A DNA stretch of 64,000 bases from Agrocybe praecox (Eukaryota; Basidiomycota; Agaricomycetes; Agaricales; Agrocybaceae). The translations under genes were made by a program, and so were the position numbers. The notes beneath the pieces were generated by a model. That model was not told the origin of the DNA and ran no database searches. It worked only from the letters and a program-made list of their open reading frames with translations. Every line of letters starts with the position of its first letter. Within the stretch, counting starts at the first letter, position 1. The stretch spans positions 3,782,001 through 3,846,000 of the forward strand of contig OZ024841.1 in the NCBI GenBank assembly GCA_964017145.1. Reading direction: 5' to 3'. Of this stretch, positions 1 through 64,000 are shown piece by piece.

Positions 1-186
1 TCCTATTGACTAAGGACTTTGATGAAATAACCAATGTGTATACACTCCGTCCGTTGCTTTTCACCGTAAGCACAAGGCGAGGTGCGTATGACAAAGATGG
101 AAGATATGTGTATAATATTTAATGTTATTAACTATGACTCAAATATATCAGTACATGTTGGAAAAATGAAGAAAATGAATTTACCT

Positions 187-2778
187 TCAATTGTCCACTG
201 AGGCACCGATAACATCATCTAACCCCACCCCGACGCGATCAAGGTACTTGTCTATTGCTCGACGTGCCTGACGGCTCAGTTGGGGGAACATCATTGACAT
301 TTTTGCAAAACATTTTGTCCTGCAAAGATTGACGAGTATAGGAAACATGGCTGCCAGTGGAAGTATCTGAGTAAGACCTTTTAGGAAGTTCCTGTATTTG
401 GACCACAACTGCTGGTCTGTATTGAACAGTCCAAGTTTCCATTGTGTTGATTTCTGGACGGATTGTAGTGGGAATATTTCCCATCCATCCACATTGATGA
501 GCTTGGCATACGGAACTAAATGGACAGATCTCCCGCTTCCAAAGGAGAATCGACCATGAAGAGCAAGCTTGTTTGGCTGGTTGTGTGATGATATTCGCCT
601 ATGCCATGTCCAGGGACGTGTCCGTTGTTTTCTCCTATCAATCCAATGTAGTTTAACGTGTGAGTCAGCCTCTTGGTTTGTAAGTGAAGCATCAACCAGA
701 AAGGTAAGACAATGGACTGCTGCTTTTGACATTATGAGTGATTTTTCCTCATCACTGAGAGGGATCAAGAATGTGTCATGGAATTCAATGTAACGAAAGG
801 CGCTTCCTAGACCTTTTGATTGAACAGTAGGCAAACCTGTTACCTGAAGCTGGTATGTAGCAAAAGTGCAATGCATCTCCCAATCATTGCTGTATCGGTT
901 CTGAAGTTCGAAGAGGGCTAAGTTGTAAAATGTCAGAGCATGATTACGATAGGTGCCTGCTGCAAGATGACCATCCTCCTCCTAAAGAAAGAAAGTCATG
1001 CAAATATTTAGCTTCCCATACAAATCAATATGTAGAAGCTCTTACAAGATCAAACATGATTTTAAACAGGTCGTCAAGAAACATATTTTCCACATGTTCC
1101 CAAAGCCTCTGTTGAAAAAGACTTTTGCAGTAAGATTCCATAGGGAAAGTGCTGACGGAAATGAAAAATGCTGCATAGCTGGGTTCAAACCAATCAGATC
1201 TAGGGATTTCCAGACAAAAAGGCCAGAGTATTGTGGTTTCTGCGCCACATGGGCATCGTGAACCATTGTCTTCTAACAGTACAATATAGTCAGGATGATA
1301 GTATATTTTTCTGGGATGATGAAAGTTCTCACCTGAGAATATCTCCATTAATCGAACAAGATGCCACGCATGTGTCTTTGCTCGTTTTTTCGCTCGGTCT
1401 TTTGACCTGTGGGCATCAAATAGAAAGTCTCCAAAGGACCTGTGAAGCAGAACTGCTTTTTGACGCGTAGGGGCATCTGAGTAAGTAACCATCCGTACAA
1501 TGGCCGTGAGATCGGACAACACAACCTCTGCCGTCCCATCCTCGAGATTGAGATATACATCAATGGCTGGGGGATTCATCCAGCCATATAAGGCAAGGAA
1601 TGCCATTATATCTGCAGATAGCAATGGATCTTCTGTGCAATTCAATAAGTGCATATAAAGAGCATCGAGCTCTGCGAAAGGCAGGTCCTTGAAAGGAGGG
1701 CGGAGGCCAAGAACTGCATCCAGACGTTGATGAGGCCGATGGCGGGGTGAATTCATGTATTCAATTACTGTAGTCACGTAGACAAATTGGCCCGAGGACC
1801 TTTCCACAAGCTCGGTGATCTGGTCCTTAGTAGGCCAGTGAGGAGGTATGGACGCCTTGAATATGTGTTTTTCACGAAGCTCAGTAAAATTATCGCAGAG
1901 ATAGTGCCGAATATCACCATATGAACTGTAGTCGTATTCCAGGTATATTTTGAATAGTGCCGAATTTAACTTTGGCGAATCAAATGTGGTAGATATGTTG
2001 CTTTCCGTACGGCTCAAGACAAGAACGCGAATTGGAAGTGGGGAAATGGTGACGACGTGATGCAAAGAATATAATATATCTTGCTGGCTTGCTTTGTCCA
2101 TGCACTCGTCGAGGCCGTCCAGGATAATCAACCTGGGTGCGGTTTGAGGTGAATTGGTGTAGATTGCCTTTAGCGGATCCACGACAAGGGCCGTGAACTG
2201 AGTACGCAAAGACTGAGTGAAAATAAGTGGATCACTCTCGATGAAGTCAGAGACGAGCATCCGGAATTGGGAGTTTCGAGCACATATCTGGTACGAAATT
2301 GTCGGCACGAGTGATTTTGAGTTGTTCCTTGTAGGATCGCTCGTGCCAAAAAAGAAACTAGCAAGTAGGGTTCCTTCCTTGGCGCAGCGCTCACATACGC
2401 TTCTCCCGATAGCGGATTTCCCGGCTCCTGCTGCTCCGGTTACCCATGTGATGAGTTTATCGCGATTTCGTTCATCCAATCCTGTCACCCAGTCCACAAG
2501 TGTTTGGATGATCGCAACCCTCGTGCCTGGGTGACATTTCGGAGGATCGACAATGTGTCCAGAATCGTGCAGGGCATTGGGTGCGGCAGCTTCAACCAAA
2601 CGATCAAATCCACCTAACAATAATTTTACATGTAAAGGATGTATGCGCTATATGGTACGGCGTACGTACTCTTTACTCCGGTGTGAACATGGGTGGTATT
2701 CATTGTAAATGATCCTCCATTGATGATGGCCTTCGAAGATGGAAAGAAAGATCCAGCAGACGGTGGTATATCAAACAT
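187..2778 (-). CDS. NACHT-domain NLR-like protein, paralogue 1
   Basis: Three exons on the minus strand: 2778-2670, 2613-1046 and 981-187, giving about 823 aa. Both introns are GT-AG (56 and 64 nt) with phases 1 and 0, as in the other three paralogues. The ATG at 2778 is chosen because all four copies align from it. Exon 1 encodes a short Gly/Ser stretch with INGGSFTMN. Exon 2 carries DPPKCHPGTR, then Walker A GAAGAGKS near residues 96-103, Walker B LIILDGLDE about 100 residues later, and VLSRTES, where the paralogues have VLSRPE. Exon 3 (~265 aa) matches no domain I recognise. I see no WD40, ankyrin or TPR repeats. Such proteins are STAND NTPases thought to act in fungal non-self recognition and programmed cell death; that role is inferred from the family. 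This copy is inverted relative to the other three. Confidence 0.9.
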
Positions 2779-5700
2779 GTTTGGGAGAAAACTTGATGTT
2801 GAGGGAGGATAAAGAACAGGGTCAATGATCAGGTCATAGGCAATCGTCGTTTTTTATTGCCTCACAGAACATAGCATTATGGACGACACCCTTTGCCCAA
2901 GTTTAAATTTATGCAAAGCATGGTATAATTATGTCCCTCACATCCTCATGGCAGATCGTGATATTACCAGTAACAACGATACCCCGTTTCCCAGTCCCTC
3001 ATGACAGGTTCAGAGAAAATCAAATCGTCAACAGAATGTTGAGCTATTAAGTGCAAATTCAAACAGAAGCGCAGGTCAGATATCGATATGTAATGATGTC
3101 GTCGGAAGAACATTAAAGGTATCCCAGGAAATTGTGAACAATGAACATCAGAAAAAAAAGTAGATGCGGCATCCGTGTGTGGATCGTCATGGACCAGTAA
3201 ACAAACACTACGACCTGAAAGTTTACCTCCACAACCGCAAAGAAAAGAACCTCGAATATATATATCTTTGAATAGGAAAAAGATGGGGGGCAGGTGGAAT
3301 GTGAAAAAAAGACGGGAGAAAGAAGGGAATGCGTGTGTGACATAATTTGAGTATACAATACAATACTACCTATGAAAAATGAATATGAAAGAGCATTAGT
3401 GCGAGAGACTCTTCGATGTATGTCGCTCTAAAGTCATTCGACGTTGAGCTTAACGTTTGCCATTTCTATGCGAATCCCAGAGAGAGATCTCAGATTTGAC
3501 GACGAGAGGCCGCGGAGTGCGGTGGAGTGCGGTGGAGTGCGGGAGAAGAATCACTAGAGGAGCTGAAAGACAAAAGGCGAGGTCTGATGTAACAAAATCA
3601 GGGAGGGACCAGGGAAGAGGGACATGCGATAGGTGATTGGACTGAATTGGAATAGTTGGGGAGAGAGGGCACCGAGTGAGAGAAGGAAAGATCGAACCAA
3701 GGCCGATGGGACGGATGGAGTGAAGATAGAAGGTAACGATTCCATCCGAATATCAACGTGAGAAGTCCGGAATTTGATGCGAGTTTGATGAGTGAAGAAA
3801 GCGACATGCCATATAGGGAGCGAAATGGCGTACGAGCCTTTGAACCATCGTTAAACGTCAACTCTTTTATCCATATACAAAACCTAACGACAGGGATAGA
3901 TTCTGTAAAAATAGAAAAGAAAGGAAAAATATTATTTGATCCTGCCAAAACATTTGAGACGGAGAAGAAAGTGAATGGAACGGAATAACATTAAAGGAAG
4001 AGCGCGCTACGGGGAAGAACTAGTAGGTAAGACGTATAGTCCTGCGTGATTGGATTAAAAAGCAAGGGACGGAAACCAAGAAGCAGCTGCGAAGATGAGC
4101 ACATGATTGACGGAACTCGACACTATCAAACTGGCCCATGAAAAAAATGGGAGAAGAGAAGAAATTGAACTGAGGGCATAAAGGAGAGAGGGAGTATAGA
4201 GGGAGACATGACAGACAGAATAAAAGCGGAAAGCACAGAGGGAGAATAGGAGAATGAATCTGAGAGGCAAGCACATAGGAGACGCGAAGCCATGGAAATA
4301 TGTAATCAATGAAAAAGTAGTTCCATAAAACCAGTTTTCTCAAGTGGCATGTGGACTGGACCACGGATTCTACATATCGCCTTGATGAGAAGCATATGAG
4401 TGAGGTATGCAGAGACAAAAGAGACACTACGATGGAGAAAAAGTATTAACGTGAACGATGAGGACTGAGAAAGTTTGAGGGTAGGGGAAGGAAGGGCGGG
4501 GAAAACCAATAAGAAAGAAGTCGTCGGAGGGGCTGGGGACAGAAGACGAGGCATGAAGACATGAGGTCAAGATATGTTTGGGGGTCTGAGAGTAATAAAA
4601 AGGTGCAGTTCGTGGGCAGGGCGAGAGGAAGAATACCCAGGCGATAAAGACGATAAAAACGAGGGGAGCCAGGTCACGAGCATGACGACACAAAGGAACA
4701 AGCGGACATTAAAATACTGACCAAAGACGGGACGAGAGTGAGAGCAGCAATAATTCACAGCAAAAGAGACTATACATACCGACCGCAACTTGCGAACGTC
4801 CAAAAAACCATTCACAACAGACGGAGTGCGAGCGGGGAGGACATGGAAGGGAACATCCAACGGGACAATCAGACACAAAAAGAAGACGTAAACAGGACTT
4901 GAAATCGACAGCTCATGGATGTAAGCCCACGACTTCCCTGAAACGCAGCGAACTGAAAGCACAAAGGGCATACGTGAGTGAAAGATGGACTCAGGGAAAG
5001 ACGAATACAAACATCGGAGGACTCTCCCACGAATGTTTTCCAACATTTTTCTTCAAGCTTCGTCCTTCGGAGTACTTGTCGTTGAATGTTAATGAAATGG
5101 AAGACTTGCTGAATGGAGGATTCTTGCTGAACGGAGGATTCATTTGAGAAACGAAACGAAACATCGGAGGACGGACATGATGTAACAACGGAATGGATCG
5201 TGCACAGCAAGAGATGTACATACTAGGTGTGTCTATGGTACCTTTTCCGGTACGTTTCTCATGTCCGTGCCTCTCCCTTTCCCATCTCTCCCTCTCTTTT
5301 GCTTTCTCCATAGCTCAAATCCTCTGTCTCCCATGAACACACTTCTTAATAGTGTTTTTTCCATTGACCATTCACTCCCTTCTCTCCCTGTTGGTTGTTC
5401 ATAAGCCTACAGTAAAATACACAATCAAAACCTAACAAAGCCGGTTGTGAAATGGACCCATCCAGTCAAACCTCAATATTCAATTGCGGTTCAGTGGGCG
5501 AGAACCTCGGTCGGGATGTCATTGGGTGCCGACAAAGAAGGTTAAAACAACGGAAAGTACACCTTATTTTGTGCCATCTCATAATTAAGGAAAATTGCCA
5601 CCTTCTTACCGACAATATGATGTGCGCCCTGAGGAACGTACATGGGATCAAGCTCCTGTTCCTCATGCTCTTTCCAGAACTTCTCATGTTTCTTGATTTG

Positions 5701-5867
5701 ACAATAAAAGATACCCTTTATGACGATAAATGGCCAGTTTTTTTTTTTTTTTTTTTTTTTGACATGCAGAAGGCGTATACCAGAAATAAGAATCGAGCGA
5801 GGAAATACAGGATGTACGCGCACGAAATGTCTAAGTTCACAAGTGGCGTTAAGTGGCGTTGATTGCA
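2779..5867. other. Upstream region of NLR paralogue 1, no gene seen
   Basis: No convincing gene. About 3.4-5.2 kb is purine-rich on the plus strand, so it is pyrimidine-rich on the coding strand of the NLR, like the 5' regions of the other copies. A stretch near 4080-4140, read on the minus strand, resembles 10960-11030 upstream of paralogue 2. Around 2860-2920 is a diverged version of the proximal box found upstream of the other three. Small tandem repeats occur at 3521-3541 and 5110-5140. A 23-nt T run lies at 5738-5760. A minus-strand open frame (5542-5871) crosses this T run and is not recognisable. Confidence 0.5.
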
Positions 5868-5879
5868 TCACCGCCTAAA

Positions 5880-6240
5880 ACTACGTGTTCGGGGATTACC
5901 GCAACCGGCATGCTGAGATATAGGCTCGTTACCTGTCGAACTCCGCTTTATGCCGAGAGCAGCCGCGAGCATTTCGAGGTAACGGCATTGATGTCCGCTT
6001 GATGTTAGGAAGCCAAGCAATGCGGCAATATGACACATACAACGCCATGCGAACGCCCCCGACACAGAGTTCACCAACGCTTCCGAGTTCATCTAGACGC
6101 CAACAGCAACGTGTCACTGTTGCTCTTTCTCTTTCTCCGAACCAGCGGGATCATCAACAAAGCCAGCCAGCGACCGCACATCCCAACTCGAATCAGCACC
6201 ACTTTCCCAGGAACCTCCACCCGGCGTCACTGTGGTTCGT
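5880..6240 (+). pseudogene. Kinase relic D, N-terminal fragment (inverted copy)
   Basis: From about 6048 the plus strand encodes MRTPPTQSSP and then SSSRRQQQ. This is the counterpart of MPMPPSQSPT and FKRQQQ in the minus-strand relic at 49960-50330. The following text (NQRDHQQSQPATAHPNSNQ) matches the minus strand near 58980-59060. No catalytic motif remains and the frame runs into pyrimidine-rich DNA. It sits upstream of, and divergent from, NLR paralogue 1, so it fills the same place in that unit as relics A-C do in theirs. Confidence 0.55.
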
Positions 6241-6900
6241 CTTTCCAGCTCGCCTCTCCCCATCTCTCTCCACTTTTTTGTCTATCAGCTCTTTGCTTCC
6301 CTACTTCACACTTCCCCTCTCTTCTGTCCGACTTCACCTCACCCCCAGATAGCCACACAGCGTCCTCTTTTTTCTCCCCCTCCTCTGTTCCCTCCTTTCG
6401 CTGTCCTCCTTCCTCCGATGAATTTCTTATTACTTTACTACTCACTTCTCTCCTTCCTTTCTCCCTTTCTTTCTCTGCCTTCTCCCATCTGTTTTTACTC
6501 TTCCGGCCTCTTTCACATCAAACATACAAACTCGCAAGTCTTTATGTACTTTTCCCAAAGAGGATGCGCCGAATTTATTATCCACTCCATACGAACATTT
6601 CACTCTGCTCTCTGGTCCTCGCCCTCTTTTTCGTATTTGTTCATTCAAATCCACATTTGTATCAATCCTTTTCTTCTCCATAGTACCTCCTGTTGCTTTT
6701 CATCAAAATGTTACATAGAATTTGTTGTACAATTACAATTCCAGCGATTATTTTCTCCTTTGAGGCTATCAATTATCTTATTCTGCCTTCTCCGCTCTGT
6801 CCCTTCCGCCTTTGTTCCATTCGTTTTGATTTCCCTCTATGCACTCTCACCCCCCTAAATGTGCACGTCCTTCCCTACTTGAACGAAATGACATTTGATT
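6241..6900. other. Pyrimidine-rich spacer
   Basis: The plus strand is C/T-rich. It yields several overlapping open frames rich in Ser, Leu, Phe and Pro in more than one frame. That is what composition alone produces, and I see no domain, splice signal or conservation that supports a gene. Confidence 0.5.
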
Positions 6901-7126
6901 CCTAAAATTGACGAATGCATCTAGAGAGAGAACGTGAAAAGAGGAACATTGTTTGGCTAATCAGTTTGTATGTTCGATGGCCCAGACAAAAGGTAAAAAC
7001 ACGAGAGAAATTGAGATAGCAGGTGTTGATGTACGAGCCAGGTCTGGACACCAGCAGAAAAGGCGGATCGAAAACCACGAAGAAGAAAAAGAAAAAAGCA
7101 AAAAAAATCGAAGAAAAGAATACATA

Positions 7127-9784
7127 CTGCCTCAACGTATCATACAAAAACCCATAACTCCGCAAAATTTCCTTCAACTTCCTAATATCCAAACTATACG
7201 TATCGTTCGGCCTATCCAACCTCGTCAGCTGGACGCTAGATCGCACTTCATCCCCAGCGTTCTACGATGGATCGTCATATGTCGGTCCCACCATACCAGA
7301 GACAGGCAGAGGCAGTGGTAAAGGGGAATGCCCCCTGTCCAGGCGACATAGCAGGGGTGATAGGATCCACGCTGAAAGATTCTAGAAGACCACCAGTCGA
7401 GGGCAGAGGCTCGCTAACGTTCGATAACGGAATGTTCGTCATCAATTGCCAGTGTGTTTGAGGGGCTATGTGGGAGGAACACCCGACACGACTTTGGACG
7501 ATTGCTGAGAACGTGCCAGACGGAGAGGAAAGCACTAATTCGCACTCATCGGCGCCGTTAGAAGTTGCACAACCCATCATGTTGATCACAGCCAACCCAG
7601 ACGATTTTTTTTTCTTTGTATCTTTCAGCACCTGAGCCAGACGGAACGATGACTGCATCCTTCCTCTTCTTCTTCACCCTAACACACCCAACCTCAACTC
7701 GCTCTCCATCTGCGCCTCAACACCCATACTCTCAAAGTCCTCCGGCGATGGCCTCATCGGAATTGTCGTTTGATCCACCGCACCGTGATGGACATGCAGT
7801 TGGGCATAAGGATGAGGTGGGTACAGAATGCTGTTGTTGCTGGCTGTCCTTTCGAAGACGAAGACGTAGTAAGCCCATAGAAAGCACCGAAGCACCGAGC
7901 ATGTTCGACGACGTCGATGTCTGTGGTTGACGTTCGCGGTCCCTGCTGTCAACAGTAACGCTGTTCCTGAACCTAGAAACAAAGGAAGATGAAACGGGGG
8001 TAGTAGCCATAGTGGGTACGGCAGCAGCAGCCGTCTCGCTGCGAACAGGAGTGGGACGTGCAGGGCGCGAAACGCTCGAAGTTGGAGTGGTAACCACCGC
8101 ATGAACAGGAAGACCAACGTGGCTCTCCTGTTCCTATCCACCCTTCTCGCCGGGCTGGTTGACAGTGCAGCAGAATGTAATAGCGACACAGACACGTTCG
8201 AGTTCATGGACGGCAAACGTGCAGCTGCACCCGGTGGGATGGCGTAGCATCTTTGCAACCGAAAATTTATTATGGCCCGCTCCTTGGGCATTACCAACCA
8301 ACGAAGTTCGAGTCTGCTTCAACAGACAATGCATATACGGCGTGGTAGAAACAGCTGGAGCCGTCGTCTCTGGAATATGGACAGGAGGAACCGAGAAAGC
8401 CACTGGTGCTCGGGGTGATGGACTCGGAACCACAGGCGCACGATAAGCCGTCGGTGGTGGTGGTGGTGCTGTTGCTACTGCAGGAGGCGAGCCAGCCACG
8501 GCCTTCTCATCCATAAAAACTCTGTTTGTGCTCCTCCTCCTCCTGCTCCTCCTCCTTCCTCGGACTAGTAGACTCCTTGAACCTACTCCGACTAGGCTAT
8601 CTCCTTCCTCGTCCCTTTGACTCCGAATCGTATTCGACCTGGATGGAATGTCTGAACGTGGCTATTTTGCGGTGTAGCTGACTGAGGTTTATTACCAGCC
8701 GGCTTGGAAACGACAGGAAGTAATGGAGTAATGGGGAGCGATACAGAGGGGTCGATAGTAACGCCGGTAAGATGAGAAGGTGGAGAAGTCAGAAGCGATA
8801 GGATGGATCGCTGACGACGAGGGCGAACTTTCGTATTGGTATTCCGGTTGAGTCAAACAGCTGTGTACAGTGGTGCTGGTTTGACCAGCGACGGTGGTGG
8901 TAACGATCGGCGGGACGGCATTGGACGACTCCAACCTCTCTCTCCTCACCTCCGGACGATGGCTCTGTGTTCTGGATTGTGTAGGCGCAACGTTCGTATT
9001 GCCGCTGGAGTAGCTTGTGCCTGCTGCCTTATCTGTTGCTGATATGCGACCCATTTCAACTGAGAAGAAAGGTTAGCCAATAAATAAGATTGTAAACCAG
9101 GAGCATACCGATGCATTTTTTGGGTTCGATACCATCGTATAGTCAGACGATGTTTGGGTGCTTGAGGGCCTGTGAATGGAGAAGAAAGGGTAGTCAGTAA
9201 AGTTGTAAAGAACGATGGCAGAACAACGCAGGTAAATGAACGAGAATGAACAATTGTTTTATGGTAGCAAGCGAACGAATGCGGCTCCTTTTAAACGAAT
9301 TCTGGCACCAAAAACGCGCAAATGAAGGTTTAAATAGAATAGAAAGAAAAGACGAATTGAAAGATAGTTGATTCGCAGTAAAAGATCGGACCTGATAGTA
9401 CTATCCACATTATCCCTCCTCTCCCAACTGACCATGCAGGAGCAGCCGCTTAAGCTAGGGCAGCTGGGTGCGCGTAAACGTCCGGTGTGGGTGCCTGGGA
9501 CTGTGCGGTCGCTGGCTGACTCTGTTGGCAATCCCGCTGGTCCGGAGAAAGAGTTTCTGTTGGCGTATAAAGGAGCTTTGAGGCGCTGGTGGGCTCTGCG
9601 ACGGGGGCATTGGCATCCTGTTTTACGTGTGTCCTCCTGCGTCGTCGTCGTCACCTCCGCCAGTTCGTGAGTAGGAATGACTTGAAGAAGGATCTTGGTG
9701 CTGCAAGCAAAGTGAGCCGTTGGATGAGATAAAGATGGACCAGACATAGACTTACGCTGGGCTCGAAAACCACGTCTGCCGTAT
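7127..9784 (-). pseudogene. Kin4-like Ser/Thr kinase relic A
   Basis: Minus-strand remains of a CAMK-family kinase with a C-terminal KA1 domain. Pieces in gene order: a degenerate start near 9784, where the ATG seen in copy B (50330) has become ACG; an N-terminal Ser/Gln-rich part (9740-9400); an exon at 9180-9110 reading ALKHPNIV-stop-LYDGIEP, the alphaC-to-beta4 segment of a kinase with TGA where copy B has an Arg codon; then a Pro/Ser-rich linker. The first half of KA1 (HHGAVDQTTI ... ESMGVEAQ) is at about 7790-7674, and its last part (QLTRLDRPNDTYSLDIRKLK) at about 7246-7140. The catalytic loop (HRD) and DFG are missing. Assignment to Kin4 rests on my memory of basidiomycete homologues; kinase and KA1 are firmer. 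Confidence 0.75.
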
Positions 9785-11769
9785 ATGAATTACGGGTTTT
9801 CTCAACAATTTCTCCCGGTCCCTATTTTTCGCTCCCCGTTGTCGGTTTACGACCCTCGTCCTTCCAGAGATAGCAGTGTCGTTCGGTACCGCTTTCGCGT
9901 CCTTCTTTCATCTCTCTCCGTCTCACTCCCATATCACCTTGTCCTCCATCCCCCATTAATACCCTCCGAGTCCATTTGCGTCGTTGTGTTAGGCGTTTTG
10001 TTTCGTTTAATGTGCACTCCAATCCTATCATAAATCTTGCATTATGACAGGCTCGTTCATCTGCTTGACGCGTAGGATTCAGATCGAAGGAAACAGCCAG
10101 GGAAAAAGAAAGAAAGAGAAAAACTGAAAGTCGGATACGAACGTACGTGATGCTATTTCGGGTTAGGGTTCGGATCAAAACCGCGTGTCAAATTTCCGTC
10201 GGCCCGTCCACTTATGTCTGTCCTTCCATTGTCAGCCACCGTCCACTCATCGTATGAAGCCTATTCGTCGCTGTGTGGTGATTTCGATGCGACCTTGTGC
10301 GTATTGACTTATGTCATCTTCACTTCCCTAAATTTGAACCCAACCCTAGGCGTTCTCCGGTCTCAGGTCTCTGGTGTCTTGAACATTTGTCGCTCGCCTG
10401 GGACATTCTTCTCTGCAATCTGGGTGTGTCGTCTCTTTTACTGTGCGTTACCCCAGTGAGGCGTGCTTTCTTCACCCCATTTTCACTCTTTCCCGTCTCT
10501 GGTTTGATTGTTGGTCTCCCGAGCTTGTAGGTGCCGCTTGTCCGTGTCATTCCTCCGTGTTGACACGCTCCTCCTTTCGTTTTTATTGTCTATGTCGCCT
10601 GCGTATGTTTCCACTCGATCCCTTCTGTAGTACCTTTTCATCGAGTTGAACCGCATGTTCGCCTTATGACTGCCAGGCGCCCGACGATTTCTTCTTTTCG
10701 TCGTGCAACCCTTGTTGTATTCATGGATCGTTCTATCACCCCTTCGATCACCACTTTCTCATGCGCCTTCCCCGCCCCTCCGTCTCTTCTGTTTTGTCTG
10801 TCATCTCTCTCCCCCTCTATTCTCTCTCCCCCATCTCCTATATGCTCTTCCTCAATTGCGTTCCGTTGAATTTAATTTATCTCTCCTCCCTCTCTTCGTC
10901 TCTTGCTATTCGTGATCATGCGAATATTTCTTCTTTTCATGTCTCTTGTCACAGGCCAGTTTGATAGTGTTCAGTTCCATCATTTTTTTTTCTTTGCGAT
11001 TGCCTCTTAGTTTCCATGCCTTCCTTTTTAATTCACTTCGTCGAGTCTATTCCACTTGCCCTTTATGCTTCCTGTTTCTACCCCTACTCCATACCATCCT
11101 CTGCTTTTAATGCCGTTCCGGTCCTTTCACTTCCCTCTTTCTCTCCTAGTCTCTCCTCTTTGTGATTACTCGAATATTTTCGCGGGATTCTTTGTTCGAT
11201 TTGTTCCTCTCTTCGTCTACGCTCCCTCTTTCCGTCCTTCCCAATCGAATCGAATTACTTTCCGTTGTCTGTTCTATATCTTCCCTAGTCCGTACCTTGC
11301 TCGATCTTTATGATAACGCGAAGGAACTAAGCCCCATTTCCCTTGCGGCACATCTCTCGTCAGTATGCATATATGTGTACTATATGAATTGTGAACGGCT
11401 CACATCAAAGAGCTAGATGTGCGAGAGTGAGAACAGAAAGCACAAAAGGGAAGGGACAGACTTCGGAGTGAAGATGGAACGAAGAGGAGAGGAAATAATC
11501 GATCGAAATGTACAATAATGAGAGATGACAAGAAACGAGAATGACTCCACGCTGTCTCTTCCTGTCTCGTCTGCTTTCTCCCATACGTCTTTGTTCTATC
11601 TTTCCCTCAGAGTCGCTTTGGCAAGTTAAAAAACCACTTGGTAGCATCTGATGACAGCATCAATGCCTCCCTCACATTTCATCTGGGCTAACATTTGAGG
11701 TTTCTGTAAACTGATAATTATCAATTAGGGACACAGAATTCAGCCAAAGATATTATTTTTAGCGTTCTA
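9785..11769. other. Divergent spacer between kinase relic A and NLR paralogue 2
   Basis: No gene seen. At 10160-10180 is GGGTTAGGGTTCGGATCAAAA, shared with four other sites in the window. From about 10.2 to 11.4 kb the plus strand is strongly pyrimidine-rich and similar to the regions upstream of the other NLR copies. The many short open frames here are low-complexity and do not agree between copies. Confidence 0.5.
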
Positions 11770-11948
11770 AAATTGGGACGACTAATTATAAGTTTGACAA
11801 GCGTTGGGCAGATTGAACCGTGGAAACTGCGTGTGTGTGGTCGGCAATGCGATTCATCGTGAGGCTGCGAAGGACGACGATTGCTCTTGACTTGCTACTT
11901 GACCCTGGTCGTTATTCTTCCCCAACATCAAGTTTTTTTTTTTCAAAC
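11770..11948 (+). promoter_or_regulatory. Conserved proximal 5' region of NLR paralogue 2
   Basis: The block GGGACGACTAATTATAA, then CCGTGGAAACTGCG followed by GTGGTCGGCAATG, is conserved upstream of paralogues 2, 3 and 4, 110-145 nt before the chosen start. A second conserved stretch, CAACATCAAGT, precedes the ATG by about 20-25 nt in all four. An in-frame ATG at 11847 could add 34 residues; paralogue 3 has an equivalent at 52858. In paralogue 4 the matching ATG (61065) is out of frame. Confidence 0.55.
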
Positions 11949-14581
11949 ATGTCTGATATACCACCAACCTTTGCATCTTTCTTTGCATCTTCGAAAGTCA
12001 TCATCAATGGAGGATCGTTGACGATGAGTAACAATTTCTCAAATGACCATACCGGGGGAAAGGGTACGTACATTCCAAAATTTACCCGCTGAACGCTGGT
12101 ATTTACCACTTAAATATGATTCCTCAGGTGGATTTGATCGCTTGATTTCAGCTGCCGCCCCCAATGCGCATCACAACTCTGGACATATAGTCGATCCTCC
12201 GAAATGTCACCCTGGAACGAGGGTCGCAATCATCCAAACAATTATGGACTGGGCGGCAGGAACGGACGAACGAAATCGCGATAAACTCATCACATGGGTA
12301 TCCGGGGCTGCAGGAGCTGGGAAATCTGCGATTGGGAGAAGCGTATGTGAACGCTGCGCCGAGGAGGGAACACTGCTTGCCAGTTTTTTCTTTGGAGCGA
12401 ACGATGCCACACGGAACCACTCAAAACCACTCGTGCCGACAATTTCGTACCAGATATGTGCTCGAAACTCCCATTTCCGGAGGCTCGTCTCTGACTTCAT
12501 TGAGTGTGATCCACTTATTTTCACTCAGTCTCTGCGTACTCAGTTCACGACCCTTGTCATCGATCCGTTAAAGGCAATTTACACCAATTCACCTCAAACC
12601 GCACCCAGGTTGATCGTCCTAGACGGCCTTGACGAGTGCGTGGACAAAGCAAGCCAACAAGATATATTAGATTCTTTGCATCATGTCGTCACCATTTCCT
12701 CATCTCCAATTCGCATTCTTGTCTTGAGCCGTCCGGAGAGCAACATATTCACCACATTCAATTCGCTAAAGTTGAATTCCACACTATTCAAAGTATTCCT
12801 GGGAGATTACTACAGTTCACATGATGATATTCGGCACTATCTCTGCGATAAATTTGCCGAGCTTCGCGAAGGTCACATATTCAGGGCTTCCATACCTCCT
12901 CAGTGGCCTACTGCGGACCAGATCACCGAGCTCATTTACAAGGCTTCAGGTCAATTCATCTACGCAAAGACAGTAATCGGATATCTCAATTCTCCCCGTC
13001 ACCGGCCTCATCAGCGTCTGGATGCTGTGCTTGGCCTCCGCCCTCCTTTCAAGGACCTGCCTTTCTCCGAACTCGATGCTCTATACACCCACCTACTGGA
13101 TAGCACAGATAATCCAGCACTTTCTGCTGATATAATAACATTCCTTGTCCTATATCCCAGGATGGCCCCCTCGGCCATTGATGTATATCTGAATCTCGAG
13201 GACGGGACAGCAGAGATTGTGTTGTCTGATCTTACGGCCATTGTACAGATGGTTCCTTACCCAGATTTCCCTGCATGTCAAGAAGCAGTTCTGCTTCACA
13301 AGTCCTTTGGAGATTTTTTATTCGATGCACACAGGTCAAAAAACCTTGCAAAAAATCAGGCAGAGATGCACACAGGGCATCTTGTTCGATTAATTGAGAT
13401 ATTCTCAGGTCAGAATATTTATTATTTCAGAAAAACATGCAATCATTCTGACTATATCATTCTGCTAGAGGAGTACAACGGCTCACGATGCTCATCCGAT
13501 CCAGAGGACACCACTATAGTCGAGCCTTTTCGTCTGGAAATTCCTAGATCTGATTGGTTTGAACCCAATTATGCAGCATTTTTTATTGCTCTGAGCAATT
13601 TCCCCATGGAATTTTACTGCAAAAGTATTTTTCAACAGCAGCTTTGGGAACATGTGGAAGATCTTTTTCTTTTCCACTTGTTTAGAGTCATGTTTGATCT
13701 TGTAAGAACTTCTGCATATTGATTTGGATGGAAAACTAAATCCTTACATGCATTTCTTTTTTTAGGAGGCGAACGGGAATCTTGCAGCAAGCATCTACCA
13801 CAATCATGCTCTAACATTTTACAACTCGGCCCTCTTCGAACTTCATAACCGACACAGCAATGACTGGGAGATGCATTACATCTTTGCTACATACCATCTT
13901 CAGGTACCAGGTTTGCATGTGTCTGATATTGTACCATACTTCAAAGGGGGCCTAGGGCGTGCGCTTGTTAAGATTCACCTTCAGCGCAGACTTGTCATCC
14001 CTCTCAGTGATGAAGAAAAATCATTCATACTATCCAAAGTGGCGGTCCATTGTCTTACATTTCTTGTGGATGCATCACTTACAAACCAAGAGGCCGAATC
14101 GCACCTTAAACTACATTGGATTGACAGCAAAAAGCAACAGACACGTCCCTGGAGGTGGCATAGGCGTACATCAGCACACAACCTGCCAAATAAACTTGTT
14201 CTTGTTTGTGAATGTTTCTCCTCCCGCACCAAAGGCCGATCTCTCCATTTAGTTTCATACTCAAAGCTCGCTCATGTGGCTGCATGGAATATCTTCCCGG
14301 TCCAATCTGTCCAGGAATCAACAAAATGGAAACTCGGACGGTTTGAACCAGACCAGAAGTTGTGGTCCGAATACATGGATTTTCTGAAATATCTCCCTCG
14401 AATACTTCCATTTGCGGCCAGGTTTCCTGTACTTGTTGATCTTTGCAGAACTAAATGTTTTGCAAAAATGTCAATCATGTTCCCCAAACTCAGCCGTCGG
14501 GCATGGCGAGCAATGTCCACTTACCTTAATCGAGTCGGGGCTGGGTTGGATAACGATGTCCATGCCGCATGTGGTGACTGA
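11949..14581 (+). CDS. NACHT-domain NLR-like protein, paralogue 2
   Basis: Exons 11949-12063, 12128-13701 and 13766-14581 give about 834 aa. The introns (both 64 nt) start GTACGT and GTAAGA and end CAG and TAG, with phases 1 and 0. Exon 1 encodes MSDIPPTFASFF then IINGGSLTMS. Exon 2 has DPPKCHPGTR, Walker A GAAGAGKS near residues 98-105, Walker B LIVLDGLDE and VLSRPES. The C-terminal exon holds FYNSALFELHNRHS, PLSDEEKS and LVDLCRTKCFAKMS, all conserved in the paralogues. No stop or frameshift interrupts it. The neighbour upstream, on the opposite strand, is kinase relic A. A role as intracellular sensor NTPase is inferred from the family; the ligand is unknown. Confidence 0.92.
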
Positions 14582-15409
14582 AAATTGTAATCATATTTGT
14601 ACTTCTTTCACCGATTATATACTGATATTTTATCGTACTTTTCCTTTCCTTGACTTAATCCCTGCCTTCCTACCACCCTCCCTCATCGTCTTCGCGTCGA
14701 ATTGCATTTGGTGTGTTAATCTCTTCAATTTTTCATTCGCTCGTTTGTTCTAATCCAATCATCCAAACACGCGACATGTTTTGTATTCTTGCTATTTTGA
14801 TATTTATATTAGCGCATTTTCCATACATGGACAATAAGGCCTGGATATTGTAATGCGTTTAAATCGGCTTCCAGTGTCGTCGTCGTCGAATCATAGTGTA
14901 CCGGAAGAGAGGGAAGAGGGCAGAAATCACCGAGAAGAGAGAGGGAAAGAAGGGCGGGAGCCTGGAGGATAGTGGGAGATGCGGGAGATGCGGAAAAGAG
15001 TGATAAACGAAGAAACTGCGGAAATATGTTTAAATGATAGAATAGAAGAATAGATAGGAAATAGGGAGTGAGCGTGTGATGAAAGACGCCGATATCTGAG
15101 ATTTGAATTTGAGAGCTCGAACAACAGAAGGTGAGAGAAAATACGCGAGAGACGATATGACAAGGACAGTGCGTACATCCCTCATTCCGATGTTTCTATC
15201 ATGTAGGTCCTCTGATGGTTCCTTCCTCCAATGAGATCTTACACGTACGTTTAACAGCTCGACCCGTGTTTCTCACAAATCAAATTTTTTAGGAGCGAAA
15301 CGTGAAGAAAAAGTCTAAAAAACATTCGACGGAGAGGAAGGACAAACTTATGGTCGGGACACGAACATACGCGATGGGATGTCGGGTTAGGGTTCGGATC
15401 AAAAACGCG
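14582..15409. other. Spacer after NLR paralogue 2
   Basis: No gene seen. A purine-rich stretch (about 14.9-15.18 kb) is followed by a segment (15.24-15.41 kb) homologous to the region upstream of the kinase relics. That segment includes GGGTTAGGGTTCGGATCAAAA at 15384-15404. It continues on the far side of the LINE at 23912, so the two halves form one interrupted spacer. Confidence 0.5.
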
Positions 15410-15428
15410 TTTCGGTGCATTTGTGTTT
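15410..15428. repeat. LINE target-site duplication, poly(A) side
   Basis: TTTCGGTGCATTTGTGTTT occurs here and again at 23893-23911, at the outer edges of the LINE. The last three T are shared with the element's poly(A)/poly(T) tail, so the true length is 16-19 bp. Confidence 0.85.
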
Positions 15429-15450
15429 TTTTTTTTTTTTTTTTTTTTTT
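15426..15450 (-). other. LINE poly(A) tail
   Basis: A run of 25 T on the plus strand is poly(A) on the element's strand. It follows the 3' UTR and abuts the target-site duplication, as expected for target-primed reverse transcription. Confidence 0.85.
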
Positions 15451-15597
15451 GCGGAGCTTACTTTGCACGGACTGGACAGGGGCCCTGTCGCAGTCCATTC
15501 ATTTGTGCTGGAGAAGTGTGGATTTTCACCACGTCTGACACGCAACGAGGAAATGCATACTTGCACATTCGGTCGAATAGTGTGGGGCTCGGACGGC

Positions 15598-16821
15598 TTA
15601 CCTATTCCTACCCGGAGGTCTCCGGTCCGTACCCACTAAAACCCCGTGTCGCTTAATAATCCAGTCGTCTCCTAAGGCTTGTCTATCCTGGAGAACGTCC
15701 CACCACGTAGCTTCCACCAACGCGGGGCGTACGGCTTTGGTACGGTATCTGTTACTGTCGGTATGGATCATATCCATCATCAACCTCTTGTTCATTACTG
15801 ATGACCATGATTTTCGTAAGTAGTCATCTGCTGGCAGTCTAGCTGGGTCTGCCTCGTCCTTTATTCGCCACTTACACCTCGTCTGCCATATTAAATATGC
15901 TGATTCGGCAATAATTATTGTGAGTAGTCTACTTGCTCCCTTATTCAGTCTGCCGTTCGGGTAACATACTTTCAGGATCGGGCATCCAATGATCATGCCA
16001 AAATTTGGTTTTTGCCACGGCAGTCCTTTCGCTACCCACAGATTTTCTGCTTCCTTCCATATCCGTTCCTGGCCCGATGCTTGACATTCTGTCAGGATAT
16101 GGATTAGGGATTCTTCGGTGGCACACACGTGGCATTCCGCCCTATGTTCGAAAGCTGGGATATTGCGCCAGTAACTTCCAACCTTATACGCATTATGTAG
16201 GGCCTTCCAGAGAAAGGCTCGGGTTCTTTGATCGAGGGTGGTGTCTCGTGTAGATCGCCATATCTGTGCGTCTGTAGGTGAGTACCCAGAGTGTTCTGAG
16301 ATTGCGTCTCTAACCATATCTATGATCAGTCTCGTGCCTCTCCTGTCCTCGGGGGGTTTTGCTAGTCCACGGTACAGTGAGGACTGGGTCATTGCCTGGA
16401 GCCGTGCTCCAGGGGGCATATACGTTTCCGTCACGTTTATCGGGCGTTGGTCTATATCTGGTGTGTGGGTTTTTCTCAGACCTTCTTCTGAGAGTTTCTT
16501 AGCCTGTTCGATATTTCCAGGGTCAAATGGAGGTGTCGATACGAGGATGCAGCCTGTTCGATGCATCGCGTAGGAAGCTAGCTTCCTTAGCAGTCTTTCT
16601 GTTGGGGAGTTCAGCCTTCCTTTTCCATCCGAAAGTTGTCGTATGCCTCTAGTTATCATGGATCTTGCTGCCCCAGATACATTTTCAATGAGGATGTCCA
16701 CGTCGTTGGGCAGTGACTGTACAATGTATATCACACATTCAATTTCACACACTTCTTTAGACTGCACATTGCTTCTACTCTTGAAGCTTAGGTTCTCTTC
16801 ACAATGTGGTCGCAGCCACAC
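15598..16821 (-). pseudogene. LINE ORF2 C-terminal part (RNase H-like, CCHC), out of frame
   Basis: This open frame overlaps the end of ORF2 (16788-20714) by 34 nt in another frame and has only a GTG at its 5' end. It is best read as the rest of ORF2 after a one-base change near 16.79-16.83 kb. The first ~130 residues match the C-terminal RNase H-like region of agaricomycete Tad1-like proteins, but I cannot find the acidic residues that an active RNase H needs. Further on is CHVCATEESLIHILTEC, the C-terminal CCHC typical of LINE ORF2, then AESAYLIWQTRCKW, a common tail motif. I treat it as part of a broken ORF2, not as a separate gene. Confidence 0.75.
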
Positions 16822-19800
16822 CCACCATGCGTTTCTGCTGCTGTTCTAGGATTTTTTGAGCTAACTGAGATTGTCGCAGTTACACGATTTATTGGTCGGG
16901 GTCGCTTTTTCTCGTTATGTTGCGGCGTTGTAGTTTCACGATTGTCATGGAAGACACGTATGCTGTCCCAAAGTGAGGGATAGGGTGTGAGTTTCTTTGG
17001 GATGTGAGTGGTGTCCAGGGAATCCCTTGGGTGCTCGCAGTCGGGTGGTGTACTGGGACACTCTCTAGGGTCCCATTTTTTCAATAGGGCGTTTAAGATG
17101 CATGCACCTCTTGTCCTGCATGTAGTAGGGTTCCTGCATCCTTGTGCTCTCGTGTTTGAGCAGCTCGTACACTGACAATTTCGTATCGGTCTGTGGGTTG
17201 CGGGGAGAGGGGAAGAGACATAGTCCAGCATGTCACCTACTGTGGATATGTTATGCGTTAGGCGCTGGCAGTCCGCCCAGACCGAATTGTTCAGCACCTT
17301 CTTCGATTTATCTATCCCGCAATGGTGCCATATAGGCATCGCACGCAGCTGATCACTTGTCAACGTAGGTGCATCTAGCTTTATTCCTCTTTTTTTCGCA
17401 GTCATTATCATTTTCCGTAGGCTTTTGGGTAACATAGACCCTCGGTGTAGGTTAGGGTGCCATGTTTGCAAGAATATGTTCACTTTTGCTTTATCATCAA
17501 CCTTTACATGACTCTGGGGGATGTTTTGTCCTATTAACTCATCTGCTACTGCAGCCCAGCGTGGGCGCTTTTGTGGTGGGGCTAGATATGTTTTAACCTT
17601 CATGAGGTTTATAGCTTCGTTTCGCCGTGGAACGTCCAACAGGTATTTACCCCCCTCGTGTACCGGTCTCGCCATTGTCTCAGTGTTTACCATTGGTGAG
17701 TTGCCATCCCACATAAAGCGGGAGGTTATCTTGGATATACGTTTTTCGACCTCTTCAGGCATACCCTGTACTCGGGCTAGGTACTGGGTCAGTCCCCCTA
17801 CCACCATATTTATTATTAGCCATTTGCCTTCCAGGGTTGGGAAGCTTTTACTCCACTGTGCTAACGAGTTTTCTATTTTATCGAGGACTGGTGACCAGAC
17901 GCTCGGTTGATCTATTCCATTTCCTACATAGGCACCTAGAACTCGTACGGGTTCACCATCTTTTAAGATTTTTATTGTGTCAGGTAGTTTTTCCTCGCTA
18001 CCTTGGGATAGGACTCGTGTCTCGTATACTTTCCGTCTAAAGTCGGGCGACCCAGTAGGTACTATAATAGTTTTTGGTACGTTAAACTTAGCGCCTGATA
18101 CACGGCACCATTGTGCCAAAATACTTTGCAGGTCTTCAAATGAGTCATCTTCTGACAGGAAAACGGTGGTATCATCAGCGAAAAGAGCAGTAATCAGTCG
18201 CTCTTGTAGTTCCCTTAGGCGGTACCCATTTAGGTTGGAGTCTCGCAACATGCTCGCTAGTGATTCAATTGCCATGTTGAATATGAGACACGACAGGGGA
18301 TCTCCCTGTCGTACTCCTCGAGTCACAGTGTACATCTCACTAAGTACACCATTAATTATCACAGTAGTCTTTCCGTTTGCATATAGTGCTTTGATTGTCG
18401 ATATGAAATGGTCGGGGAAGTTAAAGGTTTTAAGTGTGGACCATATAAAGTCATGCCGTATTTTATCATAGGCTTTTTCCTGGTCTAAGCACACTATAAT
18501 GCAGTTTTCTTCATTTGCTTCACACCGATCCAGCATTAGGCGTATCAGTTCAGTCTGGTCTTCTATCCGCCTACCTTTCATAAAACCTGCCTGATCTGGG
18601 TGTATCAGATTCTGTACAACTCTGGACAGTCTTGTGGTAAGTGCTCTTGTCATGATTTTATAGTCCGAGTTGAGGACAGTAATAGGCCTATAGTTACTTA
18701 TTTCCGTGAATTCACCCTTTTTATATATAGGACACATCCATCCTGTGGCAAATTCAAAGGACTCATCAATTCCGTGGCGTTCTATATTATTATAAAGCTT
18801 GGTCAGGACTCGCACTATGTCGAAAGCTGGCTTTCCTGCCCTTTTCATGTTGTCATGGCGTTCACAAAGGGTCTTCCATATTTCGTGGGGTATACCGTCT
18901 ACGCCAGGGGCTTTTCCATTTGGTAATGCTCTGATTGCATCCCGTACTTCTTTTGTGGTTAGATACTGTGCCATCATTGCCTTCTCATCCTGTCGTAGTG
19001 TCGGTTTTAGGTGAGAGAGAACATCATCGACATCAGAGTTATTTCCGAGGTTGGTCAATCCCTCATTTTGTAGTGCGTCGTGGTAACTTTTAGCTATCTC
19101 TGCCATCACTTTACTATCTGATTCATATTGGGGACTCTCCGGGTTCGAGTCTAATCTCCTCAGTGAGAGTAGTACACTTCTAGGTGTGCGTGTCTTGTTT
19201 ATAGATATCCAATATTTATCAAGTGTCTCAGCCTTTAAGCGGTGATTTGCAGCTATAGTGTTTTTTAGATTTTGGTGACGTGTGGTCTCAAGTTTCTGGA
19301 TACGGTTCTCAATTTCCGTGAGGAGTAATTGCTGCTCCTCCAAGTTTAGGTCTTCATTATTTTGGATTATCTGTAGTTGGTCTTTTGCCAATTTAATCTT
19401 TTGGTCCATTTTCGGTATTTCTTTCCTTACAAAATCTCGACAGAAGCTCTTTATAGATTTCTTAAATTCAGCAAACAGGGTTTGTGGTAGTGGTGAGGTT
19501 TGTGCTGTGGGTTGATCCAGTTGAGTTTGTAGCTCCAATCCAAGACGCTCAATTTCCTGTATTATTTTCCTGTTTTTCACTGCAAATAGAGGGATGCTCC
19601 AGCGTCCTCTTCCTATATGCGGTGCTCCAGGGTTCACAAAATCCGCACTCACTAGTTTATGGTCAGTCATAATGGGGGTAGTATCTGTGATCCAATTTCG
19701 ACTCGACTGTGTTAGTACTTTGGTTGAGTAGATACGGTCAAGGCGTGATCTACTTGGTGAGTTGCCATTCACGGTGGATGCCTGTTTATATGTAAAACTT

Positions 19801-20714
19801 ACGTTGCCTGGGTTGCGTACTCGCCATCCGTCCCTGAGTTGGAGCATATTTTTTAGTCTTCCAAAGGCCGAGGTAACATCTGCGTTATCATCGTGCGCCG
19901 GTAGGCGGTCAATACTATCTTCAACAAAGTTAAAATCCCCCAACATGATATCAGGGGGTGGGCACATGTTCGCTTCGAGCTGAGCATGTAGAGAATCCCA
20001 GAAATCCTTGCTGTCATTCGGTCTGTTTGGTGCATATATAGCAAGGACATTTAGTGTGCTTATTCCTTCCCAAGGGATCTGCAGTAGGGCTGCACGTCCG
20101 GTGACAAGTGTCGTAAGGACGGCTCTGTCCCATTTTACGATTTGTTTGTTAAGTACAAAAGCTATTCCTTTGGAATTTGGGTTTTCGAGATCATGGGCAC
20201 TTAATATATGAAGACGTGTCGGGAATTGGTTATGGAGCGAATCGATCTGGTCATCTTTTAAGTGAGCTTCCTGTACAGCAAGGATACCAATCTGTTTATC
20301 ACGCAGTACAGAGTTTATTTGTTGCCATTTCTCTTTTGTAGTGGCAGAGCCACCTCCTCTTATATTTAGTGTCGCGATGCGCAAAGCTTCCTTAGATGAT
20401 GTAGGTTCGCGGGCAGAATCTATGGTGTGAGTGTTTCGTTGGTTCGAGTTTGGCGGTATAGTATTCCTACTTCCATCCGCCATGTTATTCTGGTTTAGTG
20501 CTTGCGTCTGGTCAGACAAACGTGCGTTAACACGAGCGGGGTGCACTGGCAATGGGTTCATGTTCGAAGAAGCCCCGCTGGGCTGGGTTATGGGTTGTGG
20601 AGCAATGTTAGAGTGTCCTAGAAGAGGTCGCATTGACGTTTCTGGGGCATTCTGACTTTGTTCGTCACTACCCCGCCCAGTCACTGGTTCCTCTGCTTCT
20701 CCATCTCTACTCAC
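16788..20714 (-). CDS. LINE ORF2: APE endonuclease and reverse transcriptase
   Basis: An uninterrupted frame of about 1308 codons. The endonuclease keeps its key motifs: LNIRGGG, VQEAHL, GDFNFV, SRLDRIYS and TDHKLV. The reverse transcriptase has GKAPGVDGIPHEIW, NYRPITVLNSDYK, HPDQAGFMKGR, LDQEKAYDKI, GVRQGDPLSCLIF and the catalytic FADDT. The 5' limit given is a GTG; the frame stays open to about 20836 with no ATG in that stretch. Translation may therefore depend on reinitiation or coupling after ORF1, or the original start is lost. The protein ends early at a frameshift before the RNase H-like region. Confidence 0.88.
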   Translation of the reverse strand: MSRDGEAEEPVTGRGSDEQSQNAPETSMRPLLGHSNIAPQPITQPSGASSNMNPLPVHPARVNARLSDQTQALNQNNMADGSRNTIPPNSNQRNTHTIDSAREPTSSKEALRIATLNIRGGGSATTKEKWQQINSVLRDKQIGILAVQEAHLKDDQIDSLHNQFPTRLHILSAHDLENPNSKGIAFVLNKQIVKWDRAVLTTLVTGRAALLQIPWEGISTLNVLAIYAPNRPNDSKDFWDSLHAQLEANMCPPPDIMLGDFNFVEDSIDRLPAHDDNADVTSAFGRLKNMLQLRDGWRVRNPGNVSFTYKQASTVNGNSPSRSRLDRIYSTKVLTQSSRNWITDTTPIMTDHKLVSADFVNPGAPHIGRGRWSIPLFAVKNRKIIQEIERLGLELQTQLDQPTAQTSPLPQTLFAEFKKSIKSFCRDFVRKEIPKMDQKIKLAKDQLQIIQNNEDLNLEEQQLLLTEIENRIQKLETTRHQNLKNTIAANHRLKAETLDKYWISINKTRTPRSVLLSLRRLDSNPESPQYESDSKVMAEIAKSYHDALQNEGLTNLGNNSDVDDVLSHLKPTLRQDEKAMMAQYLTTKEVRDAIRALPNGKAPGVDGIPHEIWKTLCERHDNMKRAGKPAFDIVRVLTKLYNNIERHGIDESFEFATGWMCPIYKKGEFTEISNYRPITVLNSDYKIMTRALTTRLSRVVQNLIHPDQAGFMKGRRIEDQTELIRLMLDRCEANEENCIIVCLDQEKAYDKIRHDFIWSTLKTFNFPDHFISTIKALYANGKTTVIINGVLSEMYTVTRGVRQGDPLSCLIFNMAIESLASMLRDSNLNGYRLRELQERLITALFADDTTVFLSEDDSFEDLQSILAQWCRVSGAKFNVPKTIIVPTGSPDFRRKVYETRVLSQGSEEKLPDTIKILKDGEPVRVLGAYVGNGIDQPSVWSPVLDKIENSLAQWSKSFPTLEGKWLIINMVVGGLTQYLARVQGMPEEVEKRISKITSRFMWDGNSPMVNTETMARPVHEGGKYLLDVPRRNEAINLMKVKTYLAPPQKRPRWAAVADELIGQNIPQSHVKVDDKAKVNIFLQTWHPNLHRGSMLPKSLRKMIMTAKKRGIKLDAPTLTSDQLRAMPIWHHCGIDKSKKVLNNSVWADCQRLTHNISTVGDMLDYVSSPLPATHRPIRNCQCTSCSNTRAQGCRNPTTCRTRGACILNALLKKWDPRECPSTPPDCEHPRDSLDTTHIPKKLTPYPSLWDSIRVFHDNRETTTPQHNEKKRPRPINRVTATISVSSKNPRTAAETHGGCGCDHIVKRT

Positions 20715-20836
20715 GGTACCCCTCGCAGGATCAGCAGTGAGATCCGTAGAGGTTACGGCGCCTTGAGCCTCCCCCAGGTCGATATTATCGGTCGCCGTCG
20801 ATAGCGGCGCGGAAATTGGTTCAATCAGTAGGGTTT

Positions 20837-21280
20837 ATTTCGCGTGAACTCCTACCACCGAACACGCCTAGGCGTTTGCTCTGGTATAACGCCTGTCAGG
20901 GTCTCCGTTGTCTAAAGACTTCAGCCTCTCGGCACGGTGTGGAGACCTAAGGCCTAAATAGGCCGCCGTTTTTTGGGGAACTTCAGGGCATCCCCATGCA
21001 CCTCTCAGGCTTTCCTGTCCCATCGCTGGTCAGTAAGTGTGGGCCCAAGAGTTTTCGTGCTCCACGTCACAGCCCTTTCCTCGCTGCACTTGTACATCAG
21101 TTAATAGGAGGGTCTGTCACATAGGTTATTCAGTTGAGATCGCAGCAAGGGTTTCGTTGTTATTTATGAGTGGGGGTACATTTTAGCAATAGATGTCTTT
21201 TTAAGATAAAATAAGAAAAGAGAGAAAATATTTTCGTAGATGAGAAGAAAGGAAGCGCTCATAGGGAGGTGGTGAAAGCC
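20837..21280 (-). other. LINE spacer between ORF1 and ORF2
   Basis: About 440 nt of non-coding element sequence. It contains no recognisable ORF and no obvious repeat. It could hold signals for ORF2 reinitiation, but none can be identified by eye. Confidence 0.4.
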
Positions 21281-22879
21281 TCAGCCTCTACGTTGAAAAG
21301 GTTCCCTTCGGCGTTGTACAAAACCTCCTCTTCTGCCTCCTCTGCCAAATTCTCTCGGGCCCCGCTGGACATTAAAGCTGCTTTCGAGAAGGTCCTCGGC
21401 TCTGGGGGGGTCACTAGTTATAGTTTTTCCTACCTGGGCAGGGAGCGGGCAGAGGCCAGCAGGGTGGTCGTAGCCAGTGCACACGACACACATCGTGCTG
21501 TGGCGCTCAGTCCCGCACCCAAAGGGGTAGTCCTGGTGTTGATACTTCCTTGAAGATACGTGGTCTCTCCAACGTTTAAGTGCATCCGCGTTCGTTGTGG
21601 GCGGGGTAATATGAATGTTGAAGTGGACAGCTTTGTAAAGTCCTTTTGAGAGGTCGAGTTCGACGGGGACAGCCCTTATGCTATCCAGTACGTGGCTAAT
21701 GACCTGGTTGGGGAAGAGGTTGTTTGGGAGATTGTCGCGTTGCGCGAGGATCAGTTGTTGGGTGGCTGGATCTTCCGCGATTACTCGGCGGACCAAATCC
21801 CTGCATGAAGTCGCTCCCTGTGGCGAGGCAGATAGGCCTAAACCCTGTAGAGCGAAGACATAGTCCGTAGCAACGGAGTTGTCTGTCAGGGGGTAGAAGA
21901 AGGCCGTTATTTCACTTGTGCTCACACAGATCTGCTGGAGTAAAAGTTGGCGTAGGCGGTTGGAAAGGTTGGACACCATTCCTGTGAAAACAGCACCCCT
22001 CACGTTCATGGCGCCCTCGTTGTATTCCGGGAAGCCAATATGTGGCTGTTCGTGGGCGTTCTCGGGGTGGGATGTGAGGACATCTTTTAGGACGAGGGAG
22101 ACTGTGTTGAGCATTGACTGCGGGGTTGCCCCAATCACCTGCACCGCAAGGGTATAGCCCGTGGTTGAGAGTTGGATCTTCCTACTACTCGGGGCGATAT
22201 GGCGGAAGAGTGCTGCGGACGTCATACCGGCAGGATATTTCCACCCACCAGCCGGTGCTGACGCCATGGCAAAACGGCTCCCTACCTTGAAGGTAGGCGC
22301 AGCAGGCGGAGGCTGGGGGACGGCCTGTGGTTGGGCTTGGGCTTGTTGGGGGACGGGGGCGTTGAGGACGGCAGGTGAGACCCTACGTGATCCCGCCATT
22401 TGCCGTTGAGTGGAGGCAGCAGAGGTTGCAACCGATGGCGTCCTTGGGCGTGTAGGGGTCTGGGGTGCATTGCCCCGCATGCCGGGAGGGCCTTGCGTTT
22501 CAGGCAGCCTCGCAGCAAAGAGGAAGGGCCTAGCGGGGATGGTTTGCCTGGCAGGGCGAGAAGTTGAGGAGATTCCTTGACCTGTGTGGGTAGTGTCTTT
22601 CAGTTTGCAAGTGGCATCAGGGGGGATCATAGGGGAAGTATCTGAGGGAGGGGTTGGTGGAGGGTTATCCGCACCCCACACCCACCACGGCTCAGGCAAG
22701 ATGGGTTCAGGGACGAGCTCGCCCACTCTTCCATACAGCTCGTCATCCCATAGCACTGAAGAGTCATCGCTCGCCGGGCATCCTGGTACATCTATCCCAC
22801 CCTCTATTTCATCCCATAGTTCGAAGAAGTTCTCACCTTCTCCAACGCGGGTGTATCCCAGAATGTTATCCATCCCCAT
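21281..22879 (-). CDS. LINE ORF1, C-terminal part (gag-like, zinc knuckle)
   Basis: A 532-codon frame starting at ATG 22879. Near its end is CVVCTGYDHPAGLC, a C-X2-C-X4-H-X4-C zinc knuckle. This is followed by a basic Gly/Arg tail (FGRGGRRGGF), both expected of an RNA-binding LINE ORF1 protein. The N-terminal half is acidic then Pro/Ala-rich. It lies in the same frame as the ORF at 22949-23407; only one TGA separates them, so the two were probably one ORF1 of about 700 codons. Confidence 0.8.
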   Translation of the reverse strand: MGMDNILGYTRVGEGENFFELWDEIEGGIDVPGCPASDDSSVLWDDELYGRVGELVPEPILPEPWWVWGADNPPPTPPSDTSPMIPPDATCKLKDTTHTGQGISSTSRPARQTIPARPFLFAARLPETQGPPGMRGNAPQTPTRPRTPSVATSAASTQRQMAGSRRVSPAVLNAPVPQQAQAQPQAVPQPPPAAPTFKVGSRFAMASAPAGGWKYPAGMTSAALFRHIAPSSRKIQLSTTGYTLAVQVIGATPQSMLNTVSLVLKDVLTSHPENAHEQPHIGFPEYNEGAMNVRGAVFTGMVSNLSNRLRQLLLQQICVSTSEITAFFYPLTDNSVATDYVFALQGLGLSASPQGATSCRDLVRRVIAEDPATQQLILAQRDNLPNNLFPNQVISHVLDSIRAVPVELDLSKGLYKAVHFNIHITPPTTNADALKRWRDHVSSRKYQHQDYPFGCGTERHSTMCVVCTGYDHPAGLCPLPAQVGKTITSDPPRAEDLLESSFNVQRGPREFGRGGRRGGFVQRRREPFQRRG

Positions 22880-22948
22880 CTCCTCCCTGTTCCCTCCTGC
22901 GGGGGTATTTCTATGAGTAGTGTCGCTCCTGCCATGGTTCGACCCTTT

Positions 22949-23407
22949 TCAGGAGGTTAGTATAGGAGGGAGATGTTGGTTTGTATGCGCTTTACCTTCG
23001 GCATCGGTGGCAGTCAGATTTTTGTGTTCACCCCTCCCAAGGTGGCCATTATCGGCTCTTCCTTTCCCTTTTCCAGATGCACCGTCAGTTTCCTGACGCT
23101 TGGGGGGTCTCTGTTGCGACTTTTCAGGTGAGGAGTGTCCTCTTTTGTTTGGGTGGCCTGCGTTTACATCAGCGTCGTGTTTCTCCAGTATTTGTAGGTG
23201 TTTACCTTCCAGGGATAATTCGGCCATGTCTGCCTGGACTTCGGTATGGGACCGGTCTTCTGGGACATAGATGTCCGAATCCGAATCATTGTCATCATGT
23301 TCGAAAACTGGGGACGCCATTTCCGTATCGAGTTCGGGTATTGCTGGGGGCGTTTCAGATATAGCTTCCTCGGGCATCGCGTTTCTGACAGCGGCAGCGT
23401 ATGACAT
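22949..23407 (-). pseudogene. LINE ORF1, N-terminal part, ended by in-frame TGA
   Basis: This 152-codon frame begins MSYAAAVRNAMP, a common opening of fungal LINE ORF1 proteins. It continues with an acidic Ser/Asp-rich segment and a basic segment (KRGHSSPEKS, PPKRQE). The TGA at 22951-22949 lies in the same frame as the downstream ORF1 part, with 23 open codons between the stop and ATG 22879. One C-to-T change from CGA would explain it; readthrough is possible but unsupported. Confidence 0.75.
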
Positions 23408-23892
23408 GCAGAGGTTTGACAGGTGGCCGAGGTTAGCTAATACCAGTGGTATTTTGGCTTGGGCGGGTGGCTTAGAACTGTATAGTCGTCACATATGTGA
23501 CTCCGGCTCAATTTGTCACGTACCGTAATTTTCATCAACGGCGGCGAGGGGATACTTGGTGCGTAGTTTGTTGTGAGGTGTCAGTTATTCGGTCCCATTC
23601 AGGATATGATTCTCGGTATTATGCACTTCATACATTTCTCAGCCTGGTTTAGTTTCATTTCTTTTGGAGGGGAGGTGGCTTCGTGCATTGCTTAGGTATA
23701 TTGCAAAGTTTTTAGTCATTGTTTGTTCATTTCTCCCACTCTTATAGTCAAAGTACACTTTATAGATTCAATTTGAGAGCGACGTAGGCCTACGTCCCAG
23801 AGAGGTGCGGCTCTGGCACTCAACTCGAATTTTCCTCACCCCAAAGGGCGTGGGAAATTCGCCGTACATGGTGGTACGAGGTCAAGTTGCTT

Positions 23893-23911
23893 TTTCGGTG
23901 CATTTGTGTTT
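23893..23911. repeat. LINE target-site duplication, 5' side
   Basis: This is the second copy of TTTCGGTGCATTTGTGTTT, marking the 5' end of the LINE at 23892. The host sequence then goes on with a stretch similar to 57880-57930, which lacks the insertion. Confidence 0.85.
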
Positions 23912-25352
23912 GTCTTTTTCATTCGATTCGTTCAATGTTGGTGGTTCGTTGCGTTTCTAGATCCATTTTAATTCGTTGTCACCTTGCGCGTCACACGTCA
24001 AGCTTTCAAAATTTCAAGACCTGTAAGGGTGTTGTTTCTTTGCGTCGGATCGTCCTTCTTCGTTCCGTTCCCCTGTTCGAGTGTTCGCCCTACTTTGCTC
24101 TGTCTCTGGTCGCTAATCAATATTTCAATACGTTCTTCTTCTGTTTGTGTATCCATTTTTTGCGTTTAGGATATCCTTCCACCCACCTCGATCAAGTGTC
24201 CGACTTCCGGTACCAAGACACCTACTTCCCTTCTCCTTCGTTCTCCTCGTCCTGCATGCACGTCGTAGTGTTTTTCGCGTGCGTTGTTCGTCGTCGTAGC
24301 TCACTGGCACCTGCTATCGCGTTACACACTTCTCAAATGTTTTTGCAGTGTCAGTTCCTTTTCTTCCTTCTCTTGCTGTGTTCCTTTGCCCTGCATAACG
24401 TCGAAGGATCGTCGAACGACGTAAATCGTAGGTCTAGGTTCTCTCTGCGCCTCGCCTCGCCTCGATTTTCTTGTTTACCCTTTCCTTTCACGGTGCCGTG
24501 TTCACCCCACTCGTTGCTCTCGCTCCATCTCTGGTCAACGGTTGAATGCTCTGCTGTCGTGCTCATTATATCCTTGCACTCACCTCGATCAATCCCCTCC
24601 CATTTGCGGTACCGTGTACTCATGTTCACTCGAACATGTTCCTCTTTGGTTTTCGCCCTTTGTCAATGTAATTGCCACTTGTCTTCCTTTCCCTTTCCTC
24701 TTCGATTATTTATTTCTCATTTACCTTCCCCGCGTTTTCCATTTACCTCCTTCCTTCCTACTTCTCGTTGGCCTCTTTCCCTTATTCTTCCCAGTTGTCG
24801 TTCTCGTCTTCGTACATCTGCGTTCGCATCAATCATTTTGTTCCATCTTCGTGTCTTTTTTCTCAATGCACATCCCACTTTTGTACCTTTCATCATTACG
24901 ATACATGTACGTAATCTGTGGTCCAACCCACATATTGTTTAAGATATACCCGTTTGCTAATGTACTATGAGAAGAAAACAGAACATGAGAGCCCTCCGCC
25001 CGGATATACGGTGGGTATCATGAGAAGAAGAAACAAATCAAAATACGAATAATTTTGTTGAAGAAAAGGAAGCAAGAAAAGGCGAAAACGGACAGCAAAG
25101 TCCACAAGGAAATTATCACAGGAATGAAAAGACGACGAAAGAAAAAGAGAAACGAAACATAAAAAAGAGAAATACAAGCATCGGAACACACAAATCCGGC
25201 CCCAGATATCGAAAGGTAATGAAATCAAACGCGTCGCAGATAGCAATTTGAATTCCCCAACCACGACTGCGACCACCAACTATCGAACGCCCCGGATCAC
25301 CTATCCCACCTAGCTCCACAATTTTATATTCATCTTCCTCCTCCCACCCTCA
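23912..25352. other. Spacer between LINE and kinase relic B
   Basis: No gene seen. From 23.9 to 24.95 kb the plus strand is pyrimidine-rich like the NLR 5' regions, but no NLR follows. From 24.96 to 25.2 kb it becomes purine-rich. It may be the remains of an NLR unit that lost its gene. The long open frame here (23887-24942) reads as low-complexity Ser/Leu/Phe/His and does not look like a protein. Confidence 0.45.
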
Positions 25353-25839
25353 TCAGGACATGCAAGAGCTTCTTCGTCGATCCCTATCCTTTCGTATATC
25401 GAATACCCGAGGCAACATCATCGAATACCCAAGGAATCCAGTCTTGGGCATAGGCACAGGTACTGGATGGGTGACATAGGTGCATAGGGTGACGATGACG
25501 ACGATAACGAGATGATGGTGGAGGATGAGAGAATTTGGCATCCTGGTTAAGAGACGGCCAATTATTGGTAATGTTGGTTGTTGGTGAGAAGACACATATT
25601 CGGTCCGCACGCCTGTAAACAGAAAAAAATCATCAGTTCGTATGTTCGATGGCCCGGACAAAAGGTTATAAAAAAAAAACGAGATAAAGAAATTAAGAAG
25701 ATAGCAGGTGTCGATGTGCGAGCCCAGTCTCGATACCAGCAGAAACTGCGGATCAATAAGAACGAAGAAGAAAAAAGAGGGAAAAGAGAACGAAAAAATC
25801 GAAGAAAAGAAGGAAAAGAACACGTACGGCCTAAACGCG

Positions 25840-26497
25840 TCATACAAAACTTATTGACTCTTCAATTTCCCTTCAACCTTCTATATCCAAGCTATACGTA
25901 TCGTTCGGCATATCCAACCTCGTCAGCTCGACGCTGAACCACACTTCAAAGCCTCATCTCCAGCGTCCTGCGACCGACCGCCATATGCCGATCCAACCGT
26001 GCCAGAGACAGTGAAAGGGAATGTCCCTTGTCCAGGCGACATAACAGGTGTGATAGCATCGACGTTGGAAGATACTACCAGCCCTTGACCAGCCCACCTG
26101 TTGAGAACAAAGGCTCGCCAACGATGACGGAATACTCGTCATCAAATGCCGGTGTGTTTGAGGAACAAACCAAATGAAGAGAGAAGTGGTAATTCAGGCT
26201 TTTCGACGCCGCTGGAAGCTGCACTACCCATCATGATGATTACTACTAACCCTGGTGGTTGTCCTGCGTGCTGAACCAGACGGAACGAGGACTGCATCCT
26301 TCCTCTTCTTCACCCTAAGACACCTAACTTTATACTCGCTCTTCCTGACATGGGCCATAGATGCATAACTGCGGTGGTAGCTTTGTTGTAATGAAGGATG
26401 AGGTGGGATTGAATTTTGTTGTTGTTGCTGCTGCTGTGCATGCGAAGACGAAGACGAAGTGAATCAATAGATCGCACCGAGCCTGTTCGACGACGTC
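25840..26497 (-). pseudogene. Kin4-like kinase relic B, C-terminal part
   Basis: On the minus strand near 25945-25880 is FSVELTRLDMPNDTYSLDI, the end of a KA1 domain, followed by a frameshift. Sequence from 25.6 to 26.5 kb aligns by eye with relic A (6.95-7.9 kb). It stops at the KDZ transposon, and the remainder resumes at 40016. One gene relic was thus cut by an insertion. Confidence 0.75.
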
Positions 26498-26504
26498 GAC
26501 GTCT
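26498..26504. repeat. KDZ element target-site duplication, left
   Basis: GACGTCT here and at 40009-40015 flanks the transposon. Joining the flanks at one copy restores sequence matching the uninterrupted paralogous relic near 7900-7930. Confidence 0.8.
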
Positions 26505-27429
26505 CAGGTACCCATGTTACAGTGTATCATATACAACGATAGAAAGAGTGCCTACAGTGTAGCGCTTCCAACTGATTCAAAGATCTCTTTGAATCTTTCT
26601 ATCCTAGGTGAACCCAAATAGGAAAGTAGGTATTGTAGGGGTAGGGCGGTAGTAGGTAGGGGTAGGGCGGTAGTAGGTAGGTTTGGGTAGGGTATTGGGA
26701 GTGCGGTCTGGGCATGGTAGTGGTATTGCTGCAGGGGTAGGATACAGGTATTCGGGTTGGTATTAGGACTGGGCACGGTAGCTTGAGAATCGACGCGGAT
26801 TTTCGCGTCTTGCCAATACACGCGGAACAGGTTTGGATCGTACAAAAGCGGTGCGCGTATATGGGGGCAGATCAGAATGGGCAGGTTAATAGGATACCGG
26901 GTTGGGTCGAAAAAGATGGGGGAACCTGGGTTGATCGTAGCACCGGGCGCGGTACTCGAGAATCGACGCGGAAACACGCGTTTCTTGAATACACACGGTA
27001 CTGGGTTGATTGTAGCACTGGGCGCGGTACTCGAGAATTGACGCGGAAACACGCGTTCCTTGAATACACGCGGTACTGGGTGCATCGTAGCACCGGGCGC
27101 GGTACTCGAGAATCGACACGGAAACACGCGATTTTGGAATGCACGCGGTACTGGGTTGATTGGAGCACCGGGCGCGGTACCCGAGAATCGACGCGGAAAC
27201 ACGCGTTTCTTGAATACATGTGGTACGGTACTCGGATGGAACAGCAAATTGAATGAGCGCGGATTTTTGTGAATGAACATTTTTAGGTTTGGGGTGTCCA
27301 GGGGCTGCATTGAGATAACCACGAGGTCACCCGGCTATGTAAGTGAAGTAGACTAAAATGTGTTTTCTTTAAATCAAATTGGTATTGATTCGTCTCACGT
27401 GTTTGCGCGTCTACATTACCCCAACTACG
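26505..27429 (+). repeat. KDZ left terminal inverted repeat
   Basis: About 925 bp, matching the reverse complement of 39239-40008. Differences are mostly point changes plus two additional copies of the 75-bp minisatellite unit. The inner edge is near ACCCCAACTACG at 27418-27429. Confidence 0.88.
26941..27235. repeat. 75-bp minisatellite in left TIR, about four units
   Basis: Units start at 26941, 27016, 27091 and 27166; the last is incomplete. Each begins CACCGGGCGCGGTACTCGAG or a close variant and includes GACGCGGAAACACGCG. A degenerate relative lies at 26785-26825. As 75 is a multiple of three, the tract is open in several frames and yields repeated peptides that I do not take to be real. 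Confidence 0.9.
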
Positions 27430-27658
27430 TTTACTTTCATATCTCCGCGTCTTGCATTCTCGTGTGTCTATACTGTACCCGAGCTAAATTCTCTCTGCTA
27501 TATTCTTTCAATTCTACCCGTGTTGAGGCATTTCTATCACGCAGCAAATATTTTTATTACAATTAAAAAAAAAAGGCTCGGGGGGAAGGGAGGACACGCG
27601 CAGAACAAGATACTAAGTACTTTTTTTTAAAAAAAAACCCCCGCGTCGAGAGAAGCAC
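27430..27658. other. KDZ left subterminal region
   Basis: Non-coding, between the left TIR and the 502-aa gene. It contains TATCTCCGCGTCTTGCAT near 27440-27457, the reverse complement of the unit that is repeated in the right subterminal region. A short A/T-rich stretch lies at 27560-27640. Confidence 0.5.
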
Positions 27659-29233
27659 TCATGCATTTTCATCTTCAGGGTGAGCGAAGAGGGACGCTTC
27701 AATGGACTCAAAAGCTTCGAGTGGGTAGCGAGCACTCGCAGTAGCAAGGGAATGTTCCAGGGCAATCTCTGCTCCACTTGTACCATCATCATCCTCACTG
27801 TCACTATCATAACTCCCACTCGCTTCCTCTTCGGAGCTGCCAACGTATTCTGCATCCGCCTCGCTCTCTTTGGCCACATTGTCAACATCCATTGGAATAT
27901 CTGTGCGCGTGAACTCGAGGTCGCTCCACGCGTCAATCATCTCGCGTTTAATAGTATGAGTGACCGTGTCAGAAGAGTCGATTTGAGGACCTGACAGCGG
28001 GGCGAGGCTTTGTGAGTTCGACGCGGAGGGCGTGTCTTTCGAAGGTTTCTCGGTGAAGTCGATGGCGTCCCATGCCATGGCAACTAAGGGATCCTTCAGA
28101 ACGCGGGTTGATGGCTTGGTTCTCTTGGAGACATTTGACGCGATATGGATCGCGCTAAAATCTAAACCTTGCCATTCCTCCGCCACTTTTTTAGTGTTGC
28201 TGGGTGTGTTGACATTGGAAGGCCCGTCCAAGGAATCGTCTTTGGCTGGGCGGGTGGTAGAAAATGCGGTTTTAATTTTTTTGCGTGGTGCTGGACGCGC
28301 AGTCTTCTTCACCGGTACTTCGTCACCGCTGTCGTCCAAGACGATTGGATGCTTAACAGTGGCAGGGGTGGTAGGTCGACGCAGGGTTGAGGTCAAATCC
28401 AAAGACCCGAGATTCACAATGTTTTTAGGAGTGGTGGACTTTGTTGGAAGCACCGGGTCTATTGTTTGAACACCAATGCTGACCATTGCCGGCGATTGTC
28501 TGGCGTGTTTCCCATACAAGAGACCCTGCAGGCCATTCAGTGCATCGGACGCGAGTTGGCGGTTGAGCAGGCATGTCCAACAATCCTTTGCCTGTGGTAC
28601 GATGACTCGCTGCATGGTGGTGGCAATGGCGGGGTCACCTTCTGCTATTTTGGGACTTAATGTTCTCGGCACCGCGTGTTCGTGGAAAGCAAGTGCCGCG
28701 TCGATGTCACCATATTGAATATGAGGGGTGATTCCGTTCGCCGGCTGTTTTGGCATGGTCCAAAAATCGCGATAGTACGCGGTAACCTCATGCCATGGAT
28801 CTTGCGCATCAGTGCCCGCGTCGACGATTTTCTTAACAGCGGGCGTGATGTCGATGACCAAATTGGCGTCGACACCAATACTCCCACCATATGACTGAAC
28901 TATGGAGCGCAAGAGAACCGGTACATGGAGTGGAAGGCCTGACGCGGTGCCCAGACCCAGACAGATCATCCAAGTTTGCTAAATAAAAATAAAAATGAAA
29001 TGCTTAGCAAAGGAATCATGTGATACTATTGATCACCGACTAACCAATTCATCAAAAAAGAGGGAAGTCAGCCATTTGGCCCTCTCTCCCGTAGTATTCA
29101 TAATTTCTCGTAGGATAGGTCGCATGCGGGAGTCACCGTAATCAAGACATTGTTGCCAACGAAGCTGGGCTTTTGCTGCATCAGGGCTAGCAGGATAGGA
29201 GGGGTCAAATAAGTGACAAGGAATAGCGGGCAT
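27659..29233 (-). CDS. KDZ-borne acidic protein of unknown function (502 aa)
   Basis: Two exons, 29233-29045 and 28978-27659, with a 66-nt GT-AG intron (phase 0). ATG 29233 opens MPAIPCHLFDPSYP. I recognise no domain. The N-terminal ~190 residues look globular (GLGTASGLPLHVPVLLRSIV). The rest is low-complexity. It includes a basic stretch (PAPRKKIK), a possible SUMO-interacting motif (HPIVLDDSGDE: hydrophobic core followed by acidic residues) and an acidic Ser/Asp/Glu-rich part before the C-terminus. It is transcribed in the same direction as the transposase just upstream. Its place inside the TIRs makes it transposon cargo or an accessory factor; the function is unknown. Confidence 0.75.
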
Positions 29234-29447
29234 CTTGGTGAAGTAAGTATGAAAGAAATGACAGGATTTGAATTGGTCACAGATAATCGCTCAATAGTCA
29301 CGGATGTGTCATCTTGAAATAAAGTATCTAGTCACATGTAATGATATAACCAAAATAGCAAGACGCGAGCGCGTCTTTTGGTAGGCGGAAGGAAAGACAC
29401 GATTGCGACTCCTGGTACGCGGTAGTCCAATACGCAAATCTACGACT

Positions 29448-32400
29448 TCAGTTCGGAGCCTCATAATCAGCGTTGTTGGTGGAAAAACGAACGTGAGCGC
29501 GGTTAGCAAGCTCAGTCCACTGAGAACATTGCCTGTTTGCGTACGCAATTGCTCCCATGGAAATCCCTGGAGAATTGGCCTTGACTTCATTCCAATCATT
29601 CGCCTTCTTCAAAAAATAGCGTACGGTCCATTGCATTTCATTGGTAACCAGCTTATATTCTTCGTTCCAGCGTTGAGATAATGCTCGTCCGCGTAGCCAG
29701 TGGACGCGTTTAACTGTCAAGAGACGTCATTATCGCGTCTTCAATGTCTTCGGTGTACTCACATTCAAGTAGCGCGGTCGGATCCGCAAGCGCGTTTTCA
29801 ACAGTATTGCCCTCTATTCTAATTGTCACCGATTGCCAGATCCAGGACAGCCTAACTGCAGTTGTGGACCCACGTTCATTGTAATTCAATATAGCTGTAC
29901 TGGCGGCAATGTCCTCACACGCAAGTAGCTGATATTGATTCAGGGTGGTATCGTCGGCACCTAGCATAACAAGGCGACAGCGAACACGATTATATGTCCT
30001 CGCGTGGAACGCAATCTTTGCATTCATTTCATGTAAGGCTGTACGTGCGCGGGTGCGAACCTGAGGTAGATTGCCAGTCCGAATCAACGCGGAATACTGA
30101 AAGGACTTGTCCGCAATGAGCTCCTGTAGATGTGCTAAGTGCTTGGCAGCCTGCTCCACGCGTAGTTCTAACTCTTCAACAATGAATTGCCCATGCGTGT
30201 TGCCGTTGGATGGAAGACAAATCATTTGCTTTTCAATAGGTTGATCGCCTTCTGGTGGAAAAATTCCCACCGGTGGATATGCAACCCCCGCGTCATTTGT
30301 CGCGTCGTTGCCTGTCATGGTCGTCTGTCCATCCCAGTCGATGTCGTCCCCGACAAAAGCTAGGTTGGCTGGACCGCGTTCATAAGTAATTCCTGCCTTC
30401 ACCTGTAGCTCTGCCAAGTGAAGAAAGTATGTTTTCAAAACCTCGCGTAGTTCCTCAATTTTACTTTGCTCAGTTTCATCGATTACGCGACCAATGCCTC
30501 GGACGCGATTCATAATCTCGATTCTAATTCAAGATTAAACACTACACATTGTACAGATATAGTGGAATGCGGACATACTGATTCTCCTCCACAGTAAGAG
30601 CAAATTCAAGCCAAGCATATATATCAGCACCTCCAATGCGTGAGTTATCACGCGTCTGCTCGACTGATCTGCCTGTAGCGCGTTGTCCGACGGGAATATA
30701 AATATCCATTGCTTTCACATCTTCATATCGACGCGATTCCGCATCATTGATTTCCTCAGTCCATTGTCGAAGTACATGGGCGGGTATATTGGTGCAAAGA
30801 TTGTTGAAGTAGGTGGTTATATCTTCTTTCATAATTGAGGCCTTTGTGAGCCGCCGACAGAGATAACTTGCTATGGACAATGCCTTTCTGAAGTTCGAGT
30901 CATTCGCGTGGTCGTCCAATATTTCGGCGCGGTGAGCAAGTGTCGCGGTACGCGCTGCTTGCGAAATCCTATTGAGGGTACTCCAGAGACTTTCCAAAAT
31001 TTCGCCACTCGTTATTGCAGAGCCAGGGATGAACGATGGCGCAAACCGGAAGAAACATTCGTCTTTATGCCCGTGGACGTGGAACATGCCAATCGCGCGA
31101 TCGATCTGCATCCCGGGTGGCAAAAGGTGGCCAATTCGAGCGAACAAATGAACTGAATATTGACATGCAATGTCATAGATTAGAGTGACCCCTTGTTCCA
31201 CAGTTACACCGGTGGTCCGAATAGCCTGCATCAACGCGTAGTCGACATTTTTCTGTTGTTCGCCTTTGAAGAGGTCAACAAGCGCGTTCGGGCTGAAACA
31301 CCCGTGTCGCGAACACGCGACACCTACAACGCCGGTCACATCGCATGATTTCGATGTTTGTTTGGCAGTTTGGAGAACCTTGAACCGGTGCTCGCAAGGC
31401 GCTTTCTGAAGGATTGTGAGATATCTGGAAGAAATAGAGACGTGTCTAATGCTTACCGTTGGCCGTTCAGCTGCAGTCTTCAGAAAGTTGGTGTAATCTT
31501 CGCGTTTTGGAGCCATCCCGGCTCCATCAATTAACCAATAGTTGCGTGAAGGCGCGACAGATCTGACATGGTCAGCTTTGAAGTTTCCATCTGCTACAAA
31601 GACGCGACGGTACATCCATTGATCGCGTCTTTCGCGCCAATCCTGCGGCAGATTAATATCTACCTGAGGACATGCTGGACAGAAAATGGCCATCTCCCCA
31701 TGCGTGGCTTCTTCAGGTTTCTGACCATTATGACCATACCCAGACCATTTCAGTTTTTTGAGCCAGCGCCAAAGACGCGACATCCTTCGGAACTCGTTGT
31801 GCAAGTCGACCACCTCGGATGGTGCCAATGGAGAAGTAATCCTCCTCAACATGTTGTAGAAGTTGTACGCGGATGTATGGAGCTCTAGATTGCTTAAACG
31901 GAAACCGTCAAGAACCTGTACTGTGAACAAAGTACGGATTATTTTGAAGCTTGCCGGGACCATATGGCTGGCTATGAGATCAACGGGGAGAAGGCCCATT
32001 CCTCTGCATTGACAGGAAACCATGCCCAGGTAGTGTATGCCAGTCGTATGGACAACACGCACATATGACGCGTGATAAGTTTCGTGCAACATGCTTTCGG
32101 AAGCGGCACCGGGAGCTGTGTGCATTTCTGCGTCCGCGTCTTCCTCATTTTCGTCGTCACTGTCCATATACGCGGGGATAAATGGGTCATCTATACGACC
32201 CGGCATCTCATCGTCCCACTCGTCAGATTCCACATACGCGGACTCCCGATCTGTCGAGTCGAAGCCGCGCTCTTCGTTTCTATGATCTGTGCTTATGTCG
32301 TCCGCAGAACGCGTTGAATCCAAAGAAACACGCGGTACCGTGTCTTGCTTTTGTGCTTGATATTGGTGTGCAATTGCCCGTTGTTCCTCCACGTCCTTCG

Positions 32401-33138
32401 TCTCCTGATGCTTTTCAATTACATTAATTTCGTGGAGCATACTGTTGCACAAAGGAACACCTTCATGATGTGGAATGAGAAGGTAACATCCTGTTTGCCA
32501 CAGCTTGCTTGGCACATAAAACGACCCATTCCACCTCTCGACGCGGTGCAAGGTGTTGAATCTATGGCTAGTTCGCATGCATCCGCGACAGAGTGTTGGC
32601 GAGGTGAGACAATCAAGACAACGCCATAACGCGAACTTGTCTGTGCAACTTGGACAAGACGCGGCCTCCGGTGACAACGCTTCGCGGCTTAAAAGGCCTT
32701 CAAGAAGACCCGGGGCGCGTTCAACAAACTGGCGAACATAATCGCTCTGAGTCTAGAACAAATATGGATTAGCTTTACCTCAGGGTTATCAACTGTATGT
32801 ATACGCACGCGCTTCTGCGGTAAATCAACGGAATGGGCGTCATCGTTGTCGGTTAAGGCCGCAACGGGCGCCTGTTCCTCGTCGTGTTGTGGCAATGCCA
32901 TATTTGCGGATGTGCGGGCGCTTTCACCATGCGTTGTGGGTCGGTTTGTGTTATCTTCAGGACGCGGTGTGTTTACCCTAGAGGGAGAGGCGGAATTTTC
33001 TTCGGAATGAGCCAATAGATTTGTTCGTTTGCGCTTTTTCGTCACCCGGCTGGGCGGTTCCTCATCAGATTCGTCAAAATAAGCAACAACCTGCTCATCG
33101 CGGTCATAGGGCACATCCGTTTTTTTGGACCTTACCAT
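29448..33138 (-). CDS. KDZ transposase with CxC2-type cysteine cluster
   Basis: Five exons: 33138-32809, 32752-31457, 31405-30579, 30523-29763 and 29713-29448, giving about 1159 aa. Introns are 56, 51, 55 and 49 nt, all GT-AG, and phases agree across every junction. After TQSDYVRQFVERAP comes the cysteine cluster CPSCTDKFALWRCLDC ... CRGCMRTSH (about residues 142-172). The DDE core shows VFVADGNFKADH (D near 498), YDIACQYSVH (D near 620) and SGEILESLWS (E near 680). It also has GVACSRHGCF and a C-terminal part (WLRGRALSQRW) typical of KDZ proteins. The second intron is a multiple of three, so an unspliced frame reads through it. The DDE triad and frame look intact, so the enzyme may be active. 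Confidence 0.88.
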
Positions 33139-33433
33139 TCTTGAAGATGTAGTCTGTTATCTGTTAGCCTTATCTACAAAGTTTATATACTACTTTCGGA
33201 TTACTTATTTTTATTCCGACTTGATGATCAAGGTGGATACGAGTTCATCTTTACCGCGTTGCATCTTTCTTACTTCGAGTTGAAACGATTAGATTCGGTG
33301 AAATGCACTCCTGCCATGTGTATGTACATGTGCAGTACACAATGCCTCTCAGCAAACATGTGTCTGTTGCCGAACATCAGGCAATATATAAAAGGTTCAG
33401 ACTGGATGCAATCCATTGCCATAGAACAGAACA
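33139..33433. promoter_or_regulatory. Shared promoter region of divergent KDZ genes
   Basis: This 295-nt gap separates the start of the transposase (minus) from the start of the 641-aa gene (plus). It must hold both 5' regions. An AATATATAAAAGG stretch at 33383-33395 could act as a TATA element for the plus-strand gene. No other motif stands out. Confidence 0.5.
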
Positions 33434-35596
33434 ATGCCCCTCACTCCCAACATGTTACAACCTACTGATGCGTCAAACACAATACCATGGTTATTGAATG
33501 ACCAGGAGCGACGTATTGCGAAACCATTCCGGGCTGAATACAAACGATGCGCGGATCCTAACGAGCGCTGTTTGTTGGCAAAGAAAAAGATTGTGCCGTT
33601 GATATGTGCCTATTGGGAAGATAAAAGAGGTCAAATATCTGATGTTCGCCTCCACATCAAGGTTGGTCTTGATTCTTGGAGACATGCATCTTTCAGCTGA
33701 ACCTAGTGCAGCGTTTGGCCTCGTTCACTGTAAATAATTGGCGACTTAACCGGCCCAAACCCATTGGTTCTGCAACAATCCGCGTGAAGCTCAACGAAGT
33801 CACTTATCAAATGTACCAAGACGCGATCGATGCTAACATTGCGGTGGCTTTGGGTGTTGACAACGCGAACGGCTCCCACAAAAACTATCTTGGAGCGCGT
33901 ATGTCTGCGATCAAAAAGTTTTATGAAGAGTTGACACCGGAACAAAGAAAAGAGGTAGAACGCGAGGCCGCGCGTCGAGAGCGGTATGGCCTAAATCTGG
34001 AAACCAAACGCAAGTACGTATCGCTGCTGTTTTTGAAGACGCGCATTATTTATGTGATATCATAGATTACGCTGGAGGTATTCGAAAGCGCGCTTCAATG
34101 ACGCGGCGCGGAAGAATTTCTGTGAAATGGATATTTTATCCATCAGTTTTCTGCTCCATAAAAATAAGGAGGGGGATACTGTTGTAACACTGTGAGATAT
34201 TCAACCATACTAACTACGCGAAACTAATATGGATTCAGTCACGACCATATGCATGAATTGCTTGGACTCGGCAAGTCAATCTCCTTCAAGAAATTCGATC
34301 CCATTGGTTATCAAGACGCGCATCGCGCGGTTGCCAAGTGGTTTGTGGCCTTACGAAACGCGCTGCAGATCGCCGCACAAGAATCTGTTCAGCAACACGC
34401 GGAGCCCATGACTGATGGAGACCCAGACCGTGCATGTCTCGTTACGCCCAGTGGCATCCCTACAGATTTATTTCCAGTCGGCCGTGTGCACTTGTATAAT
34501 GGGGTCGAACCTATTCCTCTTAAGGGGGATTGTTGGGACAAAGATAGCGACGGCCTGCCGCGTATGAAAGCAAACTGGCGCACCCACGCAAAATCTCGAA
34601 TTGCGTTGATAAGTTTATACAAGAAATATATTTCTACCCACTTCGGTATGTGCATACTTTAAACACTACTTCCAATAAGACTCAGATACCTTGTAGCTCT
34701 TGCCTCCAGCTCTTCTAGACAACCTCCGTGGGCAGCTATTGCAGCAAAGCCTTCGGATTTTGTGGATCCCGAATGTTTTCCCATTGGTGCTATGTCAAAA
34801 TTGCCGGAGAACATCAGCAAAGAGGAATTCCAGTTGTTTTTTGAACATATTGTCCACCGGCAGCAAACGTACACCTCACTTTACAAAGTATTTCACTTCA
34901 AGCAAATTACCTCTTCACGAAAGTCATCAGAGTTAGAACCAGCGCGTTATCCTGAAAGCATTACAGGGATTTCGACAACACAAGACACACGGAAGCCGCG
35001 TACTCCGAAGAAAAAAAAGAAAGTAAAGACATCTGATATTCCGTCTCAATTAGTTGTAAGTCTTTTGCACATATCTTGTTTTGGTTAATGTTGATATAAA
35101 AGAAAAGGAAACACTTGATGTTGGCAACTTGCAACAACCCGCGTCTTTCCCCAACGCAGATTCAGATCAACAACAATCCGCGTCCGTCACTAACTACGCG
35201 CCTTCTACGTACACAGATTCAAATCAACAACAATCCGCGTCGGACTCTGAAACCACAGCTACCGCGTCTTCATCAAACCTCGCGTCTGTTACTCAATACG
35301 CGTCTGCTATATACGCAGATTCAAATCAACAACACCCCGCGTCTCCATCGGAAAACACTGCTACCGCGTCTTCCTCACGCCCCGCGTCTGTCACTGAAAT
35401 AACAGCAAGCGCATCTTTCATACATGGGCCTGTCACTGAAACTACTGTCAGCGCGTCTATCACTAAACCGCCTGCGCGGACCGAAAGCATGAAAACACGA
35501 AGCAAAGGAAATGCTGAAATGTTGGCTATACAAGAAGCTGTGAGGATTCTTCAGCCTGGTAGGAGAAAGAGTAAAAGACTTGCAAAGAAAGTGTAA
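33434..35596 (+). CDS. KDZ-borne protein with C-terminal Ser/Gln-rich repeats (641 aa)
   Basis: Proposed exons: 33434-33661, 33697-34013, 34066-34191, 34239-34645, 34697-35055 and 35108-35596, about 641 aa. Introns 2-5 are 47-52 nt with good sites and matching phases. The first junction is uncertain, because the in-phase choice is only 35 nt. No known domain is evident. The first half has features such as PWLLNDQERRIAKPF, EELTPEQRKEVEREAARRER and FVALRNALQIAAQE, and resembles uncharacterised proteins of mushroom-forming fungi (weak, from memory). A lysine-rich stretch (TPKKKKKVKT) could be a nuclear signal. The last exon has tandem repeats built around DSNQQQSAS and ends in KSKRLAKKV. Its function is unknown. 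Confidence 0.68.
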
Positions 35597-35950
35597 ATGG
35601 CGTCCTTATCCTAATATGTAGGAGTCTTGAAATTTCTGTTTGTCGCGTCTTTAAATACCGCGTATAAAATATGTCCCTGATCCTAACATGTAGGAGTCCT
35701 GACATCTGTCTGTATGGCGCGTCATTCAATAACGCGTAGTTACAATACTTCAATTAACTTTGCTCGAATGAGCTTTTGTTTTTTCCCTCATTGATATTGA
35801 TTACAAAAAATTCAATTGGTGGTATACGAGATGTTTCAAAATAATAAACGAAATTACACTAGTCGTATACCAGAACTAGTGCAACAAACAAAAATATGCG
35901 ATGCCAGAAAAATGATTATAAAAAAACCTCCCCCCAGGCCCTGTGAAAAA
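35597..35950. other. Convergent intergenic gap in KDZ element
   Basis: It lies between the 3' ends of the 641-aa gene (plus) and the 740-aa gene (minus). A short direct repeat, CCTAA(T/C)ATGTAGGAGTC, occurs near 35609-35626 and 35682-35699, together with CGCGT motifs. No gene seen; it presumably holds both 3' ends. Confidence 0.5.
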
Positions 35951-38225
35951 CTATGGCGAACCCTCATAATCCAGCTTTTCCTCGGTTGGGCAAGGACTCG
36001 CACGGCCACGAACACGCGTCGACCTGCGTACCGGTTTAGGTCCTGGTGGAGGGTTGGATTGCGGTTGCGGTTGCGTTGACGCGGACGCGCTCGGTGTGGG
36101 TGTAAGCCCGGAATTGATGGACGCTGCCACAATAGGCACAGACGCGGTAGGAGCCGAAGGGGTGGGCACGGGCGCGTTGAGCATAGGTGTAGTGGGCGAA
36201 GGTGAGTTGGCCGGTGTGGAGAGAGTTGGAGGTAGTGGTGCGTAAGGCACCGGAGGATAAGTGTTGGGAGCGGAGGCAGGTGCGTGGGGTTGAGGGGTCG
36301 GAGGGGTGAGAGTGAAACACGGTGCCGCGCCTTCATTCACGCCAGACGACGCGGCCGTAGACAACGCGGACGCGTGCTTGAATGCCTCTACGTCACCATC
36401 GCGCATGGTGATGTCATCCTCAACGCGGGGAGCACTGGGGGTTCTTTCATCTTCCATGTTCACGTCGCGCGCGTGTTCAACCATTGGCAATACATCCGCT
36501 GGGGGACGCGACTGCTCAAGGTTGCCCAGACGCTTACCCACCGCCGCAATGGACTTGTGCAACCAGCTCAACTTCTGGTCGCACACAGCCTCATCGCTCC
36601 TCCTGCGCACATCCTCTTCATCCATCTTCTCCCGGTGCCTGGTGACGCGCTTGTACAACTTCAACGTATTGTCCTCCTGTCGCTGCTGGTGGTGCTCCAC
36701 CTCATCCATCCGCTCCTCCAACGATTTCACCCGTTCCTTCGCGTCCTTGAGGTCCACCGCGATCAAAATTTCGAGGTTGGAGACACGCTTGGTCAACTCC
36801 CGATTGATGTCGGCCTGGCCCACAATTTGGGCATACATCTTGTGGAAGTTGGAATTGACCAACTCCGCTGCGCGTTCCATTTCCTTGATGCGCTCCAAAA
36901 GCGCGGGGATCTGATCGATGACGCGGAATTCGCCATCACCAACGCGCGTCTGTGGAGTTGGCTTGTCTTTGGGTGGGGGAGTGGGCAGCGCGTCGTCTAT
37001 GATGTGTGGTGAGTCCTCCATATCGCTGTCAACCCTCTCAGAACTCTTGACGATCTTACCGTGCTTGGCCTTTTTACGTGCAGGCTCATCCTCGCTTACT
37101 TGCTCCTTTCCCTGCTGTCCTCGAAGAGGAAGTAAAACCGACATTTGAAGTGGATGCGATGGGGGTGGCATTGATGTCGATTGGGACGCGGGAGGATTGG
37201 TCCCTCTTGATGCTGAGGGATCTCTTGACGCGGATGGCTCAGACGCGCCGGGGAGGGATGACGCGGGCGGTGGTTTTGATGTTGAACTCGAAGACGCGCC
37301 CGGCGCCTCCGGTACCTTCGCTCCTTTCGGTGTTTTTCCTTCCCTTTCCAGGCGCGCTGCGGTGATTTCTTCATCGGTGGGTTGCAATGCCTTTGCGACG
37401 GTGAGCCCAGCCGCATCCCAAACACAGCGCTGCTTGAGGGATTTGCAGCGCACACAGTTCGGATGGTACTCTGCACGCTGCTTTGCTGATGGGAGGTGGT
37501 GTGGCAACCGAATCTCGCAAACCAATTTCTTCACGTCGCAGGTCTTGCAGGGAATGTGGTATTGCCTGGGTGGATTGCACGACAGGGTGGGTGGGTCGCT
37601 TCGGGGCTTCCTCTTCTTCCCCGCGTCTTTCTTCGGGGGTTTCTCCTCCTTAATCTCCTCGCGTTTCCTCTTCTTGTCCTTGGGCACGTAGTCTTCATCG
37701 TCCGTGGGCGAAGCATTCCAACTGGGCTCCGGTGCGTTCGAATTGCCAACACGCGCTGGCTCAGGTGCTGGAGTGACGCTCATTCGTGACATTGGGCCAT
37801 TCAAAATTGACGCTTCTTGAGGAGTGGGTACGCGCTTTTGAGTTGGAGCGACCGCGTCGAGTTGTTGGCGGAATACGCGATAGGCCTTCGCCTGCGTTTG
37901 CCGAAAGGCATCGTTCGCTTGTCCTGACTTGAACGCGGTGGAAAAATCCGTGACAAACTGCCACAGAAATGATGGGGGGTTGAGGGATTCTTCCGGAAGC
38001 GCGTTTGCCCTTTGGGTTGCCATAATATTGCCCTAAAAATAGGTCAATTTGAGCACCAATGATGTTGAACAATTGTGTACTCACCAATGATTGCTGTTGG
38101 GACTTCAAAACTTCCACAATGTCAGCATGTGGAGCGAGCAAAGCCTGTGAAATAACAGCTTCGCAGGCTCCGAGAGCGCGAAGATAGTCACGGGAGTTCG
38201 TGAATGGGGCACCACCAGCAGGCAT
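35951..38225 (-). CDS. KDZ-borne Zn2Cys6-like, coiled-coil protein (740 aa)
   Basis: Exons 38225-38085 and 38032-35951 are joined by a 52-nt GTGAGT...TAG intron (phase 0), giving about 740 aa. A basic, probably nuclear-targeting stretch (KDKKRKREE, GKKRKPRS) precedes a cysteine motif, about residues 209-250. There CKTCDVKKLVC and CVRCKSLKQRC each fit C-X2-C-X6-C and are separated by about 20 residues. This is the layout of a fungal Zn(II)2Cys6 DNA-binding cluster with a long loop. A heptad-rich coiled coil covers about residues 420-560, then a Pro/Ala-rich tail ends with RRSTRVRGRA, which resembles a minor-groove binding tail. I infer a DNA-binding, oligomeric factor encoded by the transposon; target unknown. 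Confidence 0.75.
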
Positions 38226-38379
38226 TGTTGAAGTTAAGGGGAAATATTTGAAGTCAAATGTATGGCGGAGGAGACAAGGAGGAAAGAAACGCGCCAGCTG
38301 AAAAAAATCAACCCACACGTGGCATCCAAATAAAGCCAAAGGACCCGGGTAAACACTATAGAACCATCAAAGTTTGTAG

Positions 38380-39238
38380 CATATATTTATAGCATGCGAA
38401 CGCGTAGACATGAGAAAATACAATACGCGATAGCATGCAAGACGCGGAGATACGATAGAATACGATGTTGGGAACCCATGGGGTACAAAATAGACGCAAT
38501 ATCAATCAAAGACGCGGGGATATGAAACAAGTACAACGGTGGGAATGTAGTCGGGTTACAGTGGACGCGCGGACACACAAGACTAGGGCATATCAAAGAG
38601 TAAAACGGTAGGAACATGTTAAAGGATAGTATAGACACTAATATTATTAACATTGCGGAACATAAATTTACAATGTTGGGAATTCAGTTTTGGATATATC
38701 ATACACAAATATCATTCAAGACGCAAGGAATACAAAGGTGGGAATTTACATAACAAAAGCTGTATCATTTGAAGACGCGGAAAAAAAAGGGTGGGAATTT
38801 AGTTAGGGTACACCATAGCCATGGATATCACTCAAGACACGATGAATACAATGGGTGGAATTTAGTTAGCGAACATAATCAACGCATTACCAGTCAAAGA
38901 CGCGGAAAATGCAAGAGTGACGAGTTGGGCTATATAATAGGCGCAATATCAGTCAAAGACGCGGAAGACGCAAGGGTGGCAATTTAGTTGGGGTAATGTA
39001 AACGAACGAACACGCGAGACGCGGAGATATGAAGCATTCCACCAGTGAGTATATACAATTTTGCTTAAGCAATATCAATCAAAGACGTGTAAAATACATG
39101 GGTGAGAATTTATTGGGAGTACATGCACCATAGATACACATATCACGCAAGACGCGACAAATACAAGGGTGCGAATTTAGTTTGTCTACAAAATAAATGT
39201 GATATCACTCAAAGACGCGGAAGATACAAGGGTGGCAG
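38380..39238. repeat. KDZ right subterminal repeat array
   Basis: About ten degenerate units, 50-110 bp apart. The core is TCAAAGACGCGGA followed by AAGGGTGGGAATTTAGTTG or a variant. Clear cores occur near 38505, 38770, 38895, 38955, 39080, 39145 and 39210. No coding potential. Subterminal repeats of this kind are often transposase-binding sites; that role is inferred here. Confidence 0.75.
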
Positions 39239-40008
39239 CGTAGTTGGGGTATTGTAGACGCGCAAACACGTGAGACGAATCAATACCAATTTGATTTAAA
39301 GAAAACACATTTTAATCTACTTCACTTACATAGCCGGGTGACCTCGTGGTTATCTCAATGCAGCCCCTGGACACCCCAAAACTAAAAATGTTCATTCACA
39401 AAAATCCGCGCTCATTCAATTTGCTGTTCCATCCGAGTACCGCGTGTATTCAAGAAACGCGTGTTTCCGCGTCGATTCTCGGGTACCGCGCCCAGTGCTA
39501 CAATCAACCCAGTACCGTGTGTATTCAAGGAACGTGTGTTTCCGCGTCGATTCTCGAGTACCGCGCCCGGTGCTACGATCAACCCAGGTTCCCCCATCTT
39601 TTTCGACCCAACCCGGTATCCTATTAACCTGCCCATTCTGATCTGCCCCCATATACGCGCACCGCTTTTGTACGATCCAAACCTGTTCCGCGTGTATTGG
39701 CAAGACGCGAAAATCCGCGTCGATTCTCAAGCTACCGTGCCCAGTCCTAATACCAACCCGAATACCTGTATCCTACCCCTGCAGCAATACCACTACCGTG
39801 CCCAGACCGCACTCCCAATACCCTACCCAAACCGACCTACTACCGCCCTACCCCTACCTACTACCGCCCTACCCCTACAATACCTACTGTCCTATTTGGG
39901 TTCACCTAGGATAGAAAGATTCAAAGAGATCTTTGAATCAGTTAGAAGCGCTACACTGTAGGCACTCTTTCTATCGTTATATACGATACACTGTAGTATT
40001 GGTATGTG
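39239..40008 (-). repeat. KDZ right terminal inverted repeat
   Basis: About 770 bp, the inverted counterpart of 26505-27429. It holds only about two 75-bp minisatellite units (39440-39589), which accounts for nearly all of the length difference from the left TIR. The outer end, read inward, begins CACATACCAATACTACAGTG. Confidence 0.88.
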
Positions 40009-40015
40009 GACGTCT
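40009..40015. repeat. KDZ element target-site duplication, right
   Basis: Second copy of GACGTCT. The sequence after it (GTCGTTGAGGTTCGCAGTCC) continues the kinase relic and matches the uninterrupted relic A near 7918-7940. Confidence 0.8.
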
Positions 40016-41851
40016 GTCGTTGAGGTTCGCAGTCCCTGCTGCCAACGGTAACGCTATTCCTCAATCTAGGAACAAAGAAAGATGTAAGCGGCCGTCTCGC
40101 TGCGAACAGGTATGGGAGATGCAGGGCGCGAAACGCGCGAAGTTGGAGTGGTAACCACCACCTGAACAGGAGGAGCAACGAGGCTCCCCTGTTCCTGTCC
40201 ATCCTTCTCGCCAGGCTGGTTGACAGTGCATCAGAGTGTAATAGCGGAGCAGACGCCTTCGAGTTTAAGGGCGTCGATGGTGCAGCTGCATCCGGCGAGA
40301 ATGACGTAGACGTGGGCATCGTAAACTGACGTTGGGATTCTTGACGGTAGCTACGGCGGTGATAATACCCTCAGAAGACAGAGCTAACCGGCGTCTTCTG
40401 GTTCCGAGACCGACTCCTAACGGATCTGCTGAGAGGCTCAACCACAACCGTAGGCGTGTTCCTCTTCCCACTTGTATTTCTCCCCCTCTCCTTCTCTTCC
40501 TTCTCCTCTCTCTTCCTCTTCTCCTTCGTCTTTTCCTTCTTCTCTCCGTCGTTCGTCGTATCCATTGACGAATCAAGCTGAGACGCGCCTGATGCAGTAC
40601 TTGGCGTAGCTCTGATGTTTGGACTTCCAGTTCCCCTCCTTCGCGTTGGCACCAGCATCTTTGCCACCAAAAATTCCTTATGGCCAGCTCGTTGGGCTTT
40701 ACCAACAGACGAAAGCAGGAACAGCCGGAGCTGCCGTAGGACAGGAGAAACCGACGCAAGCGCTGGTGCTGGTGCTTGGGGTGATGGACTCGGGGCCGTC
40801 GGTGGTGCTGCTGCTGCTGCTGCTGCAGGAGGCACAACCTTCTCATCCGTAGAGATCTGTTTATGCTCATTCTTCTTCCTTGAACTAGTGAATTCGCTGG
40901 GCATACCCCCACTCGACTGGCTCCTTTGTTCCTTCGGTTCCGAATCGTATTTGACCTGGATGATATGTCTGAACGTTCCTATTTTGTGGGGTGGCTGGCT
41001 GAGGTTTATTATTAGCCGGCTTGGAAACGACAGAATGTGATAGAGAAGTGAGGAGCGATACATATGGATCGCTGACGACGCCAGTAACGGGCGACGAGGG
41101 TGAACTCTCGTAGAAGTATTCCAGTTGGGTCGAACAGCTGCGAGTGGGTGTGGGTACAGTGGTGCTGGCCTGACCAGCGACGGCGGTGGTAACAATCGGC
41201 GGAACGGCATTGGACAACCCCGACCTCTTGCTCCTCGCCTGCAGACGATGGCTGTGTTCTGGAGGGTGTAGGCGCAACGTTCGCATTGCCGCTGAAGTGG
41301 CTTGTGCCTGCTGCTTCATCTGTTGCTGATACGCGACCCTTTTCAACTGAGAAGAATGGTTAGCCAATAAATAAGATTGTAAACCAGGAGCATACCGATG
41401 TATTGTTCGGGTTCAATACCATCGTAGAGACGGACAATGTTTAGATGCTTTAGGGTCTGTGAATGAAGAAGAAAGGTTGGTCAGTAAAGTTGTAAAGAAC
41501 GATGGCAGAACAACGCAGGTAAATGAACGAGAATGAACAGTTGTTTTATTGTAGCAAGCGGACGAATGCTGCGGCTCCTTTTCCACGAATTCTGGCAACA
41601 AAAACGCGCAAATGGAGGTTTAAATAGATTAGAAAAAACAAAACGAATTGAAAGGTAGATGGGTTAATTTTATTAAAAGTAAAGGTGGCCAAAATATGAG
41701 GTTGAACGCAGGACGACAGTCCAGGCTCCCAAGGCTCATGCATCATGCATCATGGGCCATCCAGGACGAAAGGCAAAGAGACAGGAGTAAAGAAACACAC
41801 CGTTAAAAACCTCGATTTCCCTCTCAATTTTGCGCATCCTGGCAGTACTGT
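40016..41851 (-). pseudogene. Kin4-like kinase relic B, middle part
   Basis: The minus strand near 41455-41395 encodes TLKHLNIVRLYDGIEPEQYI, the alphaC-to-beta4 segment of a kinase, here without the stop seen in relics A and C. An intron (GTATGC...CAG) then leads to a Gln/Pro/Ser-rich linker (KWVAYQQQ-like KRVAYQQQMKQQAQATS) and to EFLVAKMLVPTRRR, like the end of a kinase domain. The HRD and DFG motifs are absent, so the catalytic core is deleted. It is bounded by the KDZ element on the left and the gypsy element on the right. Confidence 0.72.
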
Positions 41852-41855
41852 CCAC
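41852..41855. repeat. Gypsy element target-site duplication, left
   Basis: CCAC precedes the left LTR and recurs at 49960-49963 after the right LTR. Joining the flanks restores GTACTGTCCACATTATCCC, matching relic A near 9397-9415. Confidence 0.8.
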
Positions 41856-42642
41856 TGATGAGCGTGCCGTAGCTTTGAACGCGAAATTCGACTAAGTCCG
41901 CGTTTGTGGCACAGCCACTTCCGGATTTGGACGTGCGCATCAAACGCATCAAAAATGCGCTCGATATATCGAGGCCGTGCGCACCTGATTCCCCCGCTGA
42001 TATCTACATTTTTCGTATGTATTATAAACCCTTTTACATCTTTCCTCATCATTCTATGTTTTTATTCTTCAAAATCACGGTCTTCGAGCCAACCCCAATC
42101 TACCATGTGCGGCATCATTGCGCGCTCGGAAAGTGCCGAAACTCCGCCAACTTCGCATTTTTCAACGTTTCAACGTCTCGAACTTCAATTCCTGGCTTCC
42201 GCATGATTGTTAAAAATCTGTAAAAATACAATTCGTGTTCGTAACCATTTATTATATTTTCTTAGCCCATATGTTTGTTTTTCTTGGCTTTATTAATCCA
42301 TTTATGTTCGATTTTCTTTGTAGTAGTATAAATAGGCTTGCATATGTTGTAGATAAAAAAATACTAAGTTGTACCACTCGATTTCGGTCTCGTTCTTGTC
42401 TCTATTATATCGTCTACAGTTCTAGGCAACTAGAACTCTCGTTACTCGTCGTTATCTCGCTCCAGAGTGGTTCGAAGTGTCTACCTACACTTACACTCTG
42501 CCATTTCGTTTCACACTGGTTTTGAAGCCAGGGAAGCACGCTCGCACTTATCTACGCTATCTACATCGAGTATCCTTGGTGTACAACCGCGCTATATTTT
42601 TGTTTTTGTTGTTTCGCACCTAGGAGGCTCGACGGCGTATCA
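41856..42642 (+). repeat. Gypsy 5' LTR
   Basis: 787 bp, TGATGAGCGTG...GGCGTATCA. A TATAAATAGG box at 42327-42336 is a plausible promoter element of the U3 region. The open frames inside the LTR recur identically in the other LTR and are not genes. Confidence 0.93.
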
Positions 42643-42665
42643 TTTTGGAGCCCACCGCGAGGGTG
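42643..42665 (+). promoter_or_regulatory. Gypsy primer-binding site
   Basis: Three bases after the 5' LTR is TGGAGCCCACCGCGAGGG. TGG is the complement of a tRNA CCA end, as expected for a primer-binding site. I cannot say which tRNA. Confidence 0.55.
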
Positions 42666-42961
42666 CTTCTTAAATCATTGCGCCTTCAAACCAACCTCGT
42701 ACTCGTCAACAAACCCTTCGTGACGAGCTCATTGCTGCGTTCCAAAATCCCAATAACCTTGCCGACGACTCGCTCTTTATCCTCGTACCCGACTCTCAAG
42801 CTACACATAACAATCTACATTCACCTACTTCACCCCTTTATTCACCATCTGATCTACCACTTCCTTTATCTACATCGTCATCTACACCTTCACTCTCGTC
42901 TCTTCTCATCAATCTACCATCTCCAACTCCGTTTTCAACGTCACACATTACTTCACACATC

Positions 42962-45250
42962 ATGACTACTCGTATGCCAGCTCGTGGCGATCGTAGTGCA
43001 CCAATGTTCGACCCCTCGAAGCCATGAGAGCTCAAGAGATATTTCTCCGAGCTCGAGTTCCACTTCACAGCCGCTACGGTTACAGATCAAGAAGAGAAAA
43101 AGCGCCATACCACTCGTTATGTCAATATCAACGTCGCCGACATCTGGGAGACACTACCCGAATTTTCCGATGCTACCAAGACCTATGATGACTTCAAAAA
43201 GTCGATTAAGGAGCTTTACCCGGATGCCGATGAAGAATACAAGTATAGCATGTCGGATATGGACTTACTCATCGGGAACCGCAATCGTCAAGGCATTCAT
43301 ACACTATCTGATCTTGCTGAGTACCATTCGCAATTTCTGGCCATTACTAAATTCCTTATATCGAAGGGACGGCTATCCGACATCGAGCAGAAGCGTGCCT
43401 ACGTCCGAGGCTTCCAATCGTCTCTTTGGGCGAAGGTTTCTCAACGTCTACAGCTCAAATTCCTCGACCACCTTCCTGACGAGCCATACGATATCTCAGA
43501 GGTTCAAGCTGCGGCTCGTTTTGTTCTTCATGGGACTCATTCTTCTGTTATGAGTGCTGCCACCTCTTCCTCTGTATCCCCTAGTCTCGACGCAGTCGTT
43601 AAACCCGAGCATATCGGTTCTATCTTTACAGAATTCACCAAGTCAATCATTGAGGCTATCAATAGCACTCAGAATCGTCCTCGTTCGAATCCAACCTCAT
43701 CGGACTCTGGTACTCGAGATCTACGCTGTAACTTCTGTGGAAAGGATCACTTCATTCGAAACTGCGATCTTGTGGAAGAATATCGACGGGCTGGGAAGCT
43801 CAAACGAAATACAGAAGGCAAGGTTGTATTACCTACAGGTGCCTTCGTACCTCGGGACATTCCAGGCAACTTACTCAAGGATCGTATCGACGAATGGCAT
43901 CGCAGGAATCCTGGACAACTCGCCACAGCTTCTATTACAGCTAGCACTATGCTCCATACGATCTCATCTACCAACAATACATCTACCAACAGCTCTACAT
44001 CATCTACATCAACTTCAAACTCGTCTCAACCTATCTACCAACTCACTGCTGACGATCGGATCGCTTTATTGGAAGCTGAGCTTTTTAATCTTCGTGGTCA
44101 GCGTCCAGGTTTTGTTCCTCACATTCGTACTCGTGCTCAGAAAGCTAGGGCAACAACTCCAGAAGAAGATCAGGAGATATCGAACTCAGGCATTACTGAA
44201 GTACCATCTACATCTACATCTACATCCGATCAAGACACTTCCCAATCAACTTCTAATACCTCCAATGCCTCTACATCGACTAATTATCCATCCTCCGTCA
44301 ATAATGAGCCTGAACATCCATTTAGGAACGCTCAGGATGCCAGCTACCTTCCCCCTCAGCATAGGAACGTTGCTGCACCAAACAAGAATGCTCCAAAGAA
44401 AGCTGAGCCCGCATATCGTAACCAACCACCTATTCAAAGCCCAGACGTCGTATCTACCGTCTACAATCGCTCTCTCGATGCTCAAGTGACTATCTCGCAG
44501 TGTGAACTCTTGTCGATCGCTCCAGATGTTCGCTCACTGTACAGGGATGCTACCACACCTAAACGGAACATCAATCCAATTCCACAAGTACAAGCGAACA
44601 TGCTCGAGCAAGATAGGACTCAGGATCGTCTACACAACACCATCAGCTCAATGTCTACGTCTATAGCCATTCCGGCTAGCCAACATCGCAGTCCTCCCGA
44701 TGGATCTACAGTTATTCCTGATCGGTTCGAGCAATACTACAGGTCTCTTGGTCCTGGCGAAAGACCCGATCACAGCAAACTTATTGTTGCAAAGGAATCT
44801 GCGGCCCTTCGTTCTATCTTTCCCATCGTCGACAACTCAATGAAGATCGAGTGCATTCTGGATCCTGGCTGCCAAATTATTGCGATGTCCGAGGCCGTCT
44901 GTCATGCACTATCTCTCGTCTACGACCCCACAATTATACTCAACATGCAGTCTGCCAATGGAACCGAAGATCTCTCTCTCGGTCTCGCTCGGAACGTCCC
45001 GTTCTGCATAGGCAATGTCACACTCTACATGCAAGTTCATGTCATCCGAGAGCCTGCATACGACATCCTATTTGGTCGCCCCTTCGACGTGCTTACTGAG
45101 AGTGTAGTTCGCAATTTTGGGAATGAAGATCAGACCGTCACCGTGCACGATCCAAACTCGGGTCGTACTTCTACAGTACCGACTGCACCTCGTGGTATGC
45201 CTCGTTTTATACGCTCGGGAGATGAGGATTTTCACAGGCAGAGGATCTAG
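42962..45250 (+). CDS. Gypsy gag-protease, interrupted by one TGA
   Basis: One frame runs from ATG 42962 to TAG 45248 except for TGA at 43025-43027. The next in-frame ATG is at 43250 (666 codons to the stop). The frame is also open upstream to about 42674, without an ATG. After the stop come ELKRYFSELEFHF and other capsid-like sequence. CNFCGKDHFIRNC (C-X2-C-X3-H-X4-C) is a near-standard zinc knuckle. The protease region shows CILDPGCQIIAMSEAVCHAL, with DPG where retroviral proteases have DTG/DSG, then ILFGRPF. A Ser/Thr-rich linker lies over an ACATCT microsatellite (43965-44230). Pol follows in the -1 frame. Confidence 0.85.
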
Positions 45251-45300
45251 AGTCTTATGCTCAAGAACTGGCGCTTAAACTCGAGATCGTAGACGGTCAT

Positions 45301-48300
45301 ATGCACATTAGCGCCGTTCAAGAACTAGACTCCTCGACAACATCTTCACTCTCTTATTTTTCAGCTTGTAACCCGGACATTCCTTCTATCTCGCAATCTA
45401 TTCCCTCATTCGACGTATCTACATTGTTCTACACTCATATGCCTTCATCTCTCGACTCTCATTTATTTTCTAGCTCTTCAACTCACTCAGACAATTCCCC
45501 TCATGTTATTTTTGCTAACTCTAAAAAGAAATACAAGCCTGTCTCGAAGAAAATCCGCCCTATCTACGGTGAACTTCCGGACAAATATAGAGTCGTTCGC
45601 AACATCTCTGGTGATCCCCTTGCTATTCTACCTACCCTCGATCCTATTCCACCTCCTTTCACACCCACCGGTCGCTATACCGAAGAAAGAATGAAGCTTT
45701 TCGACATCGCACACCCTCCAGGCTTTCTCCTACCAGCTGAACGGGACCTCATGCATCATTTCATGATGTTACATCAAGATGGCTTCGCATGGAACGATAC
45801 AGAGCGAGGACATTTTCGTGAAGACTTCTTCCCTCCAGTAGAGATACCTGTCGTCCCGCACAAGCCTTGGATTGTCAAGAATCGACCTATCCCACCGGGT
45901 ATTTATCATGAGTTATGTAAACTCCTTCAGAAGAAGATCGACGCCGGCGTTCTTGAAGGATCCTGTGCTTCCTATCGTGGTGGTTGGTTTGCCGTCGTCA
46001 AAAAGGATGGAGTATCTTTACGCATTGTCCAATCGCTCGAACCGCTCAACGCCGTCACTATTGCACATTCAGGTGTCACTCCATTCACGGACCAAGTTGC
46101 GGAGCAGTTTGCAGCTCTCGCATGCGTCGGACTTCTTGATTTATTCGTTGGATACGACGAGCGTGCACTGGCTGAATCTTCACGGGACTACACCACTTTC
46201 CAAACGCCTTTTGGCGCTCTCCGACTCACTACACTTCCTATGGGATGGACTAACTCTGTTCCCATCTTTCATGACGATGTTACCTATATTCTACAACCAG
46301 AAATCCCTCATACAACCGTTCCCTACATTGACGACGTCCCTATCAAAGGCCCGAAGTCTCGTTACATTCTTCCTACTGGCGACTTCGAAATGATTCCGGA
46401 AAATCCAGGCATACGACGATTCGTATGGGAGCACTTTCAAGGCCTTAATCGCATCGTGCAACATATGAAGTACTCTGGCGGAACATTCTCCGGTTTCAAG
46501 TCGACTCTCTGCGCTTCCGAGATCACGATCCTCGGACACCGATGCACATACGAAGGCCGTCTACCCGATACCTCTTGTCTATCCGCTATCGTTAAGTGGG
46601 GACCTTGTAAGGACCTTTCTGACGTTCGATCGTTCTTAGGAACGATCGGGGTTTGCAGGATATTCATCCGCAACTTTGCCTATCGTGCACATCATCTCAC
46701 CAAGCTCATGCGCAAAGGAACCGACTTCCAATGGACTCAAGATCAAGACAACGCTCAAGCAGACCTCAAGAACGCTCTCCTCACGTCTCCAGCACTCCGA
46801 CCTATTAATTACACCTCTCCCTCACCTGTTATTGTTTCTGTCGACACTTCTTACATTGCAATCGGCCACATCCTCTCTCAATGCGACTCAGACAACCCCC
46901 GAGTTCGCTACTATGCTCGTTTCGGCTCTATCACTCTCAACGATCGAGAATCTCGTTATTCTCAACCTAAACTCGAACTCTACGGCTTATTTCGCGCTCT
47001 ACGATCACTCAAACTCTATATTATTGGAGTAAGGAACTTAATCGTCGAAGTGGACGCCAAATACATCAAGGGAATGCTTTCAAATCCAGATATCGCACCC
47101 TCAGCAACTATAAACCGATGGATAGCAGCCATCCTCATGTTTCAATTCGAACTAATTCATGTCCCAGGTACTCATCATGGTCCTGATGGATTATCTCGAC
47201 GTCGACATCAGCCCGAAGACGAACCCGAACCTGAAGATGACTTTGAAGATTGGATTGATAACATGCACGGTTTTCTACATATACTCAATCCGACACATCG
47301 ATCTCCTGTTATTCAACCTCCCATCCTTATCTACATTAATTCAACATCACCTCAAGACGTTTCTGTACCTCAAGACACTTCAAACCTTCCCGAACCGTCG
47401 ACATCTACATCTACCACTCCTTACTCAATTATTCCTCGATCTGACGCAGCGCACAAAGCCGACGAACGCATCCTCACGGTCCAGACTTGGCACGAGACAC
47501 TCACTCGACCGGACAACATGCAAGACAGTGAATACGAGAAGTTTCTTCGATACTGCACTGAGTTCTTTGTTTCTTCGCAATGCTTATGGAGAAAGGACCA
47601 TCAAGGACAACATAAACTCGTAGTACCGACTCACCGACGACTCTTCATCATTTCATCGGCTCACAACGAAGTTGGGCATCATGGCTTCTTCGCAACGAAT
47701 GCTCTTATCAGTGAACGCTTTTGGTGGCCGTTCATGGCCTTTGACATCTCGTGGTTCGTTCGGACATGTCATATCTGTCAACTCCGTCGCACTCAGAACG
47801 TACTCATTCCACCGGTCGTCGCTACGCCTGCTCCTTTGTTTGCTAAAGTCTACATCGACACTATGCACCTACCTACGTCCGAAGGCTTCAAGTACATCAT
47901 CCAGGCTCGTTGTTCTCTCTGCCACTTTCCAGAATTCGATAAACTTCGATGTGAGACCGCTAGGACCGTCGGAGAATTTATTATGCGAGATCTTATCTTT
48001 AGATATGGTGCATTAGTTGAAATCGTCACGGACAACGGCCCTCCAATTGTCAAAGCGATCGAGTACCTTGCAAAGCGATATCATATCAATTATATTCGAA
48101 TTTCGGGCTACAACTCTCGTGCAAATGGAATCGTCGAGCGAAGCCACTTCGATGTTCGTCAGGCCCTCTTCAAAGCATCGGATGGAGACCAATCTAAATG
48201 GTCTAGGTACGCACACTACGTCTTCTGGTCGGAACGAGTCACCATTCGTCGTCGCATGGGGTGCGCTCCCTATTTTGCCCTCACAGGAACGCAACCACTA

Positions 48301-48855
48301 CTCCCTTTCGACATCTCCGAAGCCAACTATCTTCTCCCACCTCCTGATTCTATCTTATCCACCACCGATCTCATTGCACGTCGCGCTATAGCTCTATCTA
48401 AGCGTCGAGACGATTTGGAGCGTCTACATTCGAAGGTTTACGAAGCACGACTCAAAGCTGCCGCTCGTTTCGAAGAGGAACACCTCAACACGATCCGAGA
48501 CTTCGATTTCAAATTAGGAGACCTTGTGCTCATTAGGAACACGAGAATCGAGAAGTCCCTCAACAGGAAAATGCGTCCTCGCTATCTTGGGCCCCTTATT
48601 GTCATATCCAGAAGCCGAGGAGGCGCCTACATCCTTTCCGAGATCGATGGTACCCTTTTCGATCGCCCAATCGCTGCATTTCGAGTCATTCCTTATTTCT
48701 CTAGGCAAAAACTCGATCTACCTCCTCTTGACGAATTACTCGACGTTTCCCTTCAACGTCTACGAGAGCTTGAGAGCTCTACATCTCCAGATCCCGAAGA
48801 CAACGACGCACTCGACTCAGATGACGAAGAAGACCCCTCAAGACATGAAGACTAA
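45301..48855 (+). CDS. Gypsy pol: reverse transcriptase, RNase H, integrase
   Basis: 1184 codons from ATG 45301; the frame is open from 45226 and so overlaps gag by 22 nt in the -1 frame. RT motifs include GGWFAVVKKDGVSLRIV, FQTPFGALRLTTLPMGW and the catalytic YIDDVPIKG. The RNase H has VSVDTSYIAIGHIL and LELYGLFRAL. The integrase has HNEVGHHG and CHICQ (zinc-binding), then VYIDTMHLP, IVTDNGPP and NGIVERSH as the D, D and E sites. No stop or frameshift is visible, so pol could be functional. The acidic tail after the integrase is typical of fungal gypsy elements. ATG use is uncertain; frameshift fusion to gag is likely. Confidence 0.93.
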   Translation: MHISAVQELDSSTTSSLSYFSACNPDIPSISQSIPSFDVSTLFYTHMPSSLDSHLFSSSSTHSDNSPHVIFANSKKKYKPVSKKIRPIYGELPDKYRVVRNISGDPLAILPTLDPIPPPFTPTGRYTEERMKLFDIAHPPGFLLPAERDLMHHFMMLHQDGFAWNDTERGHFREDFFPPVEIPVVPHKPWIVKNRPIPPGIYHELCKLLQKKIDAGVLEGSCASYRGGWFAVVKKDGVSLRIVQSLEPLNAVTIAHSGVTPFTDQVAEQFAALACVGLLDLFVGYDERALAESSRDYTTFQTPFGALRLTTLPMGWTNSVPIFHDDVTYILQPEIPHTTVPYIDDVPIKGPKSRYILPTGDFEMIPENPGIRRFVWEHFQGLNRIVQHMKYSGGTFSGFKSTLCASEITILGHRCTYEGRLPDTSCLSAIVKWGPCKDLSDVRSFLGTIGVCRIFIRNFAYRAHHLTKLMRKGTDFQWTQDQDNAQADLKNALLTSPALRPINYTSPSPVIVSVDTSYIAIGHILSQCDSDNPRVRYYARFGSITLNDRESRYSQPKLELYGLFRALRSLKLYIIGVRNLIVEVDAKYIKGMLSNPDIAPSATINRWIAAILMFQFELIHVPGTHHGPDGLSRRRHQPEDEPEPEDDFEDWIDNMHGFLHILNPTHRSPVIQPPILIYINSTSPQDVSVPQDTSNLPEPSTSTSTTPYSIIPRSDAAHKADERILTVQTWHETLTRPDNMQDSEYEKFLRYCTEFFVSSQCLWRKDHQGQHKLVVPTHRRLFIISSAHNEVGHHGFFATNALISERFWWPFMAFDISWFVRTCHICQLRRTQNVLIPPVVATPAPLFAKVYIDTMHLPTSEGFKYIIQARCSLCHFPEFDKLRCETARTVGEFIMRDLIFRYGALVEIVTDNGPPIVKAIEYLAKRYHINYIRISGYNSRANGIVERSHFDVRQALFKASDGDQSKWSRYAHYVFWSERVTIRRRMGCAPYFALTGTQPLLPFDISEANYLLPPPDSILSTTDLIARRAIALSKRRDDLERLHSKVYEARLKAAARFEEEHLNTIRDFDFKLGDLVLIRNTRIEKSLNRKMRPRYLGPLIVISRSRGGAYILSEIDGTLFDRPIAAFRVIPYFSRQKLDLPPLDELLDVSLQRLRELESSTSPDPEDNDALDSDDEEDPSRHED

Positions 48856-49159
48856 CCACACTCAAGATCTCAGTAGGGAGGAGAAGCCCTCCTTACATAT
48901 CGCATTTTTCCTCAATTCATCACATCATTCCCCTTTTTATTTTTATTCACAATGTTCTATATTTCTTACCTTCATTTTTGACACACCCTATTTCTTATTC
49001 ATTCACTTTACATGCCCCATCTCATACATTTTATTTGTTTATTTGACCTTGCCTTCACTTTATGGACTCATTTTCACTTATTTTCCCTCATTTTCGCTTT
49101 TATTCCATCCATACATTACCCCCTTTCGTTCTCGGCTGACTGGGGACAGTCAGTATTTC
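48856..49159 (+). other. Gypsy 3' untranslated region
   Basis: T-rich non-coding sequence between pol and the polypurine tract. A second copy of the tract sequence (CAGTAGGGAGGAGA) lies at 48870-48883, perhaps an internal plus-strand priming site. Confidence 0.55.
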
Positions 49160-49172
49160 AGTAGGGAGGAGA
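49160..49172 (+). promoter_or_regulatory. Gypsy polypurine tract
   Basis: AGTAGGGAGGAGA directly precedes the 3' LTR, as expected for the plus-strand primer. Confidence 0.75.
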
Positions 49173-49959
49173 TGATGAGCGTGCCGTAGCTTTGAACGCG
49201 AAATTCGACTAAGTCCGCGTTTGTGGCACAGCCACTTCCGGATTTGGACGTGCGCATCAAACGCATCAAAAATGCGCTCGATATATCGAGGCCGTGCGCA
49301 CCTGATTCCCCCGCTGATATCTACATTTTTCGTATGTATTATAAACCCTTTTACATCTTTCCTCATCATTCTATGTTTTTATTCTTCAAAATCACGGTCT
49401 TCGAGCCAACCCCAATCTACCATGTGCGGCATCATTGCGCGCTCGGAAAGTGCCGAAACTCCGCCAACTTCGCATTTTTCAACGTTTCAACGTCTCGAAC
49501 TTCAATTCCTGGCTTCCGCATGATTGTTAAAAATCTGTAAAAATACAATTCGTGTTCGTAACCATTTATTATATTTTCTTAGCCCATATGTTTGTTTTTC
49601 TTGGCTTTATTAATCCATTTATGTTCGATTTTCTTTGTAGTAGTATAAATAGGCTTGCATATGTTGTAGATAAAAAAATACTAAGTTGTACCACTCGATT
49701 TCGGTCTCGTTCTTGTCTCTATTATATCGTCTACAGTTCTAGGCAACTAGAACTCTCGTTACTCGTCGTTATCTCGCTCCAGAGTGGTTCGAAGTGTCTA
49801 CCTACACTTACACTCTGCCATTTCGTTTCACACTGGTTTTGAAGCCAGGGAAGCACGCTCGCACTTATCTACGCTATCTACATCGAGTATCCTTGGTGTA
49901 CAACCGCGCTATATTTTTGTTTTTGTTGTTTCGCACCTAGGAGGCTCGACGGCGTATCA
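49173..49959 (+). repeat. Gypsy 3' LTR
   Basis: 787 bp, the same length as the 5' LTR and identical to it wherever I compared the two. Confidence 0.93.
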
Positions 49960-50330
49960 CCACATTATCCCACCTTGCCCAACTGACCATGCAGGACCAG
50001 CTGCGTAAGCTGGATACGCGTAAACGTCCGGTGTGGGTACCTGGGCATATGCGGTCGCTGGCTGGCTCTGTTGGTGATCCCGCTGGTTCGGAGAAAGAGT
50101 TGCTGTTGGCGTTTAAAGGAGCTTTGAGGCGCTGTTGGGCTCTGCGACGGGGGCATTGGCATCCTGTTTTACGTGTGTCCTCCTGCGTCGTCGTCGTCGC
50201 CGCCGCCAGTGAGTGAGCGAGAACGACTTGAAGAAGAATCTTGGGGTGCTGCAAGCGAAATGAGCCGTTGGATGAGATAAAGATGGACCAGACATAGACT
50301 TACGCTGGGCTCGAAAACCATGTCTGCCAT
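49960..50330 (-). pseudogene. Kin4-like kinase relic B, N-terminal part
   Basis: It opens on the minus strand at ATG 50330 with MADMVFEPS, then an intron (GTAAGT...GCAG). The next exon reads APQDSSSSRSRS and GGGDDDDAGGHT in one frame and shifts to MPMPPSQSPT and FKRQQQ in another, so it is frameshifted. It is cut off by the gypsy insertion; the continuation is at 40016-41851. Confidence 0.7.
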
Positions 50331-52785
50331 ATATGAATTCCGTGTTTTTCTCAACAATCCCTCCCGGTCCTGGTTTTTCGCTCCCCACTGTCGCTTTACG
50401 ATCCTCGTCCTTCCAAAGATAGCAGTGTCGTTCTGTACCGCTTCCACGTCTTTCTTTCATCTCTCTCCGTCTCACTCCTATATCACCTTGTCCTCCGTCC
50501 CCCCATCAATACCCTCCGAGTCCATTTGCGTCATTGTGTTACGCGTTTTGTTTCGTTTAATGTGCAGTCTAATCCCTTCCTAAATCTTTCATTATGACAG
50601 GCTTGTTCATCTGCTTGACGCGTAGGATTCAGATCAGAGGAAACAGTCAGGGAAAAAGAAAGAAAGAGAAAAACTGTAAGTCGGATACGAACGTACATGA
50701 TGCCATGTTGGGTTAGGGTTCGGATCAAAATCCGTGTCAAATTTCCGCCGGCCCGTCCACTTATGTCATATTAATGTTTGCCCTTTCATTGTCAGCCATC
50801 GTCTGCTCGTCGTATGAGGCCTATTCGTCGCTGGTTGGAAATTTCGATGCGGCTCTGTTGTTGGACGAAGGTCCATTGGTGACCGACGTCGGGTGTTTCC
50901 GAACACAACCACGCCTCCTCGTACATACCTCCTCGTAGTCTTTATCGTTCAATCCACTTGCATCATTGCGTGTCTTGTCTGCTGCTACGTCCGTCAACAC
51001 CTGTGCGTATTGTCTTCATGTTTTCTTTGCTTCCGTAAACGTTTACCCCACTCTAAACGTGCTCCGGTCTCTGCTCGATGGTTCCTTGAACGTTTGTCTC
51101 CTGTTGGGGTCATTCTTCTCTGCGGTCTGGGTGTGTAGTCTCTTTGACTGTACGCCACCGCTGTGAGTCGTGTTTTCTTCACCCATTCTCACTTTCTCCC
51201 TATTTCTCGTTCAATAATTGGTTTCCTGGGCGTGACTTCCTTTCATCTGTGTCGTTTGCGTATGTTTCCATTCGCTCCCTTTGATCGTACCTTCCCGTCG
51301 ACATGAACTGCATGTTCGTTTTAGGACTCCCAAGAGCGCGAATCTTCTCCTTTTCTTCGCCTACCCATTGTATTCATGGATCGTCGTGTCTCAATATTTC
51401 ACATTCGATTACTTCTTTCTACTTCTTGTTCCCCGCTAATCGTTATCTGGTCTTTTGGCCTCTCTATTCCACACTTCCTCAGTCTCTTTTTCCCCTTCTC
51501 TTCGGTCCTAGTCATTGTACATCGACATCTGCGTTCACATTGTCCTTTTTTCTTCAGCATGGCGTCTCTTTTTCCTCAGCATGCCTCAGCAATGTACTTC
51601 TCACCAAGCTGATGCATAGAATCCGTGCATTAGTCCACACTTCGATTAATATGTAGCTGTTTTCTATCGTGCTTCTCTCTCCTCAATCATCTACTCTCCT
51701 TCTTAGTTACTCCTCTCATCTTCATTCATGCATATATCCATCCTCAATCCTCATTCGTTTTATTACTCTCAGACGTCGAAATACCTTCATGGTCACCTTT
51801 CCCTCACTTGCGCGTTTGAGCGCTCGCATTTATTCTCATTCTTCGTTCTCTTCTCTCGGCCCCTCGTGGATATACAGATGCATGCCTACTAACATTAAAA
51901 TTCTCATCCTTTTCCGCGCACCCCTCATCGAGACAATGCATTGAATGCTCCCCTCGTCGTGCGCTCTAGTCCAGGTCATGATGTTGCTCCATTTTCATTA
52001 TATCAGTGATTCACGTGCTTGTTTTCGTCAACTTTTCCCTCTGATGCCCTCACAATAGCCTCATTATTCCGCCTTCGCTCGCTTCCTTCCATTTTTTGTT
52101 CGATCTGGTTGGTCTGTACGATGCCCTTCCTTTCCCTTTCTCCTTTTCCGATCCAACCATTTCCCTCCTCTCTCTTATCTGTTCTTCACCTTTCTCCATC
52201 TTCGCGATCACGCGGAGAACCAAGTCATACTTCTTAGTTTCTTCCTTCTCTCGCAGTACTTCTTGCTTTAACTTCGTATGTATATGTGAATCTTTAACCA
52301 AGCAAATCGGAGAGTTAGTTGTGCTTTGTATGCACAATCTAGTATCGTCTTTCATTTCCCTGTGCTTGTTATATACGCATGATCGTTGAACTAAATTCTC
52401 CCTGTGCCTGTGCATTATCATCTTGTCTTGACCCCTACATGTCTCGCCCCTCATCCACCCAACAATGTACATCTAAGAAGCTGAGACGTGCCCAGCGTGC
52501 TCGTTTGTTGTCATCTAGTTCACGTTCGTTTCTTGTCTCGACTCTTGCACGTCTAATCTTTCGTTTTCGTCCTCCTTCACATTCTTTGGGTGCCATACTA
52601 GTGCGCCCTATAGTACAATGATCATCAATCGATGTTCGACATGCATATACATCATGAATCACTCTTCGATAGGTGAGCTGGGTGTATTCTGTGGCTCTTT
52701 CCGTTCGGCGGTTGATATATATATATCTATCGTAAAAGGATGGGTGCGATTCCCTACGATGTCTTTACGTCGTATTTACGTAGAC
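50331..52785. other. Divergent spacer between kinase relic B and NLR paralogue 3
   Basis: No gene seen. GGGTTAGGGTTCGGATCAAAA occurs at 50710-50730. From 50.9 to 52.6 kb the plus strand is pyrimidine-rich, as upstream of the other NLRs. An (AT)n-like tract lies at 52712-52725. Confidence 0.5.
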
Positions 52786-52971
52786 TAAATTAGAACGACT
52801 AATTATAACACGCATTGGACAAATTTAGCCGTGGAAACTGCGCACGTGTAGTCGGCAATGAGATTCACCGTGAGACGGCGCGAGGCTGTGAGGGGGACGA
52901 CAATTGCCCTTTGGAGGACTTGCTACGTGACCCGGTTCTTTATCCCACTCCAACATCAAGTTGATTCGAAC
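52786..52971 (+). promoter_or_regulatory. Conserved proximal 5' region of NLR paralogue 3
   Basis: GAACGACTAATTATAA and CCGTGGAAACTGCGCACGTG are shared with paralogues 2 and 4. The CACGTG core is an E-box-like palindrome. CAACATCAAGT lies about 20 nt before the start. An in-frame upstream ATG at 52858 could extend the protein by 38 residues. Confidence 0.55.
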
Positions 52972-55580
52972 ATGTCTGATATAGTACCATCAACTTCTGC
53001 ATCTTTCTTTGGGTCTTCAAAGGTTGTCGTCGCTGGAGGATCATTTACGATGAATACCACTCACGTTCACACCGGGGGAAAGAGTACGTACGCCTCAACA
53101 TATAGCGCATACATCCTTTACATGGAATAATATTTTCAGGTGGATATGATCATTTAGTTGCTGCTGTAGCATCCAATGCTTTGCACGACTCTGGGCATAT
53201 CGTTGATCCGCCCAAATGTCACCCGGGTACAAGGATCGCAATCATCCAAACACTTGTGGACTGGGTAGGAGGATCGGACAAACAAAACCGCGATAAACTC
53301 ATCACATGGGTAACTGGAGCCGCAGGAGCTGGCAAGTCCGCCATCGGGAGAACCGTTTGCGAGCGCTGCGCCAAGGAGGGATCCCTGCTCGCCAGTTTTT
53401 TCTTTGGCGCAAACGATTCAACCCGGAATAACTCTAAATCCCTCGTATCAACAATCTCGTATCAGATTTGTGCTTTAAGCCCACATATACGCAAGCTTGT
53501 CTCCGAGTTCGTCGACTTCGATCCACTGATTTTCACCCGTTCTCTGCGGACGCAGTTCATATCACTTGTCATGGATCCGCTATTGGCAACCTATGCCAAT
53601 TCCCCTCACCGAACACCCAGGCTAATTGTCCTGGACGGTCTAGACGAGTGCGTGGACCTGGCCAGCCAACGTGATATATTGGATGTGTTACATTACATCG
53701 TCACCACTTCCCCACTTCCAATTCGAATTCTTGTCTTGAGCCGTCCAGAAAGCAATATATCCAGCACCTTCAGTGGGGCAACAATAAATTCGACGCTTTT
53801 CAAAATCTTTCTCGGGGATGAGTACCGTCCGGATGATGATATTTGGCACTATCTCTGTGATAAATTTACCGAGCTTCGTGAAAAACACATATTCAAGGCT
53901 TCTATACCTACTCATTGGCCTACTGACGACCAGATCACCCAGCTTGTATACAAGGCTTCAGGTCAATTCATCTACGCAACAACAGTGATTGAATACTTGA
54001 ACTCACGCCATCATCGGCCTCATCAGCGACTGGATGCTGTGCTAGGCCTGCACCCTCCTTTCAAAGACCTGCCGTTCGCAGAGCTTGATGCCCTTTATAC
54101 CCACCTATTGAATGGCACAGAAGATCCATCACTCTCTGCAGATATAATGGCATTCCTTGCCATATATGATGAGATCACTCCCTCGGTGATTGATCTATAT
54201 CTCAATCTCGGGGATGGGACAGCAGAGGTTGTATTTTCTGATCTTACAGCCATTGTACAGATGGTTACCCACCCAGACTTCCCTGAACGTCAACAAGTAG
54301 TTCTGCTTCACAAGTCCTTTGGAGACTTTCTATTTGATGTGCACCGGTCAAAAGGCCTCTCAAAAAATCGAGCAGAGATATATGCGGGGCATCTTGTTAG
54401 ATTAATTGAGATATTCTCAGGTCAGAACTTTCATCATTTAAGAAAAACATGTTATCATTCTGACAACATTGTATTGCTAGAGGGATATAATGGCTCACAA
54501 TGCACATTTTATTCAAAAGACAGCACTATACTCGGGCCTTTTTGGTCAAACACCCCTACATACAATTGGTTTGAACCCAGTTATGCAGCATTTTTTAAAG
54601 CTGTGAGCAATTTCCCTATGGAATTTTACTGCAAAAGTCTATTTCAACAGCAGGCTTGGGAACTTGTGGAAGATTTCTTTCTTTCCAACCTATTCAAAAT
54701 CATGTTTGATCTTGTAAGAATTTCTGCATCTTGATTTTTATGAGAAGCTAAATTTTTACATGGCTTTCTGCTTTAGGAGGCAACTGGGCATCTTGCAGCA
54801 GGCACCTATCGCAATCATGCTCAAGTATTTTACAACTTGGCCCTCTTTGAGCTTCATAACCGATACAGCAATGATTGGAAGACGCATTACATTTTTGTTG
54901 CATGTCAGCTTCAGTTACTACCAGGCCTTCCTTTGGCTCCTCTTCTGCCAAAAGGTCTACAAAGTGCCCTTTATTACATTCGCTTCCATGACAGATTCTT
55001 GATCCCTCTCAGTGATGAGGAAAAATCACTCATAACATCCAAAGCAGCGGTCCATTGTCTGACCTTTCTGGTTAATTCTTTGCGTACAAACCGAGAGGCT
55101 AAATCACACCTTCAACTACATTGGATTGATAGGAAAAAACAACAGACACGTCCCTGGAAGTGGCATAGGCGAACGTCATCACATGACCTGCCAAATAAAC
55201 TTGTGTTTTTTTGTCAATACTCCATCACCAACATCCCATATATCCATTTAGTTAAGTACGCAAAGATCATCAATATGGACGGACGGGATATCTTCCCGGT
55301 GCAATCTCTCCAGGAATCGACACAATGGAAACTCGGACTATTTGAACCAGACCAGCAGGTGTGGTACAAATACAAGGGATTCCTGAGAGGTCTTCCTCAG
55401 TTACTTCCACTAGCGGCCAGGTTTCCCCTACTCATTGATCTCTGCAGAACCAAATGTTTGGCAAGAATGTCAATGATGTTCCCGGATCAGAGTCGTCAGG
55501 TACGCCGAGCAATAACCAAGTACCTCGATCGCGTCGGGGCGGGTTCAGAAGATGCTATCAGTGCCTCAGGGGACCATTGA
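52972..55580 (+). CDS. NACHT-domain NLR-like protein, paralogue 3
   Basis: Exons 52972-53083, 53140-54713 and 54777-55580 give about 829 aa. The introns are 56 and 63 nt with the family's phases (1 and 0). Exon 1 encodes MSDIVPSTSASFF and VVVAGGSFTMNTT, so the usual INGG is AGG here. Exon 2 has DPPKCHPGTR, GAAGAGKS (near residues 96-103), LIVLDGLDE and VLSRPES. The C-terminal exon keeps FYNLALFELHNRYS and LIDLCRTKCLARMS. The frame is intact. It lies just beyond the three-transposon spacer and is divergent from kinase relic B. A family-based role as STAND sensor is inferred. Confidence 0.92.
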
Positions 55581-57700
55581 AGGTAATTCCATTTTTGTAG
55601 TTCATTTATCCAATGCGTACTGATACACTTGGTTAAGTTATAGTTAATAACACGAAATACTATACAAATGTAGTTACCAAGTCCTTTTGGTACACGAAAA
55701 ACGGGGTGCCTATATCTCGATAGCTCTCTCCGATCCTAGATTACATGATTACATCTCTCTACACATGGTGGTTTTATTTACCGCCTCCCATGATTCGTTT
55801 TACCCGTTCTTCATCTCCTTCTACGAGTCCACAGTACCATACCCGGTGCATATATCGTCAGGTCATACGAGGACAAAAGACGAGGAAACGAGGAAACGCG
55901 AAGGACAAGAGACATAATTCAATATCATGATGTTTAATTTGTAAGAGCGAGGAAGGGACGAAACAATAATAGGGAGGAACCGTGAGCATTGGCTGATGTG
56001 TCAATGATATCAGCAGAGCAGGAAGAGGTGACTGAATAAAACCCAAAAGGATCGACAAGATGCACGAAGTAATATTATGACAAAAGAAATAAAATGAAAA
56101 GATGCAAGGAAAGAAACGAAATATCATTTAATTCCTAAAATTGATGAAAGACAAGACGTGATACCGGGCAAAGCAAATGAGTGAGGAAGAAAAGGAAGAG
56201 AGGGAGCGCATACGATGGAACACCATACTACGTAATATCTAATAAGAACGCAGTGAAAAGAAAGGACGGGATGATACAAGCTGAGCGCTGAGCGTTCGCG
56301 AGATAGGAAAAAGACGATGCTTGACGGCAAGTAAATTTTCCAGTGAAGAGGATAGAGGAGGGAAGTGCGGAAGAGCGGATTAGAGAGAAGCGAAAGAGTA
56401 AGAGGGATAAGAATAAGAGGTGGCGAGAAAAGACGAGAGGGAGAGGGAAAGAGAGGGCTATGGGGCTTGAAAGGGACAACAGAAGAAGAAAACAGATGTG
56501 TATTTTGCTTGCGCAGGCCACCGAGAAGAACAAGGCGATGCGAGGAATAGCGAGAGGCAAGAAGAAGACTAAGATGAAAACGGACTCGAAGCAAAGGAAA
56601 ATGGAGCAGAAGCTCGAGAGTAAAAGTGAAAACCAATATGGGAGGCGAAGGGGTGACAGGCGGAAAGAGATAAAATTTGTGTCGTGCGTCCCAATTACGG
56701 ATCGCTGAGGCTTGTGCTTTGACTATTTCGTTCGTATATTTTCAATTGTTGAATTTTGTATGTTTTTTTTCCGTACGTATGTGTGCGAGACGGAATCAAG
56801 TGCTTGATAACGAGGCCTAGGGTACTGGATGTGTATGTTTATCGGTGTCTGCTGCTGCGAAAAACGAGGGTCAGAGGAGGCAAAGATAAGGAAGAGAGAG
56901 AGGAAGGAGGAGAGGTGTGGAGAAAGACGAGAGAGGGTGGCTACGGTAGGAAGAACGTAGGATAGAAGGGGATGTATACCGCGTATGAAGGAGAAAGCAA
57001 AGAGGAAGGGCGGGAGTACGAGATAGATGACACGAGCGGAGAGTTGGTACAGAGACATGATACTGAGAGCTAGTGAGCTTGATAGATGGTGGGTAAAATG
57101 GAAGATGCACAACGGAAAGCAAGTCCTCGATTTAGAGGGTAATGAAAAGGAACGGTCGAATTGGAGAACAAGAGAACAAAAAGGACAGGCGAACAGAAAA
57201 TACTAACAGAAGAAGAAGAAGCAACCGAGAGGAACAGGACGAGCAAGGGAATAGAGAGAGGCGAGAGGTGAAACAGGAACGGTCTGTGATTGAACAAAGG
57301 CATCGTGTCAGTTCAAATTCCAAGTTACCATACTTTGAGCCTGTACGCTTGTACGCTCTAACATCGTTCTCGCCAATGACCACGGGCCATCGAGTTGCCA
57401 ACAAAGCGATAGAGGTGTATTAAAAGACCGGGAGAGAAGGAAAGGGAGGGTACGAGAGAAGGTACGAGTGGCCAATACGGCAGGCAACGAGGAGAGTGGA
57501 AGGGGAAGTGATTGTACGCTTGAGAGAAGGACTATGCGCGACGGGGAAGGCGGTTCCATGAGAAAGAGAGACCAGTGTAAAAGGAGAAGTGACAACTCAC
57601 TCGAACATATCCATGAGGGACGGACAAGACGCACGCTGTACAGAAACCAGCGTACACCCTGATTGATTTCTCATCCAAGTTCTATCTCCAACGTCTTTCG
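55581..57700. other. Spacer after NLR paralogue 3
   Basis: No gene seen. Most of it (about 55.9-57.6 kb) is purine-rich on the plus strand, giving Arg/Lys/Glu-rich frames on the plus strand and Ser/Leu/Phe-rich frames on the minus strand. Both are compositional. Confidence 0.5.
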
Positions 57701-58138
57701 ATGATCCATTTCTGTAAATACTCGTTGTTTGACAATACGCGTGTATGTTTCAGTACTCCAGCTCCTACCAGGACGAAACTTGAAGAAAAAGAGTCGAGGA
57801 AGAGGCAGGCGGGTGAATCTAAAATTGACAAACATGCGCAATGCCCTGTCGGGTTAGGGTTCGGATCAAAATGCAGTTGGGTCCGTCTTCCCGGGTCTTG
57901 CTTGTTTGTGTTCGTGTTTCTTTCGAATCGTTTACTCACCCGCCCGTCGTCTGTTCTCCGTATGAATTCTACTCGATATTTGCCATGCACGTCTGACGTG
58001 CGCGTGAAGCTTTATGTGTATTTGTCTTTTTGTATTGGATCGGCTGGGCTGTTCGTGCTTCGCCCCGCTTTCCCTCGCGTTCCCCTTCCTTTTTATGAAA
58101 TGCGAACGAATCGTCGGAGGTTTATTAATGGGTGACGA

Positions 58139-59270
58139 AGGCCAGCTCGCGTAGAGGTATTCAGGTTGGGTCGAACGGCTGCGAGTGGGTGTGTGGGTGC
58201 CGGTCTGACCAGCGACGGCGGTAGTAAAGTTCGCCGGAATGGCATTGGACGACGCCAGCCCCTCGCTCCTCGCCCCCGAACGATGGCTCTGCGCCCTGCG
58301 ATGTACGTTTTTGTTTTGGTGAATCATGTACCAGACACCCGCGATGGGTTGGACGAATTTTTCGCTGCACTTTTTTTTCGCGTAAATATCGGTGCGCGAG
58401 GATGTGGTCGAATTTTTCGCCTCCAGAGTCGTATTCGAGGATGATACCGATGTATTTGTCGGTTTCGATGACGTCGTATAGTCAGACGATTTGAGCGTCT
58501 GCTAATGGAGGGAAGATTATTCAGTAAAATAATTTTGTAAAGGACGATGGCAGCGATGTGTAAATAGAAAAAGAAACAAAAAGAAATGGAGGTTTAGGAC
58601 AAAATTAATTAAGATATATTTATTCGCGGTTGATAGCGTTGAACGCAAGGGATGGCCTGCGGGCCTTAGACCATCCAAGAGGAAAGGAAAGGATAGGAGT
58701 GAAAAAACATACCTTTAAAACTTCATCCCAACGTTACTGTTCACATTGCCCCTCCTAATCAGCTTCAACGCGATCTCCTCTCCCCACCGACTATGCAGAC
58801 CGAGGTTGACCCTTCCAATTGGTCTGCAGGAACAAACACGGCCCAAATTTGGAGATGGTCAGGCATGGATGAGCAGCCGCGTGAGCTAGGGCAACTGGGT
58901 GCGCGTAAATGTCCAATATGGGTACTTGGACAAGCCCTGCTGCATTCGCATTCCCGCCGGACTGATTCGAGTTGGGATGTGAGGTCGCTGGCTGGCTTTG
59001 TTGGTGATTCCGCTGGTTTAAAGAGAAACGGTAGCGCGTTCCTATTAGCGTCCTAGATGAGCTTGGAGGTGCTGTTGCGCTCTGTGTCTGGGGAATGGGC
59101 ATGGCGTTGTACGTGTGTCGTCGTCGTCGTCGCCGCCGCCGGTCTATGAGTGGTAACCGGTAATGACTTGAGGAAGAATCTTGGGGTGCTGCACGCGAAG
59201 TGGGCTAGTAGGAGCGATAGAGATGAACCAGAGACGAAATCCCAAGGCGCTCGAAAGTTCTCAACAACTC
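58139..59270 (-). pseudogene. Kin4-like kinase relic C
   Basis: The minus strand near 58500-58380 reads IV-stop-LYDVIETDKYIG and then IILEYDSGGEKFDHILAHRY, covering kinase subdomains IV-V and going further into the kinase domain than relics A and B. The stop is the same TGA as in relic A. Only about three codons of the HPN segment are missing before it. A C-terminal linker piece (ARSEGLASSNA, TRSRSTQPEYLY) is at 58300-58140, and an N-terminal piece at about 59150-58790. HRD, DFG and KA1 are not seen. A vestigial copy of the upstream region, with the GGGTTAGGG motif at 57851-57871, precedes it. Confidence 0.72.
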
Positions 59271-60988
59271 TACCATCCCGGTCCCTATCGATATCCTTCG
59301 TTCCCCGTTGTCGCTTACGATCCTCGTCCTTCCAGAAATAGCCCGCTTTCACGACTTTCATCAATATCCTCCATTTCCTTCGTTGTGTTATGCGTTTCGT
59401 GTGCGTCCTCCAATTCTTTCGAGCCTCGTCTGTAATGACTCGCCCATTCAGCAACTTGACGCGTAGGATTCAAATTGAGGAAAAGAGTCGAGGATAAAGA
59501 ATGAAAGACAAACTTATGCTCGGATACGAACGTACGTGATGCCATATCGGGTTAGGGCTCGGATCAAAACCGGCATCTTTCCGTCGGATCGTTCACCTTC
59601 ACTCACGTCTGTCCTTTCATTGTCTGTATGAACCCTATTCGTCGCTGTTTGGTAAAGTCCCAGACGCTCTCGTAAACGTTCACCCCGCTGTAAGCGTGCT
59701 CCGGTATCTGGTATCTAGTATCTTGAACGTTTGTCGTTAACTTTTCACCGGCGTGCCGCGTCATTCACCTCTCTGCTATTTATCTTCACCGTCCCTTCAG
59801 CTACCTCCGACCTCCCCTCTACGACTTCTCTTTCCACTTCGTTATCGTTCTTTCTCTTCCATTCCAATTTATTTGCTCCCTCCAGTGGTGATGCTCTCAC
59901 TGTGCACTTTTTTTTCCACCGAGTTCGAACATCCCGCTCTTACTTTGGTTTCTGATCAATGGCTCCTTAAATGTATGTCGTTAGTCGGCTTCATTCTTCT
60001 CTGCTGTTGCGCTCATGGTATAGAAATCTGTCTTTATGACTCATCGTCTCTCCCTTTCGACCACCTCTTTCTCATTTGCCTCCTATAAATCCGTATCAAT
60101 TCTCTCCCTCCCCATGGCGTTTCTTTTTCATGTTACTTTTCACTAAAATGTTATATAGAATCTGTGGCTCAGTGCACATGTCACTTGACACGTACTTGGT
60201 CGCTGTTGTGCAGTTTTTCCATAGCTTCTTCGCGTCTTCTTCGCGATTACCTCTTACATCCATTCTTCCATCCTCGCTTTATTGTTTACGTCTGTGTCCC
60301 AATCTTTCTCTATGCTTCCTCTTCCCCCTACCGTGCTCTTCGTTCCGTTACTTTATTTTCCTCTCTCTCTCACAGTCCCTTCCCATTTGATTCGATCTAT
60401 TCGGTCTATTCCCCTCTTCTCCATGTTTTCTGTTTAGGCTAGCATATCGTTCTCCGCCTGCGCCAAACATGCCCTTCCTTTCTGCTCCCGTTTCTCAATT
60501 CCCACCTCTCCTCCAATGAAATCTCTCTCGCTTTACGACTTTGCTCCATTCATCTCTCTTCCGGCGGTATTGGTTTCGCGTACACACCTCTACCATGTAT
60601 CTTTCACAAAGGAGATACAGTGAATCTCGTCCTCCTTTGTTCGTTGTGTTCCCCTCTGCCTCAATGCCTCCTCCTTCAATCCAATCACTTCCTTCCTGTA
60701 TATTTACCCTTGCCCTTATTTTTCTCCGTATTTATTATCATGCAAAGGAATCATGTGCTATTGCTCAGTTCTCTCATTCGCTTGCGCTACTTCTATGCTT
60801 TTTCTCATTCTCGGTACGCGTACACGAACCTTAAACTACGCACATTGAGCACCTAATTGTAAAGCGTCGTATCGTCTTTATCTATTGTCTTCCGACTTTC
60901 AATAAAATTACAACTCTCCCGCTTCCTCTTTCTATGCCTCCGCCCAGCTTTCTTGCTCCCTGGGAACACTGGATTCAACATATAGCCT
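59271..60988. other. Divergent spacer between kinase relic C and NLR paralogue 4
   Basis: No gene seen. GGGTTAGGGCTCGGATCAAAA (one change) is at 59549-59569. From 59.6 to 60.9 kb the plus strand is pyrimidine-rich, as in the equivalent regions of the other units. Confidence 0.5.
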
Positions 60989-61144
60989 AAAATCGGAACG
61001 ACTAAGTATACATAGCACGCATTGGACAGATTTAACCGTGGAAATTGCGCACGTGTGGTCGGTAATGGGATTCACCATGTTCGTCCTTTCCCTCCTACCT
61101 GACCTGTTCATCATCATCCCCCAACATCAAGTGGTTTTCCAAAC
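60989..61144 (+). promoter_or_regulatory. Conserved proximal 5' region of NLR paralogue 4
   Basis: GGAACGACTAAGTATA and CCGTGGAAATTGCGCACGTG match paralogues 2 and 3. Here the upstream ATG (61065) is out of frame with the NLR and starts a short frame overlapping the NLR start, so it could act as an upstream ORF. Confidence 0.55.
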
Positions 61145-63731
61145 ATGTCTGGTACACCGCCAGTCTCTACATCTCTGTTTTTCTCTTCCAACGTCATCAT
61201 CAATGGAGGATCGTTGGCTATGAACACTGACCATTCCATCCATGTTCACACAGGGGAAAAGAGTAAGTACGCCTTACCATATGGCACACACATCCTCTAC
61301 CACGCCATCTTTATTAATTTTTCAGATGGATTTGATCGTTTGGTTGCAGCTGTCGCAACCAATGCCCTACATAACTCGGGGCATATCGTCGATCCTCCGA
61401 AATGTCACCCAGGCACGAGGGTCGCAATCATCCAGACACTCGCGGACTGGGTAGCAGGATCAGACGAGAAAACTCGCGATAAACTCATCACATGGGTAAC
61501 CGGAGCGGCAGGAGCTGGGAAATCTGCTATCGGGAGAACCATTTGCGAGCGCTGCGCCAGGGAGGGATCCCTACTCGCCAGTTTTTTCTTTGGCGCAAAC
61601 GATCCCACACGCAATAACTCGAAATCACTTGTATCGACTATTTCATATCAGATCTGCACTGCGAACCCCAATGTCCGCAAGCTCGTCACTGACTTTGTTG
61701 AGTGCGATCCACTTATCTTTACGCGGTCTTTGCGGACCCAGTTTATGTCCCTTGTTATAGACCCGTTATTGGCAAGCTATGCCAATTCCCCTCAAAGCGC
61801 ACCCAAGCTAATTGTCGTGGATGGTCTGGACGAGTGCGTAGATCTGCCTAGCCAACGGGATACATTGGATGTGTTACATTACGTTGTCACCACTTTCCCA
61901 ATACCAATTCGCATTCTTGTCTTGAGCCGTCCAGAAAACAACATATCCAGCACCTTCAGTGAGGCGAAGATAAATTCAACACTTTTCAAACTCTTCCTTG
62001 GGGACGAGTACCATCCGGATCACGATATTCTGCACTATATCTGCGATAAATTTACCGAACTTCGTGAAAAACACATATTCAAGGCTTCCATACCTCCCGG
62101 TTGGCCGACTGAGGACCAGATCAAAAAGCTTGTGGACAAGTCCTCGGGCCAATTTATCTACGCAAAGACAGTAATTGAATACCTAAATTCGCCTCGTCAT
62201 CGGCCTCATCAGTGTCTGGATGCTGTACTTGGCCTCCGCCCTCCTTTCAAAGACTTGCCTTTCTCTGAGCTCGATGCTCTTTATATGCACTTACTGAATA
62301 GCACAGAAGATCCATCGCTCTCTGCGGATATAATGGCATTCCTTGCATTATATGATCCAATGAAGCCCTCAGTCATTGATGTATATCTAAATCTCGAGGA
62401 CGGGACAGCAGAGGTTGTGTTGTCCGATCTCACGGCCATTGTACGAATGGATAATTTGCAAAGAGCGGTTCTGCTTCACAAGTCCTTCGGAGACTTTCTA
62501 TTTGATTCGCACAGGTCAAAAGGCTTCGCAAAAAACCGAGCAGAGACACATGCGGGGCATCTTGTTCGATTAATTGAGGTATTCTCAGGTCAGAACTTTT
62601 ATCATCTCAGAAAAACATACTATCATTCTGACTACATTATAATGATAGAGGAATACAATGGTTCACGATGCCCATCTGATCCAGCAGATATTACTATACT
62701 CAGGCCCTTTCATCTGCATATTCCTGGATCTGATTGGTTTGAACCCAGTTACTCGGCATTTTGTATTGCTGTGAGTAATTTTCCGATGGAATTTTACTGC
62801 AAAAGTCTTTTTCAACAGCAACATTGGGAAAGAGTGGAAGATTTTTTTCTTCACTACCTGTTCAGAATCATGTTTGATCTCGTAAGAACTTCTACATATT
62901 GATTTGTCTAAATCTTTACATGGTTTTTAGGAGGCAGACGGCCATCTTGCAGCAGGCAGCTATCACAATCATGCTCTAACATTTTACAACTTGGCCCTCT
63001 TTGAACTTCATAACCGATACAGTGATGATTGGAATATGCATGGCATCTTTGCTGGATTCCAGCTTCAGGTACCAGCTCCGCATGGTTATTTCCCAAAAGG
63101 TCTGGGAAATGCATTTTATAATATTCAATTCCATCCCACATTCTTGATTCCTCTCACTGATGAGGCAAAATCACTCATAATATCCAAAGCGGCAGTCTAT
63201 TGTCTTGCCTTTCTGGTTGATGCTTCGCTTACAAACCAAGAAGCTGAATCACACCTCAAATTACATTGGATTGATAGGAAAAAACAACGGACACGTCCCT
63301 GGAGATGGCATAGACGAACATCATCACACGACCTACCAAATAAACTTGTTCTTCATAGTCAATACTCCTCCAGCAGCAACCAACGATATGTCAATTTGGT
63401 GTCATACACAAAGCTCATCAAAGATCTAGAATCATGGGATATCTTCCCATGCTTCCCGGTGCAATCCGTCCAGGAATCAACACAATGGAAACTAGGACTA
63501 TTTGAACCGGGCCAGCAGTTTTGGTATGATTACAGGGAATTCCTGAAAAATCTTTCTCAGATACTTCCACTGGCTGCGAGGTTTCCTATACTTGTCGATC
63601 TTTGCAGAACTAAATGTTTTGCAAAGATGTCAATGTTCTTCCCCCAACTCAGCCGTCAGGCACGTCGAGCAATAGCTACTTACCTGGATCGAGTCGGGGC
63701 TGGGTTAGATGATGATCTCCGTGCTGCATGA
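61145..63731 (+). CDS. NACHT-domain NLR-like protein, paralogue 4
   Basis: Exons 61145-61262, 61326-62881 and 62931-63731 give about 824 aa. Intron 1 (63 nt) is a multiple of three and has no stop, so an unspliced frame also runs through; the paralogues show it is an intron. Intron 2 is 49 nt. Exon 1 encodes MSGTPPVSTSLFF and IINGGSLAMNT. Exon 2 has DPPKCHPGTR, GAAGAGKS (about 99-106), LIVVDGLDE and VLSRPEN. The C-terminal exon has FYNLALFELHNRYS and LVDLCRTKCFAKMS. The frame is intact and near-collinear with the other copies; it appears closest to paralogue 3 in the NACHT exon. Confidence 0.92.
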
Positions 63732-64000
63732 GGTGACTAAAGGTAATTGTGATTACATTTGTGCGTCTTTCACCAAATATTTACTGATACTCAGTATGCA
63801 GATTCATGATGTTACCTCTTACCTTCATTCTTCCGTCCTTTCTCCCTCCCTTCTATTTTTATACTGTGTGCTCCTTCCCTTCTATTGATAACCCTTTCCA
63901 CACAATTTGTGTTGTGCCCTTCCTTACCATAGTTTCTCTCTCTCCCCTATCGTCTTCGTCGCGTCACGTAGCATTCCTCGTCCGTCTTCCGCTCGTAATT

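Follow-up and report, generated by a model that had tools for sequence, protein, structure and literature searches.

A complete KDZ transposon of Agrocybe praecox with a standing four-gene set and a dense, clade-specific short DNA word

Transposons need to be recognized by their own proteins without harm to the host, and whole-element recognition codes specific to a family are, to our knowledge, known in few cases beyond the plant VANDAL elements. EnSpm/CACTA elements encode TnpA, a protein with numerous short binding sites in the subterminal repeats that is also able to act against methylation. Arabidopsis VANDAL/Hiun elements carry their family's own short word at high density and encode variable anti-silencing proteins (VANC), which are described as having different targets in related families (Hosaka 2017, PMC5735166). 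The word of VANC21, YAGTATTAY, is mainly noncoding in that account, occurs in one orientation, and often lies in tandem repeats (PMC5735166). The TET-positive Kyakuja transposons of Agaricomycetes combine a KDZ transposase with a 7-bp TSD and CA..TG termini; as described, the first two families contain a TET/JBP gene and lack TIRs (Kojima 2025, PMC12730594). KDZ1-KDZ3 of Cryptococcus neoformans are described as large and mobile, with TIRs of 139-241 bp and CxC1; the TSD measures 8 bp in KDZ1 and 4-8 bp in KDZ2 and KDZ3 (PMC12810828).

The window analyzed here comprises 64,000 nt of Agrocybe praecox (assembly GCA_964017145.1, contig OZ024841.1, forward strand, 3,782,001-3,846,000). A complete KDZ transposon of 13.5 kb with four open spliced genes (AC, TP, SQ, and ZN), referred to as the family-A element, occupies positions 26505-40008. 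Its termini are CA..TG (at 26505 and 40008), and the 7-bp TSD GACGTCT was present on both sides (26498..26504 and 40009..40015). The left TIR (26505..27080, + strand; aligned part 26509-27080) has the outermost bases CAGGTACCCATG; those of the right TIR (39433..40008, - strand) are CACATACCAATA in inward reading. Both TIRs align over 572 bp with 97.4% identity and continue as subterminal repeats; compared with each other, the terminal 14 bp on the left and right are mismatched at five positions.

TP (29448..33138, - strand) encodes a KDZ transposase of 1159 aa with a CxC2 cluster in five exons (33138-32809, 32752-31457, 31405-30579, 30523-29763, and 29713-29448). The ORF matched the Pfam families KDZ (PF18758, 1.3e-44, 152.9 bits at a cut-off of 26.6) and CxC2 (PF18803, 2.6e-14) and contains the conserved blocks DGNFKADH, YDIACQ, and GEILE. 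It had 240 database relatives, and among the matches listed (120) all bore PF18803 and/or PF18758; no related transposase was confirmed in the viral contigs searched. By its transposase domain with Cys clusters and its TSD, the element belongs to the KDZ superfamily. The TET/JBP domain (PF12851) was absent from the window ORFs scanned, and a genome search yielded 11 TET/JBP matches, none inside the window and only one (C12:2720989-2721459) above the Pfam cut-off.

The family-A element thus resembles Kyakuja, as described, in its KDZ transposase, 7-bp TSD, and CA..TG termini, but differs by its 572-bp TIRs, three other genes, and the lack of TET (PMC12730594). It also has a dispersed array of a short word, a feature not mentioned in that description. 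Because of its TIRs, as opposed to the TIR-less Kyakuja, it was not classed with the latter. Like KDZ1-KDZ3 it is a large KDZ element with TIRs; however, it carries CxC2 and a 7-bp TSD, its TIRs are longer, and the passages on KDZ1-KDZ3 mention neither an accessory gene set nor a word array (PMC12810828). Overall, the family-A element looks like an autonomous KDZ transposon of a four-gene lineage without TET.

Three genes accompany the transposase. AC (27659..29233, - strand; exons 29233-29045 and 28978-27659) encodes an acidic protein of 502 aa with a SIM-like sequence, VLDDSGDE, that is conserved across family A and A2. SQ (33434..35596, + strand) consists of six exons (33434-33661, 33712-34013, 34066-34191, 34239-34645, 34697-35055, and 35108-35596) and encodes 636 aa with a Ser/Gln/Ala-rich tail; its N-terminal half was recognizable among other KDZ families. 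KDZ elements reportedly encode extra proteins, among them a divergent HMG domain, an observation attributed to Iyer et al. in 2014. A known HMG box was not supported for SQ, since neither Pfam (at E up to 10) nor a PDB profile search returned HMG. ZN (35951..38225, - strand; exons 38225-38085 and 38032-35951) encodes 740 aa with a Zn2Cys6-like cluster and a predicted long coiled coil. All four splice models give single open frames; they were derived from the reading frame and from another copy whose corresponding exons are likewise open, not from RNA. Among 5.8 billion proteins, no homologs of ZN or SQ were found at E up to 0.001; given the 240 relatives of the transposase there, the accessory proteins may be fast-evolving, unannotated elsewhere, or too repetitive for the search. 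The preliminary description of this DNA had claimed a complete KDZ transposon with an intact five-exon transposase, three further spliceable genes, and no TET/JBP gene, and all of this was borne out.

Other copies were found in the genome, and the four family-A copies that could be read at both ends each had a 7-bp TSD, all four different. A second copy with 93% identity kept all four genes with the same exons open. Between this copy and the element in the window, dN/dS ranged from 0.24 to 0.56 (highest for ZN, 0.56); the genes are under purifying selection, which had been proposed as a check. Family B has the same gene set, and families C and D share part of it by position. From the tables of two genome searches, in one of which 61 of 268 candidates were scored, 27 SQ loci were tallied; 25 of them had a KDZ transposase match no more than about 5 kb away. 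The remaining two comprise one about 39 kb off, in an apparent split A2 element, and one on a small contig (C339) with no listed transposase match. An AC fragment (C11:175806) and ZN pieces on contig C65 also had no listed transposase match close by, but with 61 of 268 candidates scored, such absent matches are weak as proof.

Given the set in family B, its partial presence in C and D, and SQ beside a transposase at nearly all the loci found, AC, SQ, and ZN are standing genes of a KDZ lineage in this genome, not cargo. Captured host cargo was rejected on the same grounds, and the earlier description of three unrecognized accessory genes is to be corrected: they are not a cargo unique to this element. 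A complete KDZ unit with its own regulators, which had been suggested earlier, is the best reading. In this genome the genes travel with the transposase; that they always do so has exceptions, such as copy C6, in which most of SQ and ZN is deleted and transposase and AC are retained. In the stretches examined, families C and D yielded neither TIRs nor TSDs, so that established ends are those of family A only; family-B matches in the terminus search were inner repeats.

The most surprising feature of the element, unnoticed in the preliminary description, is a dispersed array of a short word. Between 26505 and 40008, ACGCG/CGCGT occurs 171 times (95 and 76; 12.7/kb), compared with 74 times in the remaining 50.5 kb (1.5/kb). 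The longer form GACGCGG occurs 42 times in the element and once in the rest of the window; genome-wide, its 5567 occurrences in 59.17 Mb correspond to 0.09/kb, as opposed to 3.1/kb in the element. ACGCG lies on both strands, with 12.5/kb in exons and 14.0/kb between genes, is dense also in the TIRs and subterminal repeats, and falls sharply at the element borders. An origin in host background was rejected from the window and genome densities, together with the clade-specific densities given below. The top 6-mer in the element reached a z of 26.7, whereas 40 Markov simulations gave no value above 5.0. As ATCTAC in a gypsy-like element of the same window gave a 6-mer z of 12.5, values of about 12-16 are by themselves weak proof.

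Such an array could be a functionless by-product of composition or mutation (codon bias, tandem duplication, or a CpG-protecting context), which we consider unlikely. The random spacing of ACGCG (CV 1.04, 0.99 expected) and the position of part of the noncoding array inside subterminal repeats of about 75 bp would fit this explanation, but the sharp borders and a 6-mer z of 21.5 for 27600-38300, where the termini are excluded, would not. Moreover, in all four family-A genes exonic ACGCG exceeded every one of 300 synonymous shuffles per gene with codon usage preserved: 42 were observed in TP (shuffle mean 12.4, maximum 22), 14 in AC (5.9, 13), 33 in ZN (15, 28), and 25 in SQ (7.3, 13).

Related elements carry other words. 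In the transposase tree, where family B is represented by one sequence, four groups have four words (ACGCG, CGGYGA, GCGGGA, and GCGGCGC) with block-diagonal densities, ACGCG belonging to family A and CGGYGA to family B. The density table leaves out several copies: (i) E2b and C182 of family A, ACGCG-dense in the parts examined; (ii) the decayed family-A copies C10 and C65, with 0-8 ACGCG per kb; and (iii) C1 of family B, with 25 CGGTGA and 16 CGGCGA in 11 kb. Outside family A, the evidence for words is weaker. Family C has the weakest word, without sharp edges, and exonic excess of GCGGCGC in the D and E transposases is absent or marginal (one and two occurrences, reached by 86 and 4 of 300 synonymous shuffles, respectively). 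No word array was seen in the examined parts of two KDZ stretches that lack SQ matches, the first TET-adjacent and the second distant. The examined part of the TET-adjacent stretch also gave no SQ, ZN, or AC match, although divergent accessory genes might escape detection.

Retention of words between copies bears on the same question. From the element in the window to A2, the transposase kept 36 of 44 ACGCG (0.82), compared with 0.54 for other CpG 5-mers and 47 of 71 (0.66) for other two-CpG 5-mers; ZN kept 15 of 32 (0.47; controls 0.23 and 0.27). Across ZN-SQ, the intact copy E12 kept 41 of 55 words and 499 of 824 other CpG words, whereas the decayed copy C10 kept 15 of 48 and 279 of 783. In family A, the words are therefore better kept than other CpG words where a copy is intact, though not in the decayed copy, which argues against a by-product. 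In favor of it, AC words were retained no better than controls, either relative to A2 (6/14 and 100/325, p 0.24) or to E12 (11/14 and 233/324), and between the family-B copies C9 and C10, 25 of 32 and 16 of 21 words were kept, below other CpG 6-mers (0.86). Of the unshared words listed between the element in the window and E12, 38 of 53 were single CpG transitions, the pattern that 5mC decay would give.

These CpG-containing words and their loss mostly through CpG transitions would also fit a role for the host, and in yeast, ACGCG forms the MCB box core. The words might serve a host factor (for ACGCG, an MBF-like G1/S factor) that gives cell-cycle-timed expression, or the host might use them to locate and silence the element. 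We regard this as very improbable, because four different words occur among groups of a single host and exon-wide arrays would be superfluous for promoter factors; a silencing tag, in turn, would be expected to be lost, yet family A retains its words above background.

The words could instead bind the transposase itself, or ZN as a TnpA-like cofactor (as in Spm/En), for synapsis and folding of the 13-kb element during excision and integration, with no silencing role. Their density in the TIRs and subterminal repeats points in this direction, as does the word class, which tracks the transposase tree. This explanation nevertheless seems rather doubtful to us: subterminal arrays would suffice for synapsis, yet the words span the whole length, including exons; the two other KDZ stretches examined show no array; and between families A and B the transposase is less diverged (54-73% amino acid identity by segment) than ZN (24-36%), yet the word has changed wholly. 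The sites of TnpA, which belongs to another transposase class, are subterminal only, unlike the whole-length words of family A.

Our preferred reading, held tentatively and with a probability somewhat short of even, is that the clade word is a self-recognition code for the whole element, read by an element-encoded protein, most likely ZN. ACGCG would be the binding site of this protein; the Zn2Cys6-like cluster of ZN would contact DNA, and its predicted coiled coil would form multimers, so that a ZN-like reader could coat the element along its whole length. Such coating would confine the action of the acidic protein AC and of SQ to their own family. The likeliest effect would be protection against host silencing (CpG methylation and heterochromatin) or help in bringing the long element together for transposition. 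VANDAL elements as described are similar in that a word is dense in the element and rare elsewhere and in their variable element-encoded proteins, but the family-A words are about equally dense in exons, lie on both strands, and are mostly outside repeats (PMC5735166). Superfamily, host kingdom, and proteins differ as well (PMC5735166), and an anti-silencing function of the family-A element is putative. A working mode like that of VANDAL/VANC may apply, yet with words in exons and on both strands.

Several observations bear on ZN as the reader. Its Cys pattern, CX2CX6CX20CX2CX6C, lies at 37424-37549; the six-Cys spacing was found in A and A2, family B has an eight-residue spacer, and C a similar cluster. 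Clades that carry different words have unlike Cys 2-3 spacers (DVKKLV, AAKPEGGL, MEKGIK, and RAKGST), and this difference, together with the top dN/dS of ZN and the predicted helix described below, was counted towards ZN. The TET-adjacent KDZ, lacking matches to the accessory genes and a strong word, was counted as a contrast in favor of the explanation. Variation of the same spacer inside A/A2 (DVKKLV, EAKKLV, TAKKSD, and DAKKLD), where the word is constant, was counted against ZN. Zn_clus was the top Pfam match in three of the four ZN sequences scanned (A, A2, and C, not D), but always below the Pfam cut-off (E 0.067 and 0.023 for short segments of A and A2, 0.34 in C, none in D); with the entire ORF, Zn_clus was absent even at E up to 1, and ZN matched no solved structure. 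AlphaFold, run on ZN alone from a single sequence, predicted a helix at ORF residues 372-507 (pLDDT mostly 84-96) as the sole confident part, corresponding to a predicted coiled coil of 136 residues; the Cys region had low confidence. The sub-cut-off matches, this low-confidence region, and family D, where five of six Cys were visible in the frame read, likewise weigh against ZN.

More broadly, a TET-less KDZ lineage may possibly use a clade barcode of 5-7 bp in coding and noncoding DNA, which would even shape its proteins (Ala-Ser in SQ), with a co-evolving Zn2Cys6 coiled-coil reader that lifts the element's own silencing as an alternative to TET. If confirmed, this would represent a TET-independent escape from methylation for fungal transposons and would provide short DNA-binding domains with defined, related specificities. 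With four related groups, four words, and fast-diverging co-encoded proteins in one genome, coevolution of code and reader is directly testable. In the last SQ exon (35108..35596, + strand), CGCGTC occurs ten times on the coding strand, always in the same frame (GCG TCN, Ala-Ser); here, a peptide repeat is written by the DNA word. In family F, GCGCC was counted 24 times, with 4.2 expected (k of 4 and 5, dyads).

The KDZ transposon of the window starts with CA at 26505, ends with TG at 40008, and is flanked on both sides by GACGTCT, as the preliminary description had placed it. Its TIRs align over 572 bp (97.4%), and the alignment continues into subterminal repeats. Splice sites were placed by hand from reading frame, donor, and acceptor. 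The resulting models gave four open proteins, i.e. the transposase (TP; 1159 aa, five exons), an acidic protein (AC; 502 aa), a protein with a Ser/Gln/Ala-rich tail (SQ; 636 aa, six exons), and a Zn2Cys6-like/coiled-coil protein (ZN; 740 aa). TP introns were 56, 51, 55, and 49 nt long, the first with a possible shorter alternative, and TP matched Pfam KDZ and CxC2, both over the cut-off. The TIR alignment, the Pfam matches, and the open splice models bear out the TIRs, five-exon transposase, and three further spliceable genes described earlier, and the element and its gene set are almost certainly real. Within the outermost 14 bp of the TIRs (26505-26518 versus 39995-40008), five positions were mismatched. 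Two end types, CAGGTAC and CACATAC, recur in three other copies of the same KDZ group (family A), and therefore the two element ends may differ in role.

TIR and gene searches of the 59.17-Mb genome revealed several further copies. A 7-bp TSD was present in all four family A copies with both ends read, and all four were distinct: GACGTCT (window), CCAGGAG (contig C12), GAATGTC (C6), and GCCAGGG (C2:3305806). The C12 copy is collinear with that of the window (92.8% over 11 kb), and the same exons are open in all four genes. Between these two copies, dN/dS was 0.24 for TP, 0.30 for AC, 0.31 for SQ, and 0.56 for ZN (dS ~0.14); the purifying selection suggested for follow-up was thus found in all four genes, with ZN changing fastest. 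Deletion has removed most of SQ and of ZN from the C6 copy (C6:2967142-2978971), which also contains an extra inverted ZN piece; since TP and AC are still open and it has its own TSD, this copy was perhaps mobilized in trans. In the C2 copy (C2:3305806-3337782), an insert of ~17 kb divides ZN, the TP frame is broken, and SQ contains stops. The halves of this copy share 4 bp of the window copy, which resembles a short target duplication by the insert.

A short GC motif (the word), ACGCG/CGCGT, is dispersed along the element. It was counted 171 times within the element (13.5 kb) versus 74 times in the remaining 50.5 kb of the window; for GACGCGG, the counts were 42 versus 1. Across the genome, GACGCGG and its reversed control had similar counts (5567 versus 5744). 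The top 6-mer reached z = 26.7 in the element (21.5 for 27600-38300), versus a maximum of 5.0 across 40 Markov simulations. ACGCG density was 12.5 per kb in exons, 14.0 between genes, and 6.9 in introns (4 in 581 bp), with a strand split of 95 versus 76 and random spacing. In none of 300 synonymous shuffles, which kept protein and codon usage, was the observed ACGCG count reached for any of the four genes. All 10 CGCGTC words of the last SQ exon are in the frame GCG TCN and therefore encode Ala-Ser repeats. Two kb from the element, a retrotransposon resembling Ty3/gypsy by eye (42000-49900; ORFs 43028-45250 and 45226-48855) is enriched in a different word, TGTAGA/ATCTACA (6-mer z ~12), partly in its apparent repeated ends.

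Word use followed the clades of an unrooted tree of transposase segments aligned to the window protein. Support was 0.999 for families A and A2, 1.0 for C and G, and 1.0 for D, E, and F; B was a single sequence. Densities were taken in 19 sets, several of them partial elements. ACGCG reached 11.8-14.3 per kb in five A/A2 sets versus 0.5-1.7 in the other 14, the host among them; CGGYGA 6.6-7.9 in two B sets versus 0-2.6 elsewhere; GCGGGA 2.4-5.4 in five C/G sets versus 0.1-0.6; and GCGGCGC 2.2-2.6 in three D/E/F sets versus 0-0.22. Outside these sets, the C2:3305806 copy and C182 were ACGCG-dense in the parts examined, two decayed family A copies (C10, C65) had 0-8 ACGCG per kb, and family B on C1 had 41 CGGYGA in 11 kb. 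The observed word count was reached by 0 of 300 synonymous shuffles in the transposase exons of B, C, G, and F, and by 4 of 300 in E, a marginal excess. D transposase exons showed no excess (86 of 300), the 5-mer CGCCG being strong there in place of GCGGCGC.

Retention between copies was compared with that of other CpG 5-mers (p values are approximate due to overlapping k-mers). Between the window copy and A2, TP kept 36/44 words versus 446/828 (p = 1 × 10−4; other two-CpG 5-mers, 47/71) and ZN 15/32 versus 125/550 (p = 0.002; 14/52), while a difference was unsupported for AC (6/14 versus 100/325, p = 0.24; 11/24). Between window and C12, 104/133 words were kept versus 1565/2275 controls (p = 0.011), and CpG transitions exceeded other C or G transitions 1.9-fold in frequency. 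The decayed C10 copy of family A showed no preferential retention of the words over the remaining CpG words (ZN-SQ 15/48 versus 279/783; AC 2/14 versus 107/323), and there the corresponding transition ratio was 3.6 (0.156 versus 0.044). In family C, 13/18 words were kept between C7 and C1 versus 498/1007 controls. Family B counts against selection: between C9 and C10, words were kept less than other CpG words (25/32 and 16/21 versus 0.86). Both B copies contain stops within their transposase matches and therefore may be dead. Overall, the case for a clade-specific word array under selection is strong for family A and good to moderate for the other groups.

In Gal4-type proteins, the spacer between the second and third cysteines is the DNA-contact segment. 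ZN has a six-Cys cluster, whose corresponding spacer reads DVKKLV, EAKKLV, TAKKSD, or DAKKLD in A/A2, AAKPEGGL in B, MEKGIK in C, and RAKGST in D; it varies between words, but also within one word. Zn_clus was the top Pfam match for ZN segments of A, A2, and C, with scores under the cut-off, and the whole ZN ORF gave no Zn_clus match at E up to 1. In a single-sequence AlphaFold model, the only confident part was a helix spanning ORF residues 372-507, compatible with a coiled coil. The cluster with its clade-varying spacer and the predicted helix would make ZN the best candidate reader of the word, and only a candidate; anti-silencing would be a plausible effect. No recognizable domain was found in SQ or AC. 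The SIM-like VLDDSGDE of AC is identical across aligned A and A2 copies.

The order AC, TP, SQ (opposite strand), ZN is repeated in families B (C9, C10, C1), C (C7), and D (C2:3667501-3682500). AC and ZN were assigned by position, composition, and the Cys cluster or tail in C and D, because BLAST with family A proteins matches only TP and SQ there. SQ residues 1-474 as genome query returned 27 loci, 25 of which have a KDZ transposase match at a distance of ~5 kb or less (61 of 268 candidates scored). Another is ~39 kb from its match, in an apparently split A2 element, and the last (C339) had no transposase match among those listed from the 61 scored. The four genes thus usually travel together; that they always do so is contradicted by the C6 copy. 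The transposase has 240 relatives in the database; among the 120 listed, those with names belong to the Agaricomycetes, with the top matches in Psilocybe, Flammula, and Agrocybe, which makes an Agaricales host probable.

The sole TET/JBP match over the Pfam cut-off in the genome (C12:2720989-2721459, one TAG inside) lies ~1.6 kb from a KDZ transposase match with stops, and the pair is likely a decayed TET-positive KDZ element. In the 5.1 kb examined there, family A SQ, ZN, and AC had no match and no word stood out (highest 6-mer z = 6.6), and the genome search placed no SQ nearby. Likewise, 9 kb around a distant KDZ on C4 gave neither SQ/ZN/AC matches nor a strong word. The TET-linked and distant KDZ pair in the tree (0.99), the position of their branch being poorly supported (0.385). 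These two contrasts, few as they are, fit the idea of a four-gene lineage using a sequence code where other KDZ elements use TET. KDZ elements reportedly carry extra proteins, a divergent HMG domain among them. The literature matches listed for KDZ, Kyakuja, VANC, and fungal anti-silencing, as far as their accessible text goes, describe no dispersed word array in KDZ elements. Elsewhere in the window, an ORF at 53106-54734 resembles a NACHT-type NTPase by eye (GAAGAGKSAIGRTV), a type known from the mushroom NLR-like gene family.
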